A stretch of DNA of 64,000 bases from Dactylonectria macrodidyma. Lineage: Eukaryota; Ascomycota; Sordariomycetes; Hypocreales; Nectriaceae. Position numbers and translations under genes: made by a program. This document shows, piece after piece, positions 1 to 64,000 of the stretch. The stretch is taken from NCBI GenBank assembly GCA_020744425.1, contig JAGMUV010000031.1, positions 248,001 through 312,000 on the forward strand. Reading direction: 5' to 3'. The number at the start of each line of letters is the position of its first letter. The first letter of the stretch is position 1. Under the pieces are notes generated by a model that was not told where the DNA came from, made no database searches, and saw nothing but the letters and a program-made list of their open reading frames with translations.

Positions 1-1688
1 GCCAACGAGTGGGTGGATAGCTGGAAAAAGCCGATGGGTCGAACATCACGTCTGCGAACTTGGGAAGGAACCTATGCCTCAGAGATCTACCTGTTTATTG
101 CAATACTGATTTATATGGGAATACACATAGAAAAGACGTTGAAGACCTATTGGAGTTCCCCTCAGCCCGGTTCACAAGGCGCAGAACACTCATTTATCAA
201 GTTCATTCCCTACTGGAAGTTTCAGCTCATCCACCGTCATCTCCGCCCTTTTGACCACACCAAGATCGATGAGACCGATGAGGAACACCTACCAGAGGTG
301 TTCCAAGGCATTGAAGAGTGGTCTAACCACATACAAGCAGTCTCAGCCGAGCTTTTAACTGCTGGGTCTCACCTTGCCGTGGATGAGTGCATGGTTGGTT
401 ATACGGGGAAATGTGACGCCAAAACAACGGTCAAGGGCAAGCCAGAACCAGTGGGATTCAAGATCTGGGTTATCGCCCAACAGGGCTTCTTTCTTCGCTG
501 GCTTTGGCACATCAGAGATGCGACTTATGGCCCCGTTGGCATCGAGCTTCCACCGAAGAAGTCATCCACACGTTCTCAGGGCCGGGGCGCTTCCAAGGCC
601 GCAGGGAAAGAGCTAGCCAGGGAAGAGAAGCCCATTGCCTTGAACCCGACCCAAGCCGTCGTCATTGCCCTAGCAAATCTACTGCCAAAAGCGACATATC
701 ATGTCTTCATCGATAACCTCTTCTCGTCATCAGGTCTCCTCCGCAGTCTTCGGAATCACGGCCACGGAGCCACAGGCACGGCCCGCAAGAACAGCGGCAT
801 CTACAAGGAATTGGCAGAGGATAAGGGCAATGACGGCAAGGTCAAGAGAAGCTACGAATTTAACAAGGTCAAGGCGATACCGACCCCTGACAATAAGGTA
901 CCAATTTCTGACACTTTTACTTTGAAAATCCCTACTAATCTGTCGTCATTCTATATCCCTAGGTCAACCATATCGCTTGGAAAGACAACAAGCTTGTGTT
1001 ATTTATGACAACCGTGTTCACTGGCGCCGACGATGAGCGAGTTGAACGCCAAAGGAGGAAGCCGTCGTCACGCAAGCCCGAGGCCAAGCCAATACGCCAA
1101 TTCTTTGGTGACGAAGCTGTCAAGATAGTTCAAATCCCGACGGTCGCTGCTGCTTATAACGAAGAAATGAATCATGTTGACCGTGGTGATCAGTTGAGGT
1201 CATATTATGAGTATAGGCATCCCCTACGCCGCGGTGCTTGGCAGGCACTTTGCTGGACCTTCCTCCTAGATGTGGCCCTTGTTAACAGTTATCTTCTTCA
1301 GCGTTACGGGCAGCCACGTTGGAAGCGATATACGAATCATAGGGAATGGCGAGAGTGCATTTATAATGCATTATTCAACACATACGGTCATGAAAGTCAG
1401 TCAAGGAAGAGATATCGCGCAGGGGAGGAATTGGACGATGAGGGCACCGAAACACGGCCAATTGAGCATAATCTTGTCCGTCGGAAGAACCCTGTGGATT
1501 GCGTATGCTGTCAGGGCTTTCGGCAAGGTCAAGTGAGGTCAAAAGGTCAGAAAAGGAGGAAGCCGTTGGGGCCGGGTGATGCTAACAAGATCCGGGTAGG
1601 GACGAGATATTGGTGTAGTGTGTGCCAAGTCGCGTTATGTAACAATGACTACTGTTGGTACATCTATCACAATAGAAAAAAGGCGTAA
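1..1688 (+). CDS. piggyBac transposase (5'-partial), one 65-bp intron
   Basis: The reading frame is open from base 1 (Ala-Asn-Glu-Trp-Val) to 897. A GTACCA...CTAG intron at 898-962 then joins it in frame to 963-1688. This is a DDE_Tnp_1_7 (piggyBac) transposase, a cut-and-paste enzyme acting in the nucleus. The three catalytic aspartates are visible in AVDECMVGYTG, FIDNLFSS and NHVDRGDQLRSYY. The C-terminus is a cysteine-rich zinc-binding tail (CVCC, CSVCQVALC) as is usual in this family. About the first 105 residues lie outside the window, judging from the full copy. No frameshift or stop is seen, so the enzyme may be functional if the left end is intact. Confidence 0.93.
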
Positions 1689-1772
1689 TAAGATGTACCT
1701 TTAATTTGCGGCATTTTAATTGGCCTGACCCCTCAAAAGCTACCGAGGTGTTGTCTTGTGAGCACTCGTGGG
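1..1772 (+). mobile_element. piggyBac-type DNA transposon, copy 1 (left part outside window)
   Basis: The window opens inside this element; only its 3' four-fifths is present. It ends in the terminal inverted repeat at 1745-1772, the same 28-bp sequence (CCCACGAGTGCTCACAAGAC and eight more bases on the other strand) that bounds the complete copy at 6962-9179. Where the two copies overlap their predicted proteins are identical, so at least one transposed recently. The outer bases read GGGATAA. The canonical TTAA target duplication cannot be tested because the left end is missing. The copy lies only 70 bp before the start codon of the DUF3716-like gene of element A, so it is probably inserted in that gene's promoter. 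Confidence 0.93.
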
Positions 1773-1841
1773 ATAATAATGGAATTCCGCTTCGTAAGAC
1801 CCGCATCGAAACCAAATCCCCAATTAACCACTACATCAGCC

Positions 1842-2492
1842 ATGTCATCAACAATATCCAGCTCATCCCTCCCCTCTATCCCGACTACGGCTCCTCAGCC
1901 TACGGATCCTCTCGAATTGACATCCTGGGCTCTAGCCAAGGCGCAACTAATACGACCTCATAAAGTCTCGAAGTTCCAGGAGCCATATCGCCTTCCCCGA
2001 CCCTTACAGCTGAATACTAGGTCAAGACAAGGCCGGTCATCTATTCCCAAGCTTGATCTGACCCGTACGCAAAATATCAATGCCATCCTCATCTTTATCT
2101 ACGGGATAAAGCGGGATACCCCCTGTCATCACTGTGCCAGAGGCAATGGGATCTTCCAGGGATGCTACACTGAGAGTAGTATCGCTACTGGCGCATGCGC
2201 CAATTGCGCATACTCGTCGCGCGGGATTACCTGTTCGTTCCATCGTAAGTTGCTACTATTTCTCTGGGTATACTCCGTACACAAGACGCTGACCAAGAGT
2301 CTAGGGCATACCAAGAGTCAACGCCGCAGCAAGAGGCAGGAGTCAGAGGATATTATTAGTACAATTACGCCAATGCAATGGCGCGCTCTAGGGGAGGAAT
2401 TACTACGGCGAGCAGCGGCTAAGAAGGAAATTCACGCATCGCCAGACGAGAATGATCTAGTATCAGACAATTGGTTCCATAGGGATCATTGA
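1842..2492 (+). CDS. Element A gene A: DUF3716-like cysteine-cluster protein, two exons
   Basis: Start chosen at the ATG at 1842 because the homologue in element C begins at the equivalent point; the frame upstream runs into the piggyBac repeat. Exon 1 is 1842-2244. A 60-bp intron GTAAGT...CTAG (2245-2304) is a multiple of three, so the frame stays open through it. Exon 2 is 2305-2492, giving 196 aa. The conserved core has SWALAKAQL near residue 28, LDLTRTQNI near 71, and a cysteine cluster CHHCARGNGIFQGC followed by GACANCAYSSRGITCSFH (residues 95-134). It resembles fungal DUF3716 (recalled, not searched). The tail is basic (KSQRRSKRQ). The function is unknown; DNA binding for transposition or regulation is inferred from the cysteine cluster and basic tail. 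Confidence 0.75.
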   Translation: MSSTISSSSLPSIPTTAPQPTDPLELTSWALAKAQLIRPHKVSKFQEPYRLPRPLQLNTRSRQGRSSIPKLDLTRTQNINAILIFIYGIKRDTPCHHCARGNGIFQGCYTESSIATGACANCAYSSRGITCSFHRKLLLFLWVYSVHKTLTKSLGHTKSQRRSKRQESEDIISTITPMQWRALGEELLRRAAAKKEIHASPDENDLVSDNWFHRDH

Positions 2493-2802
2493 TGGCACCA
2501 GTCGATTGATGAGAATTTATCTAAAGAACAAAGGAAATTGAACAGCCATGTGTTCGGGCACAGTCATTTCAGCTCATGTCGTTAGGATTGGAATCCTTGA
2601 TGCGACAAGGCGGATGTGAAACCGGATACACGACCCCAAAGTACGGGCCGCGTTTCATTTCCAGTCGCACGAACCTAGTAGTGATATGCGACATCTAGCG
2701 CTTATCGGTGTAGGACAAATCAAATGCGTACGCAGATTATTTAAGCTGTAAGAATTTGCGTACGCAGATTTTTGTAATTGCTACTTTAACTACACTTTAT
2801 TA
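2493..2802. promoter_or_regulatory. Intergenic region before gene B with a duplicated TGCGTACGCA palindrome
   Basis: The palindrome TGCGTACGCA occurs at 2725-2734 and again at 2757-2766, each followed by GATT. The second copy ends 37 bp before the gene B ATG. Element C carries the same palindrome at 43607-43616, also about 37 bp upstream of its gene B. The rest of this intergenic stretch shows no gene. Confidence 0.55.
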
Positions 2803-3971
2803 ATGATGCCTTCTGATTCTTGCCCGCGTACGAATTATCTTCATTCTATTCTCCGTCGAACAAATCCGCAATGGCGGGTTTGTATGTATTGCGGAGATGA
2901 CCTTCCCCCCTTCAAGCACAAAGATCTTCACAGCCTCGAACCGTCGTCGACACGATCGATCTTACAGATGAGAGCCAACCCCCATCTCGTAATGTCCTAT
3001 CGGACACGTCCCAGCATGCCTCGGCCTCGTCTATGACTATCCCGACCGGACGACCTCGACTACCATCCGATCAACTAACAACGGCAATTAACGAGGGGAA
3101 TCAGAGCCGCAACCAGCATGCCCAAGCAACACGGAAACTGCCCAAGTCACAGCCATTCGATCTCACTATATTCTTCTATACTGGGGGTTATAAGGACATA
3201 TCACAGGGGTTACTGCAGTCAAAGAAATATCAGGCGGGCAGTCCATATCTCGCCTATAAGGTTACACATTGTTTCGTTACCGATCCTGCCCGACGATACG
3301 AGAGTCATGCCGACTTCGTGAACAGCCTTGTTCGATCAGCTACGACCGACGGCAATTTCGTTCGACTCGACTGGGAACTGATCTCAAGCTGTCAATCGAA
3401 CACACCATCGAGCATCGCCTCCTTCCCGCACGAGATCTATAACACGACCTCACTAATCGAATTTTTACACGCGACACATACCAAGATCGCCTCGCCGTTC
3501 AAGTTTACCCTCTTCTTTCTATACTCGTACGAGGTTACAAGCGATAGCGAGGATCCGTTCACTCCAGCTTCTACTCGTACGGCTAGGGGCAAGACTACTC
3601 ACACCCTATCGTCGTCGCCAACCAAACAGCCTAAGCCATCGCAGTCGAAGGCAAAGAGAACTACCGCCAAGCGAAATCGAACGTTAAGTATGCAGCCTGG
3701 TCAGTCGGAGGACATCAAGGTTGCGCTTGATATTAAGCAAGAGCCCTCGTTTAAGTTTGAGGAGGATTTCCCGGAGGAAGAGATATTCGTGCAAGATGAT
3801 CCCGGCTTTCGTATCGAGGATTTAATTGGAGAGAGTTCGGGAGATAATGTTGGGGTTAGTAAGACGGAGGATACGATTAAGGCACAGACTTCCGCAGGCG
3901 GTGCAAACGTACCTGAGTTTACTATGGTAACACGCCAGCGTACGCAGATTCGCAGAAGCCCTGATCCGTAA
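2803..3971 (+). pseudogene. Element A gene B: zinc-cluster/acidic protein with one frameshift
   Basis: Two frames together match the single 389-aa gene B of element C. Frame 1 from the ATG at 2803 gives a CPRTNYLHS start and the VCMYCGDD motif. After the C6 run at 2905-2910 the match continues in another frame (VDTIDLTDES, MTIPTGRP) and runs to 3971. Restoring continuity needs one added base (or two removed), most simply one more C in that run. The conserved middle includes INEGNQSRNQHAQATR, a CFVTDPARRYESHADFVNS block and WELIS. The C-terminal third is low-complexity, basic then acidic. It may be a true pseudogene or a homopolymer sequencing error. The function is unknown. Confidence 0.7.
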
Positions 3972-4021
3972 GAGGCTAGATATTTACTATCGAGCAAGAC
4001 TACTCTCTTTATTCCTCTCCA

Positions 4022-5628
4022 CTATCTATACTCCCCTGTGCCATCAAGCTCTCTAATACATCTATATCTAAGCCCCGAGTCTCCAACACTTGTGCTAGTC
4101 GCGCGGCCATTTTGCGGGCGCTCTAGTAACTCGACAGCTGGCGTTAACTTGCCTTGGATATATTCTCGGAGACTCGACCTTAAGAGAATATACTCATCCA
4201 TCCAGGGATACTCCGCATTCGATGGAGTCTCTGGAACCACGCCAATAGTATTACTGATAATATCAGAACAGATCGACATAGTATTCTCTGGTAAGAAGTC
4301 GTCAAGCCTCGATATCTCGTCTCGGAAGAGATCAAGGCAGGTTTGGAGCCGATCGGGCGGGATCTCTTCCGCGAAATTCCGGGCATCTGTTGAATCCAGA
4401 TCGTGGTACAGTACTGTTGGCTGACCGCCCCTGACATGGGGCCGACCGGATTGCCGCCGAATAGAATGGCTATTCCACATATGTACGAACGAGATCAAAT
4501 CGCGTCGGATTGGGTTCATGAAGATATAGAGGATAGCGACTCGATCAGCAAGAGAACCACCATCGAAAAGGCCATGTTCGGTAAGCCATTGGAAGTATAT
4601 CTAATCAAGAGGTATTAGCAGCGACCAAGATATATCAAGATAGTAATAATAAAGCTTACTCTCCAAGAGCCACATCTAGCTTGATAAAGCCGGTGCCACC
4701 AGCTCTCGATCCGCGTATTATGAACACTCCTCCCAAAGTACCAACAATCGCGGAATTCGATAGGGATAAGCTGTGACCCGACCTTCTTCTTCCGAATCCC
4801 GGAGAGATAGAAGTGGATGCCGCAGATTAAAGAGGTTTCGCCTCCTTGGTCTGACCTTAAGGCTTTTGGCATCATCCCACGCTGGGTCAAGTCATTAAGA
4901 TACTGAACGGCCACGTTCCAGCTCGTACTAGCAGAAAACCCGCAGTAAAACCAGGTAATATACCGAGAATAGGCATCGATCCCGGCATAGATCTCGAAAC
5001 CCCATTGCTTCAGCTTATCATACCCGTCAATAGACCAAACCCAGTCTGGGCCCGCGACTTTAAAATCCCGGCGATGGTATCGTGCCTTTCCCCATCGCTC
5101 AGTAACAGACTCGGGGGCAAAGTCCCTATACGTAGAATAGAGAGCATCGCGGCTGATCGTATGATGCTGCTGGCGCATGTACGTATAAAGATAACCACGA
5201 CCATAGTTCTGGATCACCGTAGATATCCGTGATTGCTCCTCAAAAAATGATCGGGCACGATCTTTGGCGATTTGTAGCTGTTCAAAGTCTTGTCGTCTAA
5301 ACATGCCGTGTTCTTTTCGAATCTTCCGTAGGCCGGCTATACTGATAGTATAACCTTCGTCTTGCAGGCGACGGAGGATAAGCTTATCCTTTAAGCAATC
5401 TTGGAAGAACATCTGCTTGATACGGTCGCGTAGAGCTGGTGATGTTGTTGTTTTAACTTGACGAGAGAGCCCCCATTCCTTGAGGTTTCGGTAGAGCGTT
5501 GAGCGACCAATGTCAATGCCATAGTCGGACGAAAGAGACTCGATAATAGACTGGATTGTTAAATCGTCCTCGTATAGGATTGTAATCTCCTGACGAAGGT
5601 GGGAAATATTAATAACTGGTCGAGGCAT
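4022..5628 (-). CDS. Element A integrase-type DDE transposase, two exons
   Basis: Exon 1 is 5628-4660 and exon 2 is 4600-4022 on the minus strand. The 59-bp intron (GTAAGC...ATTAG) keeps phase 0, giving 515 aa. The start at 5628 (MPRPVINISHLRQ) aligns with element C. Residues 1-60 look like a helix-turn-helix region. The catalytic core has WVWSIDGYDKLKQWG, ALRSDQGGET and HNTRIESWWHRL, giving a D-D-E triad. Exon 2 carries RDLISFVHMWNSHSIRRQ. The fold is of the integrase core type. It resembles eukaryotic integrase-like transposases (possibly the group called IS3EU in repeat catalogues), but that name is a guess from memory. The gene converges on gene B with a 50-bp gap. A possible LTR now starts three bases upstream of its start codon, so its promoter is probably lost. 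Confidence 0.85.
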
Positions 5629-5631
5629 TTT

Positions 5632-6466
5632 TGTAACGGTTCCAACTGAGTATATTGACAACGAGCTGGGCGATTACAACGAGTATCCTAAAGCTACGGA
5701 AGAAGAGAAGAAAAGAAGGAAAAGGGGGAAATGAAGAGAGCTCCTATTGTTGGAAGCGGCCCGGAATGAGGGGTGCCGAGATTTCAAGGGTGAGATTCAA
5801 TGCCGCAAGGCATTCCCGCCCCCCCCCCTGATAATTATATGTCACAACTATCATCAGACTCTAGGATCATGTTTGCTTTTTTGTGCCCTCATGACAGGCC
5901 ACAGGCTCGAGCCCCCTGAAGGCTCGGATCCCTGACTTAGGTCACGAGACTGTCTTTTCCTTCATGTATACAAGGGCTGATTTAGGCCCTTCAAATAGCT
6001 AGAAATCAAGAGCTTCTATTCACATCACAATGCACCCTTCCTATCCGATGCAACATTATACCAAAATTCCTATGCAACTAGGGGAATGTAGGAGTACAAA
6101 TACCCCTACTCAATCCCTCGGTTAGAAGCCTTCCTCCGTAGCTCAATGATATATCTCTTCTGCCCACGCCCTTAGTTGCACAACTCGTCTTTTGAGACCT
6201 GTCGCTCTCGAGCGTGTGTGTGTCTTCGGTGCCGGCGTTGATTGGTTAGTCGAGAGTTCAAGCCGAAACCCCTACGGGCTGGGCCCGATCAGGCCTCGGC
6301 AAGAGTCCCAACTGTTGCCCAGCCAACTATCGAGATCAACGCAGACTTCTTTTTGTCAGGCTGGAAGAATTCCAGCCCTGCGTTCCGCTCTCCTTTTCCT
6401 TAGGATTAGTTCACTCGTAGTACTCGCCATAGTTTGTTGTAAGTACACACACTTTGGACCGTTACA
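5632..6466. repeat. Candidate solo LTR or LTR-like insertion (about 835 bp)
   Basis: The segment starts TGTAACGGT and ends ACCGTTACA, a perfect 9-bp terminal inverted repeat of the TG...CA type. No long reading frame or known gene lies inside. A TATACAAGG motif near 5967 could be a promoter. The flanks (ATTTT on the left, ATAGG on the right) show no target duplication. It sits exactly between the integrase start and the middle of the first exon of the fourth element gene. In element C those points are about 1.1 kb apart, so this junction accompanies a deletion. It could instead be a DNA element with short inverted ends. Confidence 0.5.
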
Positions 6467-6552
6467 ATAGGCGAATTGTCATCGGCGGCGAGGGACTTGA
6501 ATGTCGAAACATCCTCGCCCTTGATCTTGGAATCGACGGTCGTCGCCATTGT
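6467..6552 (-). pseudogene. Element A fourth gene, N-terminal remnant only
   Basis: On the minus strand an ATG at 6552 opens MATTVDSKIKGEDVSTF and reads for about 28 codons until the LTR-like segment begins. Its position and weak similarity (opening MAxTV, then a G/S-E-[DE] stretch) match the start of the fourth gene of element C (MASTVTFALPTDLDGVP, start at 47595). The rest, including the cysteine cluster, is absent. Confidence 0.45.
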
Positions 6553-6959
6553 ATGAGCTCAATCGGGTTCGGTCGTGCTCTATGGGGCGCGTTTGGGTTC
6601 GTACGTATCCGGACAGGGTAGTTTTCTGCACGGACCTGTCGATATAAAGTTAGCGTCCTGCACAGAAAATATGTCAACGTAGAGGAAAAATGGGCAAAAG
6701 GCGCATTTGACTATAGCTTTCGCGATAGATTTTGTACAGAGAAAAACTATATCGCATGCTATAGAAGCTTCAAAAATGCGTATATCGCTATACGTATCTG
6801 AAAATGAGTGCAAGGAAGAAAAAAAAAAACACATGGTAGGAGCTGCTGATGTTTTTAGAATGGGCTGTATGACTAATTAAGCGGGGTATCCCAAAAATGG
6901 ATATGCGATAGGCAACAATCGTCATTCACCCCTAGTGTATGCCAATTGAAATTTGAGTT
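6553..6959. other. Right subterminal region of element A, no gene seen
   Basis: About 400 bp between the fourth-gene remnant and the nested piggyBac. It contains AT-rich stretches with repeated TATATCGC/GCGATA-like motifs (6716-6800), which may be subterminal transposase-binding repeats. An A10 run lies near 6822-6831. No supported reading frame is present. Confidence 0.4.
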
Positions 6960-9181
6960 ATCCCACGAGTGCTCACAAGACAACACCTCGGTAGCTTTTG
7001 AGGGGTCAGGCCAATTAAAATGCCGCAAATTAAAGGTACATCTTATTACGCCTTTTTTCTATTGTGATAGATGTACCAACAGTAGTCATTGTTACATAAC
7101 GCGACTTGGCACACACTACACCAATATCTCGTCCCTACCCGGATCTTGTTAGCATCACCCGGCCCCAACGGCTTCCTCCTTTTCTGACCTTTTGACCTCA
7201 CTTGACCTTGCCGAAAGCCCTGACAGCATACGCAATCCACAGGGTTCTTCCGACGGACAAGATTATGCTCAATTGGCCGTGTTTCGGTGCCCTCATCGTC
7301 CAATTCCTCCCCTGCGCGATATCTCTTCCTTGACTGACTTTCATGACCGTATGTGTTGAATAATGCATTATAAATGCACTCTCGCCATTCCCTATGATTC
7401 GTATATCGCTTCCAACGTGGCTGCCCGTAACGCTGAAGAAGATAACTGTTAACAAGGGCCACATCTAGGAGGAAGGTCCAGCAAAGTGCCTGCCAAGCAC
7501 CGCGGCGTAGGGGATGCCTATACTCATAATATGACCTCAACTGATCACCACGGTCAACATGATTCATTTCTTCGTTATAAGCAGCAGCGACCGTCGGGAT
7601 TTGAACTATCTTGACAGCTTCGTCACCAAAGAATTGGCGTATTGGCTTGGCCTCGGGCTTGCGTGACGACGGCTTCCTCCTTTGGCGTTCAACTCGCTCA
7701 TCGTCGGCGCCAGTGAACACGGTTGTCATAAATAACACAAGCTTGTTGTCTTTCCAAGCGATATGGTTGACCTAGGGATATAGAATGACGACAGATTAGT
7801 AGGGATTTTCAAAGTAAAAGTGTCAGAAATTGGTACCTTATTGTCAGGGGTCGGTATCGCCTTGACCTTGTTAAATTCGTAGCTTCTCTTGACCTTGCCG
7901 TCATTGCCCTTATCCTCTGCCAATTCCTTGTAGATGCCGCTGTTCTTGCGGGCCGTGCCTGTGGCTCCGTGGCCGTGATTCCGAAGACTGCGGAGGAGAC
8001 CTGATGACGAGAAGAGGTTATCGATGAAGACATGATATGTCGCTTTTGGCAGTAGATTTGCTAGGGCAATGACGACGGCTTGGGTCGGGTTCAAGGCAAT
8101 GGGCTTCTCTTCCCTGGCTAGCTCTTTCCCTGCGGCCTTGGAAGCGCCCCGGCCCTGAGAACGTGTGGATGACTTCTTCGGTGGAAGCTCGATGCCAACG
8201 GGGCCATAAGTCGCATCTCTGATGTGCCAAAGCCAGCGAAGAAAGAAGCCCTGTTGGGCGATAACCCAGATCTTGAATCCCACTGGTTCTGGCTTGCCCT
8301 TGACCGTTGTTTTGGCGTCACATTTCCCCGTATAACCAACCATGCACTCATCCACGGCAAGGTGAGACCCAGCAGTTAAAAGCTCGGCTGAGACTGCTTG
8401 TATGTGGTTAGACCACTCTTCAATGCCTTGGAACACCTCTGGTAGGTGTTCCTCATCGGTCTCATCGATCTTGGTGTGGTCAAAAGGGCGGAGATGACGG
8501 TGGATGAGCTGAAACTTCCAGTAGGGAATGAACTTGATAAATGAGTGTTCTGCGCCTTGTGAACCGGGCTGAGGGGAACTCCAATAGGTCTTCAACGTCT
8601 TTTCTATGTGTATTCCCATATAAATCAGTATTGCAATAAACAGGTAGATCTCTGAGGCATAGGTTCCTTCCCAAGTTCGCAGACGTGATGTTCGACCCAT
8701 CGGCTTTTTCCAGCTATCCACCCACTCGTTGGCTTTGAGCCACGAGATCCAGATCTTGGTGTAATGTACCCATTTCTCAACAAGGGAAATAGGTAGGAAA
8801 AGCTGGAATAGCTCGAGAGGCGTTGGAGGCAGCGTATCGATGTGAAATTCGCGCCTTGGAACATTGAAAGGTTCAAATTGCGTGCCTCGGTCTTGGGCAG
8901 CCGGGAAAACAACTATGCAGGTGGGGTCATTTGGCCACAGCCGATGACTGTGCTTTGCCTTAATAAAGCTCTTGTCATCATAGGCATTGAGAGCCTGCGC
9001 ACCCTCGGGAATCAATTGAGTACTCATTGATGAGATTGAAATGCTTCAGGGGTCTTCCAGTGGTGTTTTGGGGGGGTTAAAATGACGGATCAAACTTCCG
9101 GTACCCCGCTCGTACTCTCGTCATCGCAGGGGTCATGTGGGGCTAAGTACGGAGGTGTTGTCTTGTGAGCACTCGTGGGAT
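6960..9181 (-). mobile_element. piggyBac-type DNA transposon, copy 2 (complete)
   Basis: Bounded by perfect 28-bp inverted repeats at 6962-6989 and 9152-9179; with the adjoining AT the match is 30 bp. It is nested in the right arm of element A. The bases outside are TTAT-like on the left and ATGA on the right, so a clean TTAA duplication is not present. The element is about 2.22 kb with a single transposase gene. It is identical, as far as read, to copy 1 and lies in the opposite orientation, 3' ends facing each other. Confidence 0.93.
7046..9027 (-). CDS. piggyBac transposase (complete), two exons
   Basis: Exon 1 is 9027-7837 and exon 2 is 7771-7046, joined over a 65-bp intron (7772-7836, minus strand GTACCA...CTAG). 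The product is 638 aa, a normal length for piggyBac enzymes. The start codon ATG at 9027 gives MSTQLIPEGAQALNAYDD. The DDE_Tnp_1_7 core has catalytic aspartates in AVDECMVGY, FIDNLFSS and NHVDRGDQ. The cysteine-rich C-terminal domain (CVCC...CSVCQVALC) probably binds the terminal repeats. No stop or frameshift is visible, so this is a plausible active source copy. Confidence 0.95.
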
Positions 9182-9300
9182 GAGACCATCGAGGTTGGGA
9201 CTTCATAATATGAATAGGAAAACGTTAAAACGGGATTATTCGATATTTGTGGATGCGGTAGGGTACCCCTATTGAAGGGTTTTGAGTTATGGGACACTTT

Positions 9301-9474
9301 TGTCACGATGTGTATTTGGGTAGCAGGGCGTGTATATGGCGTATGCCTGCTATAGCAATATCCTTCTAGCTATTTTAGCATAAAGGGTGTACAGGGACTC
9401 AGAGCGGGGACTTGACACAATCAAGAACATACACACACCCAATCAGGTGCCACACACGACAAAAGCTCGTGACA
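9301..9474 (+). repeat. Solo LTR, 174 bp, with ACTTT target duplication
   Basis: Starts TGTCACGATG and ends AGCTCGTGACA. It is flanked by perfect direct repeats ACTTT at 9296-9300 and 9475-9479. The same 174-bp sequence, diverged, occurs in reverse at 20285-20458 with its own duplication. Solo LTRs arise by recombination between the two LTRs of a retrotransposon. This one splits the right terminal repeat of element A. The internal coding region of this family is not in the window. Confidence 0.9.
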
Positions 9475-9495
9475 ACTTTGCATTACAGTCAACCG

Positions 9496-12400
9496 TACCC
9501 AAGCGCTAACTACGTACGGATTGTCCTGTTCAATGCGCGGACTTGAAAGCACTACCTTCGGATCGATGCCAGACTGAGAGGTGACAAGCACTTATTCATA
9601 TCGTCGCGCTTAGATCGTAGCTGGACACAGGTAGGCACTATGTGTTCAGGGCTAATCTCAATGTCAGCCCGAGATTTAATAGTCACTATTTCTTATCAAA
9701 GTCACTCTGTCCTAACAGTTACTTGACAAGGCTTAGAACCTCAAGCCCGAAAAGCTTTCGGCATTGGTAGAACGGCGCTGATCGACCGATGATGTCATGC
9801 TGTCGTAGCTTTGGTGATTCCCAGCGTCCCACTACCAGCGCCCTGAAACAGAGCGTGAACTTTCGTTTTCTCGCGCTTTGGCCTCCGCCTGCTCCCTCTA
9901 ACCTTAATAGATCAAAGCGATCCAGTCTCGAACCCCGACTGGCTTTACTCCCTTTCCTTTTTGAGTGACCACCTGTGAGGCCAGCTGGAGCTTTCCGCTG
10001 TGGCGTTGGTGTGCGGGGTGTGCTCACCACAAGCCGCTCAGACCGACAAACAGCGTCGGAGACCCGGCGCCACGCGTAGCCAGCAGCGACATTAGGCCCA
10101 TGATGATCTTGGCAAGGAGGGACGAGGTGATGCAGTCACGGGCAGATGCTGGTGATTGCTCTCGAGCGAAGCTTTCGGGCAACCCAAGATCAAGCGGGCC
10201 GGTCCTTGCCCACTAATCCAAGGATGGCATCCCCCCCCCCCCCCCACCCGTTCCGGGGGCCTAACCGTGAGGGGCATCTCGCGTCCTCCACCACGGCACG
10301 TTTGCAGAAAAGGCACATTAATAATGGCACTTTTAGGGCGAAGGGATGACATGGTCTCCAAGCAGGTCCGATTTTTCTTTCATCACTATAGCAGGACTCC
10401 TTAATATTGATTTGTGGTGGAAGATGAGCGCCATAGCAAATTTCGAATAACTTATTTGGGAGCTTTGGTGGAACGTGTTGGATGAGGGAAGCTACGCCAA
10501 TTGGAGATGGGTTCTTGATAAAAGAGCTTTGGTTGGGCTGAGGAGGGCTATTAACAAATCGGATGAATGGGTTCTGCGACCCATTCTTGGTGATGTTGGG
10601 ACTTGGTTTCGGAGGCGAGCCAGTTCTCGCTGGGCTTTACTTGTAGCCGCCTGCGTTCTCTCCTTCGGTTAGTAGATACTGGATGAAGGGCCATGGCATA
10701 CACGGGATCTAATGATTACCTGCCGTATGAGTAAATTGATGAACTAATGATTTGATCTTTCTCTTGACCCTTCTCTTGAGCTCTCTCTTGTTTACCGGCT
10801 TCTCATCTGAACTCCGCCGTTTATTTAGGGGGTTTGGTTTTGACACTCCTAGCTGCTTGATTCAGTTCTTAGCTTTCTGGCTCGCCGAACGGCTTATTGC
10901 ATCGCTTGGGTTCTGCAGTTGATTATTGGCTTACTTGCTTTTTCAGTTGGGAGTTGTAAACTTGAGGCACGGACCATCCATGTCTGGTTCATGGCCCGCA
11001 TGTTCCTCCTAAACCGGAAGGAAAAAAAAAATGAGAATCCGTTTTTTCAATGACGAGCAGGGAAAGAACATACTTGACGTTCCGAGTACTGATTCTTAGC
11101 AGCCTAAAACCTCCTTCTCCAACAGGCATCTCAAAACCACCAAGTCCGGTCTTGGAACTGGCCCAACCCGAACGATGTGTCCCGGTCCATTGGGCAACGT
11201 TGAGAAAGGGGCTGCTTCCCCACCACGAATCGGATTTTGATAGCTCTGCCGTGTCAGGGCATGGTGGCGATGTGCCCGGGGGAAAGGATCCGCAGAGTCC
11301 TGCAGGTTTGTCCTGATTCAGGGTCGTTCTGACTTCCCGGGTTGTGGTTGCGGCATTTCAAGTGTGCCTTGCTTCTCGCAGTCGTCAGTTATGTGGGAAC
11401 GGCCCCGCCAATGCTGGGGTGGTTTTGATTGTTCGCGTTGAATAGTGTATGGAGAGTGAAGGGCGAGGCCTTGCAGATTGTTGGAAACGGACCAGATATG
11501 ACAGAGGTTGGCCGTTTGCAAGTCCAAAAGCAGCATCTTGCACCAATAGCCTGTGCGACGGCAGTAACAAGGCCGCCGCAGCGGTCAGGGTAGCCCGGTG
11601 ATCAAACTTGCATGCATTCCCCACTTCGCCGGGGCCATGGTTCGGTTCTCACCCCGACTTCGGGTTCGAAAGTGGAGGAGACAAGGGAGACATCGACAAA
11701 GAACAAAAGACACCTTTGCCATGGAATCAAACCCATTGTGATTACCTTTGTCAATCGATTCGGCCCGCTCAGCTTACACACACATCGAGAGCTTCCCCGC
11801 CGCTGCTTCTAGCTTGTACTATACAAGTCCTTCTCATAGGCGCCGCGGAGATACGAAGGAGGGGTCTGAGACACATTTGTGGGACACCCCCAAGCCGCCC
11901 TCGTCACACCCTAGCTTGATGCGGCGCATATCACATGTTGATACACGATGATCATACGGGCCGTCCTCCCAACGGTTTAGGTTAGTTAATCGCCTCAAGA
12001 ACGCTGGCCACTCGCAATACCAGGTCCTTGATGGCATGGCCGATGGAGGCAGGGACCTTGAAAAGGGGGATCGAGATGGGAAGTCCCCATGGCACGGATC
12101 TGGCGGCAGGCAAATAGGGAAGGAAAAAGAAATTAGTTTTCTGTAACTTAGTTATAAGAAGATATGTTTTATTCTATTTGTTAATATGTATGTATGTATA
12201 TTTTTCGTCCGGGGGACCGCGAGGCCCGTAAAAGTCCCCTATTGGGGCACAGGACGTGCTGGGCTAAACTATCTACAATTGCTTGCCGCATTGGACCTTA
12301 CTCAGACCATCTGCAAGGCCTCTTAGGAGCTATATGCATGCTCAATCCCTCCAAAGGCACTTTTCTACTCGTAGCCAGCCCTAAGTAGTGTCCGCTAAAG

Positions 12401-13467
12401 CACGTCACACAGGACATCGATACAGGTGATCTTGGCAAAACTTCCACGCAGCAGCGCCTCTATCTAGCTCATCCAGCATGGCATCAGCTCAAAGGCGCAT
12501 TGTTTCAAGAGGCCATCCCGTCAGCGGGAACCGTCCCTCACCCAGTCGAGAATTCTCTTGCACAGATAGATCAAGTAGCCATCGACACCCTAGGGCCGGA
12601 GGGCTATGTCATCTAAGGTCGCCAGTAGCTGCAACCAAAGCCGTGCATCCTTGGGGAAACCCTCGCAGGAGAAAAACCCAAGGCGACTGGGACGCTGTTG
12701 CGGAGGAGGCGATTGCCTCGATCTGCGGTCTCGAGGCAAGCTCTGTACCATCTTGACCCAGCGGTTTGTGTATGTTGTCTCGAAGCTGTGAGACAAGTTG
12801 TCGGGCCCGGTGGCAGTCCGGGTAGCAGCCGAAGCTACAAAAAGAGAGGAGGTTCTCTGGGCAGCGCGCAGCTACAGAGGTCGGTCGGGGCGGCTAAAAG
12901 CCGTAGATCAAGTCGAGGGCGCGAAACCCGGAATGTCGAGCAGCCAGAGCTGCAGAAGGGAATTGGTGGGGCCACAGAAGCCCAAGAGGTCGAGGGCACG
13001 AGGCCCAGAGTGTCAAGGCGGCAGGGCCGCACTGGTGGCTCTGGGCAGCCGAAGCTGCAGAGGGTTGTCGAGGCTGCAGGGCCGCGGAAGATCACGCCGA
13101 TCGGACTCGCAAAGGTCGGTAGGGCGGAGGGCCAGCAGGATCCAGGGCCTCACAAGGCACCCAATCTTGCGAGAGCCTGGAACCGGCTGGTTTGTTTGGT
13201 GCCAGGACAGTATCTCCTGGCTGTCGCTGCAGCTCACAAGAAGGTCAACTCTCCTAATCCTTCGGATTGTGGCCTGCTAAGACCCTGTTAGGTCCTAGCT
13301 GCAAAGCTGCGGGTGATGGCCTGCAAAAATAATCCCTGCCCTAACGCAATGCTAACAGCAGCTGCGAGGGGAAAATTTTTACAGGGAGAGTTGTCGATTT
13401 GTTAATGTCAGAAATAAAGATACCTGTACGGAGTACGGAGTAGGTTTTGTGTATTTAGCTACCTCTA
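9496..13467. other. Gene-poor 4-kb stretch
   Basis: No reading frame here could be tied to a known family. Visible features are a C-run near 10230-10246, a TTCTCTTGA-rich patch near 10750-10790, AT-rich sequence around 12120-12200, and the degenerate GC-rich repeats listed at 12820-13090. Short open frames of 60-100 codons overlap in several frames, as expected by chance in GC-rich DNA. Decayed transposon remains are likely but not demonstrable by eye. Confidence 0.5.
12820..13090 (+). repeat. Degenerate GC-rich tandem repeat around a GCAGCCGAAGCTGCAG motif
   Basis: Variants of GCAGCCGAAGCT(G/A)CA-GAGG recur near 12827, 12870, 12943 and 13046, separated by AGTCGAGGGC/GCGG-type spacers. The unit is irregular (roughly 45-105 bp), so all frames stay open for about 150-200 codons without showing a real protein. 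It may be a decayed minisatellite or part of an old retroelement. Confidence 0.4.
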
Positions 13468-14851
13468 CAGTGGGCCTCAGAAAGAGTCAACACTTCCGGA
13501 GTCAACCCGGTGTCACTGTACCTGCACCACATGAAGGCTTCATTTTCAAATAATTCTAGCAAAATCAAATAAATGTCAATTAAATATTTATGTATACCAA
13601 TCTGTAGCATTTTGAATGGAGTTTCCAACGGCATCTTCAATATTTCGTATACCAGCCACGTGCGCGGATAACGGCCTCCATTCTGTGCTTCATTGAATGG
13701 ATCAGGTTCTGCAGTACCTCCGGCTCGATTTCTTCCCACAGCTCGATCGCGGCTTCAATGAGCCGCTGCTTTGCTTCCTCGGTCTTTGGCATGTACGAGA
13801 GCTCAGGGTATCGCTCACATATCCTTGTTTTGAGGATGGCCCATAGGTTTTCTATGGGGTTGAGATCCGGGCTGTAGGGGGGCCAGTCGATGACCTCCGC
13901 CCGTCTGTTCTCGCACCATTCTAGCAGCCAGCTCATCATTAATCGCGATCGAAAAAGGGGTGAATTATCGTGCTGGAACCGGCTGTTCCTGGTGACAATG
14001 CGAGGAAGGTATTGCTGCAGGAATTCGAGCAGAACTCGCGCTGTGACGCCACCACGGTCCGAGTTCTCATCGCCATAAAGAGGGATCATTGGAAGCCGCC
14101 TGAGGAAGCTGAAGGCACTGAAAAACATCTGCCAATGCCTCGTTAGAGTCACACGGGTCTGGACGTTCTTTCTGAATAGTCTCTCATGCTAGGAGCTGTC
14201 AGGGCGGTCACAATCGCAGTAAGAAAACTGACCGGCTTGCAGAAGCACCAAGTGCGTCTCTGGCCCTCGCCTCGGGCCACGATAACTTCATCTGAGAAGG
14301 TCCAAGACTCCCAGAATTCGGGAGACATATGCACATATCTCCTCGCAAACCGTAGCCGCCTTGTGGCCGTTGCATCGCTCAGGAAGGGCCGGATAAGTGA
14401 CTTATAGTGCATGATGCCTTCCTTCTTCAGGAAGCTTAGAATAGTCCCCCTGGAACAGGTCAGACCAGCTTCTTCGATCAATTCCTTCACTTGGATATGA
14501 GGGTCTTGTGCTATGACCCTCAGTATTCGTCTCTTTTCCCGTTCTCCTAGTATACGTGGCCGGCCGGACCTGGGTTGGTCTTGACCACTCTTTTGGTCGC
14601 GATACCTTCTTACCACACCATAAATCGCGTGCCGACTAATGCCCTCATCGCGCGCGATCTGGGTGGCGGACACGCCCGAGTTGTACCTCCAAACAATCCT
14701 CGTTCTCGTATGAGGTGAATGATAGTATCGCGACACCATTCTGACCTAATTTGGCTGCGCAATGTGTCGTTGAAGTTGAATGTTGATTATGGTGTGGGTA
14801 GAGGGAAAGCGGGGTACCCGGAAATGTGTCGACACTTTTCAAGACCCACTG
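13468..14851 (-). mobile_element. Tc1/mariner-type transposon (1.38 kb, broken)
   Basis: Imperfect inverted repeats start CAGTGGGCCTCAGAAAGAGT at 13468 and, on the other strand, CAGTGGGTCTTGAAAAGTGT ending at 14851. The dinucleotide TA flanks both ends (13466-13467 and 14852-14853), as expected for Tc1/mariner target duplication. The single transposase gene is frameshifted. The tips are better preserved than the gene, so the copy could still be mobilised in trans. Confidence 0.88.
13637..14739 (-). pseudogene. Tc1-like transposase, frameshifted
   Basis: The N-terminal part (14739-14149) has a Tc3-type helix-turn-helix (SATQIARDEGISRHAIYGVV), a GRPR hook (SGRPRILGEREKR) and the first catalytic Asp in FSDEV. 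The frame is lost around 14150-14220. The C-terminal part (to 13637) has the second Asp in QHDNSPLF and the Glu in YSPDLNPIENLW. Spacing from that Asp to the Glu is about 38 residues, slightly longer than the usual 34, with an apparent insertion around CENRRA. At least one frameshift separates the two halves, so this copy is inactive. Confidence 0.85.
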
Positions 14852-14853
14852 TA

Positions 14854-15489
14854 GGTACATCTCGGCAGCAGGGGTCGTGTGGACCTCAACGTAAGCGGTA
14901 TAAATGGGTGCCTGATAGTCAGAGCATGGGTGCTCGATAAACCTACCCTTGTGTGTCTTATGTAGCGTTTCCACGGTTGGTGTAACGTCCCTACTAGTAC
15001 ATACTTTGACGTCCGCCTTCGCACAATCAGAGATGGGTGGGTGATAGGTTGGTGCTGGTTGGGTCGCGGGCGACGGGTAATCACATAATGTGGGGATGGG
15101 CGGGTGATAAACGAACGGGCCACCCCGTCGACTAGCAAGTGGCGTCCACTGATAGCCCTGGCTTGTTGTCCCCGTTGTTATCCCTTCCCTCATCAATCTG
15201 TCGTCCATTGCCATTGACTTTCCCTTCCGCCCATGAATAAATAACATCTAATTACCCGACGCTCGCGCCTCCTCCTCCGCGACCGACTCGTGCATCCCGT
15301 TACTCGGTTGAGAGCCCGAGCCTGTTCCCAAGGCCTGACTCTCCATCTCCCCTCTCCTCTGAAGCCCGGGGTTTTTTCCTTCCTTTTTTGGGGGGGCTTT
15401 TTTGCTGAGTCCACCGCCGCGTCGCACCGCGCCGAGTTTGGCCAGGCGTTACCTAGTCTCAGTGCCACACTGGCCCCCACTAGCCTCGC
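14854..15489. other. Spacer between mariner and the duplicated-exon gene
   Basis: No convincing gene is seen. The stretch 15030-15110 repeats GGTGGGTGATA-like words. Around 15370-15400 is a CT/G-rich low-complexity patch. It may contain the promoter of the gene beginning near 15490-15619. Confidence 0.35.
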
Positions 15490-15618
15490 TTGCTCCTTTC
15501 ACACAAACACCATACCAATGGTGCAGGTTCTCGAATCCGGAACCACAGCCGCGTCTCCCAGTACCAGCTCCTTGGTAAAAAAAAAAAAAGTCAGCCGAAG
15601 AATGCCATCGAAGTTGCC

Positions 15619-16731
15619 ATGAATCCCCCGTCAGAGGTGTCGGTGCCCTCGTGCCTGACCCTTGACCATACTATAGTGGCTATCGGGAAAGACTGGATTG
15701 CACAATTCGAGGGCAATCCCCTCACTGCTGAAAAGGCCCTGTAAGACACTGCCAGACACCAATCGTCCAACAAGGTGCCGTGGCCGAATTACGTCTAACG
15801 TCCTTTGATAGCAAAACCTGGCACCTGTTCGAGAATTACTTCCGTGAGGTTCAGGATATCTCCCAGCCAGCTCCTCCTACGTCAGCGCCCTCAAGCCTGC
15901 CCAATACTGTCATCACCGACATGGGAGAGTTCCTGACCCGCGTTGCACGGGTCCTTTCCAGCTTCACCGACCTCATGGTTACTGGTCCGCATGTGGAGAT
16001 GGCAGTCACGGATGCGCATGAGCAGTCGAGGCGAGTGAACAACGTCTCCGACGTTGAAGTCCCAAAATCCCGGTAAGTCACTCCCACACACCAATCTTCC
16101 AACAACGTGCCGTGGCCGAGTATGGCTAACATCATTCGATAGCAAAATCCGGGACCTGACCGAGAAGTTGTCCCGCGAGGTTCAGGATATCTGGCAGACA
16201 GCTCCTTCTGCGTTGCCCCCCAATTCAGTCACCCACTTCTACGACATGAAGCGAACCGTTTTGCCGCACCCACCAGCGGCTGCGACTGGCAAAGTAGATG
16301 TTAGGGTGCACAGCAGCCAAAAGATGCTCACAATCTCGCAAATGTCACCAACAAGTCCCCCGTCGCCAGGCAATATTGCGTCCATGTCAGATAACGCAGG
16401 ACAGGACGAGGACGAACAATTCGCCAGGATCGACATGGAAGCACTGAAGCAGAGAGGCAAGGGATCGTACTACTGTCCGCTTGGACATCGATGCGACAAG
16501 GGTGGGGTAGATAAGGACGGGCATCTAGTGCTCTTTGGCCGGAATTCATCATTCGCGTACGCCCTGCCACTTGGCCCCTCTAGCTCGTCTGGATTTATCG
16601 GAGACGTTCACCGTCCGCTAACTTCTAACACAGACAACACTGCAACAAACATCGGAAACCTTGGTGGTGCGACGTTCCTGGGTGTCCAAACCCGCCCACA
16701 AAACGAAAGTTCGCCCGCAGAGACGGCCTAG
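15619..16731 (+). CDS. Hypothetical fungal protein with a duplicated exon-intron unit, three exons
   Basis: Three exons join in consistent phase 2: up to 15740, 15812-16072 and 16143-16731. The introns are GTAAGACACT...GATAG (71 bp) and GTAAGTCACT...GATAG (70 bp). They are clearly homologous to each other, and each is followed by CAAAA-C/T-C. The start is uncertain: ATG 15619 (MNPPSEVSVPS) is used, but the frame is open from 15490, and an ATG at 15518 in another frame precedes an A13 run at 15578-15590 that could hide a frameshift. Exon 3 contains RGKGSYYCPLGHRCDKGG followed by VLFGRNSSFA. That C-x5-C motif resembles the C2H2-like domain of some fungal proteins. The function is unknown, and the typical histidines after the motif are not seen. 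Confidence 0.55.
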
Positions 16732-17356
16732 ACCGTCACAAGGCCACTGTGAAGCATAGAGTTATATCACAATAGTGAGTACCTGGTTGGCCGGGCAAGA
16801 TTTGGCCGTCATTGTCGTGGCAAAGACTGCGAAATTGAGTTTCGTTTCATACCCCAACATCAAAGCATTCGTGTGACTCCAGGAGCGGCCGGTCAGGCTT
16901 TCTAACCATACGCATATGGTTTAGTTAACCATATATTACTCATATATTGCCCATATACCTATACCATACGGTCTGAGGCGTATGACCATATATGATCATA
17001 CGCGGGATAAAGCTGCTCCGAGTCAAAAATAGTCAGGTAAGGAAATCGGCGGCACTAGAACACCTTGACCATCCTCCTGGTCCTGAAAGGCCTCCCTTTC
17101 CAATAGATCCATAAGGTAGAAAGGATACTTGAATGGCAAATCGGTTGCTTAAGCTATGCGTGGGCAACTTGGACTGCCGTGCAACGTCTCTGTAGCTCCA
17201 ATCCTAAGGCAACTATCAAGATCGCTTCGAGTCACATTGTCAGACTTCATGTCAAGATCAAGTCACTCACTTATAGCAAACAGTTAGTACGATCCTGCCT
17301 GGTAGGCAACCGCTGCTGCCTTGCAGGCAGCAACAGTATTCCAGATCATATAGTCT
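16732..17356. other. AT-rich palindromic spacer
   Basis: No gene is seen. Between about 16875 and 17030 there is an inverted pair (GACTCCAGGAGC and GCTGCTCCGAGTC) around an AT-rich core full of CCATATA/TATATGG words. This could be a small MITE or decayed inverted-repeat element, though no target duplication was identified. Confidence 0.35.
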
Positions 17357-17364
17357 CATACGAT

Positions 17365-17827
17365 CAGTGTGAGAAATAGGCGGTTCAGTACAGTCCAGAT
17401 ACCCTGGACTGGACCGCCTATGTAACAGGAAGCACTGAACTGGACCGCCTGCCATAATTGGACTGGTACCAAGGTCAGACTAAAACTTGGTATGGCGATG
17501 AAGTTTCGGTGTTGTTGTGCCTAGGTATGCTTCAGCAGCTGCCTGTGCAGCCAGCCTGCCATACGGCCAACTTCTTACTCTGCAATGTCTGCTTTAGGAT
17601 AAATTTCGAAGGTATGTAGGCTGGTCAAATAATCATATTTTCCACCAAACTCAACCAATCAGATTGCACTATTTACTCACCTAACAATATGGGCCTTAAA
17701 TGGGCGATCCAGGCGGTCCTATAACCTTGGACTGGACCACCTGGTCCAGAAATTTTGCTGGACTGGACTGGACTGAATAGGCGGTCCAGTCCAAGAGCCC
17801 ATTACGGACCGCCTATTTCCCACACTG
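17365..17827. mobile_element. hAT-type MITE, 463 bp, with 8-bp target duplication CATACGAT
   Basis: Begins CAGTGTGAGAAATAGGCGGT and ends ACCGCCTATTTCCCACACTG. Perfect direct repeats CATACGAT lie at 17357-17364 and 17828-17835. The CAGTG tips and the 8-bp duplication are the signature of hAT elements. The interior is non-coding and carries many copies of TGGACTGGACCGCCT-like words in both orientations, probably transposase-binding subterminal repeats. It must depend on a hAT transposase in trans; whether the broken hAT just downstream used the same tips is not known. Confidence 0.93.
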
Positions 17828-17998
17828 CATACGATTCCACTCCTTGAGATAGAAATCAGGTCTCATTCGTTAACCTTACCCGGTCACTAAGCGACCTTCT
17901 AACTGCCGTGACCGGCCGTCAGCTAGCCACGCCTCCGTGTTGCGCGACACTTCATGACGAAGCTAGTGGAAAGCCATGATGCCCGTTGATTGCTTGCG

Positions 17999-20199
17999 AT
18001 GGACTCCTTCTTCAGCCGCACGCCTAGTGACCGCGAGTCCTCCATTGCTGCAACAATCGAGATGGCTTCTGAGATACCTGATAGGCAGAGCTTATCCTCA
18101 GTTGAATCTTCCACTTCAACAACTCCAAAGCGCAAACGCATCACTACGGCCGATGCGACGTGGCAACGCACTCGAAAACCTCAAGGATCCGAGCTTGAGC
18201 GCGCTGGGCCAAAGCAAGACTTAGTGTTCTACTGCAAATACTGCAGCAACCCATCGTACTCCACATACGTGTCTACCACATTCCGCAACCACCTACTTAA
18301 GATACACTCAGTTGAAGCCGCTGGCTCAGAGCCAAATTCAACCAAGAAAGTGACTACCAGCCTCATCAAAGAGGCGTTCAACAAAGCTGGCGAGATTGAG
18401 GTTGCTAAGCTTCAAGAAAGAGAGTAGCAAGTGCTTCGGAACGTACTTAATCCAAAGGCTGCAATGGAAGCCTTAGTCCAGCTGGTTACTGTCCGCAATC
18501 TCCTATACAATTGCAATACTTGGCCAGAGTTGCACGCTCTGCTTATTGCGGCAAATTATACTGCAGAAGAGCTTATCAACACCTCCCACGGCCATGTCCA
18601 AAAACTCTGCTCAAACTCATATGCCATCCACAAGCTGCAATCCTCACCTGCCAGGCTTCACCTCTCTGCTGACGTATGGAGCGCACCAAACCATAAAGCT
18701 TTCCTAGGAATATGTGTGCAATTTATACAGGAAGGCACGAAAAATCCCCGCCAGGCACTGCTGGCTTTACCTGAACTTCCCGGCATAGACGGCCCTGGAA
18801 GCCACAGCGGAGCCGAGCAGTGGAAGCTCCTTCAGCCAGTCATTGAGGAGTACGGCATCTCACGCCAGCTGGGATATATTACAGGAGATAATCACGGTTC
18901 CAATGACGTGCTATGTCGCCTATTGAGCCACTTCCTTGATGGACGAGGCGTCGCCTGGAATGCAAGACACCGACGGATTCGTTGCTATGGCCACGTTGTC
19001 AACCTTTGCGTCCAAACGTTCCTTTTCATGGATAGCAAAGAGGCTGTGCTTGAAGCCTGCAGGCAGATTGAAGAGATGGACCAAGCTTCGTTCAACATTG
19101 ACATGATGCAGGGTTGGAAGAAGCGAAAGGAGCGTGGCTCGAGTCAACTCGGTCCGCTCGGCAAGTTGCATAATACTGCTATCCATATTAGAGCGAACGA
19201 TTACAGGTATAATCTCTTTCGGAGGCGTGCCGGCAAAGTCCTCGGGCTCGACAACGATACACGCTGGAACTCATGGTTTCTTCTGCTCGATGCCGCTCTT
19301 GATAAGGAGGAGCATATCAGTGGTATCAGGACAAGTACTACGACGCCCTTGTGGACGACTACTTAGCACCACAGGATTGGCAAAACCTTCGCGAGACGCG
19401 GAACTTCCTAGCGCCGTTTTGGAAAATAACTCTCCTTACTGAGGGGTATCGTTCAACGCTCGATCGTACATTATATACGATGGACGTCCTTCACAAGCAT
19501 TACCAGCAAGCATTCAACAAATACAAGATGAACCAACAGCTACCTGGTCCAGTACTGACAAGCTGGCATGTCTTCGAAAAATACTACCAGCTCTCCGATG
19601 AGAGCCCGGCATACGGTGCAGCGCTTATTCTCCATCCATCCCGAGGAATGGTTCATATACAGAAAAATTGGCCAAAGGCATGGCATAAGAAGATCTTTAC
19701 AGGAGTGAAGAAGTTGTGGGAAGACGAATACAAGAACCTGCCAACCGTTTATGCTACTCCTTCCATTGTTCCGGCACTGGAACTGGATGAGTATGACCTG
19801 CTTGCACAGGAGCTTAATGTCATAGGCACAGAGCCCGACGTTGACGAATACGAAACCTACACCTCCCAGCCACCCATCCCAGTCGACTGCTCCCCCCTTG
19901 CCTGGTGGCTCCGCGATGAGCAGAGGGAGCGCTTTCCCCGACTGTCAAAGATGGCAATAGACATTCTCTCAATACCGGCCATGTCTGCTGACCCTGAGCG
20001 TACATTCTCTGGAGCACGGCGTACAATTTCGTGGGATCGAATGCTCCTTGGAGCATCGACAATTGAAAAGGGAGAGTGCTTAAAGAGCTGGATTCGCAGC
20101 GGTATAACGGCAGGGCTACAAGTAGACGAGGTTGAACAATACGAGTACATGGCAGAGGACGGAAGCACCAGCGCTCTGGAGGAAGATGTGGACCCTTGA
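17999..20199 (+). pseudogene. hAT transposase, one nonsense codon and one frameshift
   Basis: The ATG at 17999 opens an N-terminal BED-type zinc finger (FYCKYCSNP ... FRNHLLKIH). An in-frame TAG at 18425-18427 interrupts it; the frame continues unbroken afterwards, so this looks like CAG to TAG. The middle has LSADVWSAPNHKAFLG and RCYGHVVNLC, typical of the hAT core. Near 19320-19345 the frame shifts (KEEHI to QWYQDKYYD). The last part (to 20199) holds the hAT dimerisation region with WWLRDEQRERFPRLSKMA and SADPERTFSGARRTI. Full length would be about 730 aa, normal for hAT. Terminal repeats were not found. Confidence 0.88.
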
Positions 20200-20284
20200 C
20201 CGGTTTGACATCATTTGCTGTATGGGCAATACCCGTTGGTACGGAAGGCCGGAGGGATCAACTGGTCATAACCCCCCTGGCCTC

Positions 20285-20458
20285 TGTCACGAGCTCTTAT
20301 TGTGTGAGGCATCTGATTGGGTGTGTGTATGTTCTTGCTTGCGTCAAGTCCCCGCTCCGAGTCCCTGTACATCCTTTATGCTGAAGTAGCTAGAAGGATA
20401 TTGCTATAGGAGTCACACGCCATGTACACGCCCAGGTACCTAAAATACCATCGTGACA
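20285..20458 (-). repeat. Solo LTR, 174 bp, with GCCTC target duplication
   Basis: Reverse-oriented relative of the solo LTR at 9301-9474, with the same length and the same TGTCACGA...TCGTGACA ends. Perfect direct repeats GCCTC flank it at 20280-20284 and 20459-20463. The two LTRs differ at many scattered positions, so they are not from one recent burst. The spacer from 20464 to the Gypsy LTR shows no gene. Confidence 0.9.
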
Positions 20459-20708
20459 GCCTCACAGACCCTTGCCAATTGTCTCTTAGGTCGACCCTGG
20501 CGTGTGAGCCAATTCCTGCTTAGATAAATATCACTCTTGGCCACATACGCTGCTCCCAAAGCAGCCAAGTGCCAGAGCTGACGCAGTGGCACTACGACAG
20601 TATTGCTCGGATGATTCCATTCGCAATTTGCCGTTCTCTAGTCAACCCCAGATCTACAATTGCCAGTTGTTATGATAATATATATCTCTGTATGTAACCA
20701 TACTGTAC

Positions 20709-20881
20709 TGTGAGGGAACGATCAGGTGACTTTCATACTTTATGAATGATCTCGCTTAAGTTATGAATATCGTGTAAATAGCTTGAGTCAGAGTTTCCCC
20801 TGAGGAATCTCTTTCTCTCCTCGTAAACAATCATTTTGCCCAAGTCGCACTCGACCTCGTTCGTGCCCTTGTCCCGTCACA
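20709..20881 (+). repeat. 5' LTR of the Gypsy element
   Basis: 173 bp, TGTGAGGG...CGTCACA, matching the 3' LTR. It contains GTAAACAAT at 20823-20831, whose exact complement lies just outside the LTR at 20883-20891 and may act as a self-primer. Confidence 0.97.
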
Positions 20882-21191
20882 TATTGTTTACCAATACCAC
20901 GATACGGCATATCACTGTCCTCGACGTGAATATCGCCAGTTCCCCTCCAAACGTCACCACTGTGCCAAAACCTCACCCCAACACCCCTGCAAGCAGAGTT
21001 TCGACCTCTCTCCCTCCGCCAAACCAACCAAACCAAAACAACCAAACGAGACCACACCAAACCAATCAAACCAACCAAACCAACCAAACCAACCAAACCA
21101 ACCAAACCAACCAAACCAACCAAACCAACCAACCAAACCAACCAAACAACCCCACCCACACCATAGCCGCCACCATCAAGCCAATAACGCC
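20882..21191 (+). repeat. Gypsy leader: candidate self-priming site and CCAAACCAA-type tandem repeat
   Basis: Immediately after the LTR the sequence TATTGTTTACC does not begin with the TGG expected of a tRNA primer-binding site. Its ATTGTTTAC (20883-20891) is the reverse complement of GTAAACAAT inside the LTR. From about 21015 to 21155 the untranslated leader is a nearly pure CCAAACCAA-type microsatellite. The leader ends at the Gag ATG at 21192. Confidence 0.7.
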
Positions 21192-22343
21192 ATGGCTAAC
21201 GCTGCCCCCACTCCCATCGATCGAGTGCCTCCCTGCCCCCTCCTCAGCGCCAGCAACACCGAGGAAACGTTCCGAAATGCCTTCGCAGCCAACCCCACCG
21301 GCCTCATGAAAGAAGTCTTCCTCGTATGCAACGCCGCCTACAGTATGCAAACAGTAATCGATTCTCTACGTGCCTCGGCCGCGAAGACAAGTACAGAAGT
21401 AGAGGACCTCCAAACTCGCCTAAGCAACTCCCTCATGGAATCGAACGACAAAGACGATACAATCTCCCACATGGCAGGACAAATAGAGGCATACAAGGCA
21501 ATGGCTGCCACAGGAGGAAGCCATCGCCAACGCTCCGCCGAACACCCCAAACCAGATCCATTTAATGGAGACAACCCGAAAGAATTGCCGGAATTCTTAC
21601 AGAAACTCGAGCTCAAATTACACATGAACAGAGACTGGTGGACAGATGAAACAGAACGAATGGGGTTCGTCATTTCATGCCTTAGTGGAGACGCCCACGC
21701 CCAAGTCAGCTACAACGTATCACACGGAATCGTCAAGTTTACGAACGTCGAAGCTATTATCACAACCTTGAAGACAGTTTACGGTGATGTTGACCCGGCC
21801 GCCACTGCACAAAAGGAGATATACGACATGAAACAAGGCCACAAGCCACTCGCAAGCTTCCTGCCTAACTGGATTGCCGTCGCCAAGCTCACCGAATTCG
21901 AAGACAAATCCTTGATCTCTCACTTGAAGCGTGCTCTCCACCCCGATATCATATGGAGACTTGTGGTCCTTAAAGCTACGCCTACCACTTTGGCGGAATT
22001 CATCGAACTCGTCAGGCAATGCGACAGCGAATGTCGCCAGCTCAATGGCGACTATTATAAGAAGAGGCCTGGCAACAACAATACCCCTGCTAGCACGGTC
22101 TCCGCCGCACCTGGACCCCAAACCCCGACAACTACGAACGGAGGGGACGCCATGGATTTGAGCGCCACCTCCTGGGGGGCCAAAGACGTGGCGTCCGGGC
22201 GCAAACCCCGAACCCTTGAAGAAAAGGAAGCACGCAGGGCCTATTGCACCGCCCACGGACTCTGCAACTGGTGCAATTCTCCGGATCATAAACCCCACGT
22301 TTGCCCCACGGCCCCCTGGAACAACAAGGAAAAAAAAGCATAG
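21192..22343 (+). CDS. gag: Gag polyprotein of the Gypsy element
   Basis: 383 aa from ATG 21192. Gag forms the cytoplasmic particle that packages retrotransposon RNA. A coiled-coil-like N-terminal stretch (residues about 45-100) is followed by the retrotransposon Gag core (PDPFNGDNPKELPEFLQKLE, then GDAHAQVSYNV and YGDVDPAATAQKE). The C-terminal zinc knuckle is degenerate (YCTAHGLCNWCNSPDHKPHVCP). The last codons run through an A8 tract to TAG at 22341-22343, and pol is reached by a -1 shift there. No inactivating change is seen. Confidence 0.93.
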   Translation: MANAAPTPIDRVPPCPLLSASNTEETFRNAFAANPTGLMKEVFLVCNAAYSMQTVIDSLRASAAKTSTEVEDLQTRLSNSLMESNDKDDTISHMAGQIEAYKAMAATGGSHRQRSAEHPKPDPFNGDNPKELPEFLQKLELKLHMNRDWWTDETERMGFVISCLSGDAHAQVSYNVSHGIVKFTNVEAIITTLKTVYGDVDPAATAQKEIYDMKQGHKPLASFLPNWIAVAKLTEFEDKSLISHLKRALHPDIIWRLVVLKATPTTLAEFIELVRQCDSECRQLNGDYYKKRPGNNNTPASTVSAAPGPQTPTTTNGGDAMDLSATSWGAKDVASGRKPRTLEEKEARRAYCTAHGLCNWCNSPDHKPHVCPTAPWNNKEKKA

Positions 22344-25300
22344 TCTCCGACGAAAGTCGCCGCAGGAGACGCAAGAAAAAGGCCGACCTACAGCTCTCTT
22401 CTCTGGACACCAACCAAGCTCACTTGCTATTACCATGCACTCTGACTGAAGACAGTAATTCAAGCTCAATCAAAACCCACTCCATGCTTGACTCTGGTGC
22501 TACCGGAAAGGCATTTATAGACGAGTCTTTCGCGCACACAAACAAACTCACACTATACAAACTACGAACTCGTCGCCGGCTGAACGTAGTCGATGGAAGA
22601 CCTTCCTCGGCTGGCGATGTCACTCACGTAGCGAAACTGAACATGGACATTAAAGGACATAAGGAAAAGATGCTCTTCTACGTGACGAAGCTCGGGAAGT
22701 ACGACATCATCCTCGGAAAGCCTTGGTTGACCGATCACAACCCTGACGTGAATTGGAGCGAGAATATCGTAACCTTCAAATCCGATCACTGCCGGACGCA
22801 CTGTTTGACGAAAGGATACCTCCAATTGCCAGTCGCCGGAACCTGCCCCCTGTCAATTTCAGCTACTACGTCAACGCTTCCACGCCCACCACTTCCCCGG
22901 AGAGTTGGCGCAGCCGCGTTTCATTTCTTAGCTGAAAAACGTGACGTGGCTATATTCTCACTGTCACTTTACGAGATTGACCGAAGACTAGCGGAACTCG
23001 GGGTAATCACCGAAGTGTCCACATTCGCAGAAGCCAGAACACCCCGATTCGATTCCGCACTCACCAACATACAAAAGATGGAGCGAGAGCTCCGATTTCA
23101 AGATGACCACTCCCCCCCTCAACACCAGAACCGACAAGACCTTCGAATCCGGAAAATGGCTGCCGACATGTACCTCTCAGGAGCATCACTCGAAGATATA
23201 CGCAAAGCTCTTGAACCCAAAACCTTGATCGACCCGGCAACAAAAGTCCCCCGTCACTACCACGAATTCCTCAAAGTCTTCGACCAGACCGAGGCAGATA
23301 AACTTCCCCCCCACCGAGACTGCGACCACGAAATTGAACTTCTACCTGGCACAACCCCACCCCATGGGCCTCTGTACGGGATGTCCGAAGACGAACTTCT
23401 CGTTCTCCGGAAATTCCTTCAAGAAAACCTCGACAAAGGTTTCATACGCGCTAGCACCTCACCAGCAGCCTCGCCAGTGTTATTTGCGAAGAAACCAGGA
23501 GGGGGCCTCCGCTTTTGCGTGGACTACCGAGCGCTTAATGCTATAACCATCAAGAACCGATACCCGCTACCATTAATCCAGGAGACCCTTTCCCAGCTGA
23601 GCCAAGCCAAATACTTCACAAAGCTCGATGTCGTCGCAGCGTTTAACCGAATACGCATCAAGGAGGGTCAGGAGTGGATGACAGCATTCAACACGAGATA
23701 CGGCCTCTTCGAGAGCTTAGTGATGCCCTTTGGACTATCAAACGCCCCAGCCACATTCCAAGCCCGAATCAACGAAGTCCTACGCCCGTTCCTTGACAGA
23801 TATTGCACCGCCTACATCGACGACATCCTCATCTACTCGAACGACCTCGCCTCCCACAGACTTCACGTCAAATCAGTACTTCAAGCACTCGAAGCTGCAG
23901 GCCTGCAACTTGACGTCAAGAAATGCGAATTCGAGACCACCGAAGTGAAATACCTAGGCATGATCATCTCAACCACCGGAGTACGAATGGACCCAGAAAA
24001 AGTCGATTGTCTCGTTAACTGGGAAACCCCCGTCAACGTGAAGGATGTCCAAGCCTTCTTAGGTTTCTCGAATTTCTACAGACGATTCATCAAAGGATTT
24101 TCACGCATCGTGCGACCGCTTGTCGCCTTGACACGGAAACTCGTCAAGTGGAACTGGACTCGGTCTTGCCAGGAGGCATTCGACATGCTCAAAAACAGTT
24201 TCACTTCAGCCCCAATCCTCAGACACTTTGACCCTACAAAAGAAGTGTTCGTGGAATGCGATGCCTCCGATTTCGTGTCCTCGGGCATCCTCTCCCAAGA
24301 AGACGATCATGGAGTACTGCACCCGGTGGCTTTCATGTCCAAAAAATACGACCCCGCCGAGTGTAACTACGAGATCTACGACAAAGAACTCTTAGCTATT
24401 GTTCGCTGCTTTGAATGCTGGAGACCCGAACTTCAGGGCGCACACCACCCGATCACAGTTATTACCGACCATGCCAACCTCCGATACTTCATGACAACCA
24501 AACAACTTTCAAGACGTCAAGTCAGATGGAGCGAATTCCTGTCACAGTTTCAATTCGCTATCAAGTCGATACCAGGGAAAGAAAACGGAAAACCCGACTC
24601 ACTCACACGGAGATCGCAAGACTTACCAAAAGACGAAAATGACGACCGCATCCAGTACCAACAACAATCCTTGCTTAAACCTCACAACATCGACCGTTCC
24701 GTGCAAGAACAAATGAAGCTCGACCCCGAGCTCTCAGAGCTCTTTGCAAACCTCTGCTGGGAACAAGACATTGCGCTCTGCCCCGCTATCCTCGACGACA
24801 TTCAACCAGAACCAATCGACCACAAGATCACGAGACTCCTCGACAAAGGTTACGAAGACGACGAATGGTGGATGAAAATCAGGGACGAGATGCTCAAACC
24901 TCATGGCATCCCTCACTCAAAGGAAGTTTCCCTATCGGAATGTGCGATACACGAAGGCCGATTATATTTCCGAGAGAGGCTATACGTACCCGAAGGGGAG
25001 CTACGGACTCTTCTCATCCAACTCGCCCACGACAGTGTCGAATCAGGCCACCCCGGGAAAAACAAGCTATACGAACTCATTTCACGCTCTTATTGGTGGC
25101 CAAGGCTCAACGCTGATACGAAACAATTCACACGCAATTGCCATGGATGTCTGAGAAACAAGACCTCCCGGCTGCGGTATCAGGGGACGCTGAAACCTCT
25201 CCCAATTCCCCTGCAAAGATGGAGAGACCTATCTATCGACTTCATTGGGCCTATTCAACCTACCGCCCGTGGATTCAACGCAATCATGGTCGTAGTTGAC

Positions 25301-26398
25301 AGACTGTCAAAGGACAGGCACTTCACGCCCTGCAGGACCGACATGAATGCATATGATCTGGCAATGCTCTTCGTACGAGATGTGTGGAAACTCCATGGAC
25401 TACCTGACTCAATTGTCTCCGATAGAGGACCACTCTTCGTCTCGGAGTTCTGGAAAGCAGTGTGCCACCGTTTACAGATCAACATTAGCCTTTCTACAGC
25501 CTATCACCCGGAAACCGACGGCCAGACGGAAATCGCCAACTCATTCCTCGAGCAATACCTCCGCCAGTACGTCAGCTTCGCTCAGGACGATTGGGATGAG
25601 TGGCTCCCATTAGCCGAATTTGCAGCCCGCAACGTTGTCAACGATTCAACTGGAATATCCCCATTCTTTGCGAACACAGGCTACCACCCTCGAATGAGCT
25701 TTGGTCCCCCTCGAGCAATACCACGAGCAGCATCCAAAGACCTGGCAGAGCGCTGCAAAGAGGGCAACGACTTCGCCGCCAAAATGCAAGAGATCACTGA
25801 CCTACTCCGGACGAACCTGCTCTCAGCTCAAGCCTCCCAAGAGCAATTCGCCAACGCAAATAGATCACCGGCGCCAGCGTATCGAGTTGGAGACATGGTG
25901 CTACTTAGCACACGCAACATCACTTCAGCCAGACCCATTCCAAAACTAGACCACAAGTTCATTGGCCCTTTCCGAATCGAGCGCGTGCTCAACGCTCACT
26001 CCTACCAACTAAGATTGCCACACGAATTAGATTCCATTCACAATTCATTCCACACAAGCCTTCTGCGACCATCACCAAACGACCCGCTCCCCGGCCAACG
26101 CAACCCTCCGCCCCCACCAATAACCCTAGATGCAAAAGGGGAGAAACTTTGGGCGATTGAAGCAATACTGGACTCGAAACGCACAAAACGGAAGGGCTTC
26201 CAGTACCATATTCTATGGAGAGGCTTTGATCTCAAGGAAGCAACGTGGGAACCACTGCACAACGTCGTCAACGCTCATATTGCCATCAAAGAGTTCGAGA
26301 AGCGCTACAAAAACAAACCTAGACCCACGAAACAAGAAATGCAAAGCGCCCGCCTCCAGGCAAAACAAGACGTGGAAGAATCAGAAGAAATGGAGTAA
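22301..26398 (+). CDS. pol: Pol polyprotein of the Gypsy element: protease, RT, RNase H, integrase, chromodomain
   Basis: 1365-codon open frame; its first 14 codons overlap gag, so it is expressed as a Gag-Pol fusion rather than from its own start. Order of domains: retropepsin (HSMLDSGATG, catalytic Asp near 64), reverse transcriptase (FCVDYRALNAITIKNRYPL; YIDDILIYS near 505), RNase H (FVECDASDF near 650; NYEIYDKELLAI), integrase zinc finger (HPGKNKLYELI...CHGC near 915-950), integrase core (SIDFIGPIQ, VSDRGPLFVSEFW, YHPETDGQTEIAN), and a C-terminal chromodomain (YHILWRGFDLKEATWEPLHN near 1305). The chromodomain places it in the chromoviruses, whose integration is steered to particular chromatin. 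All catalytic motifs are intact. Confidence 0.97.
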   Translation: MPHGPLEQQGKKSIVSDESRRRRRKKKADLQLSSLDTNQAHLLLPCTLTEDSNSSSIKTHSMLDSGATGKAFIDESFAHTNKLTLYKLRTRRRLNVVDGRPSSAGDVTHVAKLNMDIKGHKEKMLFYVTKLGKYDIILGKPWLTDHNPDVNWSENIVTFKSDHCRTHCLTKGYLQLPVAGTCPLSISATTSTLPRPPLPRRVGAAAFHFLAEKRDVAIFSLSLYEIDRRLAELGVITEVSTFAEARTPRFDSALTNIQKMERELRFQDDHSPPQHQNRQDLRIRKMAADMYLSGASLEDIRKALEPKTLIDPATKVPRHYHEFLKVFDQTEADKLPPHRDCDHEIELLPGTTPPHGPLYGMSEDELLVLRKFLQENLDKGFIRASTSPAASPVLFAKKPGGGLRFCVDYRALNAITIKNRYPLPLIQETLSQLSQAKYFTKLDVVAAFNRIRIKEGQEWMTAFNTRYGLFESLVMPFGLSNAPATFQARINEVLRPFLDRYCTAYIDDILIYSNDLASHRLHVKSVLQALEAAGLQLDVKKCEFETTEVKYLGMIISTTGVRMDPEKVDCLVNWETPVNVKDVQAFLGFSNFYRRFIKGFSRIVRPLVALTRKLVKWNWTRSCQEAFDMLKNSFTSAPILRHFDPTKEVFVECDASDFVSSGILSQEDDHGVLHPVAFMSKKYDPAECNYEIYDKELLAIVRCFECWRPELQGAHHPITVITDHANLRYFMTTKQLSRRQVRWSEFLSQFQFAIKSIPGKENGKPDSLTRRSQDLPKDENDDRIQYQQQSLLKPHNIDRSVQEQMKLDPELSELFANLCWEQDIALCPAILDDIQPEPIDHKITRLLDKGYEDDEWWMKIRDEMLKPHGIPHSKEVSLSECAIHEGRLYFRERLYVPEGELRTLLIQLAHDSVESGHPGKNKLYELISRSYWWPRLNADTKQFTRNCHGCLRNKTSRLRYQGTLKPLPIPLQRWRDLSIDFIGPIQPTARGFNAIMVVVDRLSKDRHFTPCRTDMNAYDLAMLFVRDVWKLHGLPDSIVSDRGPLFVSEFWKAVCHRLQINISLSTAYHPETDGQTEIANSFLEQYLRQYVSFAQDDWDEWLPLAEFAARNVVNDSTGISPFFANTGYHPRMSFGPPRAIPRAASKDLAERCKEGNDFAAKMQEITDLLRTNLLSAQASQEQFANANRSPAPAYRVGDMVLLSTRNITSARPIPKLDHKFIGPFRIERVLNAHSYQLRLPHELDSIHNSFHTSLLRPSPNDPLPGQRNPPPPPITLDAKGEKLWAIEAILDSKRTKRKGFQYHILWRGFDLKEATWEPLHNVVNAHIAIKEFEKRYKNKPRPTKQEMQSARLQAKQDVEESEEME
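22330..22337 (+). promoter_or_regulatory. Putative -1 ribosomal frameshift site at gag-pol overlap
   Basis: In the Gag frame the end reads GAA AAA AAA GCA TAG, so an A-AAA-AAA heptamer lies four bases before the Gag stop. Pol is open in the -1 frame from 22301 and continues (SIVSDESRR) past the Gag stop. This is the standard geometry for -1 programmed frameshifting in Gypsy elements. A downstream stimulatory structure was not evaluated. Confidence 0.7.
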
Positions 26399-26410
26399 GG
26401 GGAGACCATA

Positions 26411-26583
26411 TGTGAGGGAACGATCAGGTGACTTTCATACTTTATGAATGATCTCGCTTAAGTTATGAATATCGTGTAAATAGCTTGAGTCAGAGTTTCC
26501 CCTGAGGAATCTCTTTCTCTCCTCGTAAACAATCATTTTGCCCAAGTCGCACTCGACCTCGTTCGTGCCCTTGTCCCGTCACA
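26411..26583 (+). repeat. 3' LTR of the Gypsy element
   Basis: 173 bp, matching the 5' LTR along its whole length as read. It ends CACA at 26583, directly abutting the helicase open frame. Confidence 0.97.
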
Positions 26584-27928
26584 GACTCGATATAGTCAAT
26601 TGGCGTTGTTGCGCGGCATGGTTAGCAGGGTCGTACCTTGGTTTGGCTGTTCTGCGACACTCGATCCAGTTACATTGGCTGAGGTTCGAGATCTCGGCGG
26701 GTTCGATCCTTGCGTTCAGATTCAACGTGCCTCCATTGACAGACCCGACATAACATTCGCCATTCAACCAATCCAGCATCAGACAAACAGTTTCCGCGAT
26801 CTGGAGTTCCTTGTTAGACCGGTGCAGGGAGCGATCGAGCAGGCTGTCAGGGAGAGACGGGAAAATATGGCAAGAGAGGCATTCAAAAATGGTGGCGGAA
26901 TGGCTGCTGCTCAGGGAGTATTAGCAACCACTCGACACCGGCGAATGGAAGCAGGATCTGACAGTCGTGCCCGCCGCAAGACTATTCTGAAGGCCGTAGT
27001 CTATGTCGACTCGATCACGCAGATCATCACGGCGGTCAAGCGGTTGAGAGTGCTGCTGATTCGGGCAGGTTGCTCCAAAACCGTAGCCATCGATGCCGTC
27101 CAGGCATACCATTCACAGCTTGCGGAGTCTGATAAGAGGCGCATAGCCACAGAGTTCGAAAAGCCTGATGCAGAGAGCGTCGTAGATAGCTCAATGCATC
27201 GCATCATCGTTGCGACAGACGCCATGGGAATGGGTATTGACAATCCAGATATCCGAGCCGTTGTTCAGTGGGGCGTCCCAGCGAGCATGGGCGCTTTATT
27301 GCAGCGAGCTGGCCGAGCCGCACGAGGTAAGGCAATCTCAGGTGAGTTCGTCTGGTTAGTACCGGCCTGGTGTTTTGGGGACAAGACAGAACACTCAAAA
27401 CTTCGATCCGCTAAGCGCATGCGGGAGAGCGAGAAACGGTCTACCCTGCCGCGAGGCATGTGGGAACTAATCAATGGTTCAACTTGCATCCGGAGAGGCA
27501 TACTCGAGTTCTTCGGCGAGAACGACGCATCATGGGCTTGTCCGACAGAGGCAACTTCGTGCTGTACCAAATGCATTGGGGACGAAGTCAGGTTACCTAC
27601 CCGCAAGACACAACATGTTAGGATTGTTCAATCTCAAAAGCACATCGCCGAAGCGGTGAAGTTCGCTTTGATCGAGTGGCGAAAGGCAAAGGCAGCGGAC
27701 GTCTTGTCTGCGACGCTCATGAGAGCTTCGCTACCCGAGCTTATCCTTCCGGATAGGGCTGTAGCCATGATATCAAGGACGGCTGCAACGGTTACTTCTA
27801 TGGGTTCATTAGCATATGCAGTGGACGGGGAATGGGGCGCTTTGGCCTCATACGGAAAGGAAGCCCTTGACGTCACACAGGATGCGTGTCTTGAGGCAAC
27901 GCTCCGAAAGCTCAAGCTCGATAGATAA
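26584..27928 (+). pseudogene. RecQ-type helicase, 5'-truncated at the Gypsy LTR
   Basis: The frame is open from the LTR boundary (ACTCGATATAGTCAATTGGC, giving TRYSQLALLRG) to TAA at 27926-27928, about 447 codons. It contains a motif-III-like GCSATL at the start, then the second RecA-like lobe with VYVDSITQIITA, IIVATDAMGMGIDNPDI (motif V) and LLQRAGRAARG (motif VI). A cysteine pair CCTKC follows near the C-terminus. Walker A and the DEAH box are missing: the sequence left of the Gypsy element is not helicase. RecQ enzymes unwind DNA 3'-5'. The 3' end lies 22 bp from the 3' end of the convergent DUF6589-type gene. Confidence 0.88.
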
Positions 27929-27950
27929 TATCAAAGGGCATCATCGCCTT

Positions 27951-30465
27951 CTACTCCTCGTCGGCATGATCACGCGCAAAAAACTGGCCGAGTTCTCCAC
28001 CAATTTCGCCATCTTCATCCTCTTCACCGTCGTGTTCCTGTTCATCTCCCCCGAAGTAATCGTAGTTGCCGCTGCATGCCGTACTGTTGAAATTGGCTAT
28101 CGCTTTGCCGGCAATGCGCATTGCTCCTGCTGTCAACACATCAGTAGCGTTATGTTTAACCGTTCGCCCACTGTGCAGAGCAATTGACCCGCTGTGAGAC
28201 AAACGTTGAGCCATCACCCTGATGTCAAGTTCTGCCGATTTCTCCGGGTGCTTGCCACTGCGAATGATCCTGTAAAAGGACTCTGTCTGCTTGGCAAGAG
28301 TAGCAAAGAAGTGTGTATTTAGAGCACAGTGCTCGAGGAGATAATCCAGCGTGAGGGAAGATCCACGTTTAGCGTTGAGGAGATTCCTGAGTGTACCATT
28401 GTGGAATTCCACGAGCCTATCTGTCTCATACCAGCTATCCGCCTTGCCCTGACGATTTACTAGCCCATTTGCAAGAATCGCACGCTGCAATTCCGGAGTA
28501 GCAGCACGCGATGACGTGAGACGGTAGAGGTACAGCATCTCATAGGCATATTTGGACTGTCCTGACCCATGGAAGTACAGGCAACAGCGATCAATGGCGC
28601 GACGCAAGAGGCCAAGATCAGCGTGCTTGATTGAATACTTCAGAAGCAGGTATGTTTGAGTGTGCTGCAAGAATAGGACGTGGTTCCGGAGCTCCTCGTC
28701 ATCAGTCGCGGCGGCATGTTTGCCATAGGAGTCAATGATCTCGTTGAGAAGTCGCGAGAAGGTTCCTTCATCGTGAACAGCTAGCGTTCGAGTGATGTCT
28801 TCGAACTCGACGCTGCTCCCCTTTCCAGACTGAGCAAGCATGTTCCATAGCAAGGCGCACACTCTTGCCTGGAAGCTATGGATAATCAGCTGCTCTAGAG
28901 AGTAGAAATCAGCTTTTGATTTACTGATCTTTTTCCTGGTCCAGAAGTTCATGGCGTCATATAATGTGGACTGATCGCTTCCTGGACCTCCGAAATGGAG
29001 TCTGGATATCATGTAAAGGTAGTTCATTCGGAGGTGGAAGAGCGCCGGCACTGGCAGTGCCCATTGTAGCCTGTCGTAAGGTTGCCCAGCTTCTTCTCTA
29101 CGTTGCTTGATCGAACGAATCCGCTGCGTGGTTTTCTGGTCGCCGTAGATGAGGAACAAACGCTGCTCAAAGGCAGTGTCTGGCAGGCGGTATTGATGTT
29201 GGAAGATGTTCTCCAGAATCAGGATATTGCCAGTATTAGTACTCTCGTCATGAGGAATGGGACCGAGCGAATGATGAACAGTCTTGATAGGTTTGAGAAC
29301 ATCGACAATGGGCATTGTTGGACGCCGCGTCTTTGCAGCGTCCGGGATGGCGCTTGAGAAGATCGTGTATATGGCCTCGTAGGCAAAGTGCCGTGATATC
29401 TACTGTGGGCCATTGCCAATCAGTGTAAGGCCAAGGACATGGTTGACTAAAACGTACCTGACGATGAATCTCATCATCTCGATTACCAGGGGCCAGGAAG
29501 ACATCAGTAGCACATATTTCCGCGCATGTATCAAGCATATTTTGCCGCAATCCACCAGGCGGCATTTCAATGCCTTGAATGACCTGGCCCGTCGTCATGG
29601 AATGGAATGTGGCTTGGTGATCAACTCGCTGCTCCTTGACGCCTTCCATTACCTCGAAATTATCGTACGCCGTCACGGAGTGGTTACTCTGTCCCATTCT
29701 TTCCACTTGTGCTGCAGCCCGAGTTGATTGTTCCTTGATGACTCGGATGACAGTGTTGTAACTGACAACGAGTCCAAGGCGAGCAAGGAGCTCTAGCTGT
29801 TGACGTTTCACACCTTTAGAATGCAGGTAGAGGCCTAAACTCGTCTGGAAGCCTGTGTAGGTGCTTTGACGCTGAGAGAAACAGAGGATTGATATGATGG
29901 CGACAATTCTAGCAACTGGTTCCTTTTGGCGCTGATATTTCCCCTGAGATTCAGGCGCCATGATGTCCCTGATAAGTCGTAGTAACAGAGGTGCCTCGCT
30001 CTGGATTGTGCGCAGGGTTTGATCCATGTCGAGGGCGTCGAACTCTCCATTCTTGGGAGTTGGATCGAACTGGTTAAATGGTGCCAGAGTGCCTAGCCTT
30101 TCCACATCTTTCCGCAACTCATTTTTGCCCAGATCCAGTGCCTCGATAATAGATGGCCTGCCATCCCCCAAAAGTTGGTCACCATCGCCGAAGTACGACT
30201 TCATGACACCAGAGTCCTTGTAGGCCGCTGATACGAATGCAGCCTGTCGACGAGTGTGGTTAGGACCTTCAGCAGAAGCTAGCGCCTTGACGAAGTCGGC
30301 AACACCCCAGCGCAGCTCCTTCCGCATGAAATTGCACACCAGGTCTAGCTTTTCGCCATCGGAGCGGGGCGAGCGTCTACGGCTGTTGTCGACGTTTGGC
30401 AGCGGCGGAGAGCTAGGCGTGCTACCTTCAGGTGTGGCTGGATGCGACGAAGTTTCGATTGTCAT
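27951..30465 (-). CDS. DUF6589-type large fungal protein, two exons
   Basis: Exon 1 is 30465-29458 and exon 2 is 29399-27951. The 58-bp intron (GTACGT...CAGTAG) sits at phase 0, giving 818 aa with no stops. The N-terminus is Ser/Pro-rich, then a charged helical region, ALASAEGPNHTRRQA near residue 65, and SVTAYDNFEVMEGVKEQR near 265 followed by HQATFHSMTTGQ. The second half has YLYMISRLHFGGPG, YLLLKYSIKHADLG and SWYETDRLVEFHNGTLRNLL near residue 650, and ends in an acidic tail (GGDEQEHDGEEDEDGE). I recognise the pattern as DUF6589, abundant in fungal genomes and commonly near mobile DNA; this is from memory. The molecular function is unknown. A nuclease or transposase role is inferred only from conserved acidic positions and context. 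Confidence 0.75.
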
Positions 30466-32003
30466 GTCCGGGGTGGTGGTCTAAGATGTAATGGCGGTGG
30501 TCCAAATCGACTTGCAAACACGTTCGAGTTCTTGTCAGGAACGAAAATCATGAGGAATGATTACAAAGCGACGAACGACAACGCCACACAAAATTTTCCA
30601 AATTGGACTCAGGCCCTCTGTGTAGGTGTTACCCGTTCGGGCTAGCGTGCTTTGGTAAGCGCGCATAGCCGCCACCGGAGCAGTGTGGCCTGAGGCACTG
30701 AGGTAACGCCGTGGTAACCTCAGGCACTCAGACCCACTCACTAGCCGAACAGACGCGACAATCACGTGGTTCTGTGAGAGGGCCTGAGACCACAACTTGG
30801 CAATTGGGTGAGATGATGCTTCGCTCCCATACAAATTTGCGGTAACCATAATGTTTCGCAGGGTCGACCCCCAACCCTACCAATTACATCACGTCATAAA
30901 AGCTTCAATTCAACACAAATCTCTAAGATAATTATATTAGGAGGATCCTACAAGCCTCAAATATCCATTGATCCAGCTTTTGTTCCCTTGCGACGTGTCG
31001 CTGTGGAGTTGTAGCCGTCTAGGGCAGTCGCGTCGCGAAATCTCCAGCATCAACAAGTGACCACGACCCGTTGGTACCTCAATTTCCTCATCCGCGTCGG
31101 TTTAATTGACCAATGCTGACTGCACAGAAAGACGCGAAGTCTGCTGACAACGAGCCTATGCGTTTAATTCATCCTTCCAACCCTGTTCGAGTCGACACTC
31201 ACGTATCGATGGTGCTAGACATCTTGTGGATCGCAGGATGTTGGATCGCGGTGTCGTTCAGGGGAGTTGATGCTTTCAACTGGCGGCGTGGCACGTTCTC
31301 AATAATACGCAGCGTTGTAGGTGTAGTCACGGTGACGAAGCATTATTCCATACAAATTTAAAGTTGTGGGCTCAGGCCCTCTGGGAGCCATTACCCCTTT
31401 AGGGAAGGCGTCGCGCTAGTAAGCGCGCCCAGTGGGCCTGAGTGCCTGAGGTAAGCGCCGTGGCCAAGGGTCGGAACAGACTTGTATCCATGGCGCCGCT
31501 GAGCCGTCGCTGATCACGCGTGCCGGCCACCACCACCGGCTGATCTTGGCCCCCCCCCCCCCCGCCAATCGCCGCCCGCGGCCAATGGCATCCCAGTATA
31601 TCCACATGCAGCCCCCTCAAACGGCCGTAGAAATTCGCGTATATCCACAAGAGCTTGCTGATCGGCCCCTACAACTCCTCCCCTACCCTCCCTAAATCAA
31701 TGATATATTCCTGCAGACCCCAGGCCTGTCTCTGGCCCTTCTTTTAGACCTCTTTTCGTTTTAAAAATTGGCTTTCTTTTTTTAACGATTTATATTTAAC
31801 TATTAATTATGGGAAAACAAGCTGGGAAGAAGAAAAAGATAACTGTGGCGGCTGTGGCTGACTCTATTACGGTCAGGACCAGCGCAGCAGCCGGCGCTTA
31901 CGGAAGGCTATATCTAGCACTGGGTCAAAACGCATTTTCCATCCATTTTCGTCAATACAGGGACCCCACCCCACACCACCCATGCCGCCGACCCCCCCTG
32001 AGT
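30466..32003. repeat. Non-coding region with repeated CTCAGGCCCTCTG blocks
   Basis: CTCAGGCCCTCTG occurs at 30608-30620 and 31371-31383 (+), and nearly so at 30776-30788 (-). The two plus-strand copies are followed by similar sequence for about 100 bp, including GTAAGCGCGC and TGAGGTAA-CGCCGTGG. The minus copy and the 31371 copy share flanks (TACAAATTT...AAGTTGTGG). The stretch near 30.61-30.79 kb has inverted ends like a MITE. These blocks may mark the terminus of the RecQ/DUF6589 unit. A C-run lies near 31551-31563. No gene is supported. Confidence 0.45.
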
Positions 32004-34144
32004 ATCCCTTTGAGTGTGGTAAGACTACACTTGCGCTAGCAGCAGGGATCTAGACCAACTAAAATGCTGCAAATTAAAGGTACCTCTGCCTCCACCTATT
32101 TTATGTGGTGATAGAAGTCCCAGCAATTTCCCGATTTACAAAGAGGTACATCACACTGCTCACAACGCCAACGCGATTGCCGTCTGCCGCTATTACTGTT
32201 GCCGGCTGTTGCTTCCAACGGCCGCCGCGGCCGCTGCTCGCCTTGCCGTACGTTCTGACAAGCCCGGCATGCTGACGGATTCTTCCTTCGGACCCAATTA
32301 TGCTGTGAGACAGGCGTAAAGTCGTCTCTAACCCGAAACCTTTTGCGGGCTTGACTTGCTGGTGCGTACGCAGCCATGAGGTCATCAACAATGCGTTGCC
32401 GCCAGTCCCCTGGGTTAGTTATCGGCTGCTACTGTGGCTGCCCTTGCTTCTGTAAAATGAAGCTATTCATAAGGGCTATTTCTAGCAAAAAGTCCCAAGC
32501 GAGGGATTTCCAAGGGCCCCTATGCATACGGCGGTTGGGGCCCTAATAAGACCGCAGTTGGTCACCGCGGTCTACTGCGTTCATCTCGAGGTTGTAAGCA
32601 GCAGCAATAGACGGGATAGAAAGCTCTTTGACAGGCTTATTACTGAAAAAACGCTGTATTGGCCGTGACTGAATTTAGTCCCCTGTCAGCTTCTTCCTCT
32701 TACAGCTAGTCCTTTCACTACCCGTAAATCGGGTTGTTAGGAACATAACGAGGGCGTTATCTTTCCATACGATCTGATTGACCTAATAGAAGACAAATTA
32801 GTAAGGAAATATAGCATAATTATATCTTCTTAACTGACTTTATTATCCTTCGTAGGGACGGCTCTAACCTCGTTAAAAGGAATGCTGCCTTTTGCTGTGT
32901 TATCTGTAGCTTTGAGGTTGACGAGAGATTCGTGTAAGCCGGCGTTACGGCGGGCTGTGCCCGTGGCCCCGTGACCTAGCTGCCGGAGCCGAAGAAAGAG
33001 GCCGGGTGAAGAGAAAAGGTTATCGAGAAAGACGTGATGCGTGGAACCCGGCAGCAGATTTACTAGGGCAACAACCACAGCTTGGGTCAGGTTCAGATAG
33101 ATCGTACTTTTCTGACGGAACTGCTGCCGGCTCCGCCGTAGCTGTGACCCTTGGAGCCGTCGAGCCGGCCGGACCCCTACGGGCCCGAACTTCCGGCCCG
33201 GCCTGTGCCAAATCCACCGCAGGAAATAGCCCTGTTGGGCCACAACCCACACTTTGAAGCCCGTTGGTGTAGGTTTATTAGGGACAGTTGTTGTATCATA
33301 GCACCTTCCGAGGTAGCGGACTATGCACTCATCTATAGCGATACAGGTGCCCGGGGAGAAGAAAACGGTAGACATATGCTGTATGTGGTCAGACCAGGCA
33401 TTGACCCGGCTGTAGGTACGGCCGTAGAAGCTTAAGGCGGGCTCCTTATCGATCGTTGTAAAGTCCCAGAGACGAAGATGTCGTGATAGTAGCTGAAATC
33501 GGTCATAAGACATGTAGTCAGTTACTGGGTGATATGAGGAGAATTTTCCGGGTTTGAAAACCTTCTAATAGTCCTTGATCTTTAGTATTATATTTAATTG
33601 CATATAAATTATGATTGCAATCCATATGTAGATTTCGGTAACAGAGGTCGGCTTCCATTGTAGCAGCCGAGACCGCGGCTTCAATCTGCGGCGGCCGGCT
33701 TCATGCTGCTGCAAGAGGTAACTGACCCAGCTATTCGTATAGCCGACCCAGCTTTCAACTAGGGAAATAGGTATAAAGGCCTGGAAAAGCAACAGCGGCT
33801 GCTGGGGCAAAGCTGCTATCACGGGAGCCTGGCTTGGAAGGTCCATCGGCTTAAAGTTGTAGCCGCGTTCCGGGTCCGGATTTTCAATTGGCCGGCACGT
33901 ATTATCCTCAGGGCGTTCACGGCGGCTGTGATAGTCAACGCGGATGAAGCTGTCGTCGTCATACACGTTGACCGCTTGGCTAGGGGGCAGTTGGGAATCC
34001 ATAGGGATACAGAGAACGCGTTGTATGAGGAATTGGCTGGTGTTGTTTCTGAACGCGCTTTAGGTCACTCCCTTGTACCGCGGCGCGGCAGGGGGGGGTG
34101 TGGGGCGGCACGGTCAGGTGTAGTCTTACCACACTCAAAGGGAT
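32004..34144 (-). mobile_element. piggyBac-type transposon, copy 3 (different subfamily, decayed)
   Basis: Perfect 27-bp inverted repeats ATCCCTTTGAGTGTGGTAAG (plus seven bases) at 32004-32030 and 34118-34144 bound a 2.14-kb element. The tips share the ATCCC start with the other piggyBac family but otherwise differ. Its single transposase gene carries several stop codons. It lies directly left of element B. Confidence 0.9.
32096..34002 (-). pseudogene. piggyBac transposase with at least four in-frame stops
   Basis: The frame starts at ATG 34002 (MDSQLPPSQAVNVYDDDSF) and ends at 32096. It is interrupted by TAG at 33565-33567, where the intact relative suggests Trp, by a TAA shortly after the splice site, by a TAG after GDQLRSY, and by a TAG after QGQPQ, again a likely former Trp. 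Catalytic aspartates remain visible in AIDECIVRYLG, VFLDNLFSS and NAVDRGDQ. An intron at the same position as in the intact copies (about 32782-32842) is conserved. The cysteine-rich tail (CRACQN, CEQCDVPLC) is present. Several stops fit G-to-A changes on the coding strand, as expected from RIP or methylcytosine deamination. Confidence 0.9.
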
Positions 34145-34204
34145 ATGGATTAATCAATATCCATGTACACCCTACGACCTAAAGGTATTTGAAATTAATG
34201 TGTT

Positions 34205-34268
34205 CGAGCGGCCCGTCCGGGGGCGGACGAGCATTTACGTGGCCGTTCGCCCCCAGACGGGCCGCTCG
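34205..34268. repeat. Strong inverted repeat (23-bp stem, 18-bp loop)
   Basis: CGAGCGGCCCGTCCGGGGGC at 34205 is mirrored by CGAGCGGCCCGTCTGGGGGC on the other strand ending at 34268, with two mismatches over 23 bp. It lies between the piggyBac right end and the start of element B gene B. It may be a regulatory hairpin or part of the terminus of element B. Confidence 0.7.
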
Positions 34269-34321
34269 CACATTTATCCCTCTTCATTTAACGCAATGTC
34301 CTAGATCTATCATAATTCGTT

Positions 34322-35557
34322 ATGGCCCCAACTCTTCTGTACTGCCCCAGCCGGGCCCGTACTCAACATGCCACGATCTTACGGGATAACCCCTCTTGGG
34401 TCTCCTGTCCGTATTGTGGCACCCTCCTAGCCGACAAGCCCTCCAACGCTTCCTCTGACGATGACCTTGAAGAGGTGGACTTCCAGAACCTACCCGACCG
34501 AACCCGAAAGGCCTTTAAAGCGAGCGAACGCCCCCAACCGACACTGTACGCCTCAAACGCCGAGTCGCCCGCGGTGTCTACTCATCGAGCCGGCGCAACC
34601 GCTTTCTCTTCTGCCCTTCGAGAAGCTGATAAAGCCCGCCAGACTAGCATTCAGAACGACAAGAGTAAGGCCGAACGGAGTAGTATGGAGCTTACGCAGC
34701 CCCGTAAGATCGGGATTTCGTTGTACTTGTACGCTGGGAATTACTGTACGGCCGAGTCTGGTGGTATCGAGACTCTTGAGTGGTTCGACGTCATGGCCGT
34801 ACATAGGTTTCCGATGGCCGTACAGTTCAGTACGACCCTGGAAATGGATACACACCAGCAGTTGATGTCAGCCATCATCAAACGGTTCTTCTCGAATTCG
34901 GGGGAGTGGGCGAAACTAGCTGAACGGGAGTGGACAGCTATTCCTATCGATGGGAAGCCACTAAGCCTGAACTTGAACGTTCGGTTCTGTGAGGCGACGT
35001 ACGAGTCCACTCAGCTATGGGCATTCCTGTTGCAGACAGGACTTCTACCTCGGTCGGAAATCCGCCGACACCTACGTACTGGCATCTCGGCCGAACAACC
35101 AGAACGGGATGAAAAGGTCAGTACGAAGGGGAAAAGGACCGTACTGGCCCAGCCACAAGGACGTAAGCGCAATACGTCCGAGTCACTGGCTAGTATTACA
35201 GTCAAGGTCGAGGAACAGTCTACTTCAACAGCCAAACGAATCAAAACGGAAGCGGATGGGCCAGTACAGAAGGCCAACAAGAAGGTAGCCATACCGGTCA
35301 AGGCCGAGGCCAGCGGGTCAACTCAACAGGATTCAGCCAAAGCGGAGATGAACGGCCCCGTCCGGGGGGTAAAGATCAAGGACGGGACGGACAAGCCTGT
35401 TCGGCGGACATCTGAAGGATGTAGTATAGACGACGATTGCGAAGATCCCTTTGGGGATAACCCTTTGCAGTCCGACCCCTTCGAAGTATTCAAGGGTACA
35501 CGTTCGCACGCGAAAGGTTCTGAACAGGCCTTCCAGGAAACTACAGACCTCGCTTGA
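34322..35557 (+). CDS. Element B gene B homologue
   Basis: 411 aa from ATG 34322, no introns or stops. It has the same architecture as gene B of elements A and C: an N-terminal WVSCPYCGTLLADKP zinc-ribbon-like pair, an acidic DDDLEEVDF box, a central conserved domain (ISLYLYAGNYC, WFDVMAVHRFP, FFSNSGEWAKLAEREW), and a long charged, low-complexity tail containing several KVEEQ/KAEAS/KTEAD repeats. Sequence identity to A and C is low, so element B is a separate lineage. It converges on the integrase remnant with a gap of only 3 bp. The function is unknown. Confidence 0.6.
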   Translation: MAPTLLYCPSRARTQHATILRDNPSWVSCPYCGTLLADKPSNASSDDDLEEVDFQNLPDRTRKAFKASERPQPTLYASNAESPAVSTHRAGATAFSSALREADKARQTSIQNDKSKAERSSMELTQPRKIGISLYLYAGNYCTAESGGIETLEWFDVMAVHRFPMAVQFSTTLEMDTHQQLMSAIIKRFFSNSGEWAKLAEREWTAIPIDGKPLSLNLNVRFCEATYESTQLWAFLLQTGLLPRSEIRRHLRTGISAEQPERDEKVSTKGKRTVLAQPQGRKRNTSESLASITVKVEEQSTSTAKRIKTEADGPVQKANKKVAIPVKAEASGSTQQDSAKAEMNGPVRGVKIKDGTDKPVRRTSEGCSIDDDCEDPFGDNPLQSDPFEVFKGTRSHAKGSEQAFQETTDLA

Positions 35558-35560
35558 TAG

Positions 35561-37145
35561 CTAGTTTCGAGCTGACCCTGTCTCCGAATTTACATCCCAT
35601 TCGTTATCGGAATCGTCCGTTCCCCCACGAACATGCCCGTCCAGATCAAATCCTCGTGTCCTCAGCTCGTCCTCTAGATGTCGAATACCTCCAGTTGGCG
35701 GCTTCTGGAGGTGTAATCGTGGGTCGACTCCGGATTTATGGTGATCCTCAAGTTGTTCACGTAAGTAAATGTACGAGCGATAAAGAGGAATATCGACACC
35801 ATTTACACGGCGCTGTTCGCTCCCATCCCTGACCGAACGGCTGGGTACGGACGTACAGAGCGCTAATACCTCGGCAGAGAGATAGGAGGATAGATCGAAT
35901 GATCTGTAACCAAGAAGTTCCTCCATCTCCTCTAGCACGGCCGGGATAATTGGCTCCCTGTAATCCTCCGTACGGGACTGTTCAGGGTGGTGATAGAGGA
36001 CGTACGGGACCCCAGGAACGACGTGAGATCGGTTGGACTGTTTGCGGATGTAATGATTGTTCCATACCCGTACGAAGCCGCGCAGGTCCGTATCTAAAGG
36101 TTCCGTATATATATATGGAAGGTCAATCTGGTCGTAGATCTGAGTTGGTTCGAAAAGCCCGATTGTGTGTAGGGTCCCGAAGACAGTCTGCACGTATTGT
36201 TAGTAACGGGGCGTTTAGGGACGCTCGGAGGCGCTCAAGAGTATCCTTACCCGCCAAAACTGCGAACGGCCTTTACAAAGACGATTCCACCAGCTCTCGA
36301 TCTTGACGTTATGGATGCTCTTGCCGTACACAAAACAGTCCTTAAACTGAATTGGTACAGCCTCGCCCGTAAGTGGCTGTACCCGTTCGCGCCCGGTCTG
36401 ACTTGAGTGGTACCAATGGAGGCCAGCAACAACCGGAGTTTCCTTCCCACGATCAGCCCGTATAATCCGAGGCGTAAAGCCAAGTTCGCGAACGACCGAG
36501 AGATACTGGAGCCCAACGCCGATGGACGTGTGCGTACTAAAGCCGACGAAAAACCAAGGGATATATCTCGAGTACGCGCCAATCCCAGCGTAGACCTCAA
36601 AGCCGTACGGCTTTAATTTATCGTACGCATCGATTGACCAGATGAAATTTGGCCCGGGGCAGGTCCAGCCCGTACGACGCCGTCTGAACTCGTCCAGCCG
36701 GTCCCGGAAGCTTCGTTGGTGGACCTCTTTATAGGCAGAGTAGAGGACATCTCGGCTTGTGTGTCACATGTAAATGGAAAGATGTCATGCATGTGAGGGT
36801 TGTAGAGAGTCAAATTAGCCTTAATCACTGCTCAAGTCAAGAGGACGAAGGTCCCAGTTATATACACAACAATGGTGTCCAAGTGGGTCGGGACGCCTCC
36901 TCGGCTGGGGCGGAATATCGTTTGACGTTGTGGACAATCCTTGTTGGCGCAGCTCCGTTCGGAGATATTCGCGCCCGTACCCTGCTAAACGGCTCGTTGG
37001 GTCAACCGCTTGGGCGATACAATCAACGGCCTGTTCTCGTAAGGTAATATTTTCCTCTGGAGTATGCCGCTTGCGAAGGCCCATCTCTTGACGTAGCCGT
37101 ACCAGGCCTCTTTGGGTAATAGAAAGGGAATTGATAGGGGGGCAT
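35561..37145 (-). pseudogene. Element B integrase-type transposase, 5'-truncated and disrupted
   Basis: Exon 2 (36187-35561) follows a 63-bp intron (36188-36250, GTAAGG...GTGCAG). Exon 1 homology runs upstream with all catalytic residues: IWSIDAYDKLKPYGF, IIRADRGKETP and IHNVKIESWWNRL. Near 36745-36880 about 100-160 bp of unrelated sequence interrupts it between YLRTELRQQ and TSRDVLYSAYKEV. Homology resumes upstream (ITQRGLVRLRQEMGLRKR) and then stops near 37145, so roughly the first 95 residues are missing. The interruption could be an unusual intron rather than an insertion. The gene lacks a proper start and is probably dead. Confidence 0.75.
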
Positions 37146-37830
37146 GATGTTTTTGATACGGGGGCATGACCTTACGGGGGCATGACTTTTATGAGTTATG
37201 ATTCGTCCAATTTTTATCTGTTAGTGTAACTTGGATTCTGCCGCCGACACTGCAAGTACGTCAAGCTCAAGCTCTCCACATTTCTACCTTGGCTACCAAC
37301 CCGACCATGATCGCTTTTGGCGCGTGGACGCGTTCTCCTGCTTTGATCAGCCAACTTCCAACGCCTCCACGATGTCCTCACCTCGGCTAGTACCGCTTGA
37401 ACGACGTGTAGGGCTTCGCAGATCGCGGAGCTCTAGCCCCAGTGATCAATTACATCGCGAAAAACGACAGCGAACAAGCCGACAAGTCAGATTTAGCCCT
37501 CCGCAAGCCGCCAGTCAGCTTGCCAACGCGCCAGAAAGCCAGCCAACAGGGCGTACGCGAAGTCGGCCAGCTGGAATTCGAAATAAATCCACACTCGCCA
37601 AGCTTGCGCTGGAAGCAAGCCAACTGAGTAATACGCAGGCCAGTAGTCAGGTTAGCATATGAACCCGGCGCCAGGCACGTAGTCAATTGATCACTCGAGA
37701 TCTGGAAGAACAACAGGGGTGCGTGCCAGCGGTCGGAGGGCGCAGCCCAGCATCTGGAGGACGAGGAAATGGGAGCTAGTTGACAGTGACGAGCATGTTC
37801 TTCGTTCTATAGTGGTTAGAGAATAGAGTG
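37146..37830. other. Spacer after element B with a short Ser-rich open frame
   Basis: GGGGGCATGA occurs three times at about 37137, 37162 and 37176, marking the broken edge of element B. A frame open from 37231 to 37662 would encode a Ser/Arg-rich peptide (SSSSSPHFYLGYQPDHDRFW ... RSRSSSPSDQ), but it begins with TTG rather than ATG and matches nothing I recognise. No other gene is seen. Confidence 0.35.
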
Positions 37831-37944
37831 TCGGATGTTTTTCCTACGAGCGAGCAATAGAGTGTTCATTTTGCAATCGAGAGTAAGACCTCTTAATTTG
37901 CCCCGACGGCGTCGAGATCCAGAGGGCTCAGAAGACTTCAAGGA

Positions 37945-38050
37945 AGAAAAATGTGCTTTAGAGCTTTCCTTAGGAATCTCTTTCTCTCCTTGTAAACAAT
38001 CATTTTACCCAAGTCGCACCCGACCTCGTTCGTGCTCTTGTACCGTCACA
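37945..38050 (+). repeat. Partial LTR related to the Gypsy LTR
   Basis: From about 37945 to 38050 the sequence aligns with the last 105 bp of the Gypsy LTR (GGAATCTCTTTCTCTCCTTG, then AAACAATCATTTTACCC and CCGTCACA), with roughly one base in ten different. The upstream part does not match. It ends exactly where the piggyBac copy 4 gene is broken, and no flanking duplication was found. Confidence 0.8.
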
Positions 38051-38545
38051 GTAGGTAGGACGCTGGTCCCCAAGCGAAGAGGTTTTCCAATGGTCCTCGA
38101 TCCTAGTTTCCTTGTGGAGTCCAATATAAATCAGGATTCCAAGCCAGATGTATACATCGGAGACCTTGAGCCTCGTCCACTTTTGCAGCCTTGAGCCATC
38201 TTTCAGTTCGTGGTTTTGGCTGTCAATGACGCCGCTCTCATGCAAGCTGGCGACCCAGTTGTTGGTGTATTCAACCCAGCTTTTGACTAGGGAAACAGGC
38301 ACAAAGAGCTGGAAGAGCTGTAGTGGCTCCTCGGGCAGTGGGTTGACCTTAAGGTCGCGAGGCGGCACGTTGAAAGGTTGAAAGTTGAAGCCGCGGTCTT
38401 CAGCTGGGGGAAACTCAGGCCGGCATGTATTATCAGCCGCTTGCTCGCGGCTGCTGTTTCCTTCTGTTATGAAACTATTGTCATCATAGATATTGACTGC
38501 CGGTATCTTAGGAGGTATCTTTCCGGAGGGCATTGCAATGAGCAA
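38051..38545 (-). pseudogene. piggyBac transposase N-terminal fragment
   Basis: About 165 codons from the start near 38533-38545 (MPSGKIPPKIPAVNIYDDNS) to the LTR boundary. It includes the N-terminal landmarks NTCRPEFPPAEDRGFNFQPF, LQLFQLFVPVSLVKSWVEYT and VYIWLGILIYIGLHKETRIE. No catalytic aspartate is present because the gene ends before the DDE core. It is closer to copy 3 than to copies 1 and 2 in the opening motif. Confidence 0.85.
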
Positions 38546-38653
38546 AATGAATTATGTGAGATTTTAGCTGTGAAGGGTCTGAGAGTACCGTCACGATGAC
38601 AGGGGTGATGTGGGGCGGGGTACGGAATGGAGGTTTATGACAGCCGATGGGAT
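38051..38653 (-). mobile_element. piggyBac-type transposon, copy 4 (5' fragment)
   Basis: Carries the 5' end only. The outer tip at about 38630-38653 reads, on the minus strand, ATCCCATCGGCTGTCATAAA, comparable in position and in the ATCCC start to the other piggyBac tips. The remainder is cut at 38050/38051 by an LTR end. Confidence 0.75.
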
Positions 38654-39088
38654 GGTTTTTGGAACACACGTGCCAACCCGCAACCCGAAGCCCAACATTG
38701 CTCTCTTAACATTGACATCATTGTACATTGGTCATTGCTTTCATTGGTCTCTCTAACATTGCTCTCTCCGTGGATGCCGCCACCACTGACTATCTGAGCA
38801 GGTTTCATTCGACCAACTTGAACTTACCCCGCACCTTAGTGGCCTCGCGAAACTCTTTAAGACTCCGCTGGTGACGTTCCATTCCGTTTTTTCCAGGATA
38901 AAATGTAAACATCTACCATCCTTCCACTCGGAATATTCATCCATTGGATCCATCCGTCGCTCAGCTTTCCCACTGCTCCGATCCCGGCATTTCCAGGGAC
39001 GCTGATCTCGCTTCCTCCCTCTCTCCCTTGCGTCTGCGCTCGGCTCCCTTATCTCCAGAGGTATCTCGGCAGAGGTTGGTGTGCCACG
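38654..39088. other. Upstream region of the retropepsin-like gene
   Basis: No gene is supported. A TTGACATCATTGTACATTGG-type stretch with repeated CATTG words lies at 38690-38760. The stretch is pyrimidine-rich around 38995-39060, as is common in fungal promoters, and probably holds the promoter of the next gene. Confidence 0.4.
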
Positions 39089-40236
39089 ATGGCATCATCT
39101 CGGAGAGAGGAGCAGGCTTCCCTGCCATGTCCCGCCTGGGTGTGGTCCAGCGGCTCCAACATTCAGTACGTTTCCTCTCCTCCCCCAGGGCCATCTGACT
39201 TCTTCACCCTACTCACCAAGCCAGTCTCGCCAAAGATCGCTCTTGGTTCGGCGATGATTACACCCCCTTCGATTCCTTTATCAAGAATACGGCTGTCAGC
39301 GAAACCACGGTCGTTGGGATCGGGACTGTGAACCTCCCCACTAAGATATCGCCAAATAAGACCGGGCCGCGCTCCCACGGCACTCTCCGCCTGAAGAATG
39401 TGTTGCACGCCCCCGGCATCATCTGTAACATCATTGGACGGCCCATTCTGAATGACTACAACGTCGTCACGCGCGGCACATCCGGGACCATCACCAACCT
39501 CTCTGACAGTCGTCCCGTAGCCTACTTCAAGCCCGAAACCGAAGGGGTCAGGCTGTTCGAAGTCCGGCTCAGCGGGCCTCCCGTCGGGCCCAAGGTTGGC
39601 CCTTCGCCTTTCGACCCGTCTACGACGTACTTTATTCGTGCCTCATGGCCTGACAGTGAGCGAGAGCGATTTGCCGCTCTGCAAGCCTCTCGCTCTCGCC
39701 AGTCCAGAGCCGCGGCCAACGTGCCTCTGGCGCCGTCCGAGAAGGCATGGCTGAAGAAACACTTCGAAAGCGAGTTCAAGTTCCTCCAAGTCCACGGGTT
39801 GAGTATCTACAAGGAGGAAGATCGCGAGGAGGGCCGTACGATCTTGCGGGCCATTATGTCCAATGGCGAAGATGAAGCTCCCAGCGATGATGAATTCGAT
39901 GACTTCGATCCCGAAGCGCACTTTGCCGACCATCATTTTTCCCTTGCGGAGCTGGACTGGATCAACTCCGGCTACGGAAACTCGAGGGACTTTATGGCTT
40001 GCTTTGGGCTCAAGTTCTTCAATGAGGAGGACTGCGATGAGGCTCGGGCTATTGCCCGCGCCATGGTGGCTGAGGACGAGGATGACGACGACGATTCTGA
40101 TGCTTCATTCGGAGTTGACGAGGCGGCTAGAACCTTCCTCCTCTCCCGAACGGTCGGCTCAGGTATGTCCCACGAGGACGGCGAGCGGGACAGTGGTTAC
40201 CTCCAGTCCCGAATGGCAGATAAAGGGTTCGATTAG
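39089..40236 (+). CDS. Copia-protease-derived (domesticated) gene, two exons
   Basis: Exon 1 is 39089-39165 and exon 2 is 39225-40236, joined over a 59-bp intron (GTACGT...GCCAG). The join creates the sequence WVWSSGSNIHLAKDRSWFGD and gives a 362-aa protein. The pattern matches the Copia retropepsin and gag-pre-integrase region: W-x-x-x-SGxNxH near residue 17-26, then VVGIGTVNLPT, LRLKNVLHAPGIICNIIG near 95. In active Copia proteases the motif is DSGAS; here the catalytic Asp is Ser, so protease activity is unlikely. The second half is acidic and has two KKHFESEFKFLQVHGLSIYKE-type repeats (compare ELDWINSGYGN...FGLKFFNEED). There is no RT or integrase. Its stop codon TAG (40234-40236) lies in the tail of an inserted LINE. 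Confidence 0.7.
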
Positions 40237-41100
40237 TAGTAGTAGATTTATTACGCCCGGGAGAACGGATCTCATAGGGCCATGGAACCCGCTATGCTAT
40301 TTACATTTCTGCCACTTCAATCCTGACCACAAAAGCCCCACTTTCTCTCCCTGAATCGCTTTCTTTTGGCCTCGCTTGACTCCCTCTGACAGGCCTGCTT
40401 GAAGGCCAATTTCTCCAAGTGTTCAGCATCCTATCCTCAGCGGCTGAAGCATGGTCAGTCAAAATGAGGCTGCATTGCATTAGTATTGTGTCCTGGTTCC
40501 GGTTGTTAGTATGTTCCATTCTCCTACTTCACTCCCAGTCTTCCCGTCTTCATCGCAAATTTGATCGTTGCTCGCACCGCCTGTAGGTTAGGTGACCACT
40601 TCGGTCCGTCCAGTGCCGACTTTCCTCCCAAAAAGAATGACAGGTTTCCCATCTCGCTTTGCCCGATTTGTCTCATGCCTTCGCGTTGTGCATCCCACTT
40701 GGTGCATCGAAAGAGAAAATGCCCCGTTGTTTCGACTGCCCGTCCGCAATCACACAAGTCTGATTCCACCGCGCCGATCCTCGACAGGTAGCTGTTGATC
40801 CTCGCCATTCCCGTGCGTAACTGTGAAAGCGTGTCTGCTTCGCGCCTCTTCAGTCCGTCGTATAGCACCTTTGTGTGTTTTCCTGGTAGCGCTTTGCCCA
40901 CCCTCTTGGAGAAGCCGCCCACTCTGTCCGGTAGCGCCTGGTGCTGTTGTAGCTGTGCTCTCGCCAGTCTTGTCCGCGTCGATCGAGCTTGGTATGGCGG
41001 CGTCTCTGCCGTACGTCCTGCTTCGGTTGCTCTCTGCCTTGGCCGTTGGCCGCGGCACCACAGGGGTGAACGGGCACCAAGGCCGCGGAGCCCGCATTAA
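40234..41100 (-). mobile_element. 5'-truncated LINE (Tad/I-like), 3' end with TAG/CTA trinucleotide tail
   Basis: On the minus strand the element ends in repeated CTA units (40234-40245). The 3' untranslated part (CCCGGGCGTAATAAATCTAC and upstream) is nearly the same as at 50046-50236. The coding part at 40524 to about 41095 lacks a start and ends in the LINE C-terminal module: ALPGKHTKVLYDGLKRREAD, QLRTGMARINSYLSRIGA, then the zinc motif CDCGRAVETTGHFLFRC. RT and endonuclease are missing, as usual for 5'-truncated LINEs. The exact 5' end and target duplication were not resolved. Confidence 0.85.
40524..41095 (-). pseudogene. LINE ORF2 C-terminal fragment
   Basis: Open frame without a start codon, limited upstream by a TAA near 41098. 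It holds the conserved post-RT region of Tad/I-type LINEs (KVLYDGLKRREADTLSQLRT) and the CCHC-like motif C-x-C...H-x4-C. It encodes no catalytic domain. Confidence 0.8.
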
Positions 41101-41497
41101 ACGGGGAAGAGCCCACGACCACGAAATATGCTTGAACCGTAGCGCGTTAGAAGGGGTGCTGGGGCTTCTTGGAAGACGCGTAAGTATTTCCACCCGCGAT
41201 GATCTGTTGTGTGCGAGGCGAGGACGGAAGGTGTGGTACCTGTCCGAAGAGGTTGCGATTTGGGGCCAACAAGAGAAGCTGATCATGACAAGAAAGTGGG
41301 GAGAATCTCGTGGATGGAGCAGTTGGAGATCCAATGGTGGACGTGGAATCGGCACCCGCTTCCTTTTGTTGGTCGGCGAAGGACACACCAGCACCAACCC
41401 GACTTCCTTCAAATCCATCTTCCAACGCTTTGGTCTTGATTTCAGATCAAGATCATCCTCCTCCCATTCCCTTTTGAATTACACGACCTTGCCTATC
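41101..41497. other. Spacer between LINE and LOG gene
   Basis: Several frames are open for 90-220 codons here, but none shows a recognised motif and they overlap one another. I call nothing. It may include the original 3' flank of the retropepsin-like gene, displaced by the LINE, and the 3' untranslated region of the LOG gene. Confidence 0.35.
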
Positions 41498-42281
41498 TCA
41501 TTCGTCGTTCCATGACAATTCAAGCCTTTCTCTGCTAACCTGGTATTCTCTCAGCTTCCCCAGGGCCTCTTGGACTTGGCTTGTATCGACCATGATACCG
41601 GCGTTGCTCTCGGAGAGAAACCCTTCCTTAACTGCCTTTTGGATCCAAGCAGAAATAGCATCCCAGTAGCCGTTGATATTCAACAGAACGACCCCCACGC
41701 GGTGAATGCCAAGTTGATTCCAAGTCGTCATCTCCATTACTTCCTCCAAAGTGCCGAATCCGCCGGGCAGAGCAATAAAGCCAGACCCCGGACCGCCTTC
41801 AAGAACCTTTGTAGCCATGAGGCGCTTGCGGGTGTGCATATCCGGGACGATCGTAATCATGCCAAATTCGAAAGAAGCAGATTCCGACCCGTTTTCGACA
41901 ATGCGTTCCACCTTCTTCTCGCCTTTGAGACCATCAGCTGCTGTCTGTGTCTCCTTTCCTTCGTAGCCTTCCTCAATTCTGACGAGAGCTCGGGGAATTA
42001 CGCCATGAACCGCGTCCGGTCCCGAGAGGGAAACCAGGGTTTTGGCAAGCTCGCCCATCAGGCCGACGGTGCCTCCACCATACACAAGGTGGACGTTGTT
42101 CTTGTGGAATTCCGCTGCCAAAGCCCGCGCAGCTTCCATGTGAACTGCATCGTAACCTGCACAGGCACCACAGCTGTCGTTCAGTTAGTAAGGAGGAATC
42201 GCGCGGGTCGATGGTATATAATACTAACAATACGCAGACTACTGCAGGCTTTGTATACTCTTCCGTATTGAATTCCGCCAT
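41498..42281 (-). CDS. LOG family protein (cytokinin riboside 5'-monophosphate phosphoribohydrolase type), two exons
   Basis: Exon 1 is 42281-42229 and exon 2 is 42173-41498, with a 55-bp intron (GTTAGT...GACAG). The join gives AVVCVFCGACAGYD, the expected N-terminal phosphate-binding loop, and a 242-aa product of normal size. Further hallmarks are VHLVYGGGTVGLMG near 45, MHTRKRLM, and the signature LPGGFGTLEE near 150. LOG enzymes hydrolyse nucleoside 5'-monophosphates to release the base and ribose 5-phosphate. They were once annotated as lysine decarboxylases. The residues expected for catalysis (the Arg in TRKR and the Glu of GTLEE) are present. It is cytosolic by inference, since no signal peptide is seen. 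This looks like an intact host gene; element C starts 126 bp upstream of it. Confidence 0.93.
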
Positions 42282-42644
42282 GGTGTCTGAAAATTGGTGA
42301 TATTACAGAAAAATGAGGCAAATCTAATGACGCAGAGGGAACCACGACTCGGAATTTCACGTTTTATACGTCATGTCTACTTACATAAGCCGCCTGGGCC
42401 CATGAGTATGGTTGACTGTAGGGCTCACTGTCTCAAAACCCTTTTTCCAAAAAATTTCATCATTAGAGCCACCCTAGCGTATCTACATATGCCTGAAAAC
42501 CCCAATTACATGAATATTCAATTAAAGCAAGATGAATATTCCATATACAAGGTCATACAACAATTTTTCCTCCTGTACACGTCATCTTTTCCCTGTCACA
42601 TTCTCCATCAATACATATCAGCAAAAACACCAACTGTATTACAT

Positions 42645-43227
42645 ATGTCACCTCCAATTAACTCCGCAACTGCCAAGCAGCCATCAAACAAAGCTGCACT
42701 CACGTCATGGGCTCTTACAAAGGCGCAATTGCTACGGCCTGCAAAGGTGATAAGATGTCAAGAGCAGGCAACAGAGAGCCGTCTTTTACAGCTGAATACA
42801 CGAGCTAGACAAGGGCGGTCTTCATCAACTGGCCTTGACCTAACCCGTACACAGAATATTGATGCACTACTCATCTATATTTATGGGACTTTACGCACAC
42901 CTTCCTGTATGCAATGTGCAAGAGGAAATGGCATTTTTGAAGGGTGTATCACTAAGAGTGATATTGCTGCTGGCGCATGTGCGAACTGCACATATTCATC
43001 GAGAGGAATTCGATGTTCATATCATGGTAAGTTATTGAACCTTTCTTTATATAATAAATACTAATAAGAATAAATTAGATCGGCCAAAAGAAACACAGTT
43101 ATCTCGATCCATAATAGAGAAAATCGTGAAGGAGTCTACACCTGATCAACTACGTGCATTTGGAGCAGATCTAATTGAAAGAGCTAAGATCCAAGAGGAA
43201 CTTAGCTCCACACAACCCGAAGAGTAA
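42645..43227 (+). CDS. Element C gene A: DUF3716-like cysteine-cluster protein, two exons
   Basis: Exon 1 is 42645-43026 and exon 2 is 43079-43227, joined over a 52-bp intron GTAAGT...ATTAG, giving 176 aa. The start at 42645 (MSPPINSATAKQPSN) is the first ATG after the terminal repeat that keeps the conserved core. It shares ALTSWALTKAQLLRP, LDLTRTQNIDALLIYIYG, CMQCARGNGIFEGC and GACANCTYSSRGIRCSYH with element A; the core is about 60-70 percent identical by eye. The C-terminus is helical and charged (ADLIERAKIQEEL). Codon use is more AT-rich than in element A. The role in transposition is unknown; a DNA-binding or regulatory function is inferred. Confidence 0.78.
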
Positions 43228-43653
43228 CTAGTCTAGGATTACAGGTGATGAGTCATGTTGCATCTAGCTGATGGAAATGATCATATATGTGAGAAGCTCT
43301 TGATATTCTTCCTATCTAACGAGGGTCTTTGGGTCAGTCTTATAGACGAAGAAAGTGATGATGACCTCGGATGACCTCGGACAGCCGAGAGACTCCGGAT
43401 GCTTCGGGGTCTTGGCTTTATCTAGCTATTGACCTGAATGAAGGAAATGCTAGGCTGGTGACGAGGCTGGTGACGAGGCAGGTGGCGATGGACGCCTATG
43501 ATGATAGAAGGAAAAGCTTCACTTCCGCAGTAGCCGTTGAGATCCGATATACCGATATATGACAGTCATTAGTGCTAATATTCTCTGTATTTAATGTGAA
43601 AATTTTTGCGTACGCAAATAATTTAACTTAATCCTTCTTTATTATTCCTAACC
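43228..43653. promoter_or_regulatory. Intergenic region before gene B with TGCGTACGCA palindrome
   Basis: Contains TGCGTACGCA at 43607-43616, about 37 bp before the gene B start, as in element A. A short local duplication GATGACCTCG (43361-43380) and GGCTGGTGACGAG (twice, 43452-43477) is also present. No gene is seen. Confidence 0.55.
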
Positions 43654-44823
43654 ATGAATTCCGCAATCTGTTCCAAGAAGGGTTATCTCCATTCCGTTGT
43701 ATTGGAGTTAAACCCAGACTGGGTTCGTTGTTATTTCTGTGGAGAGAATATTATACCTTTAACTCTTCCTTCTTCTGCCAATCCTCAAATTGACATGGTC
43801 GATTTGACTGAAGACAGCCCAATCCCACCTACACACGCACGATCACGACGACTCCAACATGCACCTGCACCTGCAATGACTATCCCTTCCTATAATCCTG
43901 CTCAACTGGAATCCGCTGTCAATCAAGGCAACCAAAGCCGAAGTCTCCACGCTCAAGCTACCCGAACGAAGTCGATACCCAATACACCCATTGAGTTGGC
44001 AATTACCTTATATACAGCAGCATATAAGTGTATATCAAGCGGTCAATTGGATATCAGGAAGTGGCAGTCTGGATCTCCTACTATCGCTGGGAGAGTTGGC
44101 AATTGCTTTGTTACAAACGCAACACATAACTATCCTTCACATGCGGACCTTGTGAGATCAGTTGCTGCACGTGCAACAACTGATGCAACATATCGGGCCG
44201 TTGACTGGGAGTTCATTTCTGGTTGCACCAGTAACAGTTCGCAAAGTATTGTTTTCTTTTCTCAGGAAGTTCTAGAGACAACTTCTCTTGCTGCATTTCT
44301 CAATGCAATCAATCCTCAAAGTCCGCATCCAACCAGGGTCAATCTGTCACTTCTTTATGCTTATGAAGCGAAAGAGGAGGAAGATAACATGATCACCCCT
44401 GTTCCAGTGCGAAAGAAGAAGTTCAAGGGCGAAAAGGATCTATCTCTTCCAATACAAAACAAACCCCCAACACAATCTCCAATTAATCGCAAACGAAAGG
44501 CATCTACACAATCAGCTCCAGCAACAGATAAGAAGGTAAAGGTAGACAAGAAAAATGAGGAGATATTGGTCTTACTAGAGAAGTCTAATGAAGAAGATGA
44601 CTTAGCTGCATTCTTCGATACTGATGTGGATGGATCGGATTTGAATGGACAAGATAATATGGTTATAGAAGTGGCTGGGCAAGGTAGTGAGGATTTGGAG
44701 GCACTTATATCAGATGATGGAAGTAGAGAAGTTATTGAGGAAGATGTAATTAGTACAGGGCGGAAGACTGGCAGTAAACAGCCACTGCCTCCATTAAGTA
44801 TGGTAACTCGCCAGCGTAAGTAG
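43654..44823 (+). CDS. Element C gene B: zinc-cluster protein with acidic tail
   Basis: 389 aa from ATG 43654 with no intron. The N-terminus has a CX2C-type pair (VRCYFCGENI) and an acidic IDMVDLTED box. The central domain, about residues 75-240, has VNQGNQSRSLHAQATR, CFVTNATHNYPSHADLVRS and WEFISGCTSN, shared with element A. The C-terminal third is lysine-rich (KKKFKGEKD, NRKRKASTQS, DKKVKVDKK), then strongly acidic, and ends PLSMVTRQRK, matching TMVTRQR in element A. The basic runs look like nuclear localisation signals. It is probably an accessory protein of the transposon; no enzymatic motif is visible. Confidence 0.75.
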   Translation: MNSAICSKKGYLHSVVLELNPDWVRCYFCGENIIPLTLPSSANPQIDMVDLTEDSPIPPTHARSRRLQHAPAPAMTIPSYNPAQLESAVNQGNQSRSLHAQATRTKSIPNTPIELAITLYTAAYKCISSGQLDIRKWQSGSPTIAGRVGNCFVTNATHNYPSHADLVRSVAARATTDATYRAVDWEFISGCTSNSSQSIVFFSQEVLETTSLAAFLNAINPQSPHPTRVNLSLLYAYEAKEEEDNMITPVPVRKKKFKGEKDLSLPIQNKPPTQSPINRKRKASTQSAPATDKKVKVDKKNEEILVLLEKSNEEDDLAAFFDTDVDGSDLNGQDNMVIEVAGQGSEDLEALISDDGSREVIEEDVISTGRKTGSKQPLPPLSMVTRQRK

Positions 44824-44851
44824 TTTCCATCTTCTCAAGTCTTTTCCTTTA

Positions 44852-46442
44852 TTAATCAGCTGCTATCCATGAATCAAACACTTCAATGTCAATATTCTGA
44901 GCCTGTAGAATTTGACTAAGTCGATCTCGCCCATCTCGAGGTCGGTCAAGTAAGGATAGTCGTGGTGAATTCCCATTCTGAATATAAAGAGCCAATTCAC
45001 CTCGTAGAAGATTGTACTCATCTAAAAGTGGATGTGTGACAACGTTCGAAATTTCTGGTAAAGAGCCAATTGTCGTTGTAATGATAGCTTGACAAATAGA
45101 CATTGTTTCTTCTGGCAAGAAATCATCCAGATCAGATTGATCAAGTTCAAAGGTTTCCTGACAGAATCTGAATCGATCAGGTGGAATCTCTTCAGCAAAG
45201 TTCCGTGCAGTCTCTGAATTGAGATCATGATATAGAACTGAGGGTTGTCCAGGTTGAACATGTGGTCGATTGGCTTGACGGCGAATAGAATGGCTATTCC
45301 AGACTCGTATAAATGAGATCAAGTCATGTCGGATTGGATTCATGAAGATGAATAGAATGGAAATGCGATCAGGAAGAGAGCCGCCATCAAAGAGCCCATT
45401 TTCTGTCAGCCATTGGAAGTATATCTAATCGAAGAGAATTAGTAAAGTTCAATAAGGAATAATAGAAACTTACCCTCCACGATCCTCCACGTGCTTGATA
45501 AAGCCGATGCCACCAGCTCTCAATTCGAGTATTATGAATACTTCGTCCAAAAAACCAACAATCCTTAAACTCAATTGGAACTAACTCTGTTCCAAGTCGT
45601 TTCTTTCTATTCCCAGAAAGAAAGTAATGTAAGCCACACATCAAAGCTGTTTCCCCTCCATGATCAGATCGAATAGCTCGTGGCATCATACCACGTTGCC
45701 GCAGAACTGATAGATACTGTAAGGCAACGTTCCAACTTGTTGCAGCAGAATATCCACAGTAAAACCATGTAATATATCGGGCATACCCATCAATACCAGC
45801 ATAGATCTCAAAGCCCCATTGCTTAAGCTTATCATAACCATCAAGGGACCATACCCAGTCAGGCCCTGGAACAATAAAGTCACGACGTTGAAAACGTGCT
45901 TTACCCCATCGATCAGTAATGCTTTCAGGTGCAAAGTCTCGATAAACATTGTACAATGCATCGCGACTGATGATGTGATGTTGTTGCCGCATGTAGGTGT
46001 AAAGATAGCCTCGACCATAGTTTTGGATAACAGTTGAGACTTGAGACTCATCATGAAAGAAGGTTCGTGCAAGTTCTTGAGCTATTTGAAGCTGGTTATT
46101 ATCTTGTCGTCTGAAAAGACCAAGTTCCCGACGGATCTTGCAAAGTCCAGTGAAGCTTAAACTGAACCCCTCATCTTGAAGCCGGCGTAAGATAATAGCA
46201 TCTTTTAAACACTCATCAAAGAACATTGACTTGATTCGGTCTCGTAGAGGTTCAGTGTCAACTGTACGCCGTTGACGGAGGAGTTCCCATTTCTGTAGAA
46301 ATCGGTAAAGAACTGCGCGACTGACTTGGATGTTGTAATTGGTAGAAAGAGAAAGAATAATATTTGAGATTGTTGTATCTTCATCAATTAATATAGTAAT
46401 ATCCTGACGGAGAGGGGTGAGGTCTATTCGGGGCCGAGGCAT
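44852..46442 (-). CDS. Element C integrase-type DDE transposase, two exons
   Basis: Exon 1 is 46442-45474 and exon 2 is 45424-44852, with a 49-bp intron GTAAGT...GATTAG at phase 0. The intron position is identical to that in element A. The product is 513 aa. The N-terminal 110 residues are helical and probably bind DNA. The catalytic triad is D201 (WVWSLDGYDKL), D260 (AIRSDHGGET) and E308 (HNTRIESWWHRL). Other conserved blocks are VIQNYGRGYLYTYMRQQ and SLPDRISILFIFMNPIRHDL. The enzyme is expected to cut and join the 32-bp ends. No stop or frameshift is seen, so it may be active. The DD and DE gaps are 58 and 47 residues. Confidence 0.88.
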
Positions 46443-46806
46443 GTTGAATAGAATGGAAAGAGGGGAAAGAAAATTTAGAAAGATTGAGAATGTATAGATG
46501 AAATAGAATAAGTAAACGCATGTTTAGTAAATAAACCTTTAATTACATATAATATTTAGATAAATATTTTATTAAAAAATTTATAACTATATAAAATGTT
46601 AAAATATCTAAGTTAGTTATCACTTTATGTATTAATTTTTAGAAAACATAGAAAAATTTAATTCTTTTTTAAAGGTTGAGTCTGTATATTTCTTTACAGC
46701 TCTATTCGTAACTCATCAGGACTATACTAATCCTTATACTCAAATCTTCAGAAAGCCAGGCCCATATGTCCCTGTACTGCTATGTTCGCAGCTGATCAGA
46801 ACTAAA
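46443..46806. other. AT-rich divergent-promoter/terminator spacer of element C
   Basis: About 360 bp, strongly AT-rich around 46510-46680, between the integrase start and the end of the fourth gene. It should contain the integrase promoter. No gene is seen. Confidence 0.5.
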
Positions 46807-47595
46807 CTAATCACTATCGCTAAAAACATCGCCATCCAGAAGAGCTTCGAAGATATTCTTCATGGTGCGAAGTGATTTCTGGTCCAGACTCTTGAGCGCG
46901 TCAGTAATGTCCTTCGTAGTATAGTCCTGGCCAGATTTTTCCATCTTGCTCTTTTTCTTGCCCGATTCCTTTTTCTTCTTCTGTCGCTTGGAAGTATGGT
47001 CGTCGTCGGAGGAGTCATCGCGGGATCGCTTCTCGACATCTGTAACTATTAGCGATAGGCCTTGATCAGACGCGTACAGGCATGTATGGAACTTACCAGT
47101 CACAATCGAGCAGTGTTTGGCCTGACCACCATAGTGATAGGAGGCACAACCCGGAGACATTGCATTCAATGTCACATAAGCATTGAATATACCAGTATTG
47201 TCCTTGCACTTCTTGCACGCCTTCTTGTCCTCGAGTTCCTCGCCGTACATGAATTTGACCAGGGAATCGGCAGCTTGAGGGCGTGTGAGCGACATCACAG
47301 GCATGGCTTTGCCGGCCTTGGTCTGTCGAGGGCGGAGCGTAATGAATCGGCGCATCTATTCCACAGTTAGGCACATACAGAGCTGTACGGATTCGATCAA
47401 ATGGATACTCACCGAAAAATCTGCGTTGGGTTCGAAAATGATAGCGGCCTTGGCAGTAAATGCGTTCTTGGCCTCGTAGAACCACCGAGCGGTCGTGTGC
47501 TCGGGCGACATGTCGAGCGCGTCGATGTTTTCCTCGGATGGGATCGGGACGCCGTCGAGATCGGTGGGCAGCGCGAAAGTAACGGTGGACGCCAT
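46807..47595 (-). CDS. Element C gene D: second DUF3716-like cysteine-cluster protein, three exons
   Basis: Exons 47595-47413, 47355-47097 and 47039-46807 are joined over two 57-bp introns (GTGAGT...GAATAG and GTAAGT...TTACAG), giving 224 aa. The N-terminus is MASTVTFALPTDLDGVP. The cysteine region ACKKCKDNTGIFNAYVTLNA then PGCASYHYGGQAKHCS mirrors the CxxC...GNGIF...GAC...CS pattern of gene A, so A and D look like distant paralogues. The third exon is very basic (TSKRQKKKKESGKKKSKMEK), a probable nuclear localisation signal, followed by an acidic end. The function is unknown. Element A retains only the first 28 codons of what appears to be its counterpart. Confidence 0.7.
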
Positions 47596-47955
47596 TGTTT
47601 GGTGCGGTACAGGCGTGTACGAACGTGTATGCGCGAAGTCGTGGTGTTGTGCGATCGTGAACGTGGAGCTGCGGCAGGCGATGTTGAGCGATGTTTGGCG
47701 ATGTTTGGTCGCGTATGAGCCTGTAGACGAAGTTCAAAAAAAACAACAAAAAAAAATCTGTAGCACGAAGAGTTTCAATTGCGCGCCCTAAAAAAAGAAA
47801 AATCTTTATACACCTGCTTTACAGCTGTAACGGTCTGTACACGACTGTAAATGGGTGTATTCAAATTATCGCCAATGCTGCAATTGGAGTACGTTGAAGT
47901 CATATATTCGGTTTGAAGGATATTAAATATGTGAACAGGCCTGTACACGCCTGTA
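47596..47955. other. Right subterminal region of element C, left of pogo
   Basis: Contains A-runs near 47736-47756 and repeats of the CTGTACACG-CTGTA type at 47834-47844 and 47940-47955. Similar words flank the pogo on its right side (49914-49931), so they belong to element C and not to pogo. No gene is seen. Confidence 0.5.
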
Positions 47956-49895
47956 AGTCGCCCACCCTAGTTATGGCCCACCCCTGGCTTTGGCCCACCC
48001 CAAAAACGCGCTCCGCCGCACGCGTCAGATCCGCGCTACCACCTACAATAAATTGTTAAAAATCGGATTTTTCACCAATTGACTTACTTTCTTTTGTATT
48101 TTCCTCTCCGTGTTCGAAATGCCTGAATATACAGAGCAGGACCTACAAAACGCCATCGTGGACGTCAGGAATGGTGTTGCCGTCAGGACCGCTGCCACAC
48201 GCCATGGAGTACCAAGAGGGACACTTCGCGCCCGCCTTAATGGTGCCCAACCTCAACGTACGGCACACGACGACCAGCAGCGGCTCACAGCCAATCAGGA
48301 AGAACATCTTAAGCAATGGATTTTGCGGCAGGAGGCCCTCGGTTACGCGCCAACACACGCACAAGTGCGAGCAATCGCTAGCAGCGTGCTTAAACAACAA
48401 GGTGACCACAAGCCCCTAGGGAGGAAGTGGTCCAGTCACTTCGTGGAGCGCCATTTAGCCGTCAAGACAAAGTTAGGCCGTCGAACTGACTGGAAACGTA
48501 TAAATGCGGCCACTCCGGATAATATCAGGCACTTGTTCAACCTATACGAGACTGTGAGCTGGATCCCTCCCCGGCGGAGGTACAACGCCGACGAGGGCGG
48601 CATTATGGAGGGCCAAGGCATTAACGGGCTTGTTATCGGCTCCTCGCAGGAGAATCCTAACGCGGTACCAGTCAAAACGATAAATGCCCGGACTTGGACG
48701 TCTATCGTGGAGTGCATCTCGGCGCTCGGGGTCGCTTTGAACCCCCTGGTCATCTTCAAGGCCAAAAGTATCCAAGAACAATGGTTCAAGAAGGATTTCC
48801 TAGCTAAGCATCCTGGCTGGCATGTTACCTTTTCGGAAAACGGGTGGACAAGCAATGATATTGCTGTCGAGTGGCTAGGGAAGGTGTTTTTACCCCAAAC
48901 GCAACCTGAGAACCCAGCCGATAGTCGCCTACTTATCGTCGACGGTCACGGCAGTCATACCTCGGACGAATTTATGACTATGTGTTACCTAAACAACGTT
49001 CACTTACTCTTTTTCCCTGCTCATACTTCCCATGTCCTCCAGCCCTTGGATCTCGGCTGCTTTTCCAGTTTAAAAACGGCCTATCGTAGGCTAGTTGGCG
49101 AGCATACGGCTTTGACAGATACGACAAAGGTTGGAAAGGCAAACTTTCTCGAATTTTATGCGAAAGCTCGAGAAATTGGTCTTCGAAAGGAAAACGTTCA
49201 ATCCGGGTGGAAGGCGACAGGCTTATACCCTAAAAACGTAGCCAAACCTCTAAATTCTCGATGGGTCGTGGTGGCTAAACGGCCAGCTATACCACTACGT
49301 GTCACCTCGGATATTTCAACACCAAAACGCGGCGGCGACGTCGTAAAGCTATTTGCTGAGAAGAGCGGCTCTCCCACTTCACGACTGTCTATTCGAAAAG
49401 CCGCTGCGGCGTTGGATAAGGTTGCGATGGAGGTTATACTAAGGGACCTTGAGATCGAACGCTTGCGGGTGCAACTCGCCCAGGCAAAACCGCCTAAACG
49501 TCGCAAAATCGTCCAAGATCCGAACGAGCGCTTTGCAAGCCTTGCGCAGATACTTGCACAAGCTAATCGAGAGCCTCAACAACGTGTTCGGAAGGCAAGA
49601 AATGCGGTACAAGAGGTCATTATCGTGGGGGGGGAGAGTAGCTCTGAGTCGGAAGAGGAGCCGGCACTGGCTCGACGGTCGGGACGCAATCGGCGACCAA
49701 CAAAACGCTATATGGAGCGAGATTCAAGTGCAGACGAAGAAAGCGACTAAAGAGCGCCAAATGCGATTTTCCTTGTATTTTTACCATTTAATTTGACTTT
49801 GTTGCGACCTAGTTACGTCGATGTACCAGTTGTGCGATGTAGGCTAAATAGAGCGGGCCAAAGCCAGGGGTGGGCCAAAACTAGGGTGGGCGACT
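47956..49895 (+). mobile_element. pogo/Fot1-type DNA transposon, 1,940 bp, intact
   Basis: Inverted repeats begin AGTCGCCCACCCTAGTT at 47956 and, on the other strand, the same at 49895; about 41 bp match with one difference. TA is duplicated at 47954-47955 and 49896-49897. It is nested in the right arm of element C. Both tips and the transposase gene are complete, so it may be autonomous. Confidence 0.96.
48119..49750 (+). CDS. pogo/Fot1-type transposase
   Basis: 543 aa from ATG 48119 (MPEYTEQDLQNAI); a GTG three codons earlier also keeps the frame. Domains: HTH_psq (residues about 5-45, GVAVRTAATRHGVPRGTLRA), CENP-B-type second helix-turn-helix (about 55-120, THAQVRAIASSVL, KWSSHFVERH), and the DDE_1 catalytic core with acidic residues in YNADEGGIMEG, LLIVDGHGSHTS and SHVLQPLD (DDD type). 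The C-terminal tail is helical and basic. The length is normal for the family. No disruption is visible. It cuts and pastes into TA sites. Confidence 0.95.
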   Translation: MPEYTEQDLQNAIVDVRNGVAVRTAATRHGVPRGTLRARLNGAQPQRTAHDDQQRLTANQEEHLKQWILRQEALGYAPTHAQVRAIASSVLKQQGDHKPLGRKWSSHFVERHLAVKTKLGRRTDWKRINAATPDNIRHLFNLYETVSWIPPRRRYNADEGGIMEGQGINGLVIGSSQENPNAVPVKTINARTWTSIVECISALGVALNPLVIFKAKSIQEQWFKKDFLAKHPGWHVTFSENGWTSNDIAVEWLGKVFLPQTQPENPADSRLLIVDGHGSHTSDEFMTMCYLNNVHLLFFPAHTSHVLQPLDLGCFSSLKTAYRRLVGEHTALTDTTKVGKANFLEFYAKAREIGLRKENVQSGWKATGLYPKNVAKPLNSRWVVVAKRPAIPLRVTSDISTPKRGGDVVKLFAEKSGSPTSRLSIRKAAAALDKVAMEVILRDLEIERLRVQLAQAKPPKRRKIVQDPNERFASLAQILAQANREPQQRVRKARNAVQEVIIVGGESSSESEEEPALARRSGRNRRPTKRYMERDSSADEESD

Positions 49896-50045
49896 TATTC
49901 AATATGTGATCGGGCCTGTACACGCCTGTAGTGTGCAGCTAGTGAGATTTGGGTTTTGAGACAGTGAGCCCTACAGTCAACCGTAATGGGCGGCCCATGC
50001 TGCATGCTCGAACACTCTAGCGTGCACTCTAGCACAGCTCTTAAA

Positions 50046-50236
50046 TTGGCCTTCAAGCAGGCCTGTCAGAAAGAGTCAAGCGAGGCCAAAAGAAAGCGAT
50101 CCAGGGAGAGAAAGTGGGGCTTTACTTGTGGTCAGGATTGAAGGTGGCAGAAATGTAAATAGCATAGCGGGTTCCATGGCCCTATGAGATCCGTTCTCCC
50201 GGGCGTAATAAATCTACTACTACTACTACTACTACT
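50046..50236 (+). mobile_element. 5'-truncated LINE 3' end with TAC tail and 12-bp target duplication
   Basis: 191 bp of LINE 3' untranslated sequence related to the copy at 40234-41100, ending in a tract of TAC units (about 50216-50236). It is flanked by perfect 12-bp direct repeats ACAGCTCTTAAA at 50034-50045 and 50237-50248, the hallmark of target-primed reverse transcription. No coding sequence remains. Confidence 0.93.
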
Positions 50237-50456
50237 ACAGCTCTTAAAACAGCCTGTCTACATAGTGGGACTTCGTATTCGTATTCCACAGGGGTATAGA
50301 CGAACCACGACAGAATGGCATAACACATGGAGTCCATTATAGGTTCGGGCAAGAGATCGGCGGCATCGGACGGGGCCGGCCGAACCGTAAGCCGTGAATT
50401 TTTATTTACTTTCGACGTCGGTGGAAGTGGAGGCCTGTAGAACGCAAGGATAGATT

Positions 50457-53400
50457 CAAGGCTCGAACCCACTACACTGTAAATCCACGTGGACCACATA
50501 TAAGTGGCCCATCTCTATTACATCCACTTGTCGGCGCTCAGATTACGTAATAATCCACTACACTTGGACACGAAAGTGGATGTAATGGAGTGGATTTAGG
50601 TGGATTTAGGTACAGTGGGATATTCCCTGACCCTGTATGGTTCATAGTACTTATTTTTGTATATGACTGCCTATTAAATCGAGGTACCTGGACCCGAGTT
50701 AGCCGAGGTCGATCACCCCTACAGCTAATCTAATAACATTCGACGAGAAACTACCCCTATTGAGCGCGTTTTCTACAGATTTCCTGCTTTGTTTTTGTTA
50801 GATTGGACCATGCACCTGGCATCAGACCGGGTGGGCCATGTGATCAGTTGCCTAGCATTTTGCCACAAGGCTTAGGAATCAGCTTCTAGCTGATTCTACA
50901 CAGCACAGAATGGGTATATAAAGCTTGCTCTGATACCTCAGAACAAGAAGAGAGGAGAAAAAAAGATATACACAAATAATACACACGATTGACATCATCA
51001 GAGTGCCACGCTAGCTTTCCGACAGTTTTTGCCCCAAAAAAAATTTGATGTCAGCCAACCAGCCAGGCCAACCAGGCCAACAGCAGCAGCTCGAAGACCG
51101 TCTTTTTCGCCATTTCAGAGGCTGGAATTGGTCAGAACGCGCTCGTGATACTAGCTCTTGGCTGTGGGACTTTGGCTATGATATTCAACGTCATGGCTTA
51201 CGCAAATGGGCTTGCAAGGACTGTATCCTCAGAAATCGTCCCATTATCGCGAGTTTTACCTCTTCAGGTCTCCAGAACGCGGCAAATCATCTATGGCGTG
51301 AGCACAAAACACCAGCACCAGAGGGAGAGAAAAAGAGCACAGCACAGCTCAAATCCGAAGGCGCACTGAAATCGAACCAGCTGACTATTGCCTCTGTTTT
51401 GAAACTGGACGTCAACAAGCCTGCGGAACAGAATATCGCGAATAGCTTCATCTCACGCTTTGATAAGCAACACTTTCAGCGTATGCTAGTCGAGTTAATC
51501 GTCAGTAGCAACCAGTCCTTTTCCTTCGCCGAGAACCCCATCCTCCGAGAAATCTTCGACTATTTGAATCCCTCCGTTTCGATCCAGCGCGCCAACTTGA
51601 GTGCCAGGACTGTCCGATATAAGATCATTCAAGAGTATAACCGCCACAAGCAGAAGGTTATCGAGGTGCTGACGAACTCCCCTGGAGCGATTCATATCTC
51701 ATTTGATGGCTGGACGTCTCGAAATAAGCTTGCCCTGTACGGCATTGCTTGTTTTTTCAGAGATGAGAAGAATCGGCCATGCAAAATCATGATTGGGGTT
51801 CCAGAGGCTCATCGTCACTTCGGCTCAACGATCGGTGGGGAGGTTCTCGACGTCCTACACAATCTTGGCGTGGGTCCAGAGAAGATTGGCTATTTCACGC
51901 TCGGCAATGCTGAAAACAACGATACTGCCATGGAGGTCATTGGTGCTGAACTTGGGTTCGATGGCCGACTACGCCGAGGACGCTGTATTGGCCACACAAT
52001 TAACTTGTCAGCCAAGGCGCTCTTATTTGGCAAAAACGCTAACGCGTTCGAGCAGCAATTATCAGGTGCAGAAGCGTTGTCTGATACTGAATACGCTCAA
52101 TGGCGCAAAAAAGGACCAGTTAGCAAGTTACACAATATCGTAGTTGATGTGCGTATTAGCCATCGGCTAATTTACTTATTCAAGGAGGTCCAGAGGGTAA
52201 GCGGTTTTACTAAATCCTATTCATCTCATACTAATTTGGTATATCTAACAGGACGAAATTAATCGCGCCGCCACCCTTAAACTCCGATCGAAGAAACCAC
52301 TCAAGCTAATTATCGATAACGACACGCGTTGGCTGTCATAACTCTACATGATCCGCAGGGCTCTACGACTAAAAACCTCTATCGAACTCCTACTGATCAA
52401 GTACAAGGCGCAATGGGAGGACGAAAATCGGTCTAAAAAGACTGGCCAAGTAACACAAGCCAAGTTGGCGAAAAAACCACGCATCCTCCGAGACGAGAAT
52501 CAGCTAACGGACAAAGACTGGGAGGTTCTTTACTATTTGGAGGCTATTCTGACTGTTTTTGAGACTGTGGTAAAGACGCTTGAGGGTGATGGACACATCC
52601 GCAGGCGTAAGCAAGGCTGGACCGGCTCCTATGGCAATATCTGGGACGTGGTGCTTGGCTATGAGTTGCTGCTTAACACACTGGAAGAATATAAGCAGCT
52701 TGCTGCTAACTTTCCTGATCCCGAGCACTTCCGCATCGGAATCAACCTTGCTTGGGATAATCTGGATGAATATTATCGGCGGCTAGACGAGACGCCCATC
52801 TACTATACGGCAATAGAGCTCCATCCAGCTTATCGTTGGGACTGGTTTGATGAAACCTGGGCTCATAAGCCTAGTTGGGTTGCAAAGGCAAAAGAGATGG
52901 TTGCCGACGTCTGGCTGTCTGATTACGCTCATTTCGAGGTTAGATCCAGCAGCAGCAGAGGCGATGACGAGCCACCAGCAAAAAGACCTCGGTTTTTCAA
53001 CCCCTTCGAGAAGAACAGCCGTCTGCCAAGCTCAACACCAACCTCCGCAGCAGCTATTGTTGGTGATGAGTACCAAGCGTGGCAGACGGATCGTGAGGTC
53101 AGCGACGGCGACGTTCGTGATCCAATTGGTTACTGGATCGCTAAGCAAAGTAGATATCCTCGGCTATCCAGGATGGCCTTGGACTTCCTGACAATCCAAC
53201 CGATGTCAGCCGAGTGTGAGAGGTTATTTTCAGCTGCTGGCAAGATGATCTCGGGGTTGCGAACTGACCTAGATGCTGAGATTATCGCCATTTGTCAGGT
53301 TTTACGCTCTTGGTACCGTGCTGGCCTTATCAAGGACCTGGATCCATTGCTTAAGTCACACGTTGAAAGTAAGCTGGATGCCGGTTTTGCGACTCTAAGC

Positions 53401-53713
53401 GACGACGAGCTGGCGCTTGCTGAGTCAAAATGGCTATTGGAGGGCGAGGACAGCGCCAGCGAGGTTGACGATTTATCACAGCAGCAACAGGCTGAAGAGT
53501 TAGTGTCAACCTCTGAAAGTGAGGCTGAATAGGCACCGACGAGGTTGTGAATAGCCTCAAAAATCCACTTATAAATCCACTTATAAATCCACGTGTGTAC
53601 GTCCATTCCACTCCGGCCGAATATGTATTACATCCACTAGGTAATTGCCTACAAAATCGTACATCCACTCTACTTGGTCCAAATGTGAGTGGGTGTAGTG
53701 GTTCCGAGCCTTG
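50457..53713 (+). mobile_element. hAT-type DNA transposon (3.26 kb) with CAAGGCTCG tips
   Basis: CAAGGCTCGAACCCACTACA at 50457 corresponds on the other strand to CAAGGCTCGGAACCACTACA ending at 53713. Just inside both ends ATCCACTT-type words recur (50480-50620 and 53555-53690), typical hAT subterminal repeats. The expected 8-bp duplication is poor (GATAGATT versus CCTAGAAA share only the central TAGA), so the exact borders are tentative. It encodes one transposase with a single nonsense codon. Confidence 0.8.
51048..53532 (+). pseudogene. hAT transposase, intact except one TAA codon
   Basis: Exon 1 is 51048-52196 and exon 2 is 52252-53532, with a 55-bp intron GTAAGC...AACAG at phase 0; the product would be about 809 aa. 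It has an N-terminal BED-type finger (KWACKDCILRN ... NHLWREH), the hAT core (IHISFDGWTSRNKLALYGI, RGRCIGHTINLSAKALLFG, IIDNDTRWLS), and the C-terminal dimerisation domain (YWIAKQSRYPRLSRMALDFL, SAECERLFSAAGKMISG). An in-frame TAA at 52339-52341 follows DTRWLS and precedes LYMIRRALRLK. Related proteins usually have Gln here, so CAA to TAA is likely. This single change inactivates the copy unless it is a sequencing error or is read through. Confidence 0.88.
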
Positions 53714-53948
53714 CCTAGAAACCGCCTCGTTGAAACGACGGAGAAAAAAACGAGATGACCCCGGACGCCAAGAAGCCAAAACACGCTGCTAACATGACTC
53801 GAAAGATTTGTTTCCTTTTCTGGCTACATTCTCTGTAGGTAACTCTTATGGAATAACATCACACGGGCCGCTTGCTGTTTCAATCGAAGTAATATGAGAC
53901 GGAATCCATGTCGGAACCTGCTGTGGCTGCGTCCATGTTGGGATCAGG

Positions 53949-56396
53949 TCAGTCCCACTGCCCACCCTGGACAGGGCCTGTCATGTCAAAGTCCAATATT
54001 GTGGGCATCTGAGGACACCATGCGTTCTGTAAACCCACAAGCTCGGCAATGCTTGTGTGATGCTCTCCAGTTGGAAACCCTAGAGCATTGGGGTCCAGGA
54101 CGTCGTTAAACATCATGCCAGTTAGTTGCCAGTCGGGTTCCCCGAGACCATCGAAAGGCGTAAATGAGTTCGTAGTCGAGATTCCAGACGATGGCCCGGA
54201 TGAGAACGACGGCATGGAGGGGGCCATGTCTGAATCATCGCCGGCACACCCGTAAGGCGATGACGAATGTATAGCGATCCTAGGGATGGAGGATATATGT
54301 CCCGGGTCTGAAGCAACAAGGCTGTAGGGACTTCGCTGGGGAGAATCGGAGACTGGCCTCATGTAGTTGTGCTCTGGAGAGGAGGAGCCAGAGGAGCCAG
54401 AGGCGCCAGAAGAGTCACCACCCGATAATGCGCCCATCATTCGCACACACGTCTTCAGGCTCCTCCGAGCATGGCGGATCAAGTTGCCTTGGTTGAGGAA
54501 CTCGTTCTGGCTCATATCGTAGAGGCGTCTTGTCAGCATGGGAAGCGTGCTCTCATATAGCTGAAGCATAGAAGAGTCGTTGGGATGAAACTTTCGGTGG
54601 ATGGACTTCAGGGCTCGAGCGCAGGTGTCAAGAGCCATGCAGAAGACGTCCGGGAACGATCCGCGGAGCGATGGAGTGGGGCCAAATAAATCGGTTGGCT
54701 GTTCAACAGTGACCGCAAAGAGCCGAAGAATATCTTCCGAGAACGAGCTGAAGCGATCAACGACTTCAGCCGTAATTACTTCCTCAGGTTGCATCGGCTG
54801 TGGCTTAGGGAAGAGGAATTGTATAGCCATGGCATGATAGACGACGAGGACAAGACTTCGTGATGATGCCTCGGTGACTTGACGATTGAGGATATGGATG
54901 CTTTCCATTAGCACCAGATTGATCTCTCTGCAAACACTTTCAATGCCTTTCGAGGACCTCCCTTGCTGTATCCACTGCAGGGCGAGCAAGGGGGTTTCTT
55001 GCCAAAAGCTGGTAGTTGGTGCATCTGTTGGATCCGAATCTTGGGGATAGAGCGCAAGGATGTAAGCGACAACATTAGCAATATGTGCTAATGGCCACAT
55101 CTCCCTGAGGACACTCTTCTGCTTCTGCAATGTGCTAATGTTTTCGGAGACGAGATCCAACTGGATCATGACAGACGAAGCCTCTGTAACGGGGAGGAAA
55201 ATGGGCGTAAGGGATGTGGGTAGTAATGCTGAAAAGCAACTGTTACCCATCTGGATAAATGCCCACAAGCTGAGGGAATATGATGTCCAGTAGAGGTAAG
55301 CAACAACCTCCTTTTCCACGTCGAACACATCAATGCCGTTGATGCAACTGGACATCATTGAGGCAGATGTATTCGATATCTGATCCTTAATCTCCGAGAC
55401 CATTCTGCCAGCGAGTCCGATATAGCAGATTGCCCGACGTAGCTGGCACGAGCACATGACGTTCCATGCCAGCAACATAAGAGCTTGCGCCGTGGAAATG
55501 CCGCTGAAAAGCCTAGTTGACATCGCTGAACTGCCACCGTTGGGAGAGTTTTGTGTTGGTCTCAGAGGTCTCGTCTGAAGTTGGGCGATGGCCCATCGAA
55601 GGAGAACATGGCCACGGGCAATGGCGAATTCGTCTCCAATGCTGAAGTTCGCATCGGCCAGCATCGTAGCAAGCAAGATCCCGTCGTGGGTGCCGTCGCG
55701 AAGTCCTCGTAGAAGCAGGGTCTTGGACACAAGGAACGACAGGGGGTGTACCGAATACCAGACGTCGATGAGTTGCTTTTGCTGTCGTTGTCCATATTCT
55801 GATAGGGGGCTGCTGCCAATGCGAGGGTTGTCGAACATGGTCTGGGTATCGTCGCTGGCCAGACCAGGCAGGAAGAAACGGGCACCACCTTCTTCAATGT
55901 AATGGCACCCCAGAGACCCAAACTGATCCGTGACGAGGCCAACGATGTCGTGTGTCAAGAGGGAGAAGATGCCAGTGTACCTAACATTCTTGGGACTGAA
56001 CTTGGTGGCCGCACTTTGGGGTTGGTCGCGGAGACTATTCCGAAGATGCTGATGGTATGCTGCGATGCGTTCTTGCCAAGGGCTGCTCCCAGATCCGTCA
56101 GCTTCCTGAGTGAAGTTCTCAAAGAATATCCGCTCAAGAGCCATGGCAACAGTGTCTCCAACCTCGCCTGGAGCTCCGACCTCTTCCATGACGGTGCTCG
56201 AGGGAGTGGAGTTGGGAGAACCAACAGAGGTGGACCCCTGGCTTAACTTCCAAGCCTTGGATCGTGTGGGTTCGAAGTCGTAGACGCAGTCGGCACCCTG
56301 CCTACGACACGCCTCACAAATGGTTTCATTGGAGCACTTGATCTTCCTTGCCCGGCAAAAGGCACAGGACCTCCGCAAGGGGTGTTTTGAGGCCAT
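53949..56396 (-). CDS. Zn2Cys6 (C6) fungal transcription factor
   Basis: About 815 aa from ATG 56396; the frame is open a little further upstream but only from a TTG. The binuclear zinc cluster at residues about 11-38 has the exact spacing C-x2-C-x6-C-x5-C-x2-C-x6-C (SCAFCRARKIKCSNETICEA, then CRRQGADC). A Ser/Thr-rich linker follows. The middle (about 180-560) looks like the fungal-specific regulatory domain (QKQLIDVWYSVHPLSFLVSK; EVVAYLYWTSYSLSLWAF). The C-terminus is Ser/Gly-rich (SGASGSSGSSS) and acidic-aromatic, a possible activation domain. No introns are apparent. It should bind CGG-type half sites in the nucleus. The regulated pathway cannot be told from sequence. Confidence 0.93.
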   Translation of the reverse strand: MASKHPLRRSCAFCRARKIKCSNETICEACRRQGADCVYDFEPTRSKAWKLSQGSTSVGSPNSTPSSTVMEEVGAPGEVGDTVAMALERIFFENFTQEADGSGSSPWQERIAAYHQHLRNSLRDQPQSAATKFSPKNVRYTGIFSLLTHDIVGLVTDQFGSLGCHYIEEGGARFFLPGLASDDTQTMFDNPRIGSSPLSEYGQRQQKQLIDVWYSVHPLSFLVSKTLLLRGLRDGTHDGILLATMLADANFSIGDEFAIARGHVLLRWAIAQLQTRPLRPTQNSPNGGSSAMSTRLFSGISTAQALMLLAWNVMCSCQLRRAICYIGLAGRMVSEIKDQISNTSASMMSSCINGIDVFDVEKEVVAYLYWTSYSLSLWAFIQMGNSCFSALLPTSLTPIFLPVTEASSVMIQLDLVSENISTLQKQKSVLREMWPLAHIANVVAYILALYPQDSDPTDAPTTSFWQETPLLALQWIQQGRSSKGIESVCREINLVLMESIHILNRQVTEASSRSLVLVVYHAMAIQFLFPKPQPMQPEEVITAEVVDRFSSFSEDILRLFAVTVEQPTDLFGPTPSLRGSFPDVFCMALDTCARALKSIHRKFHPNDSSMLQLYESTLPMLTRRLYDMSQNEFLNQGNLIRHARRSLKTCVRMMGALSGGDSSGASGSSGSSSPEHNYMRPVSDSPQRSPYSLVASDPGHISSIPRIAIHSSSPYGCAGDDSDMAPSMPSFSSGPSSGISTTNSFTPFDGLGEPDWQLTGMMFNDVLDPNALGFPTGEHHTSIAELVGLQNAWCPQMPTILDFDMTGPVQGGQWD

Positions 56397-58552
56397 GATG
56401 TGGTTCAAGTTGGTGTGGATAGTATATGGTATTGAAATAAATGTGGTCGTCTGGCGACTCTGTGCTGGTGGTGAAGAGGTGAAGGAGATGGTGGGTGTAT
56501 GTGGAGCCAGGAACCGATTCAGTAAAATAGAATGAAATGAACGAAGTGAAGATATTAGGAAAGGTAAGAAAGATTAAAGCAAGGCAAACCACTTAGATAA
56601 ATCCCCGGTGGTCTGGTAAAGATTCCATGGAAAGCTGATGGTTGATGCAGTGAGAGGCTGTAGTAAATGTATTCACGGGGATTGCGTCTCTTTTTCACAC
56701 TGTACGATATATGCAGGCAGAGGGCCACCAACAGCTTTGGGGCCACATCCTACCGGGCTACGTAGCATTGATTTATTGCAGTACAGTCACTTCCGCGTCA
56801 TGCTCGAAGGGGAGGGATGACGAGTCAATGAATGGGATGGTGGCTTGAGCACTTGGCCAGCTGAATTCCAACGGAAGCGCCCGGAGGAGAGGAGGGGGGG
56901 GGGGGGGGGGGGGGGGGTGCAAACAGTAACTTGCATGCCTACTGGCGCTGGAGGGTTCGGTGCTGTATCTGCCATTAGTAGCCTGCTAAAGAACATGAAC
57001 GGGCTGCATAGGCAATGAAGGGCAACAGATCCTTGTTTCTACGACCGGGCCTGCCAGAGCTAAAAGGATGATCTCTGGTAGCAGAGTAACGCCATTAGTT
57101 TAGTCGGTTTCTGATGAATCTTTTCAGCTTTACCTCCAGGCACCAGCGAAAAGATAGCTACATCCTGGCTAATACAAGTGCTGAGTGAAGTCAGCTCGGC
57201 ATATCTTCCTAACCGCTGATTAAAGAAGCCTTCGTTCACTTATAAGTTCGAATGCGCAAATGATTACTTACTTAAAAATTAAGACTTCATCTGTCCGCCA
57301 AGCTGAGGCTGAGCAGTTGCATAGAGACAGCTAGATCTACGTAACTGAACCTCCTCCCAGAGTCGACTAGACGTATGCATGTTGCTAGTCAGCACAGCAC
57401 AATCGAAGACACACAGAGGGGGACAAAAGCATGGCGCTATGACTGGGAAAGAAGTACACTTGACATAGTATAGGAATACGTCACCATAAACAAGGCCAGC
57501 TGAGGCTGGTCGTGAGATCTGGTCAATCAACACAGCGGTGTGCAGCCGGTGAGGAGGTGGTGGCTTGTGGCTGATACAAAGTTCGTATTCACTTTTGCAC
57601 TTCTGGAACGCCTCAGTCCACCAATTGGATCCGGCTCTCGAAGGGACTCATACGAAGAACCGCCCTTATATAGTGGCGGGAGGCTCGTGCTCCCCTCCCA
57701 TACCCCCCAGGCAAGGCGTCATATTAGCACATTATCACTAATCTACGCCTCAAGCCTGTCTGATGGAATCGGGCTTTTGGTGGTGGAACTTTTCTTTCTT
57801 GGTGTAACCCCAATTGCATCCTCACCGCGAAGGGTAGGCCAGACTCTGGAGTCATGTACGCCCGCAGAAAAGACGCTTCGCTTCGTTCGTTGGCTCGTCG
57901 CTGACCCCCTCACAGCGGTGTAGGACGTCAGCCTGTCCCGCCTTCCACCCACCCAATGAGGCAAATGGAGTGACCACTCTGTGGTGTGGGGGCTGTTCTA
58001 GAAATATTCTGTACAGCTGTCAGGCGCTGTTTGCTGCATTTCCCGGCTGAGATTCGCAGTAACTTGGAAGGGCAGTGTGTGTTAGTGTCCACTAGCAACC
58101 GGGCCTGCAAGGCCAAAGCTACGCAGCCGCGGCAGAGTCGCACTTGCGAGGCATGTGAGCCTTGGGGATGTAGTTTCCGAGTGGTGGAAGTGCCTTTGTC
58201 ATCGGAAAGGCGAGCATGATACTTGGTGATGATTGTTTTGAGTTCGATGGCATTGCGTGAAGCTCTCCCTGTCAGACATTGGAATCTATTTCCGCGGAGG
58301 AGACTTCTCGCAAACTGGCCTAACGCATTGGGTAGAGCGCCTGTACAAGCTCGAGGGCCACGTCGAGTAAGAGGACAAAACGTTGTGCTGGCCGAGACCG
58401 ATATATGTTAAATCTCCCGTTTCCAGTCGATTGTCTGCAACTGATCCCTGTACTAGCAGTCCATGATCCCCCATCATACTACGGCCGATACCGTAATCAA
58501 CTGCAGTCATAGTGATCTGTCAATCACACTCACACAAGACACCTCTAAGTCA
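56397..58552. other. Long intergenic region between two regulatory genes
   Basis: About 2.2 kb upstream of both the Zn2Cys6 gene (leftward) and the bZIP gene (rightward), so it should hold both promoters. It includes a very long G-run near 56895-56918, which is likely to be unstable in sequencing and assembly. Only short open frames without recognisable motifs are present. Confidence 0.5.
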
Positions 58553-60157
58553 ATGGCAAGATCATCCTCTGCAGAACCAGCCAAGGCTACCAAGCGCAAG
58601 GGTAAGTACGATGCGACTACTTGATTGAGGTGTTGCTTTCGTATTAACTGAGACACCTTCAAGGTACAAGAAGCGTGTCAACCTTGACACCATCACAACG
58701 CGACCGCAAACGAGCCAACGACTGAGAAGCTCAGCGGGCAAATCGAGCAAGGGCCAAAGAGAAAATCGAAAGACTCGAGCGGGAGTTGGAAGAGCTCAAG
58801 ACCATCCAAGAACTCATTCGCAGAAACAAGGCCTTGGAAGATGAAATATCCAGGTTGAGGGAGGCCATGGGCTTTTCAGCCGGACAAAGGTATAACAGAC
58901 ATGGTTAGTCAGAACGCGAGTTGGGGATTCTTGACATGTTAACAGTCACGTAGTCTTCGACGACAACACTATTGCTCTCAACGGGACGATGTCGAGTCCC
59001 CGATCGCCTCAATTCCCAGGATGCAGCGCCATACAAGACTTCGACCAATCGTACCTGCCGCCTCCCGACGCTTGCGGGCCCTGGGGATCCAACATGGCTT
59101 GCTCTGTGCCATCAACCGGCTCCAGCCCTTCCTCATCTGGAAGCACAGACGAGTACGGCGACGCATACATTTCCATCAGGGCACCAACCTCCATGGTGGA
59201 GTGGGTTCCCTCGTCCACGATCGCATGTTTTCGTGGCCAGGATGTTGGGACGGAGTTCGAGGATATGAGGCCCGGTAAGGATGTCCGGGTTCACCGTCGT
59301 TAACATGGCATGCTGAGTCAGTCTAATCTCGTGCAGCTCGAAGATACGGCATATCCCCTAGCCAATCCCGCACCCTTCGAGGCAGCCGACCTGCCGCTTG
59401 CCCATTGATTAGGCAACCCAGTAGCTCGTTTTGGGAGGTGCCCGTCTTGATCACAGCGCCAGCCACTGAGGCTGATCGCCTACTCATCACCTTCATCCAG
59501 GGTTGCCGCCGCATGACGCGGCCGGGATCTCTTGGCGCCATTCTCTCACCTTCCAAGGCCAACATCAAGCCTCTCCTCGAATACCACCCTGCCTCGCCCG
59601 TCCACAGCCCGTCCGAGCTGCAGCCAGCTGGCCGGCACACACGCCTTGCTCCAGCGGTGTCGGGGCCTGCAGCCAATCACCCAGTCACGGAGCTGGCAAC
59701 AGCTCTGTGCAACAATGTCGGCATGACGAGCATTATTGAGCGCCTTGCAGTGTTCGCGCCCATACGACGTATGGTCGCCTGGCTGGCGCATCCGGCGACA
59801 CAGACGTATGCGGAGCTGAGGGACGACTTCAAGCCAACCCGGATGCAGCGAACGATTCCACATTCGCAATGGGTCGACTTAATGCATTGCAAGCGTCTCC
59901 GGGACGTGGTGATCCAGAGGCCAGAGGTTTACGATACTGAAGAGATGCAGATTATCTTCTCCCGCAATTTACGTCTTATCAATTGGCCCAGTAGACAGGT
60001 GGACGCCTTGATATTTGACGCGCAGTCTGGCGACGTGTGGCTTAGCGACACCTTCATGGCATACGCCGAAGACCCCAAGAACTGGAAGCTGAGCAGGGAC
60101 TTTTTAAGACGCTATCCTGAACTACGCGGGTTTGTTGAGATCGACCAAGCTTGGTAA
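58553..60157 (+). pseudogene. bZIP transcription factor with DUF3425 domain, one nonsense codon in the basic region
   Basis: Four exons join in consistent phase: 58553-58601, 58664-58903, 58954-59274 and 59337-60157. The total is 477 codons including the final stop. Introns are 62, 50 and 62 bp with GT-AG ends. Exon 2 has the basic region QRDRKRAND-x-EAQRANRARA and a leucine-zipper helix (IERLERELEEL, LIRRNKALEDEISRLREAM). Codon x is TGA (58723-58725); relatives have Arg, so CGA to TGA is likely. Exon 4 is DUF3425-like: FWEVPVLITAPATEADRLLI, LCNNVGMTSIIERLAVFAPI, AYAELRDDFKPT, PHSQWVDLMHCKRLRD. Splicing and frame are otherwise perfect, so the loss is recent, or the base is wrong, or the codon is edited or polymorphic. 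Confidence 0.85.
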
Positions 60158-61400
60158 CTACTTTGTACCTAGACTTCGAAGGTGCTTATCAAGTAATGAG
60201 AATTCAAGGTCCGTGTTGTTGAAATGAGCATGTTATGTTGATTGAAGGAGAAAAGACTAGCGCTAACCAGCGGAAGCTATTGACAAGACAACATCCACAT
60301 CCCAGCCACCTGTCAAGCTCCGGAGACCTTCGCTTACTGTTGGAGATATCAAGGGCAAGGATCACAACCATCGTGAACAGCTTCACGGTCAGCGTGAACG
60401 CTACACCATCACTAACGACAGGCAACAGCCTGGTGCCTATGAGATCGGCAGACTGAACACAGGTATAAGAGACCGACTTTCGTCGCTCCTTTTAGATAGG
60501 GAGGAGCTCATGTTTTTAGCCCTCAATCTACACTGATCTTTTGTTCAATGTCTGCATTTGTGTATCGGTGCTAGGTTGACACCACCAATGGATCGGAATA
60601 GTCATTGATCCGTTAAACGACGGATCTCAACACATGTCCCCATCCAAGAGGCGCATATCAGGGTTTTCATTGCTCCTGTCCCTTTTCTTTCGTTGCTCGC
60701 CTGTTCGCAAGGCCGAAGATTCGGTGGGCCGCTCTGAAATGGAGACTGTCTTGGTAGCTGCCAGATGTGTGGCTCAATGCGGCCCAACTGGCGGACAAGA
60801 CGTGGCTTGTCTAGGGTGAGGGACTGTGATATGGATAAATGTGGATGGAATCCACACAGGAGACCGGCCCCTATGGGCCCGCCATCAAACCTTCGGAACG
60901 AGTCTTTGAGTTGGCTTAAAAGTATCAGATCGTTTAGTAAACCGTGCGTTCAGGGGTGGGAAGAAGGCGCGGAAGGAAGAACCTTCGCCACTAACGTTCC
61001 TCAGGCAAAGGCATTCTCCTCCAAGCTGACGACCGTACATGCGAATTCCGGCGTAGCTAACTTTTAGAGTTTGGGGCGGCGCGAGTCACTGTCGCGCAGC
61101 GATCAGCGCTAGAAAGGATAGAAGGTTCGGTGTCTAGGGTGTCTAGTCCAGCCAGCGCCATCGCCCCGTGTCCAGCAGCCTAGGTGCGGCTGCGTGGCCC
61201 TGATTCATGCCAAGTGCCGAATTTCATCGGCACCTCAATTCGACCCGCCACGACGAACCTTACGCTGTGTATCGTTAACGTACCCCATTCGATATCAATC
61301 CCTTCCGCCCTGTTTCGCACTTGACGTTGACCTCCGGATACCCCACCACCTTCATGGTTCTATTCTCATGGAGTCCACATTTCTCAACGCCCCGATGCAG
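60158..61400. other. Intergenic sequence, no gene seen
   Basis: Short frames only (up to about 100 codons), none with a motif I recognise. Confidence 0.45.
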
Positions 61401-61499
61401 GATGTACAGCTGCAGGATATATACATACACACCCATAAGCAACACTGAACGAATTTCATTCCAAGGTCGGCATGTGGGGACCAACAGAGACATGTGCAA

Positions 61500-61800
61500 A
61501 GACAAAAATATGGCGAATAAGGCGACGGCTCATATTGTGGTCAACGCAGCGGCCTTCCCATACAACTCCGTGCTCATGGCATCCCCTTCAGACGATTGGA
61601 CGGTACGGATTTTCTCATATGTTGGCGCACTAATAGGGGCAACGCATGCAGGAGCTCAGGGCCAATGGTAACTGGGCCTGGCCGGCCCCCTTCTTGCCCG
61701 ACTCGAACGTTCGTAACGTCGGCCTCGACCGAAGGGAGGGTATGGATCTGGCGCTCCGACACTGGTGACTGCATGCCGAACGTTTACCTTAAGACTACAT
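61500..61800 (+). pseudogene. Relics of WD40 repeats
   Basis: Two blocks resemble WD40 units: LMASPSDDWTVRIFS (about 61577-61621) and, in the frame of 61596-61844, VTSASTEGRVWIWRSDTGDC (about 61711-61770). The frame changes and a stop (QW-TAA) intervenes between them. The S-x-D-x-TVRIW and G-x-V-x-IW-x-x-x-TG-x-C patterns are those of fungal NACHT/WD40 (HET-E-like) proteins, but no NACHT domain is found. Treated as a decayed fragment. Confidence 0.4.
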
Positions 61801-61849
61801 TCTCTCACCTCCAGGCCGACCCAATGGTAAGAGTGGAGGCATAGCCTCA

Positions 61850-64000
61850 GGGGCAGGCCCTACTCAGCCGCAACGCCCTTGAACACCGCCTGGGAGGGAC
61901 GCGCGGCATCATCGCTCATAGCCTCGGTCACTGTCCTCGGCGATGGACAGGCTGTGGTTCCGCGACGTCGGGTTCAGCAGGCTGAATCACAAGTAAACCT
62001 CCCAATGCATCTCCTGTAGCCACTTGGCAACTTGGTATCACTTGCCACATGACAATTTTACGGAAGATATCAGCAAGCGTTCGGCCATACGAGCAGCCGG
62101 TATTCCATAATCTTAGTCAGGTCTTTCGGCACGAGGTTAAAATTCGGGTGATTAGTGTTGCAGCTGACACCCATACACCTTCGATGTGGGTTGCAAGGGT
62201 GTGAGCGCTAACGACGAATCGTTCTTGCTTGGCTGCGTGGCGTTCTCCCTGCATGGTTTGAGCGGTTCTGGGCGTCCCGGGATGAGCTTTCAGTTGCCCG
62301 ACTGCATTGACTCGTTCCGACGAGTAGGAGCGAACAGCATCCCACTTCCCGGTTCTGGAAGGTCTATCGCATCTGACACCATTCTGTAGCTGCGGCGAGA
62401 CCTCATGGTCCTAGCTTACTTGTTGTTGGAGGGCAACTGCCCACCACTCAAGGGGCACAGGGTTTAGTTGCATACACGCCATTCCACATTAGTCGAAAAC
62501 CTATCACGCCTGAACACCTGAACAGATGCAGTAGGCAAGAGCACTTGGATGTTCCTCCCTGTCCGTCTGTTTATTGCACGACAGGCTTGTATTGTACGTA
62601 GACGCAGTTTTTCAGCCGTAATTCATGCTAAAATCATAACCGAGTCATACCCTTCATCTAACTAGGCGAATACCCATTTCCAGAGCGCTGAGTATGTTGT
62701 CGTGTTTCAGCGGTCCAGACCCCTGTCTACCTAGTTAAGCTGCTACCACCTGGCATGGACCGAACTCGAGAGTGACAGATTGGAGGAGCAGGGAAGGGTA
62801 AGACTCGACGACTCGGCTACAGCTACGTCGAGGACGGAGGACGCAGATCGGCTGTCGACTGAGCCTGCTTGAGCCTCCAGAGCCTTCTTTAGGGAGGCTC
62901 TTCAAGAGCATCTGACATCTATAAGTGGTCGTGATATACCTAAATTCAGGTCCAGATATTCATATCAGAATCACCTCCATCGTCTCTCATCCCTCTTGGG
63001 CCTTTGTCTTATCTACCAACGTTGTTTGCCATTGTCCTTCCCGTACCTGCTCCTCTGGCCGCCCCTGGCATTCATCCATTTTCGTCTCCAACTGGAGTGT
63101 TTCCAAGACCCCCAAACCTTTCAAGAGCCTCGACGCATATCGAGCACATTCGTGCCATCTCATCTTTTTTACTCCTATTATTGCTGCCCCCACCCTAATC
63201 GGTTTCAGTCTCCAGGCGAGTGACCCCAAGGTCTGGAAACGGGTGTGCCGATCGCAGCCCTTAGCATAAAGCCCATCCATGCACGGCGGGGCCAGCTCCA
63301 ATCCACGGCAGTCCGTCTTGCCTGGGTCATCAGCTGACGGTCCCAGGACGCCGGACGGGCCGTGCCACTGTGGCTCACACGCTAAGCGCCTGGTGACAGT
63401 GCTAGATCAGCTTGATACGAGAATGGCTACGAACAACTCATCCACCGCTTCGGTGCAGTACGTTGATGCTACGCAGTACGGAGCCCTATTTGTTGATTAG
63501 AATCGTTCATACTGTAGTCCTGCACACCCCTTGTTCCCCCCTTAGATGCTATTGCCTATATGACGATCAGCTAACGGCTGAGGTTTCCAGGTCCAGGGTT
63601 GCAAGCAACACCAACTCCACAACCTTGAATGGAACCTCTATCCCAGAGGACCAGGAATACAGCCTCGGACGCTATCTCAATCCCTTGCGCTACGTCCCAC
63701 AATCTCACCCCGACACGTATCTCCGGACCCCCCCTGGGTTCGCAGCGTCGTCTTACGGCAGTTCCCAGCGTCAAAGCGTCCATCGCATGGCCCAAATCCT
63801 GAGCACGGTTGATTCCCAGCTTCATCAAACTCCCTCGTCGTGATGACGTTCTACAAGGGTTATCCCCAACGCCAGACAGCTTGTCTCGACTGCAAGTCAG
63901 GGGTCCGGGGTCCGTTTAGCATCCTTCTCCTCGGCATCTTCCATTCCTTGGCTTCCTCGCCTCCCATTCCCACGGGTCGTAGGGCCCTGACTAGCGTGTT
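61850..64000. other. Gene-poor right edge of the window
   Basis: No gene could be assigned with confidence. Open frames at 63279-63500 (contains CHCGSHAKRLVTVLDQLDTR, faintly like the tail domain of some Zn-cluster regulators) and 63412-63843 (ending HRMAQILSTVDSQLHQTPSS) might be exons of one gene, with a candidate 3' splice site TTTCCAG near 63591. No consistent gene model could be built by eye. Confidence 0.3.

Follow-up and report, generated by a model that had tools for sequence, protein, structure and literature searches.

Introduction

According to the accessible descriptions (Kojima 2023, 2025), IS3EU transposons have TA..TA termini, lack an HHCC integrase domain and usually show target site duplications (TSDs) of 6 bp. 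Those of rust fungi carry TAYGG..CCRTA termini, terminal inverted repeats (TIRs) of more than 30 bp and extra genes convergent to the transposase; a TET/JBP gene is described between the transposase and a convergent alpha-kinase gene (PMC12730594). In 2022, 45 families of IS3EU were listed in Repbase, and GingerRoot belongs to the same lineage with 99% bootstrap (PMC10045372). Styx of Zymoseptoria is described as an element of about 8 kb with an IS3EU-related DDD/E integrase, four ORFs and 36-bp TIRs, in which two ORFs have putative DNA-binding motifs, GATA and CCHC. Its authors proposed an ancestor with two proteins and reported that copies with a dead integrase move in trans (PMC10853768).

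The present study concerns a window of 64,000 nt of Dactylonectria macrodidyma (contig JAGMUV010000031.1, positions 248,001 to 312,000). A sequence-only reading had presented a four-gene transposon in this window as a candidate new system. That claim yields to Styx, through which, as far as its published description goes, a four-gene make-up related to IS3EU is already known (PMC10853768). The unusual feature is a different one: two of the four genes form a steady core in most relatives examined, and the other two come and go.

Results

Bounds and ends of the element

The element, which we assign to family 1 (Table 1), is a real transposon, and the genome contains many relatives. Its size is 7579 bp with a nested transposon and 5637 bp without. 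The perfect 32-bp inverted repeats described earlier are real and lie within longer ones, whose true length is 35 bp with 34/35 matches; as had been read, they enclose the two-exon integrase gene, two DUF3716 genes and gene B. The other scored family-1 copies start with TACGG and match at 35/35, as against TATGG and 34/35 in the window copy. Termini of TATGG/TACGG..CCGTA and TIRs of 34-39 bp were present in 13/13 scored elements. The 15-base tip of the family-1 element has 26 exact matches genome-wide, the majority being ends of element copies, and this exceeds chance. A genome-wide search with 2 mismatches was uninformative (84+96 matches, versus 146+127 in the reversed control). Repeated CTGTACACGCCTGTA blocks are seen near the right end.

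Table 1. Positions of the element, its genes and its relatives in the window.
Feature	Position	Strand	Details
Whole family-1 element	42407..49985	.	Ends set by comparison with other copies
Left TIR, TATGG...	42407..42441	+	35 bp; 34/35 match to right repeat
Gene A, DUF3716 protein	42645..43227	+	176 aa; exons 42645-43026 and 43079-43227
Gene B	43654..44823	+	389 aa; no Pfam family
Integrase-type transposase	44852..46442	-	513 aa; exons 46442-45474 and 45424-44852
Gene D, second DUF3716 protein	46807..47595	-	224 aa; three exons
Nested separate pogo-type transposon	47956..49895	+	1940 bp; domains DDE_1, HTH_Tnp_Tc5, HTH_psq (Pfam)
ORF of nested pogo element	48119-49750		
Right TIR, ...CCGTA	49951..49985	-	35 bp
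Family-2 relative ("element A")	1777..6957	.	A about 1887-2450 +; B about 2806-3941 +
Family-2 relative, integrase	about 5628-4103	-	
Displaced inverted left end of family-2 copy	9182..9497	-	By comparison with L051
Third relative, type W3	34322..36763	.	B-like gene 34322-35557 +
W3, damaged integrase	36763-35561	-	

An exact 5-bp TSD flanks 7/12 scored elements of families 1-3; a TSD is absent from the other 5/12, the window copy of family 1 included, and a 6-bp TSD was found in 0/12. A 6-bp TSD was therefore rejected for family 1. A two-gene relative of the L056 type has an exact 6-bp TSD (1/1 scored).

The earlier description of 42409..49983 overlooked a second transposon, a complete pogo inserted at a TA. 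This insertion has a DDE_1 transposase (E 1.6e-39, Pfam), terminal repeats and a duplicated TA at 47954-47955 and 49896-49897, as expected of pogo, and copy L037 carries the unoccupied TA at the same site. The nested pogo lies outside the family-1 element's own gene set. The picture of one compact element was rejected, since a complete pogo sits inside.

Integrase and selection on its neighbors

The integrase domain matches PF24764 (E 2.5e-27, Pfam). The DDE residues D201, D260 and E308 fall in conserved alignment columns; the first of them lies 100-300 residues from the N-terminus, the layout of IS3EU. The predicted model has a helical N-terminus and an RNase H-like core, and no HHCC or zinc integrase domain was found by Pfam. 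Its nearest solved structures are IstA (IS21), TnsB (Tn7) and MuA, with weak matches (best E 1.6e-4, to IstA; TM-score 0.17-0.30; identity about 11-14%). In the protein database the integrase occurs in several genera other than Ilyonectria, and a predicted protein of Seiridium fuses DUF3716 with the integrase.

Between two family-2 subfamilies (dS 0.8-0.9), dN/dS is 0.075 for the integrase, 0.081 for gene A, with two stop codons skipped where the L051 segment extended into an intron, and 0.28 for gene B. Comparisons of family 1 with family 2 are saturated, and those within family 1 (2.7 for B, 0.8 for the integrase) comprise a handful of differences, too few for use. Purifying selection on A thus equals that on the integrase, and it is clear on B. 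The earlier view of an autonomous DDE-integrase transposon with selected accessory genes holds. Alternatively, A, B and D could be passengers captured by chance and of no benefit to the element, as the decay of D and the absence of DUF3716 from the L056 element (see below) would suggest. This is very unlikely given the selection on A and B, and given that B keeps its place and orientation over integrases about 35% identical.

Relatives, gene sets and decay of gene D

The gene set changes from family to family. Family 1 has A, B, the integrase and D; family 2 has A, B and the integrase; family 3 (L054) has a DUF3716 gene in the position of D, the integrase and B; and the fourth group (L056) has the integrase and B only. 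The sequence-only reading had seen a diverged relative of the same gene order in the window. Family 2 does keep A, B and integrase in the same sequence along the element, but D was not found in this copy nor in L051-L053, three related family-2 elements read end to end, and the window copy is rearranged. Two 100% identical inverted piggyBac-type copies (1-1776 and 6958-8733) adjoin it, and its displaced left end is split by a further insertion at about 9303-9474.

Within family 1, D is decaying. Among 16 copies it is intact in 2 (the window copy and L045), broken in 10 and not found in 4, while A, B and the integrase are all intact in 6/16. An identical loss of 315 nt in D is shared by five copies. 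Perfect 5-bp TSDs flank two of them, C28 and C32a, which indicates that elements without D move. A conserved four-gene set, as first proposed, was therefore rejected: D is lost from family 2 and mostly broken in family 1, and the sets of family 3 and L056 differ. Integrases with the same ends and no accessory genes had been named as the finding that would count against that proposal. Family 2, with its very similar ends, provides this for D; B is retained in families 1-3 and the L056 group.

Intact copies might nonetheless supply D in trans. One might then hold that all four genes are needed as a set and that copies with a broken D are moved by the two that keep it intact, in the manner reported for integrase-dead Styx (PMC10853768). 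However, two of the three end-to-end family-2 elements, all without D, have clean TSDs, and so does the L056 element with nothing but integrase and B. A need for all four genes is very unlikely.

The likeness seen earlier between A and D holds, both being DUF3716 proteins (PF12511 in Pfam; E 8.9e-14 for A and 1.1e-6 for D). The DUF3716 proteins of these elements have six cysteines. The gene may stand next to B, stand upstream of the integrase, occupy both positions or be missing. A second finding named in advance as counting against the four-gene proposal was the presence of accessory genes elsewhere as host genes; on this point, 13 of 70 DUF3716 matches stand more than 6 kb from any integrase or B, 3 of them judged to be family-1 fragments.

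Pairing of gene B with the integrase

An integrase with a convergent B is the commonest core among the relatives examined. In families 1-3, in W3 and in the L056 group, the two genes are arranged tail to tail. Pairing was counted on the 60 near-complete of 109 integrase matches, the shorter ones being dropped, against 68 hand-picked places of B. A convergent B lies within 6.5 kb of 43/60 integrases, where chance would give 0.003 each. By identity band the counts are 8/9 for family 1, 9/9 for family 2, 12/14 for family 3 and W3, 11/11 at 35-36% identity and 3/17 at 25-33%, that is, 40/43 in the four closer bands versus 3/17 in the most distant. With merged loci, a convergent B is within 3.5 kb at 66/99. 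B went undetected beside 14/17 integrases of the most distant band, where it may be either missing or diverged.

The B protein has an N-terminal C..H..P..C..C motif, a VDLT motif, and an acidic and basic tail. The first motif is invariant among the B sequences; [VI]DLT is present in 9/11, being absent from W3 and L055, and resembles a SUMO-interacting motif. Family-1 B and L056-group B score within chance when compared directly (z 1.4), and are linked through intermediates (F2-G4, z 5.0; F3-G4, z 8.1). Five B proteins were found in the protein database, from Ilyonectria and metagenomes only. Since the integrase is found in more genera, B may be a partner of narrow distribution or evolve too fast to be found. 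Structure prediction of B failed (mean pLDDT 34.9), and its proposed function thus draws no support from a fold. Literature searches on SUMO motifs, Nectriaceae integrase transposons and IS3EU in Fusarium gave no clear match.

Discussion

The findings are probably best explained by an IS3EU-like transposon that consists of an integrase and B pair with a movable DUF3716 accessory. The N-terminal helices of the integrase would bind the TAYGG..CCRTA repeats, and the enzyme would excise the element and insert it with a stagger of 5 bp, or 6 bp in the L056 group. The role of A is probably in the transposition complex or in its regulation, as selection equal to that on the integrase suggests. From its zinc-type C..H..P..C..C motif, its [VI]DLT motif resembling a SUMO-interacting one and its basic tail, B most likely serves as a nuclear adaptor, which would link SUMO-marked chromatin or repair proteins with the complex or its insertion site. 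The upstream DUF3716 gene looks older, and A seems to be a later gain of the common ancestor of families 1 and 2 that made D redundant, an order that depends on weakly supported deep tree branches (82/84).

A and B may instead serve escape from host silencing, such as methylation or RIP, rather than transposition. The TET/JBP gene of rust IS3EU elements, which lies next to a convergent alpha-kinase gene as described (PMC12730594), offers a parallel, and stop-riddled copies such as RIP would give are present (C67, C23 and C12). Nevertheless, neither A nor B has a Pfam match to TET, kinase or other enzyme families, and nothing in the present data links them to silencing. We regard this alternative as rather unlikely.

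The integrase and B pair can also be given a broader, speculative form, for which we would claim only a modest chance. A widespread fungal IS3EU-like lineage would be two-component, with B as a zinc protein that reads SUMO and couples cutting or insertion to SUMO-marked chromatin or repair sites. DUF3716 would be an exchangeable third module with a role in transposition, and the stagger would have changed from 6 to 5 bp within the lineage.

These elements give a first testable context for DUF3716 and for gene B. Two-, three- and four-gene families side by side in one genome are a natural deletion series for the roles of accessory proteins, and TSDs of 5 and 6 bp within one lineage offer a handle on how integrase-type transposases set the stagger.

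Comparison with known systems

The family-1 element belongs with the cut-and-paste DNA transposons and is IS3EU-like. The termini, the TIRs above 30 bp and the DDE integrase without HHCC all match IS3EU as described. The label is "IS3EU-like" because the 5-bp TSDs of families 1-3 differ from the usual 6 bp, which the L056-type relative does have. It could be an ordinary IS3EU member whose extra genes are already catalogued among the 45 Repbase families (PMC10045372), which is unlikely but carries real weight; in the literature searched, as far as its text was accessible, DUF3716 does not appear by name, although the identifier PF12511 does occur in one paper. The resemblance to IstA, TnsB and MuA is weak, and no ATPase partner gene was seen in the present elements. 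GingerRoot shares an integrase-related transposase and mostly TA..TA ends, but is reported with a 6-bp TSD, unlike families 1-3, and from clubmoss and animals. The rust IS3EU elements, as described, carry alpha-kinase and TET/JBP genes where the present ones carry B and DUF3716. Styx, compared by its description only, is alike in its IS3EU-related integrase and four ORFs, with TIRs of 36 bp versus 35 bp here. It differs in its 6-bp TSD, against 5 bp in family 1, and in having DUF3577, while the family-1 element has DUF3716 and, by Pfam, no GATA, CCHC or DUF3577. The two-protein ancestor put forward for Styx (PMC10853768) fits the core of integrase and B in the present elements.

Structure of the element and its surroundings

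The element at 42407–49985 (family 1) is bounded by inverted repeats that are real, as the sequence-only reading had claimed, but their length was understated, being 35 bp (34 of 35 positions matching) and not 32 bp. All the genes placed between them are indeed enclosed: A, B, the two-exon DDE integrase and D. Pfam assigns A and D to DUF3716 (E 8.9e-14 and 1.1e-6) and the integrase to PF24764 (E 2.5e-27), and gives B no family above the cut-off. Overlooked in that reading was a complete pogo-type transposon nested inside the element, which carries DDE_1 and two DNA-binding domains. The TA dinucleotide is duplicated at both its sides and is uninterrupted in L037, a copy with the pogo site unoccupied. 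With pogo removed in silico the element measures 5637 bp, in agreement with L037 at 5601 bp. The stretch from gene D to the right end holds repeat blocks of the CTGTACACGCCTGTA type, which are candidate subterminal binding sites.

Other transposons crowd the same stretch. Two piggyBac-type stretches flank a family-2 copy, whose left end lies reversed beyond them; it looks as if recombination between the two had inverted the family-2 segment. An element bounded by TGTCACGA..TCGTGACA, with what look like 5-bp duplications on its flanks (ACTTT, GCTCA), occurs here and in L047 (from 584). It sits about 21–23 bp inside the terminal repeat, in a family-2 and a family-1 copy, and this site is possibly a preferred target.

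Features in the window
Feature	Position	Remark
Family-1 element	42407–49985
Inverted repeats	42407–42441; 49951–49985
Nested pogo-type transposon	47956–49895
CTGTACACGCCTGTA-like blocks	47815–47955; 49896–49930
Host-like gene	41498–42280	PF03641, Pfam "possible lysine decarboxylase"; begins immediately left of the element
Family-2 copy, genes	~1777–6957
Family-2 copy, left end	9182–9497
piggyBac-type stretches (PF13843)	1–1776; 6958–8733	two, 1776 bp, inverted, 100% identical
TGTCACGA..TCGTGACA element	9303–9474
Gypsy-type LTR retrotransposon, polyprotein	22292–26398	with chromodomain
Direct repeats either side of polyprotein	20709–20881; 26411–26583
Third relative (W3)	34322–36763

Copies, ends and target site duplications

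The genome assembly (77 contigs, 77.3 Mb) holds at least 109 matches to the integrase exon, 56 to gene A, 52 to gene D and, with the family 1/2 query, 32 to gene B; matches to PF24764 and DUF3716 number at least 110 and 70. We read the DNA of 16 family-1 copies or fragments (window copy included), three family-2 copies and one element each of family 3 (L054), the L056 type and the L055 type. L055, with an altered left tip, was left out of end scoring; TAYGG..CCRTA tips and repeats of 34–39 bp are present in every one of the 13 elements whose two ends were scored. Exact 5-bp target site duplications flank four of eight family-1 elements (C28, C32a, C19a, C47a), two of three of family 2 (C4, C32) and L054, and L056 has an exact 6-bp one. 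Among the 13, none was found for the window copy, C31, C42, C47b or C26 (family 2). Protein P0042, from a 3525-bp contig, is 99% identical to gene B, which indicates that close family-1 relatives exist outside this assembly.

A two-gene core

Family 1 carries A, B, integrase and D, and family 2 (L051–L053) carries A, B and integrase; there the D query falls on gene A only, and the ORFs listed for the rest of L051 and L052 include no apparent DUF3716-like one. Family 3 has a DUF3716 gene upstream of the integrase, then integrase and B, with about 245 bp from B to the element end. L056 (3580 bp) has integrase and B only, and L055 has DUF3716, B and integrase in still another arrangement. Comparison of these contents leaves integrase and B, tail to tail, as the common part. 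The proposed conserved set of four genes is thus not upheld, since D is not found in family 2 and L056 has no DUF3716 gene. Ten DUF3716 matches without integrase or B within 6 kb (C77:1769088, C7:514160, C3:951968, C27:285264, C8:561574, C35:232709, C14:897951, C45:123670, C24:54886, C76:87053) may be host genes or belong to other elements.

When 109 integrase-exon matches and nine chosen PF24764 matches were merged into 99 loci, 66 had a convergent B within 3.5 kb, one had another arrangement and 32 had no B. For near-complete integrases (900 nt or longer, a cut-off that excludes 49 matches; B places hand-picked), a convergent B lies within 6.5 kb in 43 of 60, against a chance level of about 0.003 per integrase. 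Sorted by identity, the four closer bands show the pairing in 8/9, 9/9, 12/14 and 11/11 integrases, and the farthest band in 3/17. In family 1 the one unpaired integrase, C47:152673, belongs to a copy that insertions have split, its B lying farther away within the same ends. The 14 distant integrases without detected B set a real limit on generality: the gene may be absent there or may lie beyond the reach of the queries. In the other direction, 25 of the 90 B places lack an integrase within 3.5 kb; some are split copies and many are short fragments. Integrases with 29–32 stops (TAG/TAA), as RIP would give, at C67:620684, C23:586678 and C12:141872 are still paired with equally ruined B genes.

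The B proteins of families 1 and 2 are certainly related by sequence (z 79). Beyond this pair the links weaken by steps, from z 11 (families 2 and 3) through 8 (family 3 and the L056 group) and 5 (family 2 and that group) to 3.6 and 1.4 for family 1 with family 3 and the L056 group. The intermediates, the position of the gene and the columns invariant in six sequences (C6, H13, P21, C26, C29) argue for one family. Its cysteine-histidine pattern presumably binds zinc; [VI]DLT, which we take to resemble a SUMO-interacting motif, comes after the finger in nine of the 11 sequences and is absent in W3 and L055.

Selection, decay of gene D and origins

Between two family-2 subfamilies (dS 0.8–0.9), the integrase has a dN/dS of 0.075, gene A one of 0.081 (over 117 codons) and gene B one of 0.28. 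Six of the 16 family-1 copies have A, B and integrase intact together. For D the tally is two intact, ten broken and four in which the stretch read showed no D, three of these stretches being short. The same 315-nt loss is common to C28, C31, C32a, C32b and C47b, and D of C28 (L031) also has an insertion of about 215 bp (TG start, CA end, AAGGC flanks) resembling a solo LTR. The perfect duplications of C28 and C32a show that elements whose D is wrecked have moved, whether or not a D from elsewhere assisted.

In the integrase tree, families 1 and 2 group with Hirsutella and metagenome relatives (99/97), family 3 with Fusarium xylarioides (99/99) and the L056 group with Pleurostoma (99/97); the deeper order is weak (82/84). 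DUF3716 lies upstream of the integrase, at the D position, in a predicted Seiridium protein, in family 3 and in the W3-type loci C31 and C44. Read most simply, D would be the older gene, and A would have been gained later and taken its place. The modeled integrase exon (mean pLDDT 80.8, pTM 0.46) has helices at the N-terminus and, after them, an RNase H-like core; the top Foldseek matches, IstA (E 1.6e-4) and TnsB (E 2.2e-4), with TM-scores of at most 0.30, weakly suggest an enzyme of the expected kind. From its family, the integrase would move the element by cut-and-paste; the roles of A and B are hypotheses.

Comparison with known systems

The name DUF3716 was not found in the literature searched, which omits most subscription journals; PF12511 occurs in one paper. 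As that literature and the lack of Repbase limit the comparison, any claim that the gene set is new is provisional. Styx, an IS3EU-related Zymoseptoria element, has four ORFs already described, and its authors propose a two-protein ancestor (PMC10853768; PMC12730594 and PMC10045372 were also consulted). The four ORFs of Styx give the set a precedent, so the suggestion of a new system lapses. Family 1 and Styx are alike in being IS3EU-like or IS3EU-related with four ORFs. The element is a well-formed IS3EU-like transposon family whose set of four genes is not conserved and has a precedent, and its interest lies in a two-gene core with a movable DUF3716 and in the split between 5-bp and 6-bp target site duplications.
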